DNA from: a virus
Virus record (IMG/VR): IMGVR_UViG_3300030110_004183
Coordinates: 1-44,256 of that record
Strand: one strand, 5' to 3'
Length of the DNA: 44,256 nucleotides
Positions 1 to 44,256 of this stretch are shown in pieces; the stretch's first letter is position 1; each line of letters starts with the position of its first letter. The notes under the pieces are model-generated. The model worked only from the letters and a program-made list of their open reading frames with translations. It did not search any database and was not told the origin of the DNA. The translations under genes were made by a program, and so were the position numbers.

Positions 1-396
1 CCAGTTCTCCTCGGGGGCGAGTCGTTCGGCTGTATTCAAGGCAGCTATTTTAGTCATCCCCTTGGGTATAAAACCCAGAACATCCCTTTGCCATTTGTGG
101 ACACTGATTCTTGCAACCTCGTATCCTTTACACTCAGCCATGCCCAGCAGCTTCCCGAATGAGATAGCCATTGAGCGGACTGCTTGGGAACTTTTTGCAT
201 GGGCCAGTGGTTCTTCAATAGCCATGACAAACGGAGTGTTCAGGTCACTGAGCCACTGATGGATTTTACATATGTCTATTTCTCTTTTCTTGCTGCGTTG
301 CTGGCAGGGCATAGATATCTTATCAATAATCTCCCCACTAAATTGCGCTATAGCGCATAGTCCTCCATCGAGCCCGTTGTCTACACCTACTATCAT
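1..396 (-). CDS. RuvC-like Holliday junction resolvase, C-terminus cut by window edge
   Basis: The reading frame is open from an ATG at 396 to the left edge (132 codons visible). The N-terminus MIVGVDNGLDGG is the first strand of an RNase H/RuvC fold, with the first catalytic acid at D6. VMAIEEP at about residues 58-63 is the strand carrying the second catalytic acid (E61 or E62). The remaining catalytic acids lie beyond the edge. In phages such proteins cleave branched DNA during recombination or before packaging. The gene is the last visible member of the leftward unit that starts at 2041. Its ATG overlaps the stop of the upstream gene as ATGA, so it is probably translationally coupled. A poxvirus/phage-type resolvase or another RuvC-fold nuclease would look the same from this part. 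Confidence 0.8.
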   Translation of the reverse strand, partial: MIVGVDNGLDGGLCAIAQFSGEIIDKISMPCQQRSKKREIDICKIHQWLSDLNTPFVMAIEEPLAHAKSSQAVRSMAISFGKLLGMAECKGYEVARISVHKWQRDVLGFIPKGMTKIAALNTAERLAPEENW

Positions 397-611
397 TCGG
401 GGTGCTCTAGCTCTTTTACTTCTGCTACCCAGCCCGCTTTGTCTACGTCAGCTTTGATTCGGCCAACATAACGGCCAAGTACCGCTAAAGTGTTTTCGTC
501 ATCGGTAAGGCCTTCTTCGATTAGCTTCGCTCGCGCTTGTAACCATTTAGCTAATACCTTGCATTCACTAGCGCACACCGTTTTTCTTGCTTCTTTGATC
601 GTGGCTTCCAT
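393..611 (-). CDS. 72-aa protein of unknown function
   Basis: A small charged, probably helical protein with no motif that I recognise. It is supported as a gene by its position: its start overlaps the stop of the Nmad1-like gene (TAATG), and its stop overlaps the resolvase start (ATGA). The sequence is rich in Lys, Glu and Ala and ends in an acidic stretch. No signal peptide or membrane segment is visible. Confidence 0.6.
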   Translation of the reverse strand: MEATIKEARKTVCASECKVLAKWLQARAKLIEEGLTDDENTLAVLGRYVGRIKADVDKAGWVAEVKELEHPE

Positions 612-943
612 TACTCTTTATTTTTGTTTTCTGCTTCTTCCCGCAACAGAGCTTTGCACAGAATAGCGTAATTTACAATGTCATCACACGCATCCTCTAC
701 AGATTCGTTCATCACGCGAAGTTCTCCATCGGCCACGAATGACCGTATCCTCATTATCTTGTCCTGAACACGGAGCAGGAGTCCGGTTACAGGGTGCAGG
801 TTGAGGGCTAAAGAGGCTTTGAAGTTAGCCAGCGCATCTGTGGCTTTGGATCCTCCAGTGTAGTCAGAGTTCTTGCGGCGCATAATGTCCTGCGCTGCGG
901 TGCAGGTTTCTTCATGTATCGCAAGTAAGTCTTTGGTATTCAT
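611..943 (-). CDS. Nmad1/DUF1599-like nucleotide-modification-associated protein
   Basis: A 110-residue, all-helical protein. The block RRKNSDYTGG (about residues 22-31), followed by ALANFKASLAL and then VQDKIMRIRSF and EDACDDIVNYAILC, matches the layout I know from the DUF1599/Nmad1 family: a Lys-x-x-Asp-Tyr motif, a central helix, and an acidic DD motif in the last helix. Members occur in phages, often near DNA-modification or nucleotide-metabolism genes, and resemble MazG-type all-alpha NTP pyrophosphatases. The actual activity is not established. The start overlaps the upstream stop as ATGA. No base-modification enzyme is visible in this window, so its partner is unknown. Confidence 0.65.
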   Translation of the reverse strand: MNTKDLLAIHEETCTAAQDIMRRKNSDYTGGSKATDALANFKASLALNLHPVTGLLLRVQDKIMRIRSFVADGELRVMNESVEDACDDIVNYAILCKALLREEAENKNKE

Positions 944-1173
944 TTTTTAGGCATTGCTTTAAATGTAATAAAAAGGCCGTTCCCTTCACTAGGGACTTCA
1001 TAAGTCACGCCTTTTTCCAGAAGTCTTAGGTAGCAGATTTCTTTCCACGTAGAAGGTATTACACGGCAATATATGCCCTTAGCAAGGGTAACGCGGTAAA
1101 CAAACTTGTTTTCAAACAAGTTCTCTCTGCGGAGAACAGAAGGGTTCTCCACTACATAGCGGTTCTGAAACAT
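940..1173 (-). CDS. 77-aa protein of unknown function
   Basis: A small protein with alternating hydrophobic and charged residues, suggesting a mostly beta fold (for example the segments FVYRVTLAKGIYCRVIP and GNGLFITFKAMP). It has no recognised motif. It is in the leftward unit, 6 bp after the 90-aa gene, and its stop overlaps the next ATG, which supports it being expressed. Confidence 0.55.
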   Translation of the reverse strand: MFQNRYVVENPSVLRRENLFENKFVYRVTLAKGIYCRVIPSTWKEICYLRLLEKGVTYEVPSEGNGLFITFKAMPKK

Positions 1174-1179
1174 CAGACA

Positions 1180-1452
1180 TCAGGTTTTTAAGAACGCAGG
1201 TGACGTATCACCACTAGCGTTTTGAGCGATATAGTCAATCACATTAGACGCTGACTTTTTAGTGATGCGCCACTTTTTAGATAAAATGTGCGCGGATAGT
1301 TCATGGCTATAGCAAGCTATAGGCGGGCCGTTGGGGTGGCTTATTACGCCCATGTATGCCTCTACTATCTCGTCAAGGATACCTATGTTGTATTGGCCTT
1401 CTAAATCTTCGGGGCCGTTGAACTCTAAAGAAAACCTATCACTCCAGCTCAT
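1180..1452 (-). CDS. 90-aa protein of unknown function
   Basis: A small soluble protein with no recognised domain. Its start lies 14 nt inside the 3' end of the small-terminase-like gene, in another frame, a typical compact phage overlap. The C-terminal half (HILSKKWRITKKSASNVIDYI) looks helical and could be a small winged-helix or HTH, but this is only an impression. Confidence 0.55.
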   Translation of the reverse strand: MSWSDRFSLEFNGPEDLEGQYNIGILDEIVEAYMGVISHPNGPPIACYSHELSAHILSKKWRITKKSASNVIDYIAQNASGDTSPAFLKT

Positions 1453-2041
1453 CTTTCTTAGTTTCTTCTACGTCTATAATGGGTTTATCGGATACCCGTT
1501 TGCTCCCATTCTTGTCTGTAGAATTATTTAAAATTGAAATATCTATTTGCATTCGCCCGCCCCCTCCACCTGTTTTGGCGTTTAGGCCAAGGTTCCTTCT
1601 AATAAGCTGATCCAGCTCTGACATCTCTCGGATAGTCCTCGGCCCCCGCACCATGCTCATACTGTCCCTAAGTAACTTGATCCCAGCAGCGGCAACGTAA
1701 TGTTGATACTTGTCAGAAGGTGAGTTTTGGGACTCCGCTATTTCTGCGAGCACTTGATCTTCTTTTTCTGAAGCAGCTAGGCGGGCTTCAGTAGCTGCTT
1801 GCTGAGTCATGTCTGAAAGATTTACTTCCAGTTTCTCTTTAAGCTCGTCTTTGTCGGGCGTGACGGTAGGTAACGTGAACCCCGCTTTTTTAGGGGGCAG
1901 CCCTAATTTTCGGAACCACCTCCTCACAGTACCCTGATGGACCCCAAGATGTCTGCCGATAGCGGCGTTGGTCATACCCTGTGCGTTCATCTCTAAAGCT
2001 CTTTGCACTATTTCGGTGTTGCCTTCGTTCTTGTCCCCCAT
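1439..2041 (-). CDS. terS: Small terminase-like DNA-binding protein
   Basis: 200 residues. Residues about 10-48 form a helix-turn-helix of the resolvase/Helix_turn_helix_23 type (LEMNAQGMTNAAIGRHLGV, then GTVRRWFRKLG). A long charged helical region follows (about 60-130), then a Gly-rich loop (TGGGGGRM) and an acidic tail. An N-terminal HTH plus a central oligomerising helical region is the usual plan of phage small terminases, which recognise the packaging site. It is placed next to the large terminase, but divergently, with only 33 bp between the starts. A transcriptional regulator is the main alternative. Confidence 0.6.
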   Translation of the reverse strand: MGDKNEGNTEIVQRALEMNAQGMTNAAIGRHLGVHQGTVRRWFRKLGLPPKKAGFTLPTVTPDKDELKEKLEVNLSDMTQQAATEARLAASEKEDQVLAEIAESQNSPSDKYQHYVAAAGIKLLRDSMSMVRGPRTIREMSELDQLIRRNLGLNAKTGGGGGRMQIDISILNNSTDKNGSKRVSDKPIIDVEETKKDELE

Positions 2042-2074
2042 CCTAAAATAAGTAGATTAGTGTCTAGTTCCATC

Positions 2075-3862
2075 ATGCCGTCCGACCCAACCAAACGCAA
2101 GCGCGTTATAGAGCCGCGCATCGACCCGAAAACAAAAAAGATGGACGTAGGGGGTTTGTTAATACCTCCGACCAGTTTATTGACGGCATTGCTTTATGGG
2201 TTCGCGCACCACCCCCGTGCTCTAGCACGCGAGTACTATTTCTGGAGAATATGTGACGAGCTGTGGAATCACGACGACTTACCTGAACCCATGATGATTC
2301 GTCACCCTTGGGCAGAACAGATGATTCGTTCAGCGATACACAATAAATATTTGTCAGTGGGCGGGTCAGCTTCGTCGGGAAAATCTCACACTATGGCGGC
2401 GTGGGGTATAGTTAATTGGTTGTCTCAGCCCAGAGATACCCTGATCCTCATGACTTCAACCACGTTGCGTGAGGCACGAAAAAGGATTTGGGGTTCAGTG
2501 ATATCGCTCTTGTCAGTGATTGACGGGGCACCAATCAAGATTCGGGATTCAATTGGAAACGCTGCGTATATAGATGAAAAAGATAATCTTATCGAGAGAG
2601 CGGGCCTGTCTTTGATTGCGGCTGAGAAAAGCAAGACCCGCGAAGCGGTAGGTAAGTTCATTGGTATTAAACAGAAACGAGTTATTTTGATTGGGGATGA
2701 GCTTTCGGAGCTTTCCGAAGCAATTCTTCAGGCGGGATTAACTAACCTGTCAAAAAACCCCCATTTCCAGATGATTGGAATGGCTAACCCGAACTCACGG
2801 TTCGACGCTTTTGGTGTGTGGTCGGAGCCTAAAGAGGGTTGGGAGTCGGTGGACATACAGACGGCAGACGAATGGGACACCAAGTGGGGCGGTAAGTATA
2901 TAAGACTAGACGGAGAGCGGAGCCCAAACGTTTTATTGGGGGAAACAAAGTATCCTTGGCTCCCGACTGCGGAAAAACTAGAAGAAGACAGGATTCTGTT
3001 GGGGCCGGAATCGCGGGGGTATATGAGGATGATCAGGGCGGTCTTTTTTGACTCTGACGAAACGACAGGGATTTATTCAGAATCTGAGCTAACTAAATGT
3101 GGCTCAATGGGTAAGGTCGAATGGGAGGGCAAACCTACAGTAGTCGCGGGTGTTGACCCTGCATTCACAAATGGCGGTGACCGGACGATCTTATCTATCG
3201 CTGAGGTAGGCTACGCTAGAAATGGGCAATATGTTTGTCAGTTTACCGATTCAATCCACCTCAATGACGATGCTACTAACAAGGCAGTCCCGCGAACTTA
3301 CCAGATTGTGCAGCAGATAGTGGATCACTGTAAAAGAAAGGGGGTCAGCCCAGAGAATGTAGCGGTTGACTCCACTGGAGCGGGGGCTCCTTTCTGTGAT
3401 GTCTTGGCAGGAGAATGGTCACCTAATTTTATGCGTGTTACTTTTGGGGGTAGGGCTTCTGATAAACGGGTATCTATGAATAGCCAGCTCACTGGTGAAG
3501 AACTCTACACGAACCGTGTATCTGAGTTATGGTTTGTGGGTAAGGAACTTATGAGAACTAAACAGATCTACGGCATTGGCTCTGACCTCGCCCAAGAGAT
3601 GTGTGCTAGGAACTACGACATGATTAAAACTGGATCCTTGAAAGTGAAAATTGAATCCAAGCCAGACTTCAAGGCACGGTTTGGTAGGAGCCCCGACTTG
3701 GCCGACGCCGCATTCCTTGCTCTCGACTGTGCTCGCCAGCGTCTAGGTCTCGTGGCAGTCGATCCACCGAAAGAGGATCAGGGTACGGGGTTCAGGAAAC
3801 GGGTTACAATCCAGTCGTTGGGGGCAGCTTTGGAGAACTCCGAAACAGGTCTGATCTCATGA
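2075..3862 (+). CDS. terL: Terminase large subunit
   Basis: 595 residues from the ATG at 2075. An upstream TTG at 2003 would overlap the opposing gene and add an unconserved-looking leader, so I reject it. The ATPase half has Walker A GGSASSGKSH (about residues 96-105) and Walker B VILIGDE (about 203-209). The RNase H-fold nuclease half has acidic residues in VAGVDPAF (about 357-364), AVDSTGAG (about 430) and SPDLADAAF (about 538-546). Together these are the complete motor and nuclease set that pumps phage DNA into the prohead and cuts it. There is no clear Shine-Dalgarno. The gene ends 3 bp before the 88-bp hairpin element. Confidence 0.95.
   Translation: MPSDPTKRKRVIEPRIDPKTKKMDVGGLLIPPTSLLTALLYGFAHHPRALAREYYFWRICDELWNHDDLPEPMMIRHPWAEQMIRSAIHNKYLSVGGSASSGKSHTMAAWGIVNWLSQPRDTLILMTSTTLREARKRIWGSVISLLSVIDGAPIKIRDSIGNAAYIDEKDNLIERAGLSLIAAEKSKTREAVGKFIGIKQKRVILIGDELSELSEAILQAGLTNLSKNPHFQMIGMANPNSRFDAFGVWSEPKEGWESVDIQTADEWDTKWGGKYIRLDGERSPNVLLGETKYPWLPTAEKLEEDRILLGPESRGYMRMIRAVFFDSDETTGIYSESELTKCGSMGKVEWEGKPTVVAGVDPAFTNGGDRTILSIAEVGYARNGQYVCQFTDSIHLNDDATNKAVPRTYQIVQQIVDHCKRKGVSPENVAVDSTGAGAPFCDVLAGEWSPNFMRVTFGGRASDKRVSMNSQLTGEELYTNRVSELWFVGKELMRTKQIYGIGSDLAQEMCARNYDMIKTGSLKVKIESKPDFKARFGRSPDLADAAFLALDCARQRLGLVAVDPPKEDQGTGFRKRVTIQSLGAALENSETGLIS
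2926..2935 (+). promoter_or_regulatory. AAACGTTTTA motif, outlying copy
   Basis: An exact copy of the decamer that clusters at 21-27 kb, here inside terL (encoding PNVLL). It lies far from the cluster and could be a chance occurrence or a distant member. Confidence 0.3.
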
Positions 3863-3864
3863 CC

Positions 3865-3952
3865 GAACTCAAAAAGTTTTCCTCAAATACCCTTGGTACC
3901 AATGATCTTATCATCAGTACCATGTGTTTTAGGAGAGGAGTTTTTGAGTTCA
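3865..3952 (+). repeat. 88-bp hairpin element, copy A
   Basis: It aligns without gaps to 28220-28307 (copy B) with about three quarters of positions identical. The ends are an 11-bp perfect inverted repeat (GAACTCAAAAA at 3865-3875, TTTTTGAGTTC at 3941-3951). An inner inverted repeat GGTAC/GTACC encloses a strictly conserved AATGATCTTATCA, which is itself a small hairpin (TGAT-CTT-ATCA). CCTC/GAGG flanked by A- and T-runs could act as a bidirectional terminator for terL. The conserved loop is not explained by that role. Confidence 0.8.
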
Positions 3953-3972
3953 GGTCTGCGTTTTCGCTACAA

Positions 3973-4001
3973 TTGACATTTTTAAGGTAAAAAGGTAATT
4001 T
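3973..4001 (+). promoter_or_regulatory. Candidate rightward promoter
   Basis: TTGACA at 3973-3978 is followed after 17 bp by TAATTT, a poor -10 box. It lies just after hairpin element A and before the gene at 4009, where a promoter would be expected. The -35 is perfect and the -10 weak, so support is limited. Confidence 0.35.
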
Positions 4002-4008
4002 ATAGCTT

Positions 4009-4302
4009 GTGGCTGCCAAAAGATTTAAGCGCCTACCTTCAGGTAGAATACAGTATATGGGGGAGACCTATGCTGGCTTCAATAAGCCTAAGCGAGCCCC
4101 GAAAGGCTCGAAGAAAAAATTCGTAGTGCTGGGGAAGCAAGGGGACAAAATTAAGAAAGTCTCATACGGGCACCGCGATTACAGCGATTTTAGAAAACAT
4201 AAAGATCCTAAACGTCGAGCTAATTTTAGAGCGAGGCACAACTGCGCTACTGCAAAAGATAAAACCACTGCCCGTTACTGGGCTTGCAAACACCTTTGGT
4301 AA
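4009..4302 (+). CDS. Basic 97-aa protein with FRARHNC...YWAC motif
   Basis: The start is a GTG at 4009, preceded by AAGG-containing sequence at 3985-3995. The protein is strongly basic. Its C-terminal third, with HRDYSDFRKHKDPKRRANF, then RARHNC, then KDKTTARYWACKHLW, is a pattern I have seen in many uncharacterised marine phage proteins. The two Cys and neighbouring His residues could bind a metal, but only two to four ligands are visible. Its position between terL and virion-protein genes suggests a structural or DNA-associated role. Function unknown. Confidence 0.75.
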   Translation: MAAKRFKRLPSGRIQYMGETYAGFNKPKRAPKGSKKKFVVLGKQGDKIKKVSYGHRDYSDFRKHKDPKRRANFRARHNCATAKDKTTARYWACKHLW

Positions 4303-4304
4303 TC

Positions 4305-5579
4305 ATGGCTAACGGAGACAAAGACGATAAAAAGAAGAAGAAGAAGCAACCGGCTGGCGGCAAAAACGTGAGGGTGCTTCGGCCCCAAGGGTCAGGTGCT
4401 ATAAAACCGTTGGAGGAGGTAGTCACAGACACCGGTAAAGCTATAGGTGCAGCGGGAAAAGCAACGGGTGAATTTTTTGGCGACGTAGGCAAAGCAGTCG
4501 TTGAGTCAACTCAACCTTCTATACCTGTTAAAGCACCTGAAGTTGATTTTAAATATGAAGATAAAAAAGAAGGTGAGAAAATAGAGGGGGTAGATGCTCC
4601 CGGCTTTACAGCAAGCGGCAGACGAAGAACTGAAGAATCTGACAAAGAAGACTTCACTCCTAAAGCCAAGTTTTTTGGGAGCATGGGGAAGTCTGAAACA
4701 GGAAGCTTTTCGCCGGATAAAAAAGAGGCGGCAAGACTCGCAGCTTTCGGCCCACCACAGGAAAGGGAACAAAGCTTTTCACCAGATCGGCAAGAAGAGG
4801 CAAGACTAAAAGCTTTCGGAACCACCGAAGCTGATATTACTGCATTTGACAGTGACGGTAATGGGAGACTAAACGCCTCTGAAAGATCAGATATGAAGGC
4901 TTTTAACAGGGAGAACTTGCTTACAAGCTTTAGGGAAAGACAAGAAAGGGCCGAAGCCCAGCTTGCAGAGATCAATGCGCGGACGCCTACTATCGACAGT
5001 GATGCTACCCGTGCAGCAATGCAGGCGGCTGCTCCAGCTAAGACGAAAGAAGATGGTGGGCCTAAATTTGGTGCGCTGGGTTCGATAGCACAGTATTTTA
5101 CTGAGTTAGGGAGAAAGGGGAAAAGTGCCCCGCTCTCAAAAAACTTAGTAACCTCTGGGTTAAGGAGAAAAGACTTTGCTTCTGACGAAGGGTTCCTCGC
5201 AGCAGTCAAAAATAAAAATAGTTCTAGCCAACGCTTAGGAGCAGGAAGCTCTTTGAGGAAGACGCCCCGCGAGTTAGGTTCTTTCTCAGGGGCTATGAAT
5301 AGAGCAGGCCGCAGGTTGTTGAGAAAAGGAGCCTCTGGCGAGGCCCAAAAAATGTTCGGCGCAGCCGAAAGACAAAGGCTAACTGAAGGGAGCAATATCT
5401 CCACTCCTGAACGCCGCGCTCGCGAAGAAGCAGAACGCAGACAAGGAGCACAGCTTATGGCTGATATGCAAAAGATGATGGAGGACTACAAAAAAATGAG
5501 ATCCAACATTGGGATAGCAGGTTCTCCAGATTCTAATATCCAACAATCTTCAAGAAACACCTATGGCTCTAGACTTTAA
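4305..5579 (+). CDS. Virion-associated protein with an EF-hand loop
   Basis: 424 residues from the ATG at 4305, two nucleotides after the previous stop. It is low-complexity and highly charged: a Lys run near the N-terminus, and two tandem copies of the unit SFSPD[KR]-x-E-x-ARL-x-AFG (about residues 134-173). DSDGNGRLNASE at 182-193 is a canonical 12-residue EF-hand calcium loop (D1, D3, N5, G6, L8, E12), followed by a charged helix. The rest is Arg/Lys/Ala-rich with predicted coiled-coil segments. The 3' end overlaps the next gene by 17 nt. It lies in the same unit as the giant ejection-type protein, so an internal virion protein is a reasonable guess; enzymatic function is not indicated. 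Confidence 0.75.
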   Translation: MANGDKDDKKKKKKQPAGGKNVRVLRPQGSGAIKPLEEVVTDTGKAIGAAGKATGEFFGDVGKAVVESTQPSIPVKAPEVDFKYEDKKEGEKIEGVDAPGFTASGRRRTEESDKEDFTPKAKFFGSMGKSETGSFSPDKKEAARLAAFGPPQEREQSFSPDRQEEARLKAFGTTEADITAFDSDGNGRLNASERSDMKAFNRENLLTSFRERQERAEAQLAEINARTPTIDSDATRAAMQAAAPAKTKEDGGPKFGALGSIAQYFTELGRKGKSAPLSKNLVTSGLRRKDFASDEGFLAAVKNKNSSSQRLGAGSSLRKTPRELGSFSGAMNRAGRRLLRKGASGEAQKMFGAAERQRLTEGSNISTPERRAREEAERRQGAQLMADMQKMMEDYKKMRSNIGIAGSPDSNIQQSSRNTYGSRL

Positions 5580-6645
5580 TAGCGACGACGTAATCCAGAC
5601 CAGCAAGGTCGCTTCCGGCATGGGGGACTTCTTCCCTGAAGGAGGGATGCGTGCTTCTGATTACAGGAGCATGCAGGCTAATTATGCACAGAACATTGCT
5701 CCTTTACAGGACCGCATGATGACTATGCAGAATAACATGATGCGCTTGCAAGCTCAGGACATGGCTTTTAAGACTTCTGCACTCGCTTTTAAAGATGCGA
5801 AAGAAAAACAAGAACTACAACGGCAGTATAACGACCCTGCTTTTTTAGATCGTATCGACGCCATTTTAGATAGTGATGCGCCACCTCTTGAACAACGCAA
5901 CCAGATCCAAGATCTGGGGAGAAAAAATCCTCAGGCGCTGCTTAATGTACCGTTGATTGCCCAAGCGTATAATACAGCCCTTAACCAGACAAAGACCCGT
6001 GCTGATATAGAAGCTAAAGAGGGTAAACTAGAAGAAGGTGTTTCTACACTCGCTAATAGACTTTTACAGTTGCCTAGCCCAGAGGCTAATGTTGCCGGTG
6101 GAAAACTTCTGCGTGGAGAGATGACCTTCGATGAAGGTATAGATGTCCTCAGCGGAGAGAAGAAAAACATCGACCAGTTAAAGAAGGCAGAAGAATTCCA
6201 AGATGCAAAAAAGAAGCAACTCCAAAGTGACACTGCCTTTGCACAAGGTCTTAGTGTAACTGAATCCTCTTTTGAGGATGTCTTACCTACATTGAGCGAC
6301 GACGTTCAAAATCAATGGGACCGGATTAGTGCTACAGGAGATGCAGGTGCCAAAGCTGCGTTTATGGCTCAGAACAAAATACCGGCGCGGTTTAAATCGC
6401 TGGATCGTCAAAGGCTAGTAGAGAATCTGGCGCGTAGTACATCAATGACCGAAAAAGAAATCGAAGAAAAATACCCAGAATCAGACCCTAACTCTGACAT
6501 GGAGATGTTTAAAGAGTACCGCAAATCCTTACGGTTTAGAAGAAACGACCTTTACGGAGGGGATGTGGATGACGAACGCCTTGATCTGACCGACACTAGA
6601 GCTGAACGAGATATCCGAAGGGCAATGTTGCCCTCCCCTGAATAA
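5563..6645 (+). CDS. 360-aa probable internal virion protein
   Basis: A helical, Gln- and Met-rich protein with a likely coiled coil (about residues 40-90, LQDRMMTMQNNMMRLQAQDM) and an acidic, Arg-rich C-terminus. It has no recognised domain, signal peptide or membrane segment. It overlaps the preceding gene by 17 nt and is followed after 29 bp by the giant gene. Genes in this position in podovirus-like genomes commonly encode internal or ejection proteins; that is an inference from context only. Confidence 0.7.
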   Translation: MALDFNSDDVIQTSKVASGMGDFFPEGGMRASDYRSMQANYAQNIAPLQDRMMTMQNNMMRLQAQDMAFKTSALAFKDAKEKQELQRQYNDPAFLDRIDAILDSDAPPLEQRNQIQDLGRKNPQALLNVPLIAQAYNTALNQTKTRADIEAKEGKLEEGVSTLANRLLQLPSPEANVAGGKLLRGEMTFDEGIDVLSGEKKNIDQLKKAEEFQDAKKKQLQSDTAFAQGLSVTESSFEDVLPTLSDDVQNQWDRISATGDAGAKAAFMAQNKIPARFKSLDRQRLVENLARSTSMTEKEIEEKYPESDPNSDMEMFKEYRKSLRFRRNDLYGGDVDDERLDLTDTRAERDIRRAMLPSPE

Positions 6646-6674
6646 TTCCCATTAACATATAACCTGACTTAGCT

Positions 6675-9600
6675 GTGCCTGAGCTTGTAAACTTCAAAGA
6701 CTGGTCAGCGACCAGCGAACTGACAGACCCCGTAGACCTTAGAATCGCCCACACGGATCATCTACGGGAATCGTATTTTAAAGAAGGGTCTTATAACGAA
6801 GAGATAGAACGACTCCTAAACGGGACTTTAGTAGACTCTTTACGGACGCCTGTTGAACAAGGAGGAGCCGGTCTTGAAAATGAGCAGATCTCTGAGGCAC
6901 TTAATCGGCCAGAACCAGAACCAACGTTTGAGGAAAAAGAACGACTGGTCAATAGTTCAGGAGTTGTAGATTTCAGCTCTGAAGATGGTGCGGCCATCAG
7001 GTCGTATAACGCTTTCTTAAAAGTAAAAGGAAGCGGGGAAGCTACTAACGAGTTTCTTGCCCAAGAAGAAGAGTTACTGGCTAATGTCACTGACGTTGTA
7101 AATAGAAATTACAACAGCGCGGTAGACAAACTAAGAGCAGACGGGGCATCCCCATTTGTCCGCATAGCAAACCCTGAGGGTGGTTACTTTTTAAAAAGCG
7201 GGCCAGCGGCAGAGGGCCTGACTACTTACGAAGCCTATCAACAGAGCGTGGACGCTGGGTTCCTCACTCCCCGCGATATACGAGGAGTGCAGCAGGCGAT
7301 GACTCTTTATGGGGATAGTGGTGTAGCACTTCACAAGCGGGCTCATTATGAGGATGCCTTACTCGCTTTAAACACAGCCCTAAAAAGCGACCAAGATATA
7401 ACTTCTTTTACAAACTCTATAAAACGTTATGTCGATAGGTTCAAAGACTCTGGAGACAGAGTTAATGCAGAGTTAAATGAAGAGCTTCGTGCTGATGTAG
7501 TAGAAGAACTTGAGTACCTACTGCCAGATTCGTCCTCTATACCGTTGAAGGACCGCCTTGCCGCCGTTGAGTACATGGCTGGCGAGATGGCCATGTCAGG
7601 AGGCACTATTAGTTTCGACGATGAGAACCTAGCAAACAATGTCCGCACCTACGGTTATGGGGATAAAGTTATTCATGGTGACCTTCTCGCTAAGAAATCT
7701 CAGTTTGAAGAATCTATTGCAGGGTTTTCTGAACCAGAGAAAGAGAAACTAAGACTGCGACGGAGAACAAGGCTCAACGGAGCAATGTTTAACGACTTCA
7801 ATGAAGTCATAAATAGGACATACTTAGGCACTAAGTGGAATGAGGCAGTAGCTCAAGGATTACTTGATGGCAAAGAAGAGGCCGAAATCTTCGACGAGTT
7901 TTTCGAGAACAACGAATACAGTGAGTTTAGGAATGAGACTTTGGGGTCTGTCCTAAGATCTATCCCAGATGCTTTTACTGACACGGTCGCTGCGCTAGGT
8001 GTTGCTGCGACAAGCGCGGGAGGAAAAGAGCCAAATAAACTGGCTCAAGATACTCTCCTGAAGAATCAAAGAGAACGCGCAGCTAGAGCACGGTTGGCAA
8101 ACATGATGGGCGACAACGTGGGATGGGTCACAACCCTTTCGTCTATGATTGCGCCTGTAACTGTTGATCTTGGGGCTACGGCATTCTTAACCGCGACTAC
8201 CGGTGTGGGCGGGGCTGGGTATCTTGCCCTTAAAAGTGGGGCAAAACTTACTGCTAAAGGCATAGCTACAGGTATTATTGCGGGCTCCCTTAAAAGACAA
8301 ACAGTTAAAGGGGCATTAGAAACCACAGAGCAAGCCGCCGACAGACTGCTGGCCAAAGATTTAATCACTTCGTTCGGCAAGAAAAAGAAAACCTTCGCCA
8401 ATAAAGAGACAAGAGAAGCTTTTGAAAAGGCCACTGCTGTAGACGTTATTAAAAAGTACAACGAAGTAGTAGCGAAACGTTTGGTTTTGGAGCCCGCTAT
8501 GCTTGTACCTGCGGCTACCCGCAGTGGAGGCATGACTTACGCTTCTGTGTACAGTGCTTTGCCTGACGATATGCCGTCTGAAGAAAGACATCAGAAGGCT
8601 TTGGGAGCGGGGCTCATGGCCTCTGCGGTTACAGCAAGTCTTGTATTTGGGTTCCGCAGGATTGGAATGGGCGGTGTAGAAGATTTTATCGTCGGTCGCG
8701 CTAGTGTTACCCAAGTAAGGGAACAGCTTAAACGCACTGTCGCCAACACGGTTACTCACAGATCTAGCATCCAGAAACTAGGGCAATTACCTGATGATGT
8801 CTACGACGCGGCTTTAGCAAAAATAGCTGCGGATGGGATTAAAAGCTCGTGGAAAAATTTTGTCTTTACAAATGCGATGCTTCGCCACGGGAAAAATTTT
8901 GCTGATGAGGCTTTAGAAGAAGGACTGGATGAGTTCATCAATAGCTTCATTCAGACGGGGTTCACTGGAGAAGACATGCCCTTCTCAGATCGAGTCACTG
9001 GCGCTTTTATTGCGGCGGCCTACGGAGGAGCCTTTGGATTGGGCATGCCCGTCTTTAGGGACACACTGGGCCGCACCGTACGGGGGTCGGCTGTTACTAG
9101 TGAGAGGGCGGCTAAAAGAGAGGTAGCCACACGAATAGCGGAGGAGATAAATACACAACGCGCCAAAGAAGCCGGTCAGAAATTGAGAGATCTGGACAGT
9201 CCTATGACAGCAGATGCTGTTCAGGACATCATGGACGAAAGGGAAAGGGCAAACATCGACCCAGAAAGAGCCACCGACCCCTTTTACCGAAGTGGCCCAC
9301 GAGAACCCGCGCAAACCCAAGAGCAAACCCAAGAGCAAACCCAAGAGCAAACCGAACCATCTGAGATCACCCCTGTTGAGGAAAGAGAGAAACCCCAAAA
9401 TGTTGTTGAAGCCTATGCCCGTTTAGGCGTGGCTGTGGGCGCTACTTTTGCTCAGATACAAACTGCTTACCGTAATTTAGTACGTACAAATCACCCTGAT
9501 GTGAATCCTGCTCCTGAAGCGGAGCAAGTAATGCAGGAGATCAACGAGGCTTGGGACATAATCAAGAAAGACGCAGCGGATCAAGTAGTAGACGCCGTAT

Positions 9601-12600
9601 CTAAAGCGGCTCCCGAACAACATGAAGCCGCTGCTGAGGAAGAAATAATCAGAACCTCTGGTCGTGAAGGAGGTCAGATAGTACCTGTGACTCAGGTTAA
9701 AGTTCCGACCCCTATCGAAATAGAGGACTACTTCAGAGATCTTTCTGCGCAAGTGCTTACTAGACCAGACCCAGATCCTTCAGACCTAATTACAGTAGAA
9801 GCACTGGAAAGAGAAGAGGCAGAAGAAGCAGAAGCACGAGAGGAAGCAGACAAAGCACGAGAAGAAGCAGAAAAAGCGAGGAGGGGCAGTATGCCTTCTC
9901 TGAACACTAACCAACTAGCTGCTATTAAATCTTCTCTGCCAGCCGACTTGTACCAAAGGTTACTGGATAATAAAGTTAAGTACTCTAATAGACCCTTCGT
10001 CGCTTCATCTTCTACTACAGATGTTACAGAAGAAGAGTATGCTTTGATTATAGACGCTTTAGAGAAACGAAAAAATAAGCTCTTAAATAACCCCCCTAAG
10101 GGCGAGCTGACTTTAACGTCTCTTAACAAGAAACTAAAATCTTTTGGTGTCACTGTTAAGAAGTCTTCGACAGTAAACCCAACTACGGGAGAACCAGTCG
10201 GCCTAATATTTGGCGGTAAACCAACACAGATAGCGGACGTTAATGACCAACCGTTTAATTATTGGGTTACTGAAGCGCACGCAAATGTCGTCGGGGCACT
10301 TACTTATGCTCCCAGCCCTACAGTGGCAGAAGAACAGGCGTTGATAGACGAAGCAGGCAATGAGGCTGACGCCCAAGAAGAACTTAAAATATCAGACGAA
10401 GACCTCCAAGACTATGCTGAGAAGGCAACCGAAGCTGGGGTAGATGCTGAAGCCGCAGTAGAGGTGCTTAGAGCTGTAGCTGAAAACGAAGCTAGTGTAA
10501 GCGAAGAAACAGATGAGTCTTTAGAAGAAGACGAAGGACCAATCACTAAGACTGAATCCGTCGCCCGAAGGTTGGAACAAATGGCTGAACAACGCCGAAA
10601 GGACAGAAGCGAAAGAGGAACTACTTTTAATTTAGGTGTTGATCCGACAGATCTTGCAGACCTAGCTATTATTGGGGCAGCGTATATAGCCCGAAAAGTA
10701 GCTAACTTTGAAGCGTGGGTAAAAAAATTACTTAGTGACCCTAACGTCTCGTTCACAGAAAAAGAACTAAAGCCCCACCTACGCGACATCTTTGCAGAAT
10801 CAAAACGAGTTTTTCGAGAAGAATTCAATGCATCTGAAGATACTGCGGAGAATGATCCCGACAGTATCGAAGGAGATATTGAAGAGAACGTCGAGTACCC
10901 TGATGTATATGCGAACAGAGTTTTGCGAGACAGGATCAGAGAGCTTGTACACCAGCATGTCAGGTCAGGCATTCCAGTTAAAATAACAAAAGAAAAACCT
11001 TATGGTTTCCCTGATGCGGCATTCAATGCAAATACACTGCTTGGGGAAGGTGGAACAAGGACCAGAAAGTGGACTAGGGATGCCCTTAACACGACAATCA
11101 ATAACCGTATTAAAAAACTGTACCCCGTACTAACGGTTAATGAAGCTGTTAAAGCCGCTAAAACAGTTGGTTTAACAGAAGCTCAGTCTAATAAACTGAT
11201 GGTTGGGGTGGGTAAGCCCTCTTTACTTAAAAACAAAGAAGCTAACCGTAAGTCAGGCGCATTGTATGAATTTGACACGGCATTCGGTGTTTTTAATAAC
11301 AACCCTATAAGTGTTCGCGCTCTTCTAAAAAAGAAGATGATAGTAAGAGTGCCTGACTCTTACATAAAAAATGGGGAGTATATTGGCAACCCAGCCATTG
11401 CTGTTGTTGAAAAGTTCGACTCCCTTACCAACAGAAAAATTTTCTTCGCTGTAGACGTTGAAATACCTGTCGAAGGTGCTGAGTTTACTAAAAGGTCCGC
11501 TGTCTACGGGGACTCTCTTTTGACGGATCTGCCTGCTTACTTAGAAGGGCATTTAAAAATAAATGAAGTCACTGGTTACCCTTCGTTCTACCTGAACGCA
11601 GAACTAGGTAAGACTAACGAAGACGGCGACCCCGTAGGAGAGCAACTAATTGTTTTCAATTCCGAAAAAGATAAAGAGGCAAGAGGGGGGCCACTCGCTC
11701 CTTTGAACGCGTTATTTGCTAAAGAGTATTCAAGCATAGTACAAGGCAAGCCTACTAGCGAGTTCGGGTTTGCGGTACGTAGAATACTCAATGTTGGGGT
11801 TACAAGTGAAGAGAGCGCAACACTAAGGGCGTTAGCTTTAGCTGAAGTATACACTACTCTCCAAAAAAGGACTCAACTATTCACCTACCACCCGTCCTAT
11901 AGGAAAAGGACAGTTACAGTAGAGGGCGACCAGAAAGTAGTTACCATCCATGAGATAGACCCCGAAGTAAGCACAGAAGAACTGTCTTCACAGATTGAAC
12001 CAGAGAGTATGGTTTACTATAAACCTACAGCTAGGTTTAGAAAGCCCCTACCGGTAGGAGAAAAAGTTAATAGCCTTGAGAATAAAGCCGCGTTCTTATT
12101 GAAGTATGGGTTCCCAGATAATAAAGACCGCCCCAAGATTACAACCACCCCCAATTCTGTTACACTTGTTGAAAACTGGCCTGAAGTAACTATCCGCGCA
12201 TTCTTTGGTAAAGAAGCAAGAGACTACTTAGCTTATACTAAAGAGGGTTCTGACCCTGCGGTTACGAACCTCTATGCGATTATACGTGATGCAGGTAGTA
12301 GAGCACGTAAAAGGCTCCAAGATCGACGGGGACTGCTATTCCCAGATATTTCTACAATATCTTATGACGCCTCTCAAACTATCACTGAGTTCGAGACAAG
12401 CCAACAAGAACTGGCATCAGAACAAGGTATAGATCAGCAAGATCTACCCATCGCTACTGAAGCTCAGATCCAAGAATTTGGGGTCGGCAACCTTACTGGC
12501 GACGAAGTGCAGGCTCTGTGGCGGACGGCCACAATCAACGCCTCCGACATGGAAAGCGCGGCCAAGGCTATTCGCGTAGGGGTAAGAAACTATCTAAGAG

Positions 12601-15600
12601 AAAGAGGCCCTGATACCGTAGCAAAACAAAAACTGTTTACTGATGCGCTGAGGCGCGTTGTCGATGCTGTTGAAGGTGATGCGGCCCCGCCTCACATCCT
12701 TGCACAGACTCAACCTGCCCCCATCTTTGAGCATTTGTTAAATGTAGCGCGGCGTAATCACGCCTCCGACCCCCTTGTCCTGCGCCTGAAAGAAGCTATT
12801 GCAAAAGAAGAAGTGCTAAATAATTGGGAAGCGATAAACCTGATAAGCAATTTCTCTCCCATGTTGCGGACCATTGATTCTGAGACAGGGATGCTGAAAC
12901 GCCCAGAGATAACAGAGGAGGTCGCCAGAGGAGTGTTGTCTAAGTTAGGAGTTAATAACGCCCCGTCTATCTTTATTGGTAAGAAGCTCCAGTATTATCG
13001 GCGCAAGAATCAGTTCACGGTGAATAGGCTGGGCCTTGTGTCGGGGGACTCGTCTTCTGTAATAGACGCTTTAAATAAGATAAAGAAGTCTAGCCGTAAC
13101 AGGCAGCACCGATTGGTAGCGGAGTTACTACTACGTGACCCAGACTTAATTAGCCGCGTCAGATTTTCTATATATGATGTACAGGATGGGAGCGCAGGTA
13201 ACTACACCACGTTTGCAGATGGATCAAAGATGGTAAGCATCAACCTGTCCGGTTTCTACGGACAAGGGGTTGAGTCCGTACTGCTCCATGAATATCTACA
13301 TGCCTTTACTATCGACCTTCTGTCCAAACCAGACTCTGAGCTTACCCCCAAACAACGTGGGGCTAAGAAAAGGTTAGAGGGTTTGTACAAGATTGCCTCA
13401 GAATCTAGGAATCCCGCCGCAGAAAACCTTGAGTTTGACCACGCCCTTTCGAGTCTTGAAGAGTTCATAGCTACTTTCTTCTCGTCTTCTACGTTTCAGA
13501 GCACACTGAAAAGTACGCAGCCTAAAAAAGAGCAGCGGAATCTTTTCCGGCGCATAGCCGATGCAATCCTAGATTTGTTTGGTATTCGGTCAGACGCTAA
13601 ATTCCGTGACGCTTTCGACGACCTAGTAGATTTTGCCAACATCGGTAATGCCCAAGATCAAACCACGCTCTTTGGCGATTTAGAGACTAGAATAGATAGG
13701 GCTAGGGCGCGTTACCGCAACGTGGAGAAGCCTGACTTTATGAAGTCTAAATCCTCAGGTGCAAGGTTTAGTCCCTTCGGATCTGAGGGCGGGCTTGAAG
13801 CAGGAGAAATGAATGCTGAACAGGAGGCAGGAATCCAAGCACTTGTGGAAGAATCTTTGAGCAGCATCCCTCCTTCTGTCGCAGTGTCGATGGTTGAAAC
13901 GGCAGATGAAGTTCCCAGTATTTTTTCAGGTAGGTCTGACGAAGCCTTCGCTTCTGTAGTAGTAGAGAAAGACGGGGAGAGAGTACCCGTCATTTATGTA
14001 GTTCGAGAGAATCTAGTGCGAGGCTTGTTTGCTAAGAGTGCAATAGTGGAGAACGAGTTGCACCTTAAAGGCATCATGGATTCTATTATTGCTGAGGAGC
14101 TGGGGCACATAGCAGAGTTCAAAGCAATCCCCCTCGCGGAACTGAACACTCTGATTGAAACGTTTAGTGCGACAGAATTCAACGAGTTTGTAGACGAGTA
14201 TACCCGCAACCCTGATTTACGCGCCGCCCTTAAACAAGGTATTGCTGACAATGATTTAGAGACTATGCAGCAAGTCATGGGCGAGAAGTTACTCAGCATC
14301 TTAAAGAGGGTGACTCGCGGGTATACTACTCAAGAGGATGTTGCGTTTTACGAGTCCAGCCCAAGCACCCTTCGCATAATGCTCCGGTACATCGCAGGGG
14401 TATTCCGCAGGATGTCTGCTCGATATAACCTCAAGAAAGATAACCCAGAGTTGGCGGTTATGATAAACCGCATGGCTCATGAACTTAGGTTCTTGGCCAA
14501 TGGAGGTGCCGCTCGCGCCAGACACATGCCCTTTGACCCGCGTAACCCTAATGCTGGGTTTGATGTTATAACCCGTCGTTTCGATAATTCACTTAACGAC
14601 ATCGGTGATGACACTACCCCAGAGCAAGTGATCGCTAGGTTCCAAGGAATGTTTGATACCTTGGAGCTGCCTCTAGGCGTGTTTTCTAGGGGCAAATACC
14701 AAGGCTATACAGGTATGAGCGCTCTGAAGTTTGGGGACACGGATCCTAGAATTACGGAGATAAAGAAAAAAGAGCGGGCATTTATAAACGCGTCTGAGAA
14801 ACTTAGCAATGCCAAGCTTGCCGCTTTCCAAAAAGTACGGGAAAGATATCCTCAAATAGACGACGCGCTCATTTCGAGAGCAACGGGCAGTAGCGAAAAT
14901 GTAACAGTAGACCCTGAGTTCAGGCAGGATCTTAGGGAGTCTTACTGGTCATGGAGGAAAGACTTAAAAGCAAGAACTGATGCGGGCGAAGCAGAAGCTG
15001 CTGGGTTCACTAGAGAAAACATCAAAGCTAAATACAGAGAGTTAGTGGTCGCCCCGATGCGTAAAGAACGCGAGAGGCTACAAGAAGAAGTCCGCAAGGA
15101 TATTGATGCCGCGCGGGAGAACATCCGACAAATAGCTCCTGATTTAGCTGACTCTGTACTAGAGCTACGTTTGTTACTAGACGCCTTTAGTTTAGTAATG
15201 AAAAAGACCTTCGGCCTTGAAGGTAAAGTAATGGCCAAAGTAGAAAGCCAAGTGGGTGTTTATCTCACACGCCAGTACAGGGTCTTTGAAGAGGAAGGAT
15301 TCAGAGATAGGATCATGTCGGATAAGACAACGGAAGCGTTCACTGAAGCCTACGAGTATATGCGTCGGCAGTGGATCAAGACCCAAGCTAAGAAAATCCG
15401 TGCGAAGGCAAGAAATGAAGGGGAGTCAATGACTGAAGAAGAGTCGTTGGAAAAATCAAAGCAAGAGCTAGAGCAGGCTTCAGATACAGGTCGGGATCCG
15501 ATCCATGCTATGATGTCTACCTATCTGAAGGCTATGGAGAAACGGGCGAAGAGCGAAGAGTATCGTCTACCAAAAGGAGTAGGCAGGTCTTTGCTAAATA

Positions 15601-17831
15601 ACCTGAGACGAAGGCAACAAGTACCGCCTCCATTGCAGAAACTAATGGGCGTCTATGGCCCTGAAGCAGGTATAAATAATCTGGCACGCTCACTTACTGT
15701 TGTCACAGAGATGACAGCTAGACAGGCGTACTTCAATAACATAGCCGAACTAGGGGCTCCGAAAAGTGCCACCGATGAAGACGCATTCGTATTCACCCAT
15801 GCCCAGCTAACTAACCGTCCCGAACTAGACCCAGAGTCTTACGTCAATATGCGGACAGGAGAGGCATACGTTTATGGGGATAAAGTGCAAGCGACCACAG
15901 AGCTGGAGTCAACATACGACGAAACATATAACTACTATATCCGTGAGGATATGTTTGATGATCTGAAACGTATGTACTCGCCAGATGTTGCAGAGTCTAA
16001 CTTGTCTACATCTAAACAGAAACTCGCGTCGTTCGGTGAAGGCCTTAGGCTCTTAACGGGGGCCGCTCTTACCGCTAAAACTTTAGGCTCTGTAACGTTT
16101 TACCTGAGAAACGTTCTCGGTAACTTGTTCTTCTTCGCACCAGCCCAAGGTTTTGGCCCTGTGTCTATGGCTAAAATAGCTACAAGGTCCACAGATATTG
16201 GTCGCTCACTAAAAGACCCCAAGGCTTTCGACGAATATTATGCAGAGCTGACGGGATTGAATGTTATCGGGCAGGATCTTTATTCTTCTTTGATTAGAGA
16301 CCTGCTCAAGAAGCCTAAGAATGTGTCTTCTGTTCTCAAAGAAATTGAATCTTTAAATAAGATCGTTGAGAAATCGAAGGGACTTTCAGACAAAGTAGTA
16401 AAGCCTGTCATGGAAAGACTTCAGGCTCTTTCACAATCGGTTGATGCCTTCTACAAGATCGGGTACTACGAGCTGGAGAAAGAGAACCTGTTGAAAGCAA
16501 AGCAGTGGGACATAGATAACAACACAGATTCTATTGATGCGAACGCGCCAGCAGGATACCGGAGCCTCTCCGATTACGACCTTAAGTATCTTGCGGCCCA
16601 AAAGGTTCGTCGTACATCACAGTCGTATGCAGACGCTTACCACCTAGTTGAGAAGATAGGTAGGAGCGAGTACGCTTCTGTCGTTACCCCGTTCTTGCGG
16701 TTCAAAACCGAAGTCTTCCGCATACTAGAAAACACTTTCAAGCTGGCTAAACAAGAGCTAAAAAGCACCAACCCTGTCGTAAGGAGTAGAGGCGTAAGGC
16801 GCATAAGTGGAGTGTCCACTGTTATCCTTGGAGTGAGTGCTGGTCTCCCAACATTACTCGCTCACTTGGTGGGAATTGGCGAAGAAGAAGATGAACTTCT
16901 ACGAGGGTCGTCGCCAGAGTATAAGAGGTATAATACTTTCTGGTATAATCCTCAGTCCCTATTAGGTCTAAAGAGTAATGAGCTTAGCTCATGGGACATG
17001 ACTTTTGTTAATCCTTTTGCTATCAGCGTTGATCCTCTACTCCGTTTCTCGGAGCATGCGTATAGAGGTAATGTTGAAAGAGGGTTTGAAGAAGCATTCG
17101 GAAGCGTGGCCCAGACATTCATGGATGAGAATATATTCCTTAGTTCTGTAGTGGATGTGTCTAGGAATGTGAGGTCTGACACAGGAGGCCCGATAGCGGA
17201 AAAAGGAGAGGGGGCTGTGGGCTTTGCTAAGAAGTTAGGCTACGTCCTTTCAGAGGCTTACGCCCCTAGGACACCTACTAAATTAGCACAAGCCGCTTAT
17301 CAGGCTCTGTATGCAGGAGCATCTCCTGACCCTGCTAAATCAGCAAAGGCCCTTCTGATAGGGGAGATAGTCCCCGTTAAGCCATACAAGTATGATCCTG
17401 AGACCCACTTTCTCCGATACCTACAGAGAGCGCGGGACGAACGCAACCGTGCTTCTTCACTACGCAACATACTCAAATCAAAAGGGCAGTTGTCCGAAGG
17501 ACAGATTCGCAGGTCTATCCGCAAATGGATGAAGGTGAGGCGCGAAGTAGACCAGCGTATCTACACTACCTACTTGGGAGCACAAGGGCTGGGGCTAACA
17601 CCACGGCAAGCTAGAAGAGTGATGAGTGAGAAGTCTCTAGGCATGGGCAAGCGCAGACAGAATTACATTGTGAATGGGCGGAGGGAAAGAGATGTGTTCC
17701 CAACACCATTTATAGAACAAGTAATAGGCTTAACCCCTGATGGCGCGGTAGGTAGGCAAAGACTTAGGATCGCCCTTGATGAGATCCGCTTGTCTGGCCC
17801 AAGGATTCAAGCACTCGAAACGATAGATTAG
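6675..17831 (+). CDS. Giant large polyvalent protein (J-domain, metallopeptidase)
   Basis: 3,718 residues from a GTG at 6675. Segments in order: a helical N-terminus; a hydrophobic Ala/Gly-rich region (about 478-540) and two shorter ones near 645 and 775, possible membrane-active helices; a TQEQ repeat (about 880-895); a DnaJ-type J-domain (about 909-970) with HPD at 940-942; a charged coiled coil (about 1045-1075); an ADLAIIGAAYIARKV block typical of LPP-associated domains; HEYLH at 2205-2209 with downstream EE at 2262-2263, a zinc-metallopeptidase signature; a second, degenerate unit with EELGH at 2474-2478; a long helical region; and C-terminal hydrophobic helices (about 3120-3170, 3375-3400). 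Giant proteins like this are thought to be packaged and ejected into the host. The 3' end overlaps the opposing gene at 17764. Confidence 0.9.
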   Translation: MPELVNFKDWSATSELTDPVDLRIAHTDHLRESYFKEGSYNEEIERLLNGTLVDSLRTPVEQGGAGLENEQISEALNRPEPEPTFEEKERLVNSSGVVDFSSEDGAAIRSYNAFLKVKGSGEATNEFLAQEEELLANVTDVVNRNYNSAVDKLRADGASPFVRIANPEGGYFLKSGPAAEGLTTYEAYQQSVDAGFLTPRDIRGVQQAMTLYGDSGVALHKRAHYEDALLALNTALKSDQDITSFTNSIKRYVDRFKDSGDRVNAELNEELRADVVEELEYLLPDSSSIPLKDRLAAVEYMAGEMAMSGGTISFDDENLANNVRTYGYGDKVIHGDLLAKKSQFEESIAGFSEPEKEKLRLRRRTRLNGAMFNDFNEVINRTYLGTKWNEAVAQGLLDGKEEAEIFDEFFENNEYSEFRNETLGSVLRSIPDAFTDTVAALGVAATSAGGKEPNKLAQDTLLKNQRERAARARLANMMGDNVGWVTTLSSMIAPVTVDLGATAFLTATTGVGGAGYLALKSGAKLTAKGIATGIIAGSLKRQTVKGALETTEQAADRLLAKDLITSFGKKKKTFANKETREAFEKATAVDVIKKYNEVVAKRLVLEPAMLVPAATRSGGMTYASVYSALPDDMPSEERHQKALGAGLMASAVTASLVFGFRRIGMGGVEDFIVGRASVTQVREQLKRTVANTVTHRSSIQKLGQLPDDVYDAALAKIAADGIKSSWKNFVFTNAMLRHGKNFADEALEEGLDEFINSFIQTGFTGEDMPFSDRVTGAFIAAAYGGAFGLGMPVFRDTLGRTVRGSAVTSERAAKREVATRIAEEINTQRAKEAGQKLRDLDSPMTADAVQDIMDERERANIDPERATDPFYRSGPREPAQTQEQTQEQTQEQTEPSEITPVEEREKPQNVVEAYARLGVAVGATFAQIQTAYRNLVRTNHPDVNPAPEAEQVMQEINEAWDIIKKDAADQVVDAVSKAAPEQHEAAAEEEIIRTSGREGGQIVPVTQVKVPTPIEIEDYFRDLSAQVLTRPDPDPSDLITVEALEREEAEEAEAREEADKAREEAEKARRGSMPSLNTNQLAAIKSSLPADLYQRLLDNKVKYSNRPFVASSSTTDVTEEEYALIIDALEKRKNKLLNNPPKGELTLTSLNKKLKSFGVTVKKSSTVNPTTGEPVGLIFGGKPTQIADVNDQPFNYWVTEAHANVVGALTYAPSPTVAEEQALIDEAGNEADAQEELKISDEDLQDYAEKATEAGVDAEAAVEVLRAVAENEASVSEETDESLEEDEGPITKTESVARRLEQMAEQRRKDRSERGTTFNLGVDPTDLADLAIIGAAYIARKVANFEAWVKKLLSDPNVSFTEKELKPHLRDIFAESKRVFREEFNASEDTAENDPDSIEGDIEENVEYPDVYANRVLRDRIRELVHQHVRSGIPVKITKEKPYGFPDAAFNANTLLGEGGTRTRKWTRDALNTTINNRIKKLYPVLTVNEAVKAAKTVGLTEAQSNKLMVGVGKPSLLKNKEANRKSGALYEFDTAFGVFNNNPISVRALLKKKMIVRVPDSYIKNGEYIGNPAIAVVEKFDSLTNRKIFFAVDVEIPVEGAEFTKRSAVYGDSLLTDLPAYLEGHLKINEVTGYPSFYLNAELGKTNEDGDPVGEQLIVFNSEKDKEARGGPLAPLNALFAKEYSSIVQGKPTSEFGFAVRRILNVGVTSEESATLRALALAEVYTTLQKRTQLFTYHPSYRKRTVTVEGDQKVVTIHEIDPEVSTEELSSQIEPESMVYYKPTARFRKPLPVGEKVNSLENKAAFLLKYGFPDNKDRPKITTTPNSVTLVENWPEVTIRAFFGKEARDYLAYTKEGSDPAVTNLYAIIRDAGSRARKRLQDRRGLLFPDISTISYDASQTITEFETSQQELASEQGIDQQDLPIATEAQIQEFGVGNLTGDEVQALWRTATINASDMESAAKAIRVGVRNYLRERGPDTVAKQKLFTDALRRVVDAVEGDAAPPHILAQTQPAPIFEHLLNVARRNHASDPLVLRLKEAIAKEEVLNNWEAINLISNFSPMLRTIDSETGMLKRPEITEEVARGVLSKLGVNNAPSIFIGKKLQYYRRKNQFTVNRLGLVSGDSSSVIDALNKIKKSSRNRQHRLVAELLLRDPDLISRVRFSIYDVQDGSAGNYTTFADGSKMVSINLSGFYGQGVESVLLHEYLHAFTIDLLSKPDSELTPKQRGAKKRLEGLYKIASESRNPAAENLEFDHALSSLEEFIATFFSSSTFQSTLKSTQPKKEQRNLFRRIADAILDLFGIRSDAKFRDAFDDLVDFANIGNAQDQTTLFGDLETRIDRARARYRNVEKPDFMKSKSSGARFSPFGSEGGLEAGEMNAEQEAGIQALVEESLSSIPPSVAVSMVETADEVPSIFSGRSDEAFASVVVEKDGERVPVIYVVRENLVRGLFAKSAIVENELHLKGIMDSIIAEELGHIAEFKAIPLAELNTLIETFSATEFNEFVDEYTRNPDLRAALKQGIADNDLETMQQVMGEKLLSILKRVTRGYTTQEDVAFYESSPSTLRIMLRYIAGVFRRMSARYNLKKDNPELAVMINRMAHELRFLANGGAARARHMPFDPRNPNAGFDVITRRFDNSLNDIGDDTTPEQVIARFQGMFDTLELPLGVFSRGKYQGYTGMSALKFGDTDPRITEIKKKERAFINASEKLSNAKLAAFQKVRERYPQIDDALISRATGSSENVTVDPEFRQDLRESYWSWRKDLKARTDAGEAEAAGFTRENIKAKYRELVVAPMRKERERLQEEVRKDIDAARENIRQIAPDLADSVLELRLLLDAFSLVMKKTFGLEGKVMAKVESQVGVYLTRQYRVFEEEGFRDRIMSDKTTEAFTEAYEYMRRQWIKTQAKKIRAKARNEGESMTEEESLEKSKQELEQASDTGRDPIHAMMSTYLKAMEKRAKSEEYRLPKGVGRSLLNNLRRRQQVPPPLQKLMGVYGPEAGINNLARSLTVVTEMTARQAYFNNIAELGAPKSATDEDAFVFTHAQLTNRPELDPESYVNMRTGEAYVYGDKVQATTELESTYDETYNYYIREDMFDDLKRMYSPDVAESNLSTSKQKLASFGEGLRLLTGAALTAKTLGSVTFYLRNVLGNLFFFAPAQGFGPVSMAKIATRSTDIGRSLKDPKAFDEYYAELTGLNVIGQDLYSSLIRDLLKKPKNVSSVLKEIESLNKIVEKSKGLSDKVVKPVMERLQALSQSVDAFYKIGYYELEKENLLKAKQWDIDNNTDSIDANAPAGYRSLSDYDLKYLAAQKVRRTSQSYADAYHLVEKIGRSEYASVVTPFLRFKTEVFRILENTFKLAKQELKSTNPVVRSRGVRRISGVSTVILGVSAGLPTLLAHLVGIGEEEDELLRGSSPEYKRYNTFWYNPQSLLGLKSNELSSWDMTFVNPFAISVDPLLRFSEHAYRGNVERGFEEAFGSVAQTFMDENIFLSSVVDVSRNVRSDTGGPIAEKGEGAVGFAKKLGYVLSEAYAPRTPTKLAQAAYQALYAGASPDPAKSAKALLIGEIVPVKPYKYDPETHFLRYLQRARDERNRASSLRNILKSKGQLSEGQIRRSIRKWMKVRREVDQRIYTTYLGAQGLGLTPRQARRVMSEKSLGMGKRRQNYIVNGRRERDVFPTPFIEQVIGLTPDGAVGRQRLRIALDEIRLSGPRIQALETID
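9312..9359 (+). repeat. 12-bp tandem repeat encoding Q-T-Q-E
   Basis: Three full copies of CAAACCCAAGAG plus a partial one lie in frame in the giant gene, just before its J-domain. They encode a Gln/Thr/Glu linker and are likely variable in length between relatives. Confidence 0.85.
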
Positions 17832-18087
17832 TCATCATATCGAAAAGAGCAGGTTCCTCAAATACCTTATCCTCAAACTTACGTGCGGCTCTGGAAGCCT
17901 GTTCCGGCTTTAAACCGAAACAGGCTCCAGCTTCCCGCCATGTCATATCTAATTCGCGTTTAGCGATTAGCAGACCTAGCTTGCACCATTTGGTTCGGGT
18001 ACCATAGTCACATATCCAGTCCCAGTCTTTGCGGCTATACCGCATCAAGACTTGGCGTAGTGCCTTAGTTTTGTTTGCAACGTCCAT
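17764..18087 (-). CDS. 107-aa putative helix-turn-helix protein
   Basis: The last gene of the leftward block. The first possible ATG is at 18129, but MDVANKTKAL from 18087 overlaps the previous gene less and is preferred. The segment MTWREAGACFGLKPEQASRAARKF looks like a helix-turn-helix, suggesting DNA binding. The first half is rich in Trp, Arg and Lys. Its 3' end runs 68 nt into the 3' end of the giant gene on the other strand, so the two transcription units converge and overlap with no terminator between them. Confidence 0.6.
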   Translation of the reverse strand: MDVANKTKALRQVLMRYSRKDWDWICDYGTRTKWCKLGLLIAKRELDMTWREAGACFGLKPEQASRAARKFEDKVFEEPALFDMMTNLSFRVLESLGQTSGSHQGRS

Positions 18088-18319
18088 GTGGATCAGAGCT
18101 GTGGCCTTCGTCCATCTGATTGCTGGCATTATATGTAGACCGGAGCAGATGTATTATAGCCAACATAAGAGGCTCACCATCTGTTATGTCCATCCTTTCT
18201 CGTATAACACCATCAACAATCGGATGGGCGCGGTACTCGACCAGTTCATCTGAAACAAACATACCATCAACAAACATGGGTAACCCCATTGGTTCTATTA
18301 CCTGTACGTAATGTCTCAT
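18065..18319 (-). CDS. 84-aa protein of unknown function
   Basis: Its start codon directly follows the stop of the 83-aa gene. The N-terminal two thirds (YVQVIEPMGLPMFVDGMFV, DELVEYRAHPIVDG) look like a folded beta-rich protein. The C-terminus is polar and overlaps the next gene. No domain recognised. Confidence 0.55.
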   Translation of the reverse strand: MRHYVQVIEPMGLPMFVDGMFVSDELVEYRAHPIVDGVIRERMDITDGEPLMLAIIHLLRSTYNASNQMDEGHSSDPHGRCKQN

Positions 18320-18571
18320 CTAATCAATGATGGACAGTATGGTATCTTTTGTTTCCTGAACCACTGACTCATGCTCAAGGAACCTTTTATCTACTGAGGA
18401 TATAATAGCATCGACGAATCTGTTGAGTGCTACGGATATGTGCGGTCGCACACACCGGAAACTCCCAGTTGGCGTAAACACTATGATTGACCAGCCTGAG
18501 GCGTTGTCTTCTCGTCGGCTTTTTATTTCAACCAAGGCATCTCCTATTTGGATTTCGGCAGTTGTCTTCAC
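18320..18571 (-). CDS. 83-aa protein of unknown function
   Basis: It starts with GTG at 18571, one base after the stop of the 375-aa gene, so it is probably translated by re-initiation. It is a mixed beta/alpha sequence with no motif I recognise. Confidence 0.55.
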   Translation of the reverse strand: MKTTAEIQIGDALVEIKSRREDNASGWSIIVFTPTGSFRCVRPHISVALNRFVDAIISSVDKRFLEHESVVQETKDTILSIID

Positions 18572-18572
18572 T

Positions 18573-19700
18573 TTATACTAGTAGGGTTTCAGGCTCTTTT
18601 GATTCTTCAGAATAAACCTCGTCGTGAGGTGAAGTCAGTATGACTTCCCTGATCGTGTCGTTCAAGACTGCGAGCTGACCAATGTTTTCGGTGCATACCT
18701 GCACACCATACGGGGCAGATATTGGCAGACCAATCTTGTCGAACAGCTCTGCCAACGAGTCAAACCCTTCAAGGAGACTTTCCTCTGACTTCGTGTGGAT
18801 AGCCATAGCGCTGTACCACTCGTCATCGAAGAGGTAGGTTATTTTCTTATCAAGTCTGTCGAGTAGTCGATAGAGTTGATATGGTATCTTGGCTACGGAT
18901 ATCCCGAAACTAGCGTTACTTATTTTGTGTTCGGCGTTGTGTATCAGCTCGGCTAGTTTACTCACCTGCTCTTTCAAAGGGTCGAACAAGGATTTAGCTG
19001 CCTCGAAGTCTGAAGCAGATACTTTCTCGCGGATATCCGTGAGCTTACTATCTAGGTTAGTCAGGTTATCGAATGACACTGCTGTAAGACTAGAAGCGAT
19101 TTTGTTGTTACAGTCTGTCAAACGTTTCGCTGCATCAGTAATGGCATAAGCCCAAGCCCAGTCCCACCATTCGCGAACAGGCATGAGGAGGTCAAGGTCT
19201 TCTTTGGTCGGGACACTCCCGCTCAAAGTCCTAGCCCGCTCATATATGTTAGGCTCCATACAAGTCAGGAGAGTATCTCGGATCATACCGTACCGGTTTC
19301 TGAGCTTACGAGTATGAGGTTTTAGGATAGGCGGTTGCCCACCCCTAACTTGAACATGGACCCGATCACCGGCAATTGACTTGCACCATTTCTGACGGTA
19401 GTTGGAATTCCAATAGGCTTGTCTGACCGTTCGGTGCTCGTCGAATGCAATGTGCGTGAGAAGCACATCGTCTTCTATAACCGCCCCCATTATCCAATAT
19501 GGCTCAAGGGCATGGTAACGAGCATCACCTTCTTCTAGCATAACAGAAACTGGGAAATCGTTGGGGTCTTCTACACCATCAACGAATGTACCTGATTCCT
19601 GTCTCACGAATATTACACCATCAATACTGCGAAACGCACAACATGCGTATCTGCCGTATGGATCGTCCGCCAACTTCTCAAAGAATGTTTGTATCTTCAT
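18573..19700 (-). CDS. 375-aa protein of unknown function
   Basis: A soluble protein. The N-terminal 130 residues look globular and aromatic-rich. The middle (about 190-300) is helical with probable coiled-coil stretches (LTDIREKVSASDFEAAKSLF), and the C-terminus is acidic. No catalytic motif or membrane segment was found. It follows the VWA gene by 18 bp with an A-rich leader and no Shine-Dalgarno. Its position directly downstream of the AAA+/VWA pair suggests, without proof, that it is a client or adaptor of that system. Confidence 0.7.
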   Translation of the reverse strand: MKIQTFFEKLADDPYGRYACCAFRSIDGVIFVRQESGTFVDGVEDPNDFPVSVMLEEGDARYHALEPYWIMGAVIEDDVLLTHIAFDEHRTVRQAYWNSNYRQKWCKSIAGDRVHVQVRGGQPPILKPHTRKLRNRYGMIRDTLLTCMEPNIYERARTLSGSVPTKEDLDLLMPVREWWDWAWAYAITDAAKRLTDCNNKIASSLTAVSFDNLTNLDSKLTDIREKVSASDFEAAKSLFDPLKEQVSKLAELIHNAEHKISNASFGISVAKIPYQLYRLLDRLDKKITYLFDDEWYSAMAIHTKSEESLLEGFDSLAELFDKIGLPISAPYGVQVCTENIGQLAVLNDTIREVILTSPHDEVYSEESKEPETLLV

Positions 19701-19718
19701 TTCGTTTTACTTTTTATT

Positions 19719-20993
19719 TTATACTGCTTGGTCAATTAGTTCATTCATGTTGACTACCTGACCAAAAGGGAAGCCATCATCTTCCAGACCGTATGTCACC
19801 CACAAGGTCGGGATACTTGGTTCTTCTTCAGGGAACACGCCGTATCCATCAGTGAAGTAGATAACGACTCGCGCTTCCTCAAGATTGTTTTCGATGAAGT
19901 CAAACGCAGGTCGGAAGTCTGTCCCTCCTCTGCCTTTAGCTTCTGCGGGGATCTCATCGTGAGGCCCGAACTCTTCAACGTGTTGCACCTCGGCGTCTAC
20001 ATCCATCACGATAAGGCGTCGTGGTCGGAGCTTGGTGGAAGCTCCCTGCACAATGCTGACAACAGACTCTAGGATATCTTTGTTTATACTACCGCTAGTA
20101 TCCTTGACGAATACCAACGTGCCATGCTGCTCGTCTTCCATACCTGTGATACAGATATCGTGATAGGCTAAGTAGCGTTTGTCTGCACGGATTGATTCAT
20201 CTGACAAACAGAACTCTGTGGTGTACTTATCCAGCAGGGCATCCAGATCAAGGGGAGGCTCTAGTAGTTCTCCAAGCTTCTCGATGAACTTACCCCCACC
20301 CTTACCACGTAACTTCGCAGTCTGGATAGTGCTGGTCAAGATCTCCTTCCACTTGTCGGATAGCTCCTTCGCCTTGGCAGAACTTTTAGCAGGTTCAAAT
20401 TCACCAGAGGAGTAGGGCTGACGTTGCGGTTGCCCGTTGCCGGAACCTTTGCCTTCCTTGTCCCCTTCTTGAGGCGAGTCCTGATCACCCTCCCCATCAG
20501 TGGGGTTGTCACACTCCCCATCGGGATTGGGGTTAGTCGGCGGTGGGGGTGGCGGTTTCGGGGTATCCTCGAAGAGTTTCCTGATGATAACCTCTGCTGC
20601 CAGAGTGCCATACTTCTCGACATCAACATGAGCTTCGGGTGGTAATACAATGGGGAAGGTAGCCTCCTCGTTGTATATGGTTACGAAGTTATTGATCTCG
20701 TAGTCCGCACCGACGTTGGTGAGATGGGCGTCAGTCTGAAACTGAGTAGCCAATCTTGTGAGGTGATCCAGTAGAGGATGCAATACCTCATGGACGATTA
20801 GTCCAACTGTCTGTTGGATATTCAGCGTGTCCACAAACTGGGCACCATATCTAATATGTTCCCCATTTGTACATGCTGTGAGACTCGGATCATCAACAAT
20901 AATATCCTCTAGCGCAGCTAGTGCTGGCATGAGAATGTCGTGATGATTCGCGATGATGTTCTTCGCTTTCGCGATCTTGTCTTTTGCTTTCAT
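19719..20993 (-). CDS. VWA-like metallopeptidase (DUF2201 type)
   Basis: 424 residues. The N-terminal domain has IVHEVLHPLLDH with HExxH at 68-72 and TNGEHIRYG upstream, as in the DUF2201 putative metallopeptidase domain. A Pro/Gly/Asp-rich linker (about 144-200) follows. The C-terminal VWA-like domain has the metal-ion-dependent adhesion site: DTSGS at 298-302, GRGGTDF at 354-360 and FTDG at 380-383, ending with the typical PFGQVV block. Such proteins are encoded next to MoxR/CobS-type AAA+ ATPases, as here, and are thought to work with them in remodelling or metal insertion. The role in phages is unknown. The first 101 nt overlap the 119-aa gene in another frame. Confidence 0.88.
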   Translation of the reverse strand: MKAKDKIAKAKNIIANHHDILMPALAALEDIIVDDPSLTACTNGEHIRYGAQFVDTLNIQQTVGLIVHEVLHPLLDHLTRLATQFQTDAHLTNVGADYEINNFVTIYNEEATFPIVLPPEAHVDVEKYGTLAAEVIIRKLFEDTPKPPPPPPTNPNPDGECDNPTDGEGDQDSPQEGDKEGKGSGNGQPQRQPYSSGEFEPAKSSAKAKELSDKWKEILTSTIQTAKLRGKGGGKFIEKLGELLEPPLDLDALLDKYTTEFCLSDESIRADKRYLAYHDICITGMEDEQHGTLVFVKDTSGSINKDILESVVSIVQGASTKLRPRRLIVMDVDAEVQHVEEFGPHDEIPAEAKGRGGTDFRPAFDFIENNLEEARVVIYFTDGYGVFPEEEPSIPTLWVTYGLEDDGFPFGQVVNMNELIDQAV

Positions 20994-21252
20994 GTTTATT
21001 TTCTTTTCTGTGTATTTCAGTGAAACGTTTTACCGTGTCTCTATGGTCGCGGAGTAACTCATCCGCTTCCTTAGATAGTTTAACGTTCCCGCTCCCAGCC
21101 CCGACAATGTGGGTGCTGCCTACATCTCGTAGCCAGAAATAGAATGCGGCTACAAGTGGGTCGGTAGCTGACCACATAATCATGGGGCAGGATGCGTGAT
21201 TCAGGATACAGTGAATCAGATTAGCTGATCTTTCCTGAGAGTTCGTCGGCAT
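20893..21252 (-). CDS. 119-aa protein in a long overlap with the VWA gene
   Basis: It bridges the gap between the AAA+ and VWA genes. It overlaps the AAA+ 3' end by 32 nt and continues 101 nt into the VWA gene in another frame. Residues 1-85 look like a normal folded protein (LIHCILNHASC, LVAAFYFWLRDVG, ELLRDHRDTVKRF). The last 30 or so residues are a Lys/Arg/His/Ser-rich tail imposed by the overlap. Gene order and composition of the first part support it as real. Function unknown. Confidence 0.55.
   Translation of the reverse strand: MPTNSQERSANLIHCILNHASCPMIMWSATDPLVAAFYFWLRDVGSTHIVGAGSGNVKLSKEADELLRDHRDTVKRFTEIHRKENKHESKRQDRESEEHHRESSRHSHASTSCARGYYC
21023..21032 (-). promoter_or_regulatory. 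AAACGTTTTA motif copy
   Basis: Lies inside the 119-aa gene, coding for VKRF, about 30 bp upstream of the VWA start codon. TAAAACGTTT reads on the transcribed (minus) strand, flanked as GTAAAACGTTTCAC, the same 14-mer as at 26628. Confidence 0.55.
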
Positions 21253-22303
21253 GCTTGACCCGCCACTTTACGAGGGCTTGGGTCTTTAGCAAGTCTTTCT
21301 TGATTCGTCCAATGGAGTTGCCAACGAAGGACTCCATCATGTCAAGATTACTAGGATTGTTCATGCTGGGATCTGTCAGGCGATGCGCCAAGACCAGAAC
21401 CTTGTCGATGTTATCCTTGTTTGACAATGCAATGGATCGACATGCAACAAGCCACTTGATGTCTGGCTCATGCGGGATACTGCAACGATCAGCATCCTCG
21501 ATCATCTTGTTCACATCACCCACTCTGCTGGTGAGCTTGAGGAACGATGTGTACATTTCTCCATACTTAGGACCGACACAAGACGTAGCATGAGCACGGA
21601 ACAGAGGATCGGCCACGGCTTCTGATATGTCATCATAACTGTCAGTCAGTTCGTCCAGTCGGGAGAATGACCTGAAGGTAGGTAAGTTAGACTCACCGTC
21701 CCACTCCTTGATCTTGAAATCATACGGAGCAGAAGGGTTGGAGTTCAGGAATGCCAAGAGGTATGGCGTCTTACCATGATTCATCAGGTAGTTCTGATAG
21801 GAGTCAAAGTCAGGACGTACACGATAGAACGCTACCCTGTCAGCCAATGCCGCCAGCCAACGCTCAACCCCTGTCTTGTGGGCCAGCATGTTGGTTGACC
21901 CCATGACGAAGGTATCTTCAGGGAAGAAGAACTTACCCACCCGCTTCTCCAGAAGCATCTGCATGAGAACCTTCTGAGTCTGGGGACTGACCAAACCAAT
22001 CTCCTCCAGATGGAGGACATTCATTGCGCCATCTTTGAAGTCGAGGTCTTCGTCAGCGTAGAACTTCATACGCTGCTCCTCATGATTGGGGATCCCGAAC
22101 CCACGAACGTCGTTAAACGTTTTATAGGCTCCACGATAGTCGATGTAATGAGCTTCCTTTCGAGCGGCCCACAACGCGGCTTGCATTGATTTACCCAAGC
22201 CGTAGAAGGACTGAAAGACGGGGGCCTTTTTATTCCCTGCCTTGTGGTTGCGGTCCAGTACTGCGGGCATATCGTCTGATGTGATTTCTATGTGATGTGA
22301 CAT
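21221..22303 (-). CDS. MoxR/CobS-type AAA+ ATPase with variant Walker motifs
   Basis: 360 residues. SFYGLGKS (32-39) is a Walker A loop whose first Gly is replaced by Ser; the GKS core is kept. VLHLEEIG (96-103) stands where Walker B should be, with Glu-Glu in place of Asp-Glu. GSTN at 135-138 is the sensor-1 Asn, and an Arg-rich segment ADRVAFYRV follows. The C-terminal 200 residues are helical. The order DUF3150-like, AAA+, VWA is the known arrangement of phage MoxR/VWA cassettes. It probably forms a hexamer that uses the VWA protein as partner. Whether the altered motifs still hydrolyse ATP is open. Confidence 0.75.
   Translation of the reverse strand: MSHHIEITSDDMPAVLDRNHKAGNKKAPVFQSFYGLGKSMQAALWAARKEAHYIDYRGAYKTFNDVRGFGIPNHEEQRMKFYADEDLDFKDGAMNVLHLEEIGLVSPQTQKVLMQMLLEKRVGKFFFPEDTFVMGSTNMLAHKTGVERWLAALADRVAFYRVRPDFDSYQNYLMNHGKTPYLLAFLNSNPSAPYDFKIKEWDGESNLPTFRSFSRLDELTDSYDDISEAVADPLFRAHATSCVGPKYGEMYTSFLKLTSRVGDVNKMIEDADRCSIPHEPDIKWLVACRSIALSNKDNIDKVLVLAHRLTDPSMNNPSNLDMMESFVGNSIGRIKKDLLKTQALVKWRVKHADELSGKIS
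22115..22124 (-). promoter_or_regulatory. AAACGTTTTA motif copy
   Basis: Inside the AAA+ ATPase gene, coding for YKTF. It is in the same orientation as most copies, with TAAAACGTTT on the minus strand. Confidence 0.5.
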
Positions 22304-22368
22304 ATCTTTTGTTTTGTTTTCTATTTTCTTCTCGCGTGATCAACGGATGCGCGGCCCCCGACTGTTTG

Positions 22369-23298
22369 TTACATAAGAGAATTAGCAATCTCCTTGGCTT
22401 GCTGACTGATGTCAGTCGCCACGATCTTGGATGACTTGATACTGTCTGAGTCTATGCCCCGCAACATATGCCGTGCTTGGTCAATAGCTCCTTGCAGCTT
22501 CATGTCACCGTCAATCATCATTGATGGTAGGATGTCGCAGAGTTCCACAACTTTCTCCAGATTGGACTTGCGGAATGCCGTGCCTTCATCACCTGCTACG
22601 GCGCACCGCTTTGAGAGATGAGTGAGCTTGTCGTAGAACCTGTTACGAAGATCTTGCGAGATCTCTGCACGACGGCGCTCATCTTCCTCTTCCCACATTT
22701 CACGTAAGTCATGAGGGAGATCCTCTGCTCCACCTAACGGGCCAAAGGTAATGCTGAGGTTGAAGTTTCGGAGAACTCCATCACGATCATCTTCTGCCGG
22801 ATACAGGTGAGCATACTTCGCGAAGTCCCCGTTCAGCCTTTTCTCAGAGTTCCTTCTGATCTCAGGCCATTTGTCGAGGAAGGCGTCTACTTTCTCCTGC
22901 CATCCCATCCTACGTTTTGTGATGTATTCCTGCATCTTAGGGATCATGAGCGGAGCTACCCGCCGATTACCACCGTCATCCCAAGGGGAAGAGTAATGCT
23001 TGATACCCTCCCTTGTTTTAGCCACATGGCTGGTGATCTCCTTGAGGTATTCCTTCTTGATGAGCTTAGTAGTCATCTCGTTCGCATCAATGTCAGTCCC
23101 ATGCTTCTCAGCATATTCCCGTTCACCTGCTTTGTTCTTCCTTCTCTTATCAAAGGATGAAGCGGAGATGTTAATTGTTGCTCCGATGCTGAGGCCACTA
23201 GGCTCTTGCTTTTGTTCCCTCTGCTGCTCTGCCGTCTTGCGGACGGTCTGTCTTTGTGGTGTTGTAGTTTGCACTTTGTCTGTGTGTTTTTGTTTCAT
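22369..23298 (-). CDS. DUF3150-like partner of the AAA+/VWA module
   Basis: 309 residues: a basic Gln/Lys-rich N-terminus (1-50), then a long helical charged protein. The region INISASSFDKRRKNK, a central PEIRRNSEKRLNGDFAKYAH and later EEEDERRRAEISQDLRNRFYDKL match what I know of DUF3150, a phage family found beside MoxR ATPase and VWA genes. I rely on this pattern plus gene order, not on an alignment. It is the first gene after the promoter at 23361-23389. A 20-bp perfect palindrome ends one base before its ATG, exactly where a ribosome-binding site would be, so expression is probably controlled there. Confidence 0.65.
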   Translation of the reverse strand: MKQKHTDKVQTTTPQRQTVRKTAEQQREQKQEPSGLSIGATINISASSFDKRRKNKAGEREYAEKHGTDIDANEMTTKLIKKEYLKEITSHVAKTREGIKHYSSPWDDGGNRRVAPLMIPKMQEYITKRRMGWQEKVDAFLDKWPEIRRNSEKRLNGDFAKYAHLYPAEDDRDGVLRNFNLSITFGPLGGAEDLPHDLREMWEEEDERRRAEISQDLRNRFYDKLTHLSKRCAVAGDEGTAFRKSNLEKVVELCDILPSMMIDGDMKLQGAIDQARHMLRGIDSDSIKSSKIVATDISQQAKEIANSLM

Positions 23299-23318
23299 GC
23301 AGTAAAACGTTTTACTGC
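23299..23318 (-). promoter_or_regulatory. 20-bp perfect palindrome, candidate operator at a start codon
   Basis: GCAGTAAAACGTTTTACTGC is a perfect 20-bp inverted repeat abutting the ATG at 23298. It contains the AAACGTTTTA decamer on both strands. It lies about 40 bp downstream of the -10 box, so a bound protein could block elongation, or the RNA hairpin could mask the start. The AAACGTTT core resembles LacI/GalR-family operators. Confidence 0.7.
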
Positions 23319-23360
23319 TAACTTGTAGTTTTGATTAGGGTCTTTCCTAACCATAACTAT

Positions 23361-23389
23361 ATTATACCAAATAAAGTATATATTGTCAA
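23361..23389 (-). promoter_or_regulatory. Consensus sigma-70 promoter, leftward
   Basis: Reading the minus strand: TTGACA (23389-23384), 17 bp, TATAAT (23366-23361), a perfect match to the consensus. The sequence upstream of the -35 (AAAGAAAAGTA then TTGACA) is shared with the promoter at 26718-26746. The predicted start near 23354 gives a leader of about 55 nt ending in the 20-bp palindrome. Confidence 0.9.
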
Positions 23390-23421
23390 TACTTTTCTTT
23401 ATAGATCGAAAGATATATTAA

Positions 23422-23778
23422 CTATCTTTTTATAGTCATGTTATCGACGAAGGGCATCATTGGCCCCGTCCCACGACGTTTCTGAGGTTTGCTACTGTGA
23501 GCGGGGCTCTTGGGTTCAACCCACCAGCTCCCATACTTCTGATATACATTGAAGCCAAGATCATATTGTTCTGATATTTGGTTCATACGTAACTTAGTTG
23601 TAGGCGTGAGCCACGATTCCCCGTCGGGGTCTGTGGCGTTTAGCTTCACCTCATGGTCGGTGAACTCCACGATAATGGTATCGTGATATTGTACACCAGT
23701 CCGCTTACCGTTCTTGTCTGATAGATCAATGACGGTCGTCGCTACTTTCCCTTTAAAGGGATTTTTTGTTATCTTCAT
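23422..23778 (-). CDS. 118-aa protein of unknown function
   Basis: A beta-rich N-terminal part, then SWLTPTTKLRMNQISEQYDLGFNVYQ and KYGSWWV, a block I recognise from small uncharacterised phage proteins, and a basic Pro-rich tail (KPQKRRGTGP). It overlaps the upstream gene by 26 nt. No function can be assigned. Confidence 0.65.
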   Translation of the reverse strand: MKITKNPFKGKVATTVIDLSDKNGKRTGVQYHDTIIVEFTDHEVKLNATDPDGESWLTPTTKLRMNQISEQYDLGFNVYQKYGSWWVEPKSPAHSSKPQKRRGTGPMMPFVDNMTIKR

Positions 23779-24139
23779 GCTTCAGGATAATCTCATCTTG
23801 TCTTTTTAATTCGGCGGTCAGCTTTTCATTAGCCTCCCGTTCTCTACGTAGTTCTTCCCGTAGCTCGATAAGTGGTAGCTGCTGCTTCGCCAAACGTTTT
23901 ATAGCGGGCATCCACTGCCTGACATCAATGATCTTTCCCATACGACGTTTGATTGTGGTCTTCTTTTTATCCTCAGGTAAAGGATCAAAAGGATTCCATA
24001 CAGGAGTCAGGTTCACGGGTTCTTTCTTCTTTATCTTCGCGTGCAGGTCAGGATCCCTGAGATGCACTACGTGGTTTCTCTCCCTACGTTTGTTGGGGGA
24101 CTTGCGCTTAGGACCAAGGTCCAGTTGTTTGCTTTTCAT
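23753..24139 (-). CDS. Basic coiled-coil protein, 128 aa
   Basis: An upstream ATG at 24181 is possible. I prefer 24139 because it has an A-rich leader like its neighbours. The N-terminus is Lys/Arg-rich (KRKSPNKRRERN). The C-terminal third is a clear coiled coil (LREELRREREANEKLTAELK). It is probably a nucleic-acid-associated or scaffolding protein. No enzyme motif. Confidence 0.6.
   Translation of the reverse strand: MKSKQLDLGPKRKSPNKRRERNHVVHLRDPDLHAKIKKKEPVNLTPVWNPFDPLPEDKKKTTIKRRMGKIIDVRQWMPAIKRLAKQQLPLIELREELRREREANEKLTAELKRQDEIILKHEDNKKSL
23891..23900 (-). promoter_or_regulatory. AAACGTTTTA motif copy
   Basis: Inside the basic coiled-coil gene, coding for IKRL. Together with the YKTF, CKTF and GKTF copies, it shows that the motif is kept in more than one reading frame. 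Confidence 0.5.
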
Positions 24140-24227
24140 TGTGTGTTGCTTGTTGTGCGTTACTTGATTCTCCACGCCCATATGGACAAGAGAGTAAGGA
24201 GTGTGATGGTCAGGATCATTTCATGTT

Positions 24228-24884
24228 TCAGTTTTGGTTGTTTGTCTTGTCGTGAAAGCGGACATTCTCAGGATCATGCACATACTTCATGGCATCTTCC
24301 TTGAGAACACGGGGGATCTTACCCTCTAATATATCGTCGAGCAGAACAGGTCGGTAGCCCACTGCCTCATGCGAGAGCAGGAACCAGCGTTCGTCTTTCT
24401 CATCCTGCCATGCTGACTCCTCATCACGGTGGTTGCGAAGATGCAGGTGGCCGTGAATGTTAAGGTCGATGCCATCAGGAAGATCCAAACACGGTCCCCA
24501 GCTTAAACGTCTCATGGGGTGGTGACTGAATAAGATATTCTGACCCCCATACTCCAGTGTCATAGTCTCCATTGCAGCAGTAAACCCGTGCTGGATGTAG
24601 TAGGAGTAAGGCTGGTTGTCATGGTTACCCAGCAGCAGGATCTTACTCCGCGCTGGGCATCGGTTCATGATTTCAGATGCAGCTATACCATCGCGCCATG
24701 CTTCAGTAGAACTCTTAGCAAAGGCGAAGTCTCCCAAGTGAATGAGAATATCGTCAGGCCCCAGTTTACTGAGGGCTTCTGCTGTCCGTTCGTTGTGGTC
24801 AGGAGGGCGAACGCCCCGTCTCACGATTCCTTTGTGGAAGAAGTGGGTGTCAGTGACTACCCATATTCTTGATGTTAGTTTCAT
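24228..24884 (-). CDS. Calcineurin-like metallophosphoesterase
   Basis: 218 residues containing the complete metallophosphoesterase motif set: DTH (D12, H14), GDF (D52), GNHD (86-89), SHHP (120-123) and GHLH (145-148). These bind two metal ions. Phage members act as phosphodiesterases or phosphatases on nucleotides, nucleic acids or proteins; the substrate cannot be read from the sequence. It lies within the early leftward block, between a zinc-ribbon protein and a basic coiled-coil protein, preceded by an A-rich leader without a Shine-Dalgarno. Confidence 0.93.
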   Translation of the reverse strand: MKLTSRIWVVTDTHFFHKGIVRRGVRPPDHNERTAEALSKLGPDDILIHLGDFAFAKSSTEAWRDGIAASEIMNRCPARSKILLLGNHDNQPYSYYIQHGFTAAMETMTLEYGGQNILFSHHPMRRLSWGPCLDLPDGIDLNIHGHLHLRNHRDEESAWQDEKDERWFLLSHEAVGYRPVLLDDILEGKIPRVLKEDAMKYVHDPENVRFHDKTNNQN

Positions 24885-24903
24885 ACTTCAGTTTGTTTGG
24901 TGA

Positions 24904-25311
24904 TTACTTGTATTGCATTCTCATAGCGTTGTGGTCTTTGATGATCCTGCGTATGCCAAGCTGGGCCTCGTGATCTCCACTTACGAGGTCTGCGCCACAG
25001 TGCATGCATTCTATTTCGGTAGGCAGGAAACAGGAGTAGTCGAAGTATACTCTGTCATTGCAGCATGGGCATACTATGGACATGGTCGCTCCTTCCCAGC
25101 ATTCACCGTCGCATCCTCGATGGGCAACGAGGTCGAGGCTTTTGTGATACGCGGTATCCATTTCTGGATATGTTTTCACAAGGTCTGTGAATCCCATAAG
25201 GTATTCATAGGCCTCAGTGAATCCCGTGCATATTTCACAAGCAAACGTTTTACACGCTTGTTCTTCTGTCATGGGTATTGCGACCTTTCGATATGTTTGC
25301 GGTTCGCTCAT
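24904..25311 (-). CDS. Zinc-ribbon protein, 135 aa
   Basis: The start at 25311 (MSEPQTYRK) follows the previous stop by one base; an ATG 12 nt upstream would overlap it. A helical first half contains several Cys (CKTFACEIC). The second half has CPCC and CMHC about 20 residues apart, a zinc-ribbon arrangement. It probably binds nucleic acid or a protein partner. No catalytic domain is visible. Confidence 0.65.
   Translation of the reverse strand: MSEPQTYRKVAIPMTEEQACKTFACEICTGFTEAYEYLMGFTDLVKTYPEMDTAYHKSLDLVAHRGCDGECWEGATMSIVCPCCNDRVYFDYSCFLPTEIECMHCGADLVSGDHEAQLGIRRIIKDHNAMRMQYK
25243..25252 (-). promoter_or_regulatory. AAACGTTTTA motif copy
   Basis: Inside the zinc-ribbon gene, coding for CKTF. 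A shorter AAACGTTT lies 70 bp away at 25322-25329, at the end of the neighbouring gene. Confidence 0.5.
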
Positions 25312-25312
25312 G

Positions 25313-25591
25313 TTACTTGTCAAACGTTTGAGTGTTAAACGAGTTCTTTGTGTTTACCCCATACTCATCGTAAGTATCTGGGTCATCGTCAAAGTATGCT
25401 TCAGTGTATCGGAAACCGTTACGGTGGGTCTGGCTTGGCCGGACCTGATCGGAGCGGACTGTCACCCACCCCGTCGTATAAGTCCCCCAAGGGTGCTCTT
25501 TTGCTTCAAAGAGAGAGGCTTCTCTCTGGGTAGCAAACAGTATCAAACCTTGTGGTTCTTCTCCCGTTTGGATTTCTAATAGTTTCTTCAT
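25313..25591 (-). CDS. 92-aa protein of unknown function
   Basis: A mixed alpha/beta small protein (LLEIQTGEEPQGLILFATQREA then TTGWVTVRSDQV) with an acidic C-terminal third (FDDDPDTYDEYG). The start overlaps the previous stop (ATGA). It is somewhat like small phage proteins involved in host takeover, but nothing specific can be claimed. Confidence 0.6.
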   Translation of the reverse strand: MKKLLEIQTGEEPQGLILFATQREASLFEAKEHPWGTYTTGWVTVRSDQVRPSQTHRNGFRYTEAYFDDDPDTYDEYGVNTKNSFNTQTFDK

Positions 25592-25770
25592 GACTTCTTC
25601 CTCTCGAATGCTTGGTCAAGGGCTGCACGGAACGGGGCCAAGGGTGCGGGTTGCACCCTTGGCTTAGGCTTACTGATGAGATCAACAGCATCAGCCTTGC
25701 GTTCCTCGATAGACAGATTGGACTGATCGTCCTTGTCCCACTTCTTGTTGATTAGTTCTTCAAGGCTCAT
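25588..25770 (-). CDS. 60-aa protein of unknown function
   Basis: A small charged helical protein (MSLEELINKKWDKDD) with a Pro-rich second half. It is supported by tight packing: 3 bp after the previous stop and an ATGA overlap with the next gene. Confidence 0.55.
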   Translation of the reverse strand: MSLEELINKKWDKDDQSNLSIEERKADAVDLISKPKPRVQPAPLAPFRAALDQAFERKKS

Positions 25771-25773
25771 GGT

Positions 25774-25947
25774 TCAGGAATCAGGGTTCGATATGCGTTT
25801 GGCTAAACGGGCACGCTCTTTCTTTGCGCCTTTGTTCTTGCCGTTAATCTTATCCAGTCTCTTGAGCTGGGCCGAATCAGTCCGCGCATCACGGTCTGCT
25901 TGTCTTTTGTCTGCACGTTCTTGCCGTGCTATTTTACTTTGTTTCAT
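25774..25947 (-). CDS. 57-aa highly basic protein
   Basis: The start at 25947 overlaps the stop of the 254-aa gene as ATGA, which fixes it better than an upstream start. About half of the residues are Lys, Arg, Asp or Gln; it is probably a single long helix that binds nucleic acid. Function unknown. Confidence 0.55.
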   Translation of the reverse strand: MKQSKIARQERADKRQADRDARTDSAQLKRLDKINGKNKGAKKERARLAKRISNPDS

Positions 25948-26708
25948 TTGTTTCTTGCGTGCTTGGCATAGAGCCAAGGGTTAGCATCAACATGGTGCCG
26001 CATCACAGGGCGCGGCTTGTCATCCTTGGAAATCTTCTGGCGCTCTGCTGCCATGCGCTTGTCGATAGTGGACAAGCTCTGGGCTTTGCGGATTGAGTCT
26101 TTGCCAGCTTGCTCGTTTGTAGGGGGCGGGGTTCGCGTTCCCTCTGGCTCGACGGGCTGATCAGGGACGGGGCGTATCCCCATGAGCTTGCCGTCTTCAA
26201 CCTCATAAACATCAGGGTGCTGTTCACAGTATTGCATGAAACGTTTAAACCCTCCACGCTTTGCCAGTATCTTGTCACCCTCTTGCTTGATGTCCCGCCG
26301 TCTGCGACACAAGGCGTGCCACATCTCCAAGGCATGGCGGTATACAGCAGCGGGGTCGGGGATTTCTATCTTCTCAACAGGAGCATTGGGGTAAACCTCG
26401 TTGGGGGTGAGCCGGATAGAATTGATGTCCTCGCTATACTTTTCGTAATACCGCCTAGCGGCTGCCTTGCTCCTCAGGAGCAGGTTGGCATATCGTTGCC
26501 ACTTTTGCTGTGGGGTGAGACCCCCGCGCCTTGGCCCTTGTGACGGGGGCTTGGGGGTGTAGGGTAGGAGTTCAACATAATCACCGTCCCGCTTGGAAGG
26601 GGAAGGGAGCTTGTTATGTTTTGCGTGAAACGTTTTACCGGAATCCAACAGTCGTTGGATCGGCTCGTTCGCCAACGCTTTTGCTTTTGTTTCAGGGTGT
26701 TCTCTCAC
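25944..26708 (-). CDS. 254-aa basic protein, first gene of the leftward block
   Basis: Starts with GTG at 26708, only about 3 nt downstream of the predicted transcription start of the promoter at 26718-26746, so the mRNA looks leaderless or nearly so. The protein is basic and Pro-rich with helical stretches (WQRYANLLLRSKAAARRYYEKY, HALEMWHALCRRRRDIKQEG). No domain recognised. As the first early gene it could be a host-takeover or replication factor, but the sequence does not show which. Confidence 0.7.
   Translation of the reverse strand: MREHPETKAKALANEPIQRLLDSGKTFHAKHNKLPSPSKRDGDYVELLPYTPKPPSQGPRRGGLTPQQKWQRYANLLLRSKAAARRYYEKYSEDINSIRLTPNEVYPNAPVEKIEIPDPAAVYRHALEMWHALCRRRRDIKQEGDKILAKRGGFKRFMQYCEQHPDVYEVEDGKLMGIRPVPDQPVEPEGTRTPPPTNEQAGKDSIRKAQSLSTIDKRMAAERQKISKDDKPRPVMRHHVDANPWLYAKHARNK
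26239..26246 (-). promoter_or_regulatory. Shorter AAACGTTT motif
   Basis: An 8-bp core match with flanks TGAAACGTTTAAAC, inside the 254-aa gene. Other 8-bp matches lie at 19120-19127 and 25322-25329 in the same block. Confidence 0.35.
26628..26637 (-). promoter_or_regulatory. AAACGTTTTA motif copy
   Basis: Inside the first codons of the 254-aa gene, coding for GKTF. It lies about 80 bp downstream of the promoter, with flanks GGTAAAACGTTTCACG on the minus strand. Confidence 0.55.
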
Positions 26709-26717
26709 TGTATAAGA

Positions 26718-26746
26718 AGTATAACATAAATATAGTGTTTTGTCAA
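26718..26746 (-). promoter_or_regulatory. Near-consensus sigma-70 promoter, leftward
   Basis: Reading the minus strand: TTGACA (26746-26741), 17 bp, TATACT (26723-26718). It drives the whole leftward block. Upstream it shares AAAGAAAAGTA with the promoter at 23361-23389. The predicted start falls within a few bases of the GTG at 26708. Confidence 0.9.
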
Positions 26747-26793
26747 TACTTTTCTTTTAGGTAACTAATTTATTTTCAGTGAGTTATAGGCGT

Positions 26794-26882
26794 GGACGAG
26801 GGCTATTTTGGACGAGTGTTACCATCAGGGTTGATATTCGTAGTTGGGATATAATGCGCGGACGAGGGTTAGTGTGGACGAG
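26794..26882 (+). repeat. GGACGAG direct repeats (two pairs)
   Basis: Copies at 26794, 26810, 26860 and 26876, that is two pairs each with 16-bp spacing, with pairs 66 bp apart. Most continue as GGACGAGGG(C/T)TA. A TATAAT lies at 26850-26855 between the pairs but without a good -35. Confidence 0.8.
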
Positions 26883-26895
26883 GGTTATTCTCGTG

Positions 26896-26905
26896 AAACG
26901 TTTTA
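26896..26905 (-). promoter_or_regulatory. AAACGTTTTA motif copy, intergenic
   Basis: Flanks GTGAAACGTTTTATAGGATC. It is followed by a 56-bp GATC/GAATC-rich stretch and then by the next copy at 26962. Confidence 0.6.
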
Positions 26906-26961
26906 TAGGATCTGTGGATCCTGAATCAGGGATCGGGAATCATGGATCAGGGATTGTGGTA

Positions 26962-26971
26962 AAACGTTTTA
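26962..26971 (-). promoter_or_regulatory. AAACGTTTTA motif copy, intergenic palindrome
   Basis: TAAAACGTTTTA at 26960-26971 is a 12-bp palindrome, so the decamer is present on both strands, as at 23303-23314. Confidence 0.6.
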
Positions 26972-26981
26972 TGAGATCTGA

Positions 26982-27013
26982 CACGCGGACTGGCACGCGG
27001 ACTGGCACGCGGG
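26982..27013 (+). repeat. 12-bp tandem repeat
   Basis: Two full units CACGCGGACTGG (26982-26993, 26994-27005) and a partial third unit CACGCGGG. It lies immediately before the first terminator. Confidence 0.85.
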
Positions 27014-27021
27014 TTAAAACG

Positions 27022-27056
27022 AAAAAGCCCGCGCCCCCATATGCGGGAACGCGGGC
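27022..27056 (-). terminator. Intrinsic terminator, leftward (second of two)
   Basis: A 7-bp perfect stem, GCCCGCG (27027-27033) with CGCGGGC (27050-27056), plus inner CCC/GGG pairing. On the minus strand it is followed by five T residues (27026-27022). It lies downstream of the terminator at 27065-27095 for the gene at 27108-27731. Confidence 0.85.
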
Positions 27057-27059
27057 ACA

Positions 27060-27095
27060 AAAATCCCCCCTTACCCATTTTCAGGGTAAGGGGGG
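27060..27095 (-). terminator. Intrinsic terminator, leftward (first of two)
   Basis: A 12-bp perfect stem, CCCCCCTTACCC (27065-27076) with GGGTAAGGGGGG (27084-27095), 7-nt loop, then ATTTTT on the minus strand. It ends the transcript of the gene whose stop is at 27108. Confidence 0.9.
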
Positions 27096-27107
27096 AAGGG
27101 TTAGGGG

Positions 27108-27731
27108 TTAGGCCTTGGCGGTCTTCTCAGAAGCTTTTTTATCGGCTTTCCGGTTATCAGAAATAGACTTCAAGAGCGACCACAGTTCCGCAATGTCCAT
27201 GCTGCTCAGCTGATCTTGGAAATTGACGATCAGAGCGCGGATTTCCGCAACGGGGGGAGCCTTATCTGAGGCCTTCTTCCCTTTCGGCTTAATCCCTGAC
27301 TTGATGTCGGTGATGAACTTCAGAGCGTCCTTCTCCTTCAGATCCTTTGGACCTTCAACAGAAGAGTTCTCCTTTGCCAGTGAGATGGCCATTGCCATCT
27401 CACGGGAAGTCCCCACCTTGCTAAAGTCAGGGGCCTTGGGATTGCCTTTCGTCCGCTCCATGGCGATCCCCGCAAAGGGAACCTTAGGATTAGAAGCGGC
27501 AATCAGACCCGTGAGCACGGCGCCAGAAGCGTCTCTCAGATAATGAGCACAAAGCAGATAGTCACACTCTCCGCGCTGGCGGACCTTGTAACGTTCAAAT
27601 GCTAGTTCGTCCACTATCTTACCGCCCCGTGAGGCAATGGACTTGATAGCCTTCTTTTCAGCTTCAGTGAACTGCGAGGTCTCCTCAACAATAGAGGAGC
27701 TATCCTTTTTCTTCAGTATGGTTTCAGCCAT
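27108..27731 (-). CDS. 207-aa protein of unknown function
   Basis: The ATG at 27731 is preferred to a GTG 24 nt upstream, because MAETILKKKDS is a more natural N-terminus. It has a charged N-terminus, a central globular part (GKIVDELAFERYKVRQ, GECDYLLCAHYLRD, GAVLTGLIAAS), and a Lys/Ala-rich tail after about residue 145 with a helical segment (MDIAELWSLLKSISD). No catalytic motif. It is a single-gene leftward unit closed by two strong terminators, so it is probably regulated independently of the early block. A small DNA-binding or SSB-like role is possible but unsupported. Confidence 0.7.
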   Translation of the reverse strand: MAETILKKKDSSSIVEETSQFTEAEKKAIKSIASRGGKIVDELAFERYKVRQRGECDYLLCAHYLRDASGAVLTGLIAASNPKVPFAGIAMERTKGNPKAPDFSKVGTSREMAMAISLAKENSSVEGPKDLKEKDALKFITDIKSGIKPKGKKASDKAPPVAEIRALIVNFQDQLSSMDIAELWSLLKSISDNRKADKKASEKTAKA

Positions 27732-27921
27732 ACATGGAAAGGGAGCAACCGGCACGTTTTCCCATGAAACGTTGCATCAGAATCCCGCACCCTGAATCGT
27801 GATCCATGAATCATGACCCACGCCACGGGGGTGGGGGGCATTTTTTTCCCACACGCTGTATGTGTGTGGTGTGTTCTGTGAAAAAATTTGACAAATGCTC
27901 AATTTCGGGATTCGCTGCGTA
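27732..27921 (+). other. Divergent intergenic region
   Basis: 190 bp between divergent genes. It contains AACGTT at 27768-27773 and GATC/GAATC words (27782-27818) like those at 26907-26958, a CACAC/GTGTG hairpin near 27851-27869, and a TTGACA at 27888-27893 without a good -10 for the rightward gene. I see no convincing promoter for the leftward gene. Confidence 0.5.
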
Positions 27922-28203
27922 ATGCCCGACCCTAAAAAACAAGAGTATTACCGTAAAAACCGTGAAAAACGGTTGGAGTATCAGAGGCGATATTACATCG
28001 AAAACAAAGATGTGTTCGAACGCAAAGAGGAATTACTCAAAGCTTTAGACCCAGATAAGTGGAAAAAAGAGCGTAAAAAGAGGAAGGATTACAACAAAGA
28101 ATATTACCGTAAAAACCGTGACCACATACGCGCTAAACAAAAAGAGCGGTATCAGAAAAAGAAACGGATCTCGCAAATACGGGAACGGGGGCAGCAAAGA
28201 TAA
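27922..28203 (+). CDS. Basic Tyr/Lys-rich 93-aa protein
   Basis: The start at 27922 (MPDPKKQEYYRKN) is preferred to an in-frame start 27 nt upstream. The protein is built of repeats of the type EYYRKNRE-K-R-x-EYQRRYY and KEYYRKNRDHIRAKQ, as found in the DNA-binding arms of phage HNH and endonuclease VII-like proteins. There is no nuclease centre. It is probably a long helix that contacts nucleic acid. It opens the rightward late unit and is followed after 16 bp by hairpin element B. Confidence 0.65.
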   Translation: MPDPKKQEYYRKNREKRLEYQRRYYIENKDVFERKEELLKALDPDKWKKERKKRKDYNKEYYRKNRDHIRAKQKERYQKKKRISQIRERGQQR

Positions 28204-28219
28204 ACGCATTTGCAAATCC

Positions 28220-28307
28220 CAACTCAAAAAGTCCTCCCCATTTATATATGGTACTAATGATCTTATCAATAGTACCAAGGGTATATAGGAAGGAGTTTTT
28301 AAGTTCA
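28220..28307 (+). repeat. 88-bp hairpin element, copy B
   Basis: Gapless partner of 3865-3952. It keeps AACTCAAAAAGT at the left end, GGTAC and GTACC inner arms, the central AATGATCTTATCA, and GGAGTTTTT near the right end. The outer stem is one pair weaker than in copy A. Like copy A it lies just after a gene and just before a TTGAC-containing promoter candidate. Confidence 0.8.
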
Positions 28308-28339
28308 TTCTGTGGCCATCATCGGTACCAAGAAAATAG

Positions 28340-28368
28340 TTGACTCTTTTGCTATATGGGTTTATCAA
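28340..28368 (+). promoter_or_regulatory. Candidate rightward promoter
   Basis: TTGACT at 28340-28345, 17 bp, TATCAA at 28363-28368, upstream of the ATG at 28377. Five of six and four of six consensus matches. It would drive the NUMOD4-like, portal and scaffold genes. Confidence 0.4.
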
Positions 28369-28376
28369 CTCTTTGC

Positions 28377-28808
28377 ATGAGCGACACGCAGACCTTGACC
28401 CCTATACAAGGCGCTTCAGATTACTCCCTGTCTGAAAATGGTTACGTCTACAACACGAAGACCAAGAAGAGAATGGCCCGCCGCTGGATCGACTCCGGTT
28501 GGCAGACGCAGGTCAAAGCCGACGACGGCTCTACACGCCGTATCCGGCACACCGATCCTGAAGCCCGCACCCGAACCCTGCCTCTTGATTCCTACGCCCC
28601 GATTCCTGATTATCCCGACTACGCCGTGACCCCCTATGGAGCGGTTTGGAAGATTAAGAATCTTGTAGGCGGAGGAGGACGCCATCCTTTTATTGTTACG
28701 GAGTCTTACAGGGGTAACCAACCCTATGTCCGCTTACGAAATATGGAGGGCAAAAAACACAACATCCCCGTGTCCCGCATCATGAACACCTGCTACCCCA
28801 ACTCTTGA
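28377..28808 (+). CDS. NUMOD4-like protein without a nuclease domain
   Basis: 143 residues from the ATG at 28377. Residues 76-98 (IPDYPDYAVTPYGAVWKIKN) match the NUMOD4 motif found in HNH homing endonucleases. The tail HNIPVSRIMNTCYPN resembles the segment that usually leads into the HNH core. Residues 14-35 (SDYSLSENGYVYNTKTKKRM) look like a second, related unit. No HNH or GIY-YIG catalytic residues are present. It may be the DNA-binding remnant of a homing endonuclease or a regulator that reuses the domain. It lies between the hairpin element and the portal gene. Confidence 0.7.
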   Translation: MSDTQTLTPIQGASDYSLSENGYVYNTKTKKRMARRWIDSGWQTQVKADDGSTRRIRHTDPEARTRTLPLDSYAPIPDYPDYAVTPYGAVWKIKNLVGGGGRHPFIVTESYRGNQPYVRLRNMEGKKHNIPVSRIMNTCYPNS

Positions 28809-28842
28809 CAGGGAAAAGGATACAGGTATCATAAATTTTCTA

Positions 28843-31068
28843 ATGTCGGACATGTATGGACTGGAGAATCTAGACCTTGAGGGGCTAGACGAAAAGGGAA
28901 AACCTGCTGAGACCCGTCTCAAGGATGTTAAGTCGGCTATCAATATATTTAACTCTTTGCATAGAGCCGATGAGGGGTCGGCGGTGAACCGCGCTAGAGT
29001 AGATGCGATGTTTGATGGGGCTGCCCCATACAACGCTTCTAAGCTCGCAGTCAGCGGGCAGTCTTTAAAGACCAACCTCAACTTCGGAGAAGCCCAGCGG
29101 ATTTTGGATGTTGCGTTATCCGCGTATGTAGATTTGTACAGTTCGTTGGAGCGGTTCGTGGATGTGAAGGCTACTGTTGGTGAACGCAGCTCAACAGGCC
29201 CGAAAGAAGAGATCGTTGCGGAAGAGCTGACGCATATGTTCAGGAACTGGCCTGAGTTCCATTCCTCTTACCTGCGCCTTTGTACAACGTTCATTAAGCA
29301 CGGTGTAGGGATCGCGTATTTTGATTCGGCCGACGACTGGCGTTTTAAAGTTGGCAGTTTTGCCGACATGCTGATCCCCCGACAGACACCTGCTACTGAA
29401 GAGAATATTGATGTGGCAGTGGGTAGGAGGCAATACCACCTACATGAGCTTTACTCTTTTATCAGAAACGAAAAGGCGGCGGAAGCCGTTGGTTGGGATG
29501 TGGCTGAAGTGAAGCGGGTGATGGTCAAGAATCTGAAGCATTCTGGCCGCGCTAATAGTGGCAACATGCTTAATGAGTTTGAGGCCCTGCAAGCAGAGAT
29601 AAAGAATAACGACATCCACACCGGTATCCAGAACCCGACTGTCGATGTCCTGCACTTCTGGGTGCGGGAACTTGACGGAAGTGTGAGCCATTACATTTGC
29701 TCGGAGCAGTCGCCGAAGGACTTCATGTATAAGAAGCCCAGCCGATACGCTAGTCCTGAGCAGGCTTACATCATGTTTACTTACGGCGTTGGTAGTAATG
29801 GTACTTACCATTCTATTCGTGGTTTGGGCCAGCGTATATTCAACCATGTCCAGACCAGCAACCGGTTGCGTTGCCAGCAGATTGATGGCGCAATGCTATC
29901 TTCGGCTGTGATGATCCAGCCAGAGAACCAGCGGTCACTGGACGAGTTGCAGTTTACTTTTTATGGGGCGTACGCCGTGATGTCCCCGAACGTGAAGATC
30001 GTAGAGAAAGCTATTCCTAATTTGGGAACTGCTGTTCAACCAGCCCTGCAAGACCTGACTCAACAACTACAGTTGAATACTGATACAATCAGTCCATATG
30101 GTCCTCAGCAGGGTTCACCTTACAGGAACCAGATGCAGGTGGTATCGGACATGGATGTCGCTACCCGCATTAGTGGTTCAACCCTTAACTTGTTCTACGC
30201 TAGTTGGAATCGCCTGATGCGCGAAATGGTTAGGCGAGTCGTCCAGTCTAAGAAACAAGACAAAGCGGTTAAGGACTTTTATTCTAGATGTGAGAAACGA
30301 GGTGTAGATGCAGAATTCATCAAAAAACTCGATGTCGAAAGAACCAAAGCGGTTCGCTCCATTGGCAGCGGATCGCTCGCCAACCGACTTGTATCTCTTC
30401 GAGAGTTGCAGGGCATTAGTGGTCAATTCGATGATGTTGGTCGTCGCAATCTCACTAGGGATATTGTTAGCACTCGCGTGGGTCACGACTTGGCCGACCG
30501 CTATGTTTCGGCGGAAGTGGAGAGCCGTCCAACAGTGGATACGAAGATAGCAGTTCTTGAGAATAGCCAATTGCAGCAAGGTCAGCCTGTCCCAGTTGTG
30601 TCTAGTGAGTTGCATGGGCAACATTTGCAGGTACATGTCCCGCTCTTGCAACAGATCATTGAAGGCATAAACGCTGGGCAGGTTGACCCGCAGCAAGCTC
30701 TTCCTGTGCTGCAAGCATTGTATCAGCATATTAGCGAGACAGTCCAGTTCGCCGCAGGTGACCCAGCTTTGGAAGGGCTGGTGTCTCAGACAAATCAAGT
30801 CTTACAATTCGCTGAAGAAGCCATCAATAACACCATGAAGGCTTTAGAAAAAATCCAACGGGACCAAGCGCAAGCCGCTGAAGAGTCTGGAGGACAACCA
30901 ACCGGTCCTTCTGAAGTTGACATGAAGATGCAAAAGGCTCAGGTTGAAATGCAGATCGCCCAACAAAAAGCGGAACTCGATATGGCGATTAAGCAACGTA
31001 AGTTTGAGCAAGAGCAGGCTATGCGCGATGCAAAAGCTGCTCTTGAGTTCCGAGAAGAACAAGTATAA
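28843..31068 (+). CDS. Portal protein
   Basis: 741 residues, within the usual range of podovirus-type portals. The core pattern fits portals of marine podovirus-like phages: LNFGEAQRILDVALSAYVDL near 70-90, IKHGVGIAYFDSADDWRF near 150, QTSNRLRCQQIDGAML near 340, and a helical C-terminal part rich in Gln (about 570-741, with IAQQKAELDMAIKQRKFEQE). The ring of portal subunits is the DNA entry and exit channel at one capsid vertex. A purine-rich AAAGGA lies about 25 nt upstream, too far for normal spacing. The next gene starts in a TAATG overlap. Identified from sequence features plus position before scaffold and capsid. Confidence 0.85.
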   Translation: MSDMYGLENLDLEGLDEKGKPAETRLKDVKSAINIFNSLHRADEGSAVNRARVDAMFDGAAPYNASKLAVSGQSLKTNLNFGEAQRILDVALSAYVDLYSSLERFVDVKATVGERSSTGPKEEIVAEELTHMFRNWPEFHSSYLRLCTTFIKHGVGIAYFDSADDWRFKVGSFADMLIPRQTPATEENIDVAVGRRQYHLHELYSFIRNEKAAEAVGWDVAEVKRVMVKNLKHSGRANSGNMLNEFEALQAEIKNNDIHTGIQNPTVDVLHFWVRELDGSVSHYICSEQSPKDFMYKKPSRYASPEQAYIMFTYGVGSNGTYHSIRGLGQRIFNHVQTSNRLRCQQIDGAMLSSAVMIQPENQRSLDELQFTFYGAYAVMSPNVKIVEKAIPNLGTAVQPALQDLTQQLQLNTDTISPYGPQQGSPYRNQMQVVSDMDVATRISGSTLNLFYASWNRLMREMVRRVVQSKKQDKAVKDFYSRCEKRGVDAEFIKKLDVERTKAVRSIGSGSLANRLVSLRELQGISGQFDDVGRRNLTRDIVSTRVGHDLADRYVSAEVESRPTVDTKIAVLENSQLQQGQPVPVVSSELHGQHLQVHVPLLQQIIEGINAGQVDPQQALPVLQALYQHISETVQFAAGDPALEGLVSQTNQVLQFAEEAINNTMKALEKIQRDQAQAAEESGGQPTGPSEVDMKMQKAQVEMQIAQQKAELDMAIKQRKFEQEQAMRDAKAALEFREEQV

Positions 31069-31373
31069 TGCCCCAGAAAAAGAAACCCACCGTTCCAATT
31101 AAATTGGAGTGGTGGTTTAATGATATAAAAGCTGTATCGAAGCTGCAAGAGATCGTGGGAGAACCCGCACTCCAGCAAGCTATTGCCATTCTTAAAGAGG
31201 CCGCTGGCCCTACTGTTTCCTCTATTGGGACCGACCCACAGGAAAATAGTCATAAATTAAGTTGGTATGCGGGCTATAGAGATGCTTTCAATGATTTGGA
31301 AAAACTAACCAAACAACCAAACTCAGGCCCACAACCAACAATTGACGAATGGACTCACATACAGAATCCGTAG
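31068..31373 (+). CDS. 101-aa protein between portal and scaffold
   Basis: The start overlaps the portal stop (TAATG), and the 3' end overlaps the scaffold gene by 25 nt. A small soluble protein (LEWWFNDIKAVSKLQEIVG, HKLSWYAGYRDAFNDLEKL). Its position suggests a head-assembly accessory. No domain recognised. Confidence 0.7.
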   Translation: MPQKKKPTVPIKLEWWFNDIKAVSKLQEIVGEPALQQAIAILKEAAGPTVSSIGTDPQENSHKLSWYAGYRDAFNDLEKLTKQPNSGPQPTIDEWTHIQNP

Positions 31374-32551
31374 TAGAGGACGCACCTAGCGTAGAAGCAC
31401 TCCCTGATGTAGGGGGCGAAGATCTTTCTTTTGAAGATTCATTAGAAGCAGCCCTCGCGGGGCTTGGGAATACAGCAGAAGAACCAGTCGCTGAAGAACC
31501 TACTGAAGAACCAGTCGCTGAAGAACCTACTGAAGAACCAGTTGTTGAGGAACTTACTGAAGAACCAGTTGCCGAAGAACCTACTGAAGAACCAGTTGCT
31601 GAAGAAAATACCAGCGAAGAGCCTATCGAGGCCCTTACTGAGGATATTGGCGACGACTGGACCCCGAAAGCTGCATCTCGATTCAAGGAGCTTAAAACAG
31701 AACTAAAGACTAATCGCACCGAATTAGAGGCTTTACGTCAACAACAGACAGAATATGAGGCTAAAATCAAAGAATTGACGGGGTTAGCTGAAAATAAGGA
31801 CGTTGAGCAGCTACAGACCAAGTTAGCTGACTTTGAACAGCAGCAAATGTTTACTAATTTGGAGGCTACTGAGGCCTATAAAGAGGCTATTACCGAGCCT
31901 TTATCAGCTTTGATGGAGCAAGCAGACCAAATTGCAGATAAATACGAAGTAGATCCTGACACTTTGGTCGATATATTAGCCCTAGATGACCCAGAACAGC
32001 AGGATGAGCAGCTTGATGAACTACTCCCGCAGGCTACAGACAGGGATAAAGCTAAGATTTACCGTATTTTAGAGGATATCGAGCCAATAGTTCAACGTAG
32101 ACAGCACCTTTTTGACAATGCAGAGGAGGCTTTGGGCGAGGCTAAAGCTCTGGAAGAGAAAGAAGAAGCCCAAAAAGCGGCTGAAAAAGCAACTTTAAGG
32201 GCTAATGTTACCCGAAATGTGGTGGAAAGGGTGCGGCAAAAGCTGCCTTTCTTGGCTGGGTTAGACAATTTAGACATGGAGGCCATCCAAACTAAAGCCG
32301 CAGAGAGCGACCCTTCTGTAATACACCCCGTTGATTACGCTTATAATGCTGTATCTGCCCAGCTTTTGCCAAATGTAGTCAAAGCTTACGTCTCTATGCG
32401 TAAAGAAAATGAGCTTTTGACAGACAGACTTGCAGATTATGAGTCTGCTGAACCAGCAATGTCGGGGCAGACCAAAAGCACAGCTTCGCCGTCCGGTGTC
32501 ACCGGAGAGATGAGCTTTGAAGAAAGCATTGCAGCCGCTCTAGGCGGTTAG
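31349..32551 (+). CDS. Acidic scaffolding-like protein
   Basis: 400 residues, very acidic. Residues about 44-88 are a 9-residue repeat (TEEPVAEEP) encoded by a 27-bp tandem repeat starting near 31477. The middle is coiled coil (about 108-170 and 240-300). The order portal, scaffold, capsid and this composition are typical of phage scaffolding proteins, which guide capsid assembly and then leave. A short motif occurs at both ends: LSFEDSLEAALAGLG near residue 26 and MSFEESIAAALGG at the C-terminus. Such terminal motifs could contact capsid subunits, which is inference. Confidence 0.78.
   Translation: MDSHTESVVEDAPSVEALPDVGGEDLSFEDSLEAALAGLGNTAEEPVAEEPTEEPVAEEPTEEPVVEELTEEPVAEEPTEEPVAEENTSEEPIEALTEDIGDDWTPKAASRFKELKTELKTNRTELEALRQQQTEYEAKIKELTGLAENKDVEQLQTKLADFEQQQMFTNLEATEAYKEAITEPLSALMEQADQIADKYEVDPDTLVDILALDDPEQQDEQLDELLPQATDRDKAKIYRILEDIEPIVQRRQHLFDNAEEALGEAKALEEKEEAQKAAEKATLRANVTRNVVERVRQKLPFLAGLDNLDMEAIQTKAAESDPSVIHPVDYAYNAVSAQLLPNVVKAYVSMRKENELLTDRLADYESAEPAMSGQTKSTASPSGVTGEMSFEESIAAALGG
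31477..31611 (+). repeat. 27-bp tandem repeat in the scaffold gene
   Basis: About five units encoding TEEPVAEEP-like nonapeptides, with synonymous and a few replacement differences. It is likely a length-variable linker. Confidence 0.85.
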
Positions 32552-32611
32552 CCATACGTCACCCAATAGGGCAATTACATCAAGCCCGCCTATCTGGTAT
32601 GATGGTAGGGC

Positions 32612-32815
32612 GTGAAAAAGGCGGCTACATTTACGGAAACCATTGTGGTTGTCGCAATTACGATGATTCTGACCGGCCTTGTGATTGAAGCCGCGTTCCG
32701 AGTTTACGAGAGTTTCACCAATGTGAAGAAAGAACAACACATCTACGACCCCCAGAATTCGCACCCTTCAGGCAACACGATTTATACTAGAGGTTCCCCC
32801 AACCCACCCCCGTGA
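32612..32815 (+). CDS. 67-aa single-span membrane protein
   Basis: The start is GTG at 32612. A short basic N-terminus (MKKAATFTET) is followed by a hydrophobic span (about residues 10-28, IVVVAITMILTGLVIEA) and a polar, Pro-rich tail. The N-terminus recalls type IV prepilins, but the conserved Gly-Phe-x-x-x-Glu spacing is not there. A holin, spanin or envelope-associated role is possible given the lipoprotein gene nearby. A possible extended -10 (TGGTATGAT) lies 9 bp upstream. It is between the scaffold gene and a terminator. Confidence 0.5.
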   Translation: MKKAATFTETIVVVAITMILTGLVIEAAFRVYESFTNVKKEQHIYDPQNSHPSGNTIYTRGSPNPPP

Positions 32816-32834
32816 AAACCTTGAGTCACGGTAA

Positions 32835-32861
32835 ATCGACACGTTTTCAGAACATGTCGAT
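32835..32861 (+). other. Hairpin of unknown role
   Basis: ATCGACACG (32835-32843) and CATGTCGAT (32853-32861) form a stem with one mismatch around a 9-nt loop. There is no T-run after it. It lies 14 nt before the terminator. Confidence 0.5.
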
Positions 32862-32876
32862 GATTTAGACATAAAC

Positions 32877-32914
32877 CCCGCCCTGACAGCTACTTCAGGA
32901 CGGGCTTTATTTTA
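32877..32914 (+). terminator. Intrinsic terminator between convergent genes
   Basis: Arms CCCGCCCTGA (32877-32886) and TCAGGACGGG (32895-32904), one mismatch, 8-nt loop, followed by CTTTATTTTA. It ends the portal-scaffold unit from the left. On the other strand the same hairpin is followed by GTTTATG, so it may also stop the leftward lipoprotein transcript. Confidence 0.8.
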
Positions 32915-32974
32915 GTATGTGCCCTTGGGCTTCGGCTTACCGCTGCCCTTTGGCTTAGGCTTTTTTGGCTTCAT
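32912..32974 (-). CDS. 20-aa Lys/Pro/Gly peptide (tentative)
   Basis: MKPKKPKPKGSGKPKPKGTY begins 4 nt after the lipoprotein stop and ends at the terminator. The KPKPKG repeat and the coupling to the lipoprotein gene suggest a translated small protein, but so short a frame may be chance. Confidence 0.3.
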   Translation of the reverse strand: MKPKKPKPKGSGKPKPKGTY

Positions 32975-32978
32975 CCGG

Positions 32979-33188
32979 TTACTTTTCAGTTGAAGGCTCT
33001 TCTTCTGTAGGAATCAAGTCTAGCCCAATACAGAACTTGGGGGGCATAGGCCGGAGTTCGAGGTCCAGCTTTGCTGACGTTGATGGGGATGTAAAAGGGA
33101 GGGGCACTTGCCCACCCAGATCTGCTGTAGAGCAGGAGGCCAGACAAAATGGGACAATTGCTACAATCCCTAGTAGTTTAGTTTTCAT
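32979..33188 (-). CDS. Small Pro-rich lipoprotein
   Basis: 69 residues from the ATG at 33188. MKTKLLGIVAIVPFCLASC is a lipoprotein signal peptide with lipobox LASC (Cys19). The mature part is about 50 residues, Pro-rich (PLPFTSPSTS, LRPMPPKF) and ends acidic. Small Pro-rich outer-membrane lipoproteins in phages are often o-spanins (Rz1-like), which help disrupt the outer membrane at lysis. Here no i-spanin gene overlaps it on the same strand, so the assignment is tentative. It is transcribed against the surrounding late genes, which suggests separate control or a moron-type gene. Confidence 0.6.
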   Translation of the reverse strand: MKTKLLGIVAIVPFCLASCSTADLGGQVPLPFTSPSTSAKLDLELRPMPPKFCIGLDLIPTEEEPSTEK

Positions 33189-33237
33189 GGTAATTCGTTT
33201 TAAGTTTCGCGAGCAGGGATGTCCAGAAAATAGTGTA

Positions 33238-33266
33238 TTGACACAGATATGGTTTTCCACAATAAT
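33238..33266 (+). promoter_or_regulatory. Sigma-70-like promoter for the capsid gene
   Basis: TTGACA (33238-33243), 17 bp, AATAAT (33261-33266), that is six of six and five of six consensus bases. The predicted start near 33273 gives a leader of about 200 nt before the capsid ATG, holding the duplicated hairpin. Confidence 0.75.
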
Positions 33267-33287
33267 ACCTCACATATAGCGTGCGAC

Positions 33288-33381
33288 GGTTGCTCTAGCC
33301 ATAAAATAGTTCTAGTTGCACACAACTGGGCTCTGACCCTTATAGAAGAACGCTGGTTGCTCTAGCCATTAACTAGTTCTA
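33288..33381 (+). repeat. Two 27-bp direct repeats in the capsid leader
   Basis: Copies at 33288-33314 and 33355-33381 differ at two positions. Each starts with GGTTGCTCTAGCC, which can fold as a 4-bp hairpin with a 5-nt loop in RNA, and ends with TAGTTCTA. Copy 1 is also enclosed by GUGCGAC/GUUGCAC (33281-33287, 33315-33321). The 280 bp from 33189 to 33470 contains no gene; it holds this leader and the promoter. Confidence 0.85.
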
Positions 33382-33470
33382 AGAAGCGGGATTCACCTAC
33401 AACTCTTCTTGGCCTTTCCCTCAGTAGGGATCTAGGTCTATTTCTACTTAATTTCTTACTATATAATACA

Positions 33471-34832
33471 ATGGCATTCGGACCTCCCGGAACTCTTATC
33501 AATGTCGGCGCTGATGGCGCAGTTGACAATATTAACACCATTCTGACTCAGGAAGCTGGTCGGATTGGGCAGGACATCCACAAAGCGACTCTTCACACCA
33601 GTCCTTGGATGGACCTTATTAAGCAAGCGACCTTCCCAGAAGGGATGGGCTACACCCTGAACACGCTCATTTATGATCGTGCGCTGCCTATCACTCCTCT
33701 TGACAAAGATCTTGGAGATGGGTCTGGTCAGTCTGTCGGAACCGACTGGTCCGCACTGGGCGTTACTCAAGCTTCTGCCTCACGGGGATTCACTGGTGGT
33801 CAAACTGAGACTACTGCGAGCCTTCCAACGGAAGATGCAAACGTCAACATCATTGACTTCTCAAAGCAGCTCAAGTCCTACAGCCTCAGCCGTGCTGTGA
33901 TCGAGTCTCCTCGGATTAACGTCGAGGAACTTCGCTACGCCGCACACCGCGCCGAGCAGCTTCGGGCTATCATGGATCTCCTTAAGGAGTCTACTCGTCA
34001 GTCTTGGGAAGACCGCTATCGTCAGCAGTATGACCAGATTTGCGACAATGTTGTGTATGCTAAAGCCGCCGCCTCCCGTTTCACTACTGGTGCAGAAGGT
34101 AAGGCAACACACGGTCCATCCGGTGATCTGCTTGATATTGATGACACTGCTCTTACCACTGGTGGAGATGGCACTGACAACGATGCTATCGACACCGACG
34201 CTAACATTTCTAACGCTCTTCTGGATAAGATCTACTTCCAGCTCGTGCGTAAGGGTGCAGGCAACAATGCCTTTGGCCGTGAGAATGGTCGCCCAGTGTT
34301 CACCCTCGTGTGTTCCTCTGAGGCCTCCTATCAGCTTATGACTGAAGCAGGGTTCCGCGATGATGTGCGTTACAACAACGCTAAGGTCTCTGACCTCATC
34401 GCTCCACTCGGTGTCGAAAAGTCCTTCAGAGGGTTCTACCACCTGATTGACGACATGGCTCCTCGTTTCAACCTCACACTTTCTAGTGAAAAGCTGGTTA
34501 ATGTGCCTGTTTATGACGTTGATGTGACCAACAACAAGGTCCAGATCAACGCCGCTTATGACAGCGCAGATGTTGAGGTTGCTTACATCCTGCACCAAGA
34601 CGTAATGGAGTCTCTGATTCCGGCACCTATTGGTAATGTGAACGGCCTCGCCTTTGATCCTGTATCATACAAGGGCGACTTCAAATGGACGAATATCCCT
34701 GACGTTCAGCGTAATCCAGATGGCACGATTGGTTTCTTCCGCGGCATTATGGCCAGCGCATCGAAGCCAATTAAGACTGACTTCGGTTACGTCATCTTGT
34801 TCAAGCGCACCAGCAGCACCCCTGCTGCGTAA
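33471..34832 (+). CDS. Major capsid protein
   Basis: 453 residues. The N-terminus has TLHTSPWMDLIKQATFPEG followed by MGYTLNTLIYDRALP, a pattern I associate with major capsid proteins of marine podovirus-like phages. The central part is mixed alpha/beta, with RAEQLRAIMDLLKESTRQSWEDRY around residue 160, consistent with the long spine helix of the HK97 fold. It is located after portal and scaffold and has its own promoter and leader. There is no Shine-Dalgarno; the bases before the ATG are A/T-rich (ATATAATACA). The gene is followed by a strong hairpin. Confidence 0.88.
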   Translation: MAFGPPGTLINVGADGAVDNINTILTQEAGRIGQDIHKATLHTSPWMDLIKQATFPEGMGYTLNTLIYDRALPITPLDKDLGDGSGQSVGTDWSALGVTQASASRGFTGGQTETTASLPTEDANVNIIDFSKQLKSYSLSRAVIESPRINVEELRYAAHRAEQLRAIMDLLKESTRQSWEDRYRQQYDQICDNVVYAKAAASRFTTGAEGKATHGPSGDLLDIDDTALTTGGDGTDNDAIDTDANISNALLDKIYFQLVRKGAGNNAFGRENGRPVFTLVCSSEASYQLMTEAGFRDDVRYNNAKVSDLIAPLGVEKSFRGFYHLIDDMAPRFNLTLSSEKLVNVPVYDVDVTNNKVQINAAYDSADVEVAYILHQDVMESLIPAPIGNVNGLAFDPVSYKGDFKWTNIPDVQRNPDGTIGFFRGIMASASKPIKTDFGYVILFKRTSSTPAA

Positions 34833-34847
34833 GGTATCATAACTTGT

Positions 34848-34878
34848 GCGGGGTGGCGGTTAATCACTGCCACCCCGC
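34848..34878 (+). other. Strong hairpin after the capsid gene
   Basis: A perfect 10-bp stem GCGGGGTGGC / GCCACCCCGC with an 11-nt loop, but no T-run on either side. It probably protects or processes the abundant capsid mRNA, or acts as a weak terminator. Confidence 0.7.
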
Positions 34879-34896
34879 GCTAAACCACTTTATATC

Positions 34897-35088
34897 ATGC
34901 CAACTCTTGATGATGCCCCCACGATTGAAACACTCACTTCAATTAACCTTGTAGGGAGTGGCGACAGCACAGATGTCACTACCCAGATTCATGAAAATGA
35001 CCTTATTCAAGTTTTTGATGTGTCTGAGCAAAAGGCTAAAGTAGTCACACTTAAAGTGCTGGCCGCAGCACTAAACGTCGCGCTGTAA
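34897..35088 (+). CDS. 63-aa small virion-region protein
   Basis: A small acidic protein (LDDAPTIETLTSINLVGSGDST, HENDLIQVFDVSEQKAK) that lies alone between two hairpins, just after the capsid gene. Its position and size would suit a head decoration or completion protein, but the sequence gives no proof. Confidence 0.6.
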   Translation: MPTLDDAPTIETLTSINLVGSGDSTDVTTQIHENDLIQVFDVSEQKAKVVTLKVLAAALNVAL

Positions 35089-35110
35089 CCCGCCCCTCAC
35101 CCCTAACCAT

Positions 35111-35156
35111 AAATCCCGAACCCCTGAGTAACCCTTCGGGGTTCGGGATTTCTTTT
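35111..35156 (+). terminator. Intrinsic terminator, possibly bidirectional
   Basis: A perfect 14-bp stem AAATCCCGAACCCC (35111-35124) with GGGGTTCGGGATTT (35138-35151), then CTTTTA. It ends the capsid transcript. Confidence 0.88.
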
Positions 35157-35169
35157 ACCTACTAAAACG

Positions 35170-35535
35170 ATGGCTAAGACAAAAGATATGGATGATGAAC
35201 AGATGTTCATGGAGGCGGTAGAGTCCGCTATGGCTTCTAAGTCCCCTGAAGAGGCTGAACCAGAGCAAGCTGAGGAGCCCGAACCAGAGCAAGCTGAGGA
35301 ACCCGAACCAGAACAAGCCCCTGAAGAAGGTGTCGATGAGGACACGGAGAAAGAGGATCAAATGGTTGAAATGGCTAAAGAGTTATTCATGGCTATTTTT
35401 GGTTCTGAATTTGACCCTGAGACTGAGGATCACGCAATGCTCATGGAGCAAATAGTTGAAAAAATGGGTGACCCAGAGTATGCGGACTTAAACCCCAACC
35501 AATTTGCCCTGAAGATGTTTAGGGAGATGGAGTGA
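35170..35535 (+). CDS. Acidic 121-aa protein with PEQAEEPE repeats
   Basis: Very acidic. A central repeat of EPEQAEEP units (about residues 29-55) is followed by a helical C-terminal part (MAKELFMAIFGSEFDPETEDH). It overlaps the next start (TGATG). It could be a head or neck accessory protein. No known domain. Confidence 0.65.
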   Translation: MAKTKDMDDEQMFMEAVESAMASKSPEEAEPEQAEEPEPEQAEEPEPEQAPEEGVDEDTEKEDQMVEMAKELFMAIFGSEFDPETEDHAMLMEQIVEKMGDPEYADLNPNQFALKMFREME

Positions 35536-35876
35536 TGTACGACAAAAGTGAGCAGGGTAAAATGGTCCCTGTCGATTCTCCAGAGAATAAAGGGCACCAT
35601 TCTACGGATAAGGGTTCTGGTGAAGGCCATAAAATGGTTATGCACCAGCTTACTAACCTTCATAAAAATGCAGGAGAACTTCTCCAACACCTGTCTGAGT
35701 GTACTTCCCACCATATGCAGGAAGAATGGGTTAAAAAGAAGATCATCCTCGCTACTGATTATCTCGATTCTGTACGAGATTACGTAATGAGTAGCCACGG
35801 GGGTGAGATGAAAGCCGATAAGGGGGATGGGTTTTTGATGGTTGTCGAGAAGATGATGACCAAGCCCAAGCCTTGA
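35535..35876 (+). CDS. 113-aa His/Met-rich protein
   Basis: The ATG at 35535 overlaps the upstream stop as TGATG; the GTG just before it is not needed. It is helical, with many His and Met residues (HSTDKGSGEGHKMVMHQLTNLHKNAGELLQHL, MQEEWVKKKIILATDYLDSV). Unknown; a neck or tail accessory by position. Confidence 0.65.
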   Translation: MYDKSEQGKMVPVDSPENKGHHSTDKGSGEGHKMVMHQLTNLHKNAGELLQHLSECTSHHMQEEWVKKKIILATDYLDSVRDYVMSSHGGEMKADKGDGFLMVVEKMMTKPKP

Positions 35877-35907
35877 ACCTCACCCCCAAATCCTGTAAAG
35901 TAAGTTT

Positions 35908-36537
35908 ATGGCCACCAATATCACAGGCTCGGTTTCTTTGGTCTATGGGACACATAACCATAGCGAGACTTTTAATACGACCGCCTCTACTCTTACCAAT
36001 GCTAATGAGGCCCATGACTATTCTGCTGGTGGTGGTCGGGCGGTAGTCGGGGGCGCGTTACTTGATCCCGGCACTATAGATGGGGCCGAAGGTTTGTTGC
36101 TCATAAAGAATGACAATAACTTTGGAGCCTTAGGAGTTAGCTTTGATGGGACTAATTACGATATTAGTATTCCAGCTAAAGTAGCTAACCTTATCTCAGT
36201 TGGTCCCACTGGCCCCGCTAAAGTAAAAGCTGACGTTGCAGGTAATGTTACCAACGCAGATGTAGTTTCAGTTACAACTGCTGGGGGAATAGTATTTGGA
36301 GGCTCTCCTACAGTGCATGTAGGCACTGCTATAATGACAGCTTCATCAGGCGGAGACTTTGCTAACGACCTACTTGTTGAAATTGATTCACCTACTACAG
36401 GCACTGTTTTTGAGTTAGATGGGGTAACTAAAAAAGATTTAAAGACAGGTGAAGGAACAGCGAACGGCTACGACGCTTCGACGACAGTTAATTTAGTCTA
36501 TATCACTAAATTTAGATACACCCTCACTGAAGCATAA
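35908..36537 (+). CDS. 209-aa beta-rich tail-region protein
   Basis: Rich in Gly, Thr, Val and Ala with alternating hydrophobic residues and low Lys/Cys content, the composition of a beta-structured virion protein. No recognised family. It lies between head and tail genes with short spacing. Confidence 0.65.
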   Translation: MATNITGSVSLVYGTHNHSETFNTTASTLTNANEAHDYSAGGGRAVVGGALLDPGTIDGAEGLLLIKNDNNFGALGVSFDGTNYDISIPAKVANLISVGPTGPAKVKADVAGNVTNADVVSVTTAGGIVFGGSPTVHVGTAIMTASSGGDFANDLLVEIDSPTTGTVFELDGVTKKDLKTGEGTANGYDASTTVNLVYITKFRYTLTEA

Positions 36538-36554
36538 TTTAACAACCAACAATC

Positions 36555-36815
36555 ATGGCAACCAACAACATCGAAAAACAATCCTTCGGGCAGGCCGGAG
36601 CGACTTTTGAATCTGGGACTACTGCTGTAACAGGTGATTTCTGTTCTATCTTCTTTTTAGAAGACACAGTGTTTACCTCACTGACATGGCCAGAACTAGA
36701 CGGCGACACCGTAGCGTCGGGTTCTGTAGTCTTCCCCGAAGGTTCTTCTATCTTCGGCCAGATCACCGCTTTCCAACTGACTAGCGGCAAAGTGCTTGCT
36801 TACAAAGCTGCGTAA
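36555..36815 (+). CDS. 86-aa small beta-rich virion protein
   Basis: The pattern GATFESGTTAVTGDFCSIFFLEDTVF then LTSGKVLAYKAA resembles small phage proteins next to tail-fibre or capsid-fibre genes. Its stop overlaps the next ATG (TAATG), so it is coupled to the LamG tail gene. Confidence 0.65.
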   Translation: MATNNIEKQSFGQAGATFESGTTAVTGDFCSIFFLEDTVFTSLTWPELDGDTVASGSVVFPEGSSIFGQITAFQLTSGKVLAYKAA

Positions 36816-39800
36816 TGCATTTAGGATTGGGAAATAGCCAGAAAGCAAAACGCTTTCGGAAATTCGTAACTCGTTCTTCCACCAAGTTCGACGGGTCGGA
36901 CGGCTATGTGGACACAGGTGTTCAGCCCGATTTCATCCACACCAATGCGACCATGGCTTATTGGGTCAAGATGGGTGACTTGTCGGGAGCGCAGCTTTCC
37001 GGAACACACAACGGTAAAAGATTCTACCTCGGTTTTTATAACGCGACCGCAGGAATGGGGGTGCAAAACACCAACAACCTTGGTTCAGGTGCCGATTTAA
37101 GTAGCTTTCTCAAGGTCAATACATGGCACCACATAGCGATGGTTGCTGAAGGGGGCACTGCTACTTTTTACTTGGATGGTGTTGCTCGTGACACGCTGGC
37201 GTACACGCAAAACAGTGCTAACAACCCTAGCGCAAATCTGCTTATCGGCGCGGTTACAAATAACGGAAGTACTGCCCAAGATTTTATGAATGCGTCGATT
37301 GACGAGTTTGCTGTCTTCTCTTCAGCACTTACAGCTCGCGAAATAGACGCCTTATATAACAACGGGCAGCCGACTAAAATAAGAACTAACCCAAACCTTG
37401 CCCACTGGTATCGCATGGGGGAAGGCAAGCTGGACGGTAAGAGCGATGGGGACGAGAACCTGCTGTTTGACCAAGGACCGAATGGTGGACTGAGTAGTGA
37501 GAAGGTCACTAATGGTGACCTGAGCACTTGGACAGACACTGACACCATCGCTACTTGGAATCACAAGGACTCAAATAACAACTCCGGCGGCGGCGTTATT
37601 AGTCAAGTTGGTAGTGGGGAAGGAAGCGGAGGAACCGGCTTGGGTAGTGCCAACTTCTTCACGGCATCAGCTACTACCATGAGACTGACTTCGGGGGTGG
37701 TAAGTGAAGCGGGCAAAAGCTATCAACTTGAAATAGAGGTAAGCCGTTATGTGCAAGGAATCATTCGGGTGCAAGGCGCGGTGGCTCAGGACTTTGGTGC
37801 TTCTGACATAGTTAATGGGAAAATTGTAAAACTATTTACAGCATCTAGCGCCACATACATTAGAGTGCAAGGCTCGGACCCGTGTGATTTCACAATAGAC
37901 AACGTGAGTCTAAAGGAGGTCCAGAACGTGGGCACCCTTGTTAATGCCCCAGAGATTCAAGCGGACGGCGGCACGGAGCTGGTTACTAATGGGACGTTTG
38001 ATACGGATGTAAGTGGTTGGGCCGCGTATTCAGGGGGAACAGTAACGTGGAGTGCTGGCACAGCTATTACTGGCGCAGTGGGGACAGATGACCGTGGGGG
38101 AATGACGCAGACGATAACAACGGTGAATGGCAGAAAATATACGATGTCATTCCAGATAATCTCTCGCACCTCAACGAAGTGGGAAGTTTACAATCAGACC
38201 GCAAACGCGACCCTCATAGAGGGCACCGATTTAGGCGCACACAAGATTACTTTCACCGCTGCGGGAAGTAGCACGCAATTCAGTTTCTATGCAAAGCAAG
38301 CAGGAACAAGTGATGGAACTGTAGCTTGGGATAACATCTCCGTCAAAGAGGTCACCGAAAGCGTCCCCAAGCAGTGCAAGAATCTGCCCAGCGCAGGGAG
38401 CGCGAAGAGCATGGCGTTTGATGGGACGGATGACTTCGTGGATTGCGGAACAGGTATAAGCGCAGCATTCGGAGACGACGTACCTGAGATTACCGTTTCA
38501 ATGTGGGTCAACGTCCACGAAACTGATAGCAGTAAAAACAGCAATCACGGGTTGTTTAGCATTGGAACAGCAAATTTTGAAGGCCATGGGGAGGTTGATG
38601 TGATTCTACAAGCAGGTAGTAATCGACTAGAGTTTCGATTGAACGATGTTGGCTACCGAATTTTTATTGCTTTTGATTATATCAATAAGTGGCAGCACCT
38701 TTGCTTTGTGTTTAAAGGCGGAGACGCGGACGAAACTGGCGTATATATTGACGGCGTAAGACAAACCCCTTCAAGCACTTCAGGATCAGTTCCCTCAGTC
38801 ACCGATTTAGATTTTATTGGACGCAAAGTAATTATTGGGGGTTATTACAGCACCTCGTTTTGTTGCACGGGCAGCATAGATGAAGTAGCTATCTGGGACA
38901 CGGTGCTCGATGCGGACGCCGTGAAGGCCCTCTACAACGCAGGGGAGCCCACGCCGGTCACCACAAAGACTGGGGCCTACGACATTTACAGGGACAATCT
39001 CCAAGCGTATTACAAGATGGGGGACGCATCGGACCCTGCGGCAGACGGGACGAATAACCTGCTCTTTGACCAAACGAATCCGGGGGAGGTCGAGATGATC
39101 ACTAACGGAGACTTCAGCAATGGGACTACGGATTGGACTACTATTGGCGGCGGAGCTTTGTCGGTAGTCAACGGAAAGCTGAGAGTCACAAGCAGCAGCT
39201 CTTACAGATACGCCTATCAACTTATGACGACTAGGGTTGGTGGTGTATATTCGGTTACGGTTGAAGCCACAAAAGGGACGAGTCCTAACTATGATTCTTT
39301 TGTCGGCACCGGAACTGGAGCGGGCAACCTTGTGTATCTGGGTGCCGGAGGTGGTTCAGACAGTCAGGGAGACACTACAACGCAGTCTGGAATCTTTACT
39401 GCTACCACAACCACATCGTATCTTATGTTGCGTTCCCGAAATGAAAGCAGCGTTGCTGATGCCTTTACAGATTTTGACAACGTAAGCGTCAAAGAATACA
39501 ACGGACACACCGGCGTTATCAACAACGCCACAATACAGACAGAAGCACCCAAGCAAATCTATGCGCTGCCTGCGGTGGCCAACACCAAGAGCATTAACTT
39601 TGACGGAAGCAACGACCACTTGGTGACACAGGTGGACAAAACCTTAGCGACTCGCTATTACAGCTTCTGGGCCAAGAGTAGCACTACATCAAGGACTGCC
39701 GTCTGGGACCACGGAGCAAGTGTAGGTGGAGTGTTTTTCTTTAATTGGGGAGACAAACCCATTCTTTATAACGGCACTGGATATTATATTTTCTGGAACG

Positions 39801-41041
39801 ACAACCCCGCACAAGACGACGGTGAATGGCACCACTGGACCGTGTATCAAAAGCACGATGACATAGCTGCAAGCAAACTTTGGTGTGACGGTGTTTTGCA
39901 GACTGTTTCCTCGACCTCTACTGGGGACGGTGCTGGAACCGCTTTTACGACAGGCATTAAAATTGGTTCTCAACACTATCCTTTCAACGGAAGCATCGAC
40001 GAATTCTCCATCCATGAGGACCTAGATGATGAATCGATTCGTAGCCTTTTCAATCGCGGACGCCCTATAGACATTTCTAGCAACCACGGAGCATACGACT
40101 TGAGCGACAAGGCGCTGCACTGGTGGCGCATGGGGGACGCGACAAGTCCTGCTGCTGACGGGACCAACGATATAATCTTTCAGGGACTGGAAGCTGAAGG
40201 AAGCGAGGAGGTTACTAATGGGGACTTTAGCAACGGCGCAACAGGTTGGACACCTGCTGGTTCCTTACAAGCTTCAGCATCTGATGGTGCTCTTCTGCTT
40301 ACTCACCCTGACGCTGGCACTTGGTATGGAAACTATCTTCCCTTTACCTCGTCAAACCTTGTAGCGGGGCGCACCTACAAAGTGACCTTTGACGCCCAAT
40401 ACGTTTCTGGAACTCAGACTTTGCGCCTTGCGTATAACTCGACAGTTGTCCGTGACCTGACAAGTGCTGACTATGACTCAACCTTCCGAACATACGAAGC
40501 AGTGTTCACTGCAACATTTGCTGGCAGTTTTAGGGTGTTTATCAATGGCGGTACAGGTTCGTTTAAAATAGACAACGTGTCCATCAAGCAGCTCCGCGGG
40601 CAATACATAGGCGTCGAAGAAATCACTAACGGAGACTTCTCCTCTTCCAGCAACTGGACTTTAACAGGAACCGCCGAAATCACAGGTGGTGTCGCTAATT
40701 GGCCTGACGCTACAAACTCTACTATTTATCAAAATGCAAACATCAACCTTGCTGGAATCCACGCTTACCGGCTTGAATATGATGTTGTAACTACGAACGG
40801 AAGTTCAGGCTTGCGCCTTGATGGAGGTAGTTCCGCATTTGCGACTACATCAATTCCCTCTGACACTGTGGGAAGGAAGACGGTGTATGTAGTAAGCAAC
40901 GGGTCACAGGCATATCTTATGTTTAACAACTCCGCAGCGTTCGTCGGCTCAATCGACAATGTGTCGTTAAAACCTGTCGGCGGCTCAGCAGTGATGACCA
41001 ACATGACAACTTCAGACATTCAAACAGACACCCCTTATTAA
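36815..41041 (+). CDS. Modular LamG/carbohydrate-binding tail protein, 1,408 aa
   Basis: Built of three LamG/concanavalin-like domains (about residues 20-220, 532-711, 926-1084), each ending with a GSIDEVAIW- or ASIDEFAVF-type strand and ALYNxGxPT. Each is followed by a [YW]RMGDA-linker-LLFDQ block. Five jelly-roll, CBM-like modules begin EVTNGDFS-type and end DN[IV]S[LVI]K (about 229-365, 388-507, 760-893, 1131-1261, 1268-1386). The protein probably forms the host-contacting part of the tail and binds surface glycans. No enzymatic motif. The internal repeats suggest growth by duplication. Confidence 0.82.
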   Translation: MHLGLGNSQKAKRFRKFVTRSSTKFDGSDGYVDTGVQPDFIHTNATMAYWVKMGDLSGAQLSGTHNGKRFYLGFYNATAGMGVQNTNNLGSGADLSSFLKVNTWHHIAMVAEGGTATFYLDGVARDTLAYTQNSANNPSANLLIGAVTNNGSTAQDFMNASIDEFAVFSSALTAREIDALYNNGQPTKIRTNPNLAHWYRMGEGKLDGKSDGDENLLFDQGPNGGLSSEKVTNGDLSTWTDTDTIATWNHKDSNNNSGGGVISQVGSGEGSGGTGLGSANFFTASATTMRLTSGVVSEAGKSYQLEIEVSRYVQGIIRVQGAVAQDFGASDIVNGKIVKLFTASSATYIRVQGSDPCDFTIDNVSLKEVQNVGTLVNAPEIQADGGTELVTNGTFDTDVSGWAAYSGGTVTWSAGTAITGAVGTDDRGGMTQTITTVNGRKYTMSFQIISRTSTKWEVYNQTANATLIEGTDLGAHKITFTAAGSSTQFSFYAKQAGTSDGTVAWDNISVKEVTESVPKQCKNLPSAGSAKSMAFDGTDDFVDCGTGISAAFGDDVPEITVSMWVNVHETDSSKNSNHGLFSIGTANFEGHGEVDVILQAGSNRLEFRLNDVGYRIFIAFDYINKWQHLCFVFKGGDADETGVYIDGVRQTPSSTSGSVPSVTDLDFIGRKVIIGGYYSTSFCCTGSIDEVAIWDTVLDADAVKALYNAGEPTPVTTKTGAYDIYRDNLQAYYKMGDASDPAADGTNNLLFDQTNPGEVEMITNGDFSNGTTDWTTIGGGALSVVNGKLRVTSSSSYRYAYQLMTTRVGGVYSVTVEATKGTSPNYDSFVGTGTGAGNLVYLGAGGGSDSQGDTTTQSGIFTATTTTSYLMLRSRNESSVADAFTDFDNVSVKEYNGHTGVINNATIQTEAPKQIYALPAVANTKSINFDGSNDHLVTQVDKTLATRYYSFWAKSSTTSRTAVWDHGASVGGVFFFNWGDKPILYNGTGYYIFWNDNPAQDDGEWHHWTVYQKHDDIAASKLWCDGVLQTVSSTSTGDGAGTAFTTGIKIGSQHYPFNGSIDEFSIHEDLDDESIRSLFNRGRPIDISSNHGAYDLSDKALHWWRMGDATSPAADGTNDIIFQGLEAEGSEEVTNGDFSNGATGWTPAGSLQASASDGALLLTHPDAGTWYGNYLPFTSSNLVAGRTYKVTFDAQYVSGTQTLRLAYNSTVVRDLTSADYDSTFRTYEAVFTATFAGSFRVFINGGTGSFKIDNVSIKQLRGQYIGVEEITNGDFSSSSNWTLTGTAEITGGVANWPDATNSTIYQNANINLAGIHAYRLEYDVVTTNGSSGLRLDGGSSAFATTSIPSDTVGRKTVYVVSNGSQAYLMFNNSAAFVGSIDNVSLKPVGGSAVMTNMTTSDIQTDTPY

Positions 41042-41043
41042 CC

Positions 41044-41361
41044 ATGAGTTACGAAAATAGAAAGTGGGTTGTAATGACCCTAGAAGATATCAACGCTGGA
41101 GACATCAGCGAAGAGCAGGTAGTCGTCGACGACGAAGGAGAAGAGACTACGGAGCAAGTGGTGGTCGGCAATACGTTTATCGATGCCGCCATTGAATCCT
41201 CTAAGGCTACCCTCCGCCTATCGGTAGACGGAACCAAGACCATCTTGAAGTGGGACGGAGAGACACCAGAAGTGTTTGAGGGAATGGACACCTACACCCA
41301 TGCAGAGATTCTTGCAGAGCTTGCTGGTGCCGATTGGACCTCTCAGGAAAACACCCCGTAA
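41044..41361 (+). CDS. 105-aa tail-region protein
   Basis: A small acidic protein (WVVMTLEDINAGDISEEQVVVDDEGEE, then LRLSVDGTKTILKWDG). It lies 2 bp after the LamG gene, between tail-fibre genes, and is perhaps a chaperone or connector. Unknown. Confidence 0.65.
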   Translation: MSYENRKWVVMTLEDINAGDISEEQVVVDDEGEETTEQVVVGNTFIDAAIESSKATLRLSVDGTKTILKWDGETPEVFEGMDTYTHAEILAELAGADWTSQENTP

Positions 41362-41369
41362 CCTGAACC

Positions 41370-41738
41370 ATGGCTAATATTCAATTACAGCGCGGACAGC
41401 AACAGCAGATCGACGTTACCCTTAAAGACTCTGGGGGTAGTGTCGTTGACCTTAGTTCTGGCAAATCAGCGAAGCTTGTTATTCGCCGTTCTTTGACGGG
41501 CGCTATAATTGACACCTTAACCGGAGTATCGGGGAATACTGGTTTACGAATTCTTCTCAACGCTACCGCCGCAAACATAAACTTAAAGTGGTCTACTGCT
41601 GAAGCCACTAAACTCCCCAACGAATCCGTTACTGTTATTGGGGATATAAAAATATCAAATAACAGCACTTTTGCTAGTGGTGAAATAATCCATCACATCC
41701 GTTTAACTTTCGACATAACCCCTGAAATAGTTTCATAA
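41370..41738 (+). CDS. 122-aa beta-rich baseplate/fibre accessory protein
   Basis: The pattern IQLQRGQQQQIDVTLKD, then VDLSSGKSAKLVIRRS and GDIKISNNSTFASGEIIHHIRLTF, resembles small immunoglobulin-like domains found beside receptor-binding proteins (BppU N-domain-like). Its stop overlaps the next start (TAATG). Confidence 0.6.
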   Translation: MANIQLQRGQQQQIDVTLKDSGGSVVDLSSGKSAKLVIRRSLTGAIIDTLTGVSGNTGLRILLNATAANINLKWSTAEATKLPNESVTVIGDIKISNNSTFASGEIIHHIRLTFDITPEIVS

Positions 41739-44256
41739 TGGCCAACGAATCAGTCACAGTTACCCAGACCCTTGATCAGGTAACCGTAGTTTCAGAGGGA
41801 CCAGTTGGTCTGAACGCGGGGGGCACCATTTCAGGTGCCCTTAATGTTGGTGCCGACGGCAACGGCCACGACGTAAAGTTTTTTGGTGCTAGCTCTGGCA
41901 AATACATGCAGTGGGACCAGAGCGCCGATAAGTTGTTCATTAACGGGGAGCTTGAGGTCAACGGCAGCGCCACCACATTCAACTCAACCGTCATCACGAT
42001 TGATGACCCCGTATTTACGCTTGGCGGTCAAGAAGGCTCTCCTCTAACGGGAAACGATAGCAAAGATCGGGGCATAGAATTCTTTTATAACGATGGTGCC
42101 GCGAAGAGAGGCTTCATGGGTTACGACGACAGTGCGGATGCGTTTACATTCCTGACGAGCGCGACGAACTCGAACGAAGTCTTTAGTGGGACGGAAGCAA
42201 CCATCCATGCGGGCACAGTAAAAACCCCGACTATTGGAACCCAAAGCGGCAACCTGACCCTTGCTCCGGCAGGGACATACATCAACTTTACAGGCAAGCG
42301 CCTTTACGGTTCCAATGTGGGTCTGGGCTATCATCTTAACGCAGTATCTGCTCAATACGTTGCACTTGGGGCAGGTATAGACAGCCCTACGGCATCGCTT
42401 TCTCGCACGGCTAACGGAACAATCGCGCTGGGTAACGGAACCCAAAACGATGCGAGCGGAACGCTTCATGTAGGTGCGATTGGTGTTGGCACTACTTCAC
42501 CTGCCGGTGAAGTCGAAATTCAGGGAACCGGCGACCTTCTTTATTTGCGCGAGACCGGACGCGAGGCCGCAACGATCACGGGGCAAGGCAACGGCTCAGG
42601 AAGCCAGATGATATTCAAGACCCATTCAGGGTCAGCTTTGTCTGAGGCGATGAGAATTTTGCCTTCGGGTAATGTGGGAATTAATCAAACCTCCCCAACC
42701 GCATTCCTCCACATCGGCGGCGGGGTGTCGGACACCTACGCCAAGATTGGTTACTACTGGACCTTCGCAAGTAACACTCTCAGCAGCAGCGGAGCTTTGA
42801 AGCTAAACGCCGGATCAGGCGAAAACATACACCTTCAAGAAAACGGCACTGACCGGCTTGTCGTCAAGCATACGACCGGCAACGTCGGGATAGGAGTCGC
42901 GGCACCAGCAGCAAAACTAGATGTCACCACATCTCTCAGCAGCGGCGCAACACTGGATCTCTTTAAGAGTGCCCTGACCTCTTACCCGTCAAACAGCGAT
43001 GTCAAAGGAGCCTATATTGAGCTGACTGATGATAGTAATTCAGGTAACTCGCGTGTCTATGGCATTGATGTTGATATAACACATGCAAAAAACCACGCCT
43101 CGAATAGAATTTACGGCGTGCATAGTGTCTTAGATGGCACTGGCTCGAACAATCAATACGCAGGATATTTTGAGTCTGCCGCTGCGAGTGGTTACACAGG
43201 CGACCACGGAGAGAGCGCAACCCTGCTGGTGAATGGAAAAGGAACAGCACACATCTTCCGTGTAGAAGATAATGACACTGGTGTTTTCACAATCCTAGAC
43301 GGCGGCAACGTAGGGATAGGAACTTCGGCAGCTTCAGAGTTGCTCCATGTATCCAGCGCCACTTCTCACAAGCCCGTTGTAGTTGTTGAAAACACGAATG
43401 CGGACTCCTCTGGCACGTTCTTGCGAATGCTCAAAAACACCGCAAGCCCTGCGGTCAATGACAGCATCGGATCGTTGCAGTATCAGTCTAACAATGATCA
43501 GGGCAGCGGCAGAGTCTATGCTCAGATTGCGGCCCGAATCCATGACCCTGTTGCTGCGACGGTCACAGGAGAGCTAAAGTTCAACACGTTTGTCAATGGG
43601 ACTGACACGACGGTGATGACTATGCTGGATGGCAACGTCGGCATCGGCACTACGGCACCAGCGAGTGCGTTGGACGTTTCAGGTAGTGGGATTCAGCAAT
43701 TAATTGTTGCTGATACAGCGTCTATTGCAGCAGGTGTTGGTGGCGGGATTACATTTTATGGGGCCTACCAATTAGGCAGTCCGGGAGCAAGAACCTCGTT
43801 CGGACGTATAGAAGCAAAGAAAACAAACGCTACCGCGGGGGATTACGGAGCGGGCTTGGCTCTATCGACAAGAGTTAATGGTGGAGGCGCTCTTACCGAA
43901 AGATTAACAATTCTTGAGGGCGGGAACGTCGGCATCGGAACTACGGCTCCCGCAGCAAAGCTCCATGTTGAGGGAACAAACAACGAGTTCGTCCAACTCA
44001 TCCGAACCGCGAACAATAATGCGGCGACTCTGAACGAGTTCAGCAGCTACTACAGCCTATCTATCCAAAATAGAACCTCTGGTTCGTTCTTGAATTTTAG
44101 CGGCGACGGGAATTACAGCTCGCTGCAAGCAACTGACGGTGCCGGTTCCGCAACCGCAAAGATTATTTCCCTTAATCCTTTCGGCGGAAGCGTCGGGATA
44201 GGAACTACGGCTCCATCAGCTAATCTTCACGTAAAATCCAACAATGCGGGAAGCTT
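41738..44256 (+). CDS. Tail fibre with VGIGTT repeats, C-terminus cut by window edge
   Basis: Open to the right edge; 839 complete codons visible. The N-terminus (ESVTVTQTLDQVTVVSEGPVG) is followed by beta-structured modules. Seven copies of the motif GNVGIGTTAPAAKLHV or close variants occur near 42483, 42675, 42880, 43305, 43630, 43922 and 44190. This is typical of long trimeric phage fibres and other proteins that end in a peptidase S74 intramolecular chaperone. The chaperone itself would lie beyond the edge and is not seen. Confidence 0.85.
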   Translation, partial: MANESVTVTQTLDQVTVVSEGPVGLNAGGTISGALNVGADGNGHDVKFFGASSGKYMQWDQSADKLFINGELEVNGSATTFNSTVITIDDPVFTLGGQEGSPLTGNDSKDRGIEFFYNDGAAKRGFMGYDDSADAFTFLTSATNSNEVFSGTEATIHAGTVKTPTIGTQSGNLTLAPAGTYINFTGKRLYGSNVGLGYHLNAVSAQYVALGAGIDSPTASLSRTANGTIALGNGTQNDASGTLHVGAIGVGTTSPAGEVEIQGTGDLLYLRETGREAATITGQGNGSGSQMIFKTHSGSALSEAMRILPSGNVGINQTSPTAFLHIGGGVSDTYAKIGYYWTFASNTLSSSGALKLNAGSGENIHLQENGTDRLVVKHTTGNVGIGVAAPAAKLDVTTSLSSGATLDLFKSALTSYPSNSDVKGAYIELTDDSNSGNSRVYGIDVDITHAKNHASNRIYGVHSVLDGTGSNNQYAGYFESAAASGYTGDHGESATLLVNGKGTAHIFRVEDNDTGVFTILDGGNVGIGTSAASELLHVSSATSHKPVVVVENTNADSSGTFLRMLKNTASPAVNDSIGSLQYQSNNDQGSGRVYAQIAARIHDPVAATVTGELKFNTFVNGTDTTVMTMLDGNVGIGTTAPASALDVSGSGIQQLIVADTASIAAGVGGGITFYGAYQLGSPGARTSFGRIEAKKTNATAGDYGAGLALSTRVNGGGALTERLTILEGGNVGIGTTAPAAKLHVEGTNNEFVQLIRTANNNAATLNEFSSYYSLSIQNRTSGSFLNFSGDGNYSSLQATDGAGSATAKIISLNPFGGSVGIGTTAPSANLHVKSNNAGS

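Follow-up and report, generated by a model that had tools for sequence, protein, structure and literature searches.

The window analysed here is a virus record of 44,256 nucleotides (IMGVR_UViG_3300030110_004183, positions 1 to 44,256). A near-identical record of 63,358 bp (IMGVR_UViG_3300030109_004835, here G001) has 99.7–99.9% identity to it in the overlap, and is treated as equal to the window phage. The ends of G001 overlap, and the phage genome is therefore about 62.9 kb long. The remaining ~19 kb of G001 encodes the replication proteins (a Strawberry-notch-like helicase, a DUF2800/PD-(D/E)XK nuclease, DNA polymerase A and DUF5906), together with further structural genes. The terminase, primase-like and portal-side proteins have no match in 50,697 phage records. 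The terminase matches many marine-type viral contigs, which suggests a marine origin for the phage. Two 7-kb contigs from one Opitutae MAG are the only cellular hint of a host, and the link to the MAG is weak.

The region of interest is a block of leftward genes that is common to four distinct phages (G001, G002, G008 and G033, of which G001 and G033 are near-complete); searches for relatives found the same block in no others. Reading leftward from 27.1 kb, the order is terminators, 12-bp repeats, operators, CTCGTCCAC-type repeats, promoter P1, operator and gene block. The features are as follows, operators being putative, promoters predicted, and scores in bits taken from the position weight matrix (PWM) described below.

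27108–27755, minus strand: 215-aa gene beside the control region; an operator lies at its start in G033 and is degenerate in the window.
27027–27096, minus strand: two strong terminators, which insulate the control region from the 215-aa gene; kept in G033.
26978–27013: three tandem 12-bp repeats (CTGRCACGCGGA) adjoining the upstream operators; five in G033.
26957–26974: operator (core 26962–26969) upstream of P1, with a palindromic decamer; 20.6 bits.
26891–26908: operator (core 26896–26903) upstream of P1; 19.8 bits.
26790–26903: GGACGAGGG-type repeats between the upstream operators and P1; CTCGTCCACA three times in G033.
26718–26746, minus strand: promoter P1, TTGACA-17-TATACT with extended −10, at the start of the leftward block.
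25944–26708, minus strand: 254-aa gene that opens the P1 unit and was seen in G001 and G033 alone.
26623–26640: operator (core 26628–26635), beginning 83 bp past the P1 −10.
26234–26251: weak operator (core 26239–26246); 12.4 bits, core kept in G033.
25317–25334: operator (core 25322–25329) just 5' of an ATG; 20.7 bits, identical 18-mer in G008.
25238–25255: operator (core 25243–25250) inside a gene; 16.0 bits.
23887–23904: operator (core 23892–23899) within a gene; retained by G008 but lost from G002 and G033.
23361–23389, minus strand: promoter P2, TTGACA-17-TATAAT, 12/12 with extended −10; equivalents in G033, G002 and G008.
23299–23318: best operator, perfectly palindromic over 20 bp (GCAGTAAAACGTTTTACTGC), with P2 on one side and the ATG at 23298 on the other; 24.6 bits.
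22110–22127: operator (core 22115–22122) inside a MoxR-like ATPase gene; 21.7 bits, 18/18 bases kept in G002 and G033.
21018–21035: operator (core 21023–21030) 30 bp 5' of the start of a VWA-domain gene; 22.5 bits, a perfect palindrome at the same place in G002 and G033, and kept in G008.
19115–19132: outlying operator (core 19120–19127); 19.6 bits, core not kept in G033.

An earlier note on this DNA had listed the decamer AAACGTTTTA at nine places. Eight of them (2926, 21023, 22115, 23305, 25243, 26628, 26896 and 26962) were found exactly there, and the ninth, listed at 23891, is a genuine copy that begins at 23892. Eight of the nine places do lie within 21.0–27.0 kb, and the two described as palindromic have reverse-strand copies at 23303 and 26960. 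On both strands there are 11 matches, against 0.10 expected from dinucleotide shuffles of the window. No copy occurs to the right of 26971, as had been stated for the late block, and there are no extra copies in the remaining ~19 kb of G001. A full count makes AAACGTTTTA the commonest canonical 10-mer of the window, and the core AAACGTTT is the commonest palindromic 8-mer of the 63-kb record. The core occurs 14 times in the window, where 0.82 copies are expected. Among the shorter cores that the note had added to the set, those at 19120 and 25322 belong to it and that at 26239 does so weakly; copies at 8475 and 14158 had been missed. The copies outside the block, at 2926, 8475 and 14158, have no conserved flanks and are probably due to chance. 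Codon-shuffled controls, the check that the note had suggested, favour its claim: the coding DNA of the block holds 8 copies of AAACGTTT, where synonymous-codon shuffling predicts 0.44, and none of 3000 shuffles attained that count. Chance or codon usage as the source of the sites is ruled out by dinucleotide, Markov and codon shuffles.

The decamer had been taken as the unit. What is conserved, as comparison of the four phages shows, is instead an 18-bp palindrome (CAGTYAAACGTTTRACTG) built around the core AAACGTTT. The 37 in-block sites of these phages give the consensus YNRTN-AAACGTTT-NAYNR, of which CAGTYAAACGTTTRACTG is the best form. The core is invariant, with CpG at its centre. In the flanks, position −6 is T in 35 of 37 sites, +6 is A in 31 and +7 is C in 32, and the two bases at position ±5 are complementary in 18 of 37, which is above chance (permutation P = 0.005). 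Nine out-of-block sites lack the consensus flanks as a group. A PWM was built from the same 37 sites. At a score of at least 14 bits, it finds 10 sites in G001 (0.10 expected), 17 in G033 and 5 in each of G002 and G008, compared with 0–2 in relatives without the motif. The block of G001 has 11 sites in total if the weak one at 26234–26251 is counted. When 2.9 million viral contigs were scanned for CAGTNAAACGTTTNACTG, 8 matched. Three of these are motif phages; the other five each contain one or two AAACGTTT cores in the sequence available, which are taken as chance.

The positions of the sites are kept in relatives, a check that the earlier note had suggested, and the changes in their flanks preserve the symmetry. 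Site 21023 reads GTGAAACGTTTTAC in the window and is the full palindrome GTCAAACGTTTGAC in relatives, and site 23305 changes in the same way from GTAAAACGTTTTAC to GTTAAACGTTTAAC, both with the core unchanged. Seven of nine aligned sites have an intact core in G033; for 8-mers across the aligned block as a whole the figure is 26%. The view that DNA rather than protein is conserved at these sites, dispersed as they are inside and between the genes of an early-type leftward block, also holds. Protein-coding conservation as their cause was rejected, because two relatives (G024 and G026) have the VWA gene but no AAACGTTT. An asymmetric, orientation-dependent site of the L5 type does not survive the comparison, since relatives carry full palindromes at the same positions. 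Nor does a single orientation relative to transcription: the one-sided form TAAAACGTTT is biased in the window phage (11 sites: 8 left and 2 right, 2 of them both) but not in G033 (17 sites: 4 left and 6 right, 1 of them both). Only in the window phage does the decamer look asymmetric.

Many of the sites are a few bases 5' of start codons, a position in which palindromes could act at the RNA level, as hairpins in leaders or between the genes of an mRNA, and intergenic elements resembling true hairpins recur in the related phage G011. The palindromes analysed here behave differently. Seven of eight sites fold no better than shuffles, only 70% of the stem cells are paired, 16 of 31 sites lack the mid-stem pair, and the core is invariant. 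The palindromes have no match in Rfam, and for an intercistronic hairpin the conserved pairing with covariation was not found. The copies upstream of P1, shielded by two terminators, are probably untranscribed; they therefore probably act as DNA and not as transcript. An origin in RNA structure is thus largely refuted and very improbable.

P1 and P2 are near-perfect extended sigma-70 sites that match the consensus at 11–12 of 12 positions, and no other promoter in these genomes that matches at 10/12 or better has an extended −10. The equivalent of P1 in G033, at 424–452, is a 12/12 match. In both near-complete phages, G001 and G033, 83 bp separate the P1 −10 from the operator. For the P2 −10 the distance is 49 bp in G001 and 55 bp in the other three phages (G033, G002 and G008). 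The operators upstream of P1 have 2–3 equivalents in G033, spaced 23 bp apart, and many of the downstream sites in G033 are just 5' of start codons.

We propose, with a probability of roughly 0.6, that the sites are operators of a dispersed, stoperator-like system, in which a dimeric protein specific to this phage subclade binds the 18-bp palindromes, represses the two early promoters and blocks elongation. The two strong leftward promoters P1 and P2 would start the block, and a dimeric DNA-binding protein recognising CAGTYAAACGTTTRACTG, bound just downstream of each of them, would repress initiation. The copies 190–255 bp upstream of P1 could allow DNA looping with the downstream operators, and the copies before and inside successive genes could act as roadblocks to RNA polymerase that stop elongation. 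From the sequence we infer that such a protein binds, that it is encoded by the phage, and that it would repress by looping or roadblock rather than activate.

No operator overlaps a −35 or a −10. This is unusual for simple repression and counts against the explanation just given, as does the fact that the motif is known from four phages only, two of them near-complete. Promoters free of overlapping operators, together with copies upstream of P1, would also suit positive elements, read by an activator or antiterminator that acts on the early block, but most of the sites are downstream of the promoters or inside genes. In addition, P1 and P2 match the consensus at 11–12 of 12 positions and have an extended −10, and should therefore need no activator; we regard this reading as improbable. 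A role in replication or partition (as iterons, a centromere or for condensation) rather than in transcription appears just as improbable. The control region does contain three kinds of short repeats, with three operators 23 bp apart in G033. However, the sites are spread across 6–12 kb of genes and keep a fixed spacing to two promoters, there are no DnaA boxes in the control region, no ParA/ParB was noticed among the scanned proteins, and the GC skew has no clean turning point specific to the control region.

A binding protein was sought among the phage proteins. Models for HTH_3, LacI, RHH_1, resolvase and integrase gave nothing convincing there; LacI (PF00356) had no match above cut-off in the phages, and the tyrosine-recombinase fold (PF00589) had none in 11 records. 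The search for a phage-encoded HTH immunity repressor gave a single HTH match, the TerS-like gene at 1439–2041. This is unlikely to be the binder, as its recognition helix is one substitution apart in G011, which covers the block and has no motif. The 215-aa gene at 27108–27755 is a weak candidate for the regulator. Structure predictions for the 215-aa and 254-aa gene products had a mean pLDDT of about 50 and were unusable. Neither a phage repressor nor a tyrosine or serine integrase was found, which leaves lysogenic immunity as no more than a possibility; the phage may have a plasmid-like prophage form.

The main rival to phage-encoded dispersed operators is that the palindromes are operators of a host regulator of the LacI/GalR family, by which the phage ties its early block to host metabolism. 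The sequence AAACGTTT with a central CpG is a classic LacI-family core, and the likeness to LacI/GalR operators remarked on in the earlier note is correct for the palindrome. The LacI-family regulator RbsR of Serratia has been reported to bind AAACGTTT (PMC5601083), and the phages themselves encode no LacI protein, which would fit a host regulator. Against this, the Opitutae MAG has two LacI proteins over cut-off but not one copy of RTNAAACGTTTNAY in 3.2 Mb, and GTYAAACGTTTRAC is also absent from it; the link between this MAG and the phage is itself weak. Moreover, among close relatives from samples of the same kind, the motif is missing or another palindrome is used. We consider a host regulator unlikely, though less so than the alternatives discussed above.

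Relatives whose equivalent block, flanked by the giant gene and the portal-side genes, holds a different set of genes have no excess of AAACGTTT. Two of them (G014 and G028), whose block genes are unrelated, instead have 7 and 8 copies of the palindrome TACTAGTGNNCACTAGTA, all within the syntenic block and mostly 5–37 nt 5' of an ATG. In order-2 Markov shuffles of the two blocks, no comparable palindrome exceeded 3 copies. With TACTAGTGNNCACTAGTA in the equivalent block, the design is therefore shared and the code differs. A tentative and rather doubtful extension is that this marine phage group, which has no cultured relatives, may have a swappable early-gene block under multi-operator silencing, with a binder from an undescribed DNA-binding family, and that block and operator code (AAACGTTT or TACTAGTGNNCACTAGTA) may be exchanged as a cassette.

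Among known systems, the conserved inverted repeats (CIRs) of phiC31, a proven temperate phage, are multiple and near-identical, occur in early and intergenic regions, and are bound by the c repressor. They are the nearest match in design, as multiple near-identical inverted repeats in an early region are also found here; the sequences are however unrelated, and no homologue of the phiC31-type repressor was recognised in Pfam/PHROG scans of most proteins. LacI/GalR operators such as that of RbsR (PMC5601083) share the core AAACGTTT, but occur one or two per promoter, whereas here the sites are strewn along an operon and the phages have no cognate LacI protein. The stoperators of mycobacteriophage L5 and cluster A are many short sites in promoter regions and short intergenic spaces, proposed to stop both initiation and elongation; each is 13 bp long and asymmetric, is bound by a monomer and depends on its orientation (PMC9283540). 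The earlier likening to L5 thus holds for the dispersion of many sites in one block (10–11 in that of the window, 17 in G033), but not for asymmetry, orientation or a phage HTH repressor: the sites here are 18-bp palindromes with no conserved orientation, and no repressor gene was found. The SPBRE of SPbeta is, like the present site, one repeated element at several promoter and intergenic regions of a phage. It is 15 bp long, was first seen in silico, and is read by an unexpected protein, the master repressor MrpR, which has a tyrosine-recombinase fold (PMC10516654), whereas PF00589 has no match here. Dispersed-operator control has been documented for few phages, and is suggested here from sequence alone for an uncultured marine group. 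With two operator codes at one genome position, operator turnover and the identity of the regulator become directly testable. By analogy, the system would appear to be a variant of dispersed-operator control, closest in design to the phiC31 inverted repeats and to SPBRE/MrpR of SPbeta.

Two relatives that have other genes in the equivalent block, between the giant gene and the portal-side genes, carry an 18-bp palindrome, TACTAGTGNNCACTAGTA, which is not that of the window phage. Its copies are confined to this block in both genomes, and most of them lie directly ahead of start codons:

L104 (a stretch of G014), 5826-9171: seven copies
L112 (a stretch of G028), 9659-13156: eight copies

The gene leaders of both relatives are A-rich and mostly without a Shine-Dalgarno-like GGAGG, as are those of the window at 18065-26708 (minus strand).

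Repeats of other kinds were also seen. Pentanucleotide tandem arrays (ACTGG, ACCAG, ACCTG) occur within the block adjoining the portal-side genes, both in the relative G026 (42354-42430) and in the corresponding block of G012 and of G013. An element of about 90 bp is present twice in the window, the copies being about 80% alike, and is repeated in G033, the near-complete relative sharing the window phage's palindrome:

3862-3955: copy 1, after the terminase
28218-28307: copy 2, before a portal-side gene

The start of the terminase gene is overlapped by a TerS-like gene, which heads the leftward replication operon:

1439-2041: TerS-like HTH gene, divergent from the terminase gene
2003-3862: terminase large subunit gene

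About one sixth of the phage genome is taken up by an open reading frame of 3718 residues (6675-17831; 3854 residues in G033). Over its last 600 bp or so (43660-44256) the window departs from record G001, to which it is nearly identical elsewhere; this reflects either a local difference or an assembly end.

Finally, the relative G011 has four intergenic elements (at 5622, 7862, 8650 and 9501 of its stretch L101), each consisting of GTCGAAACG, a variable stem with loops such as GCAA, GCGA or TTCG, and CGTCCGG. They look like covarying RNA hairpins, and are possibly an undescribed phage RNA element.
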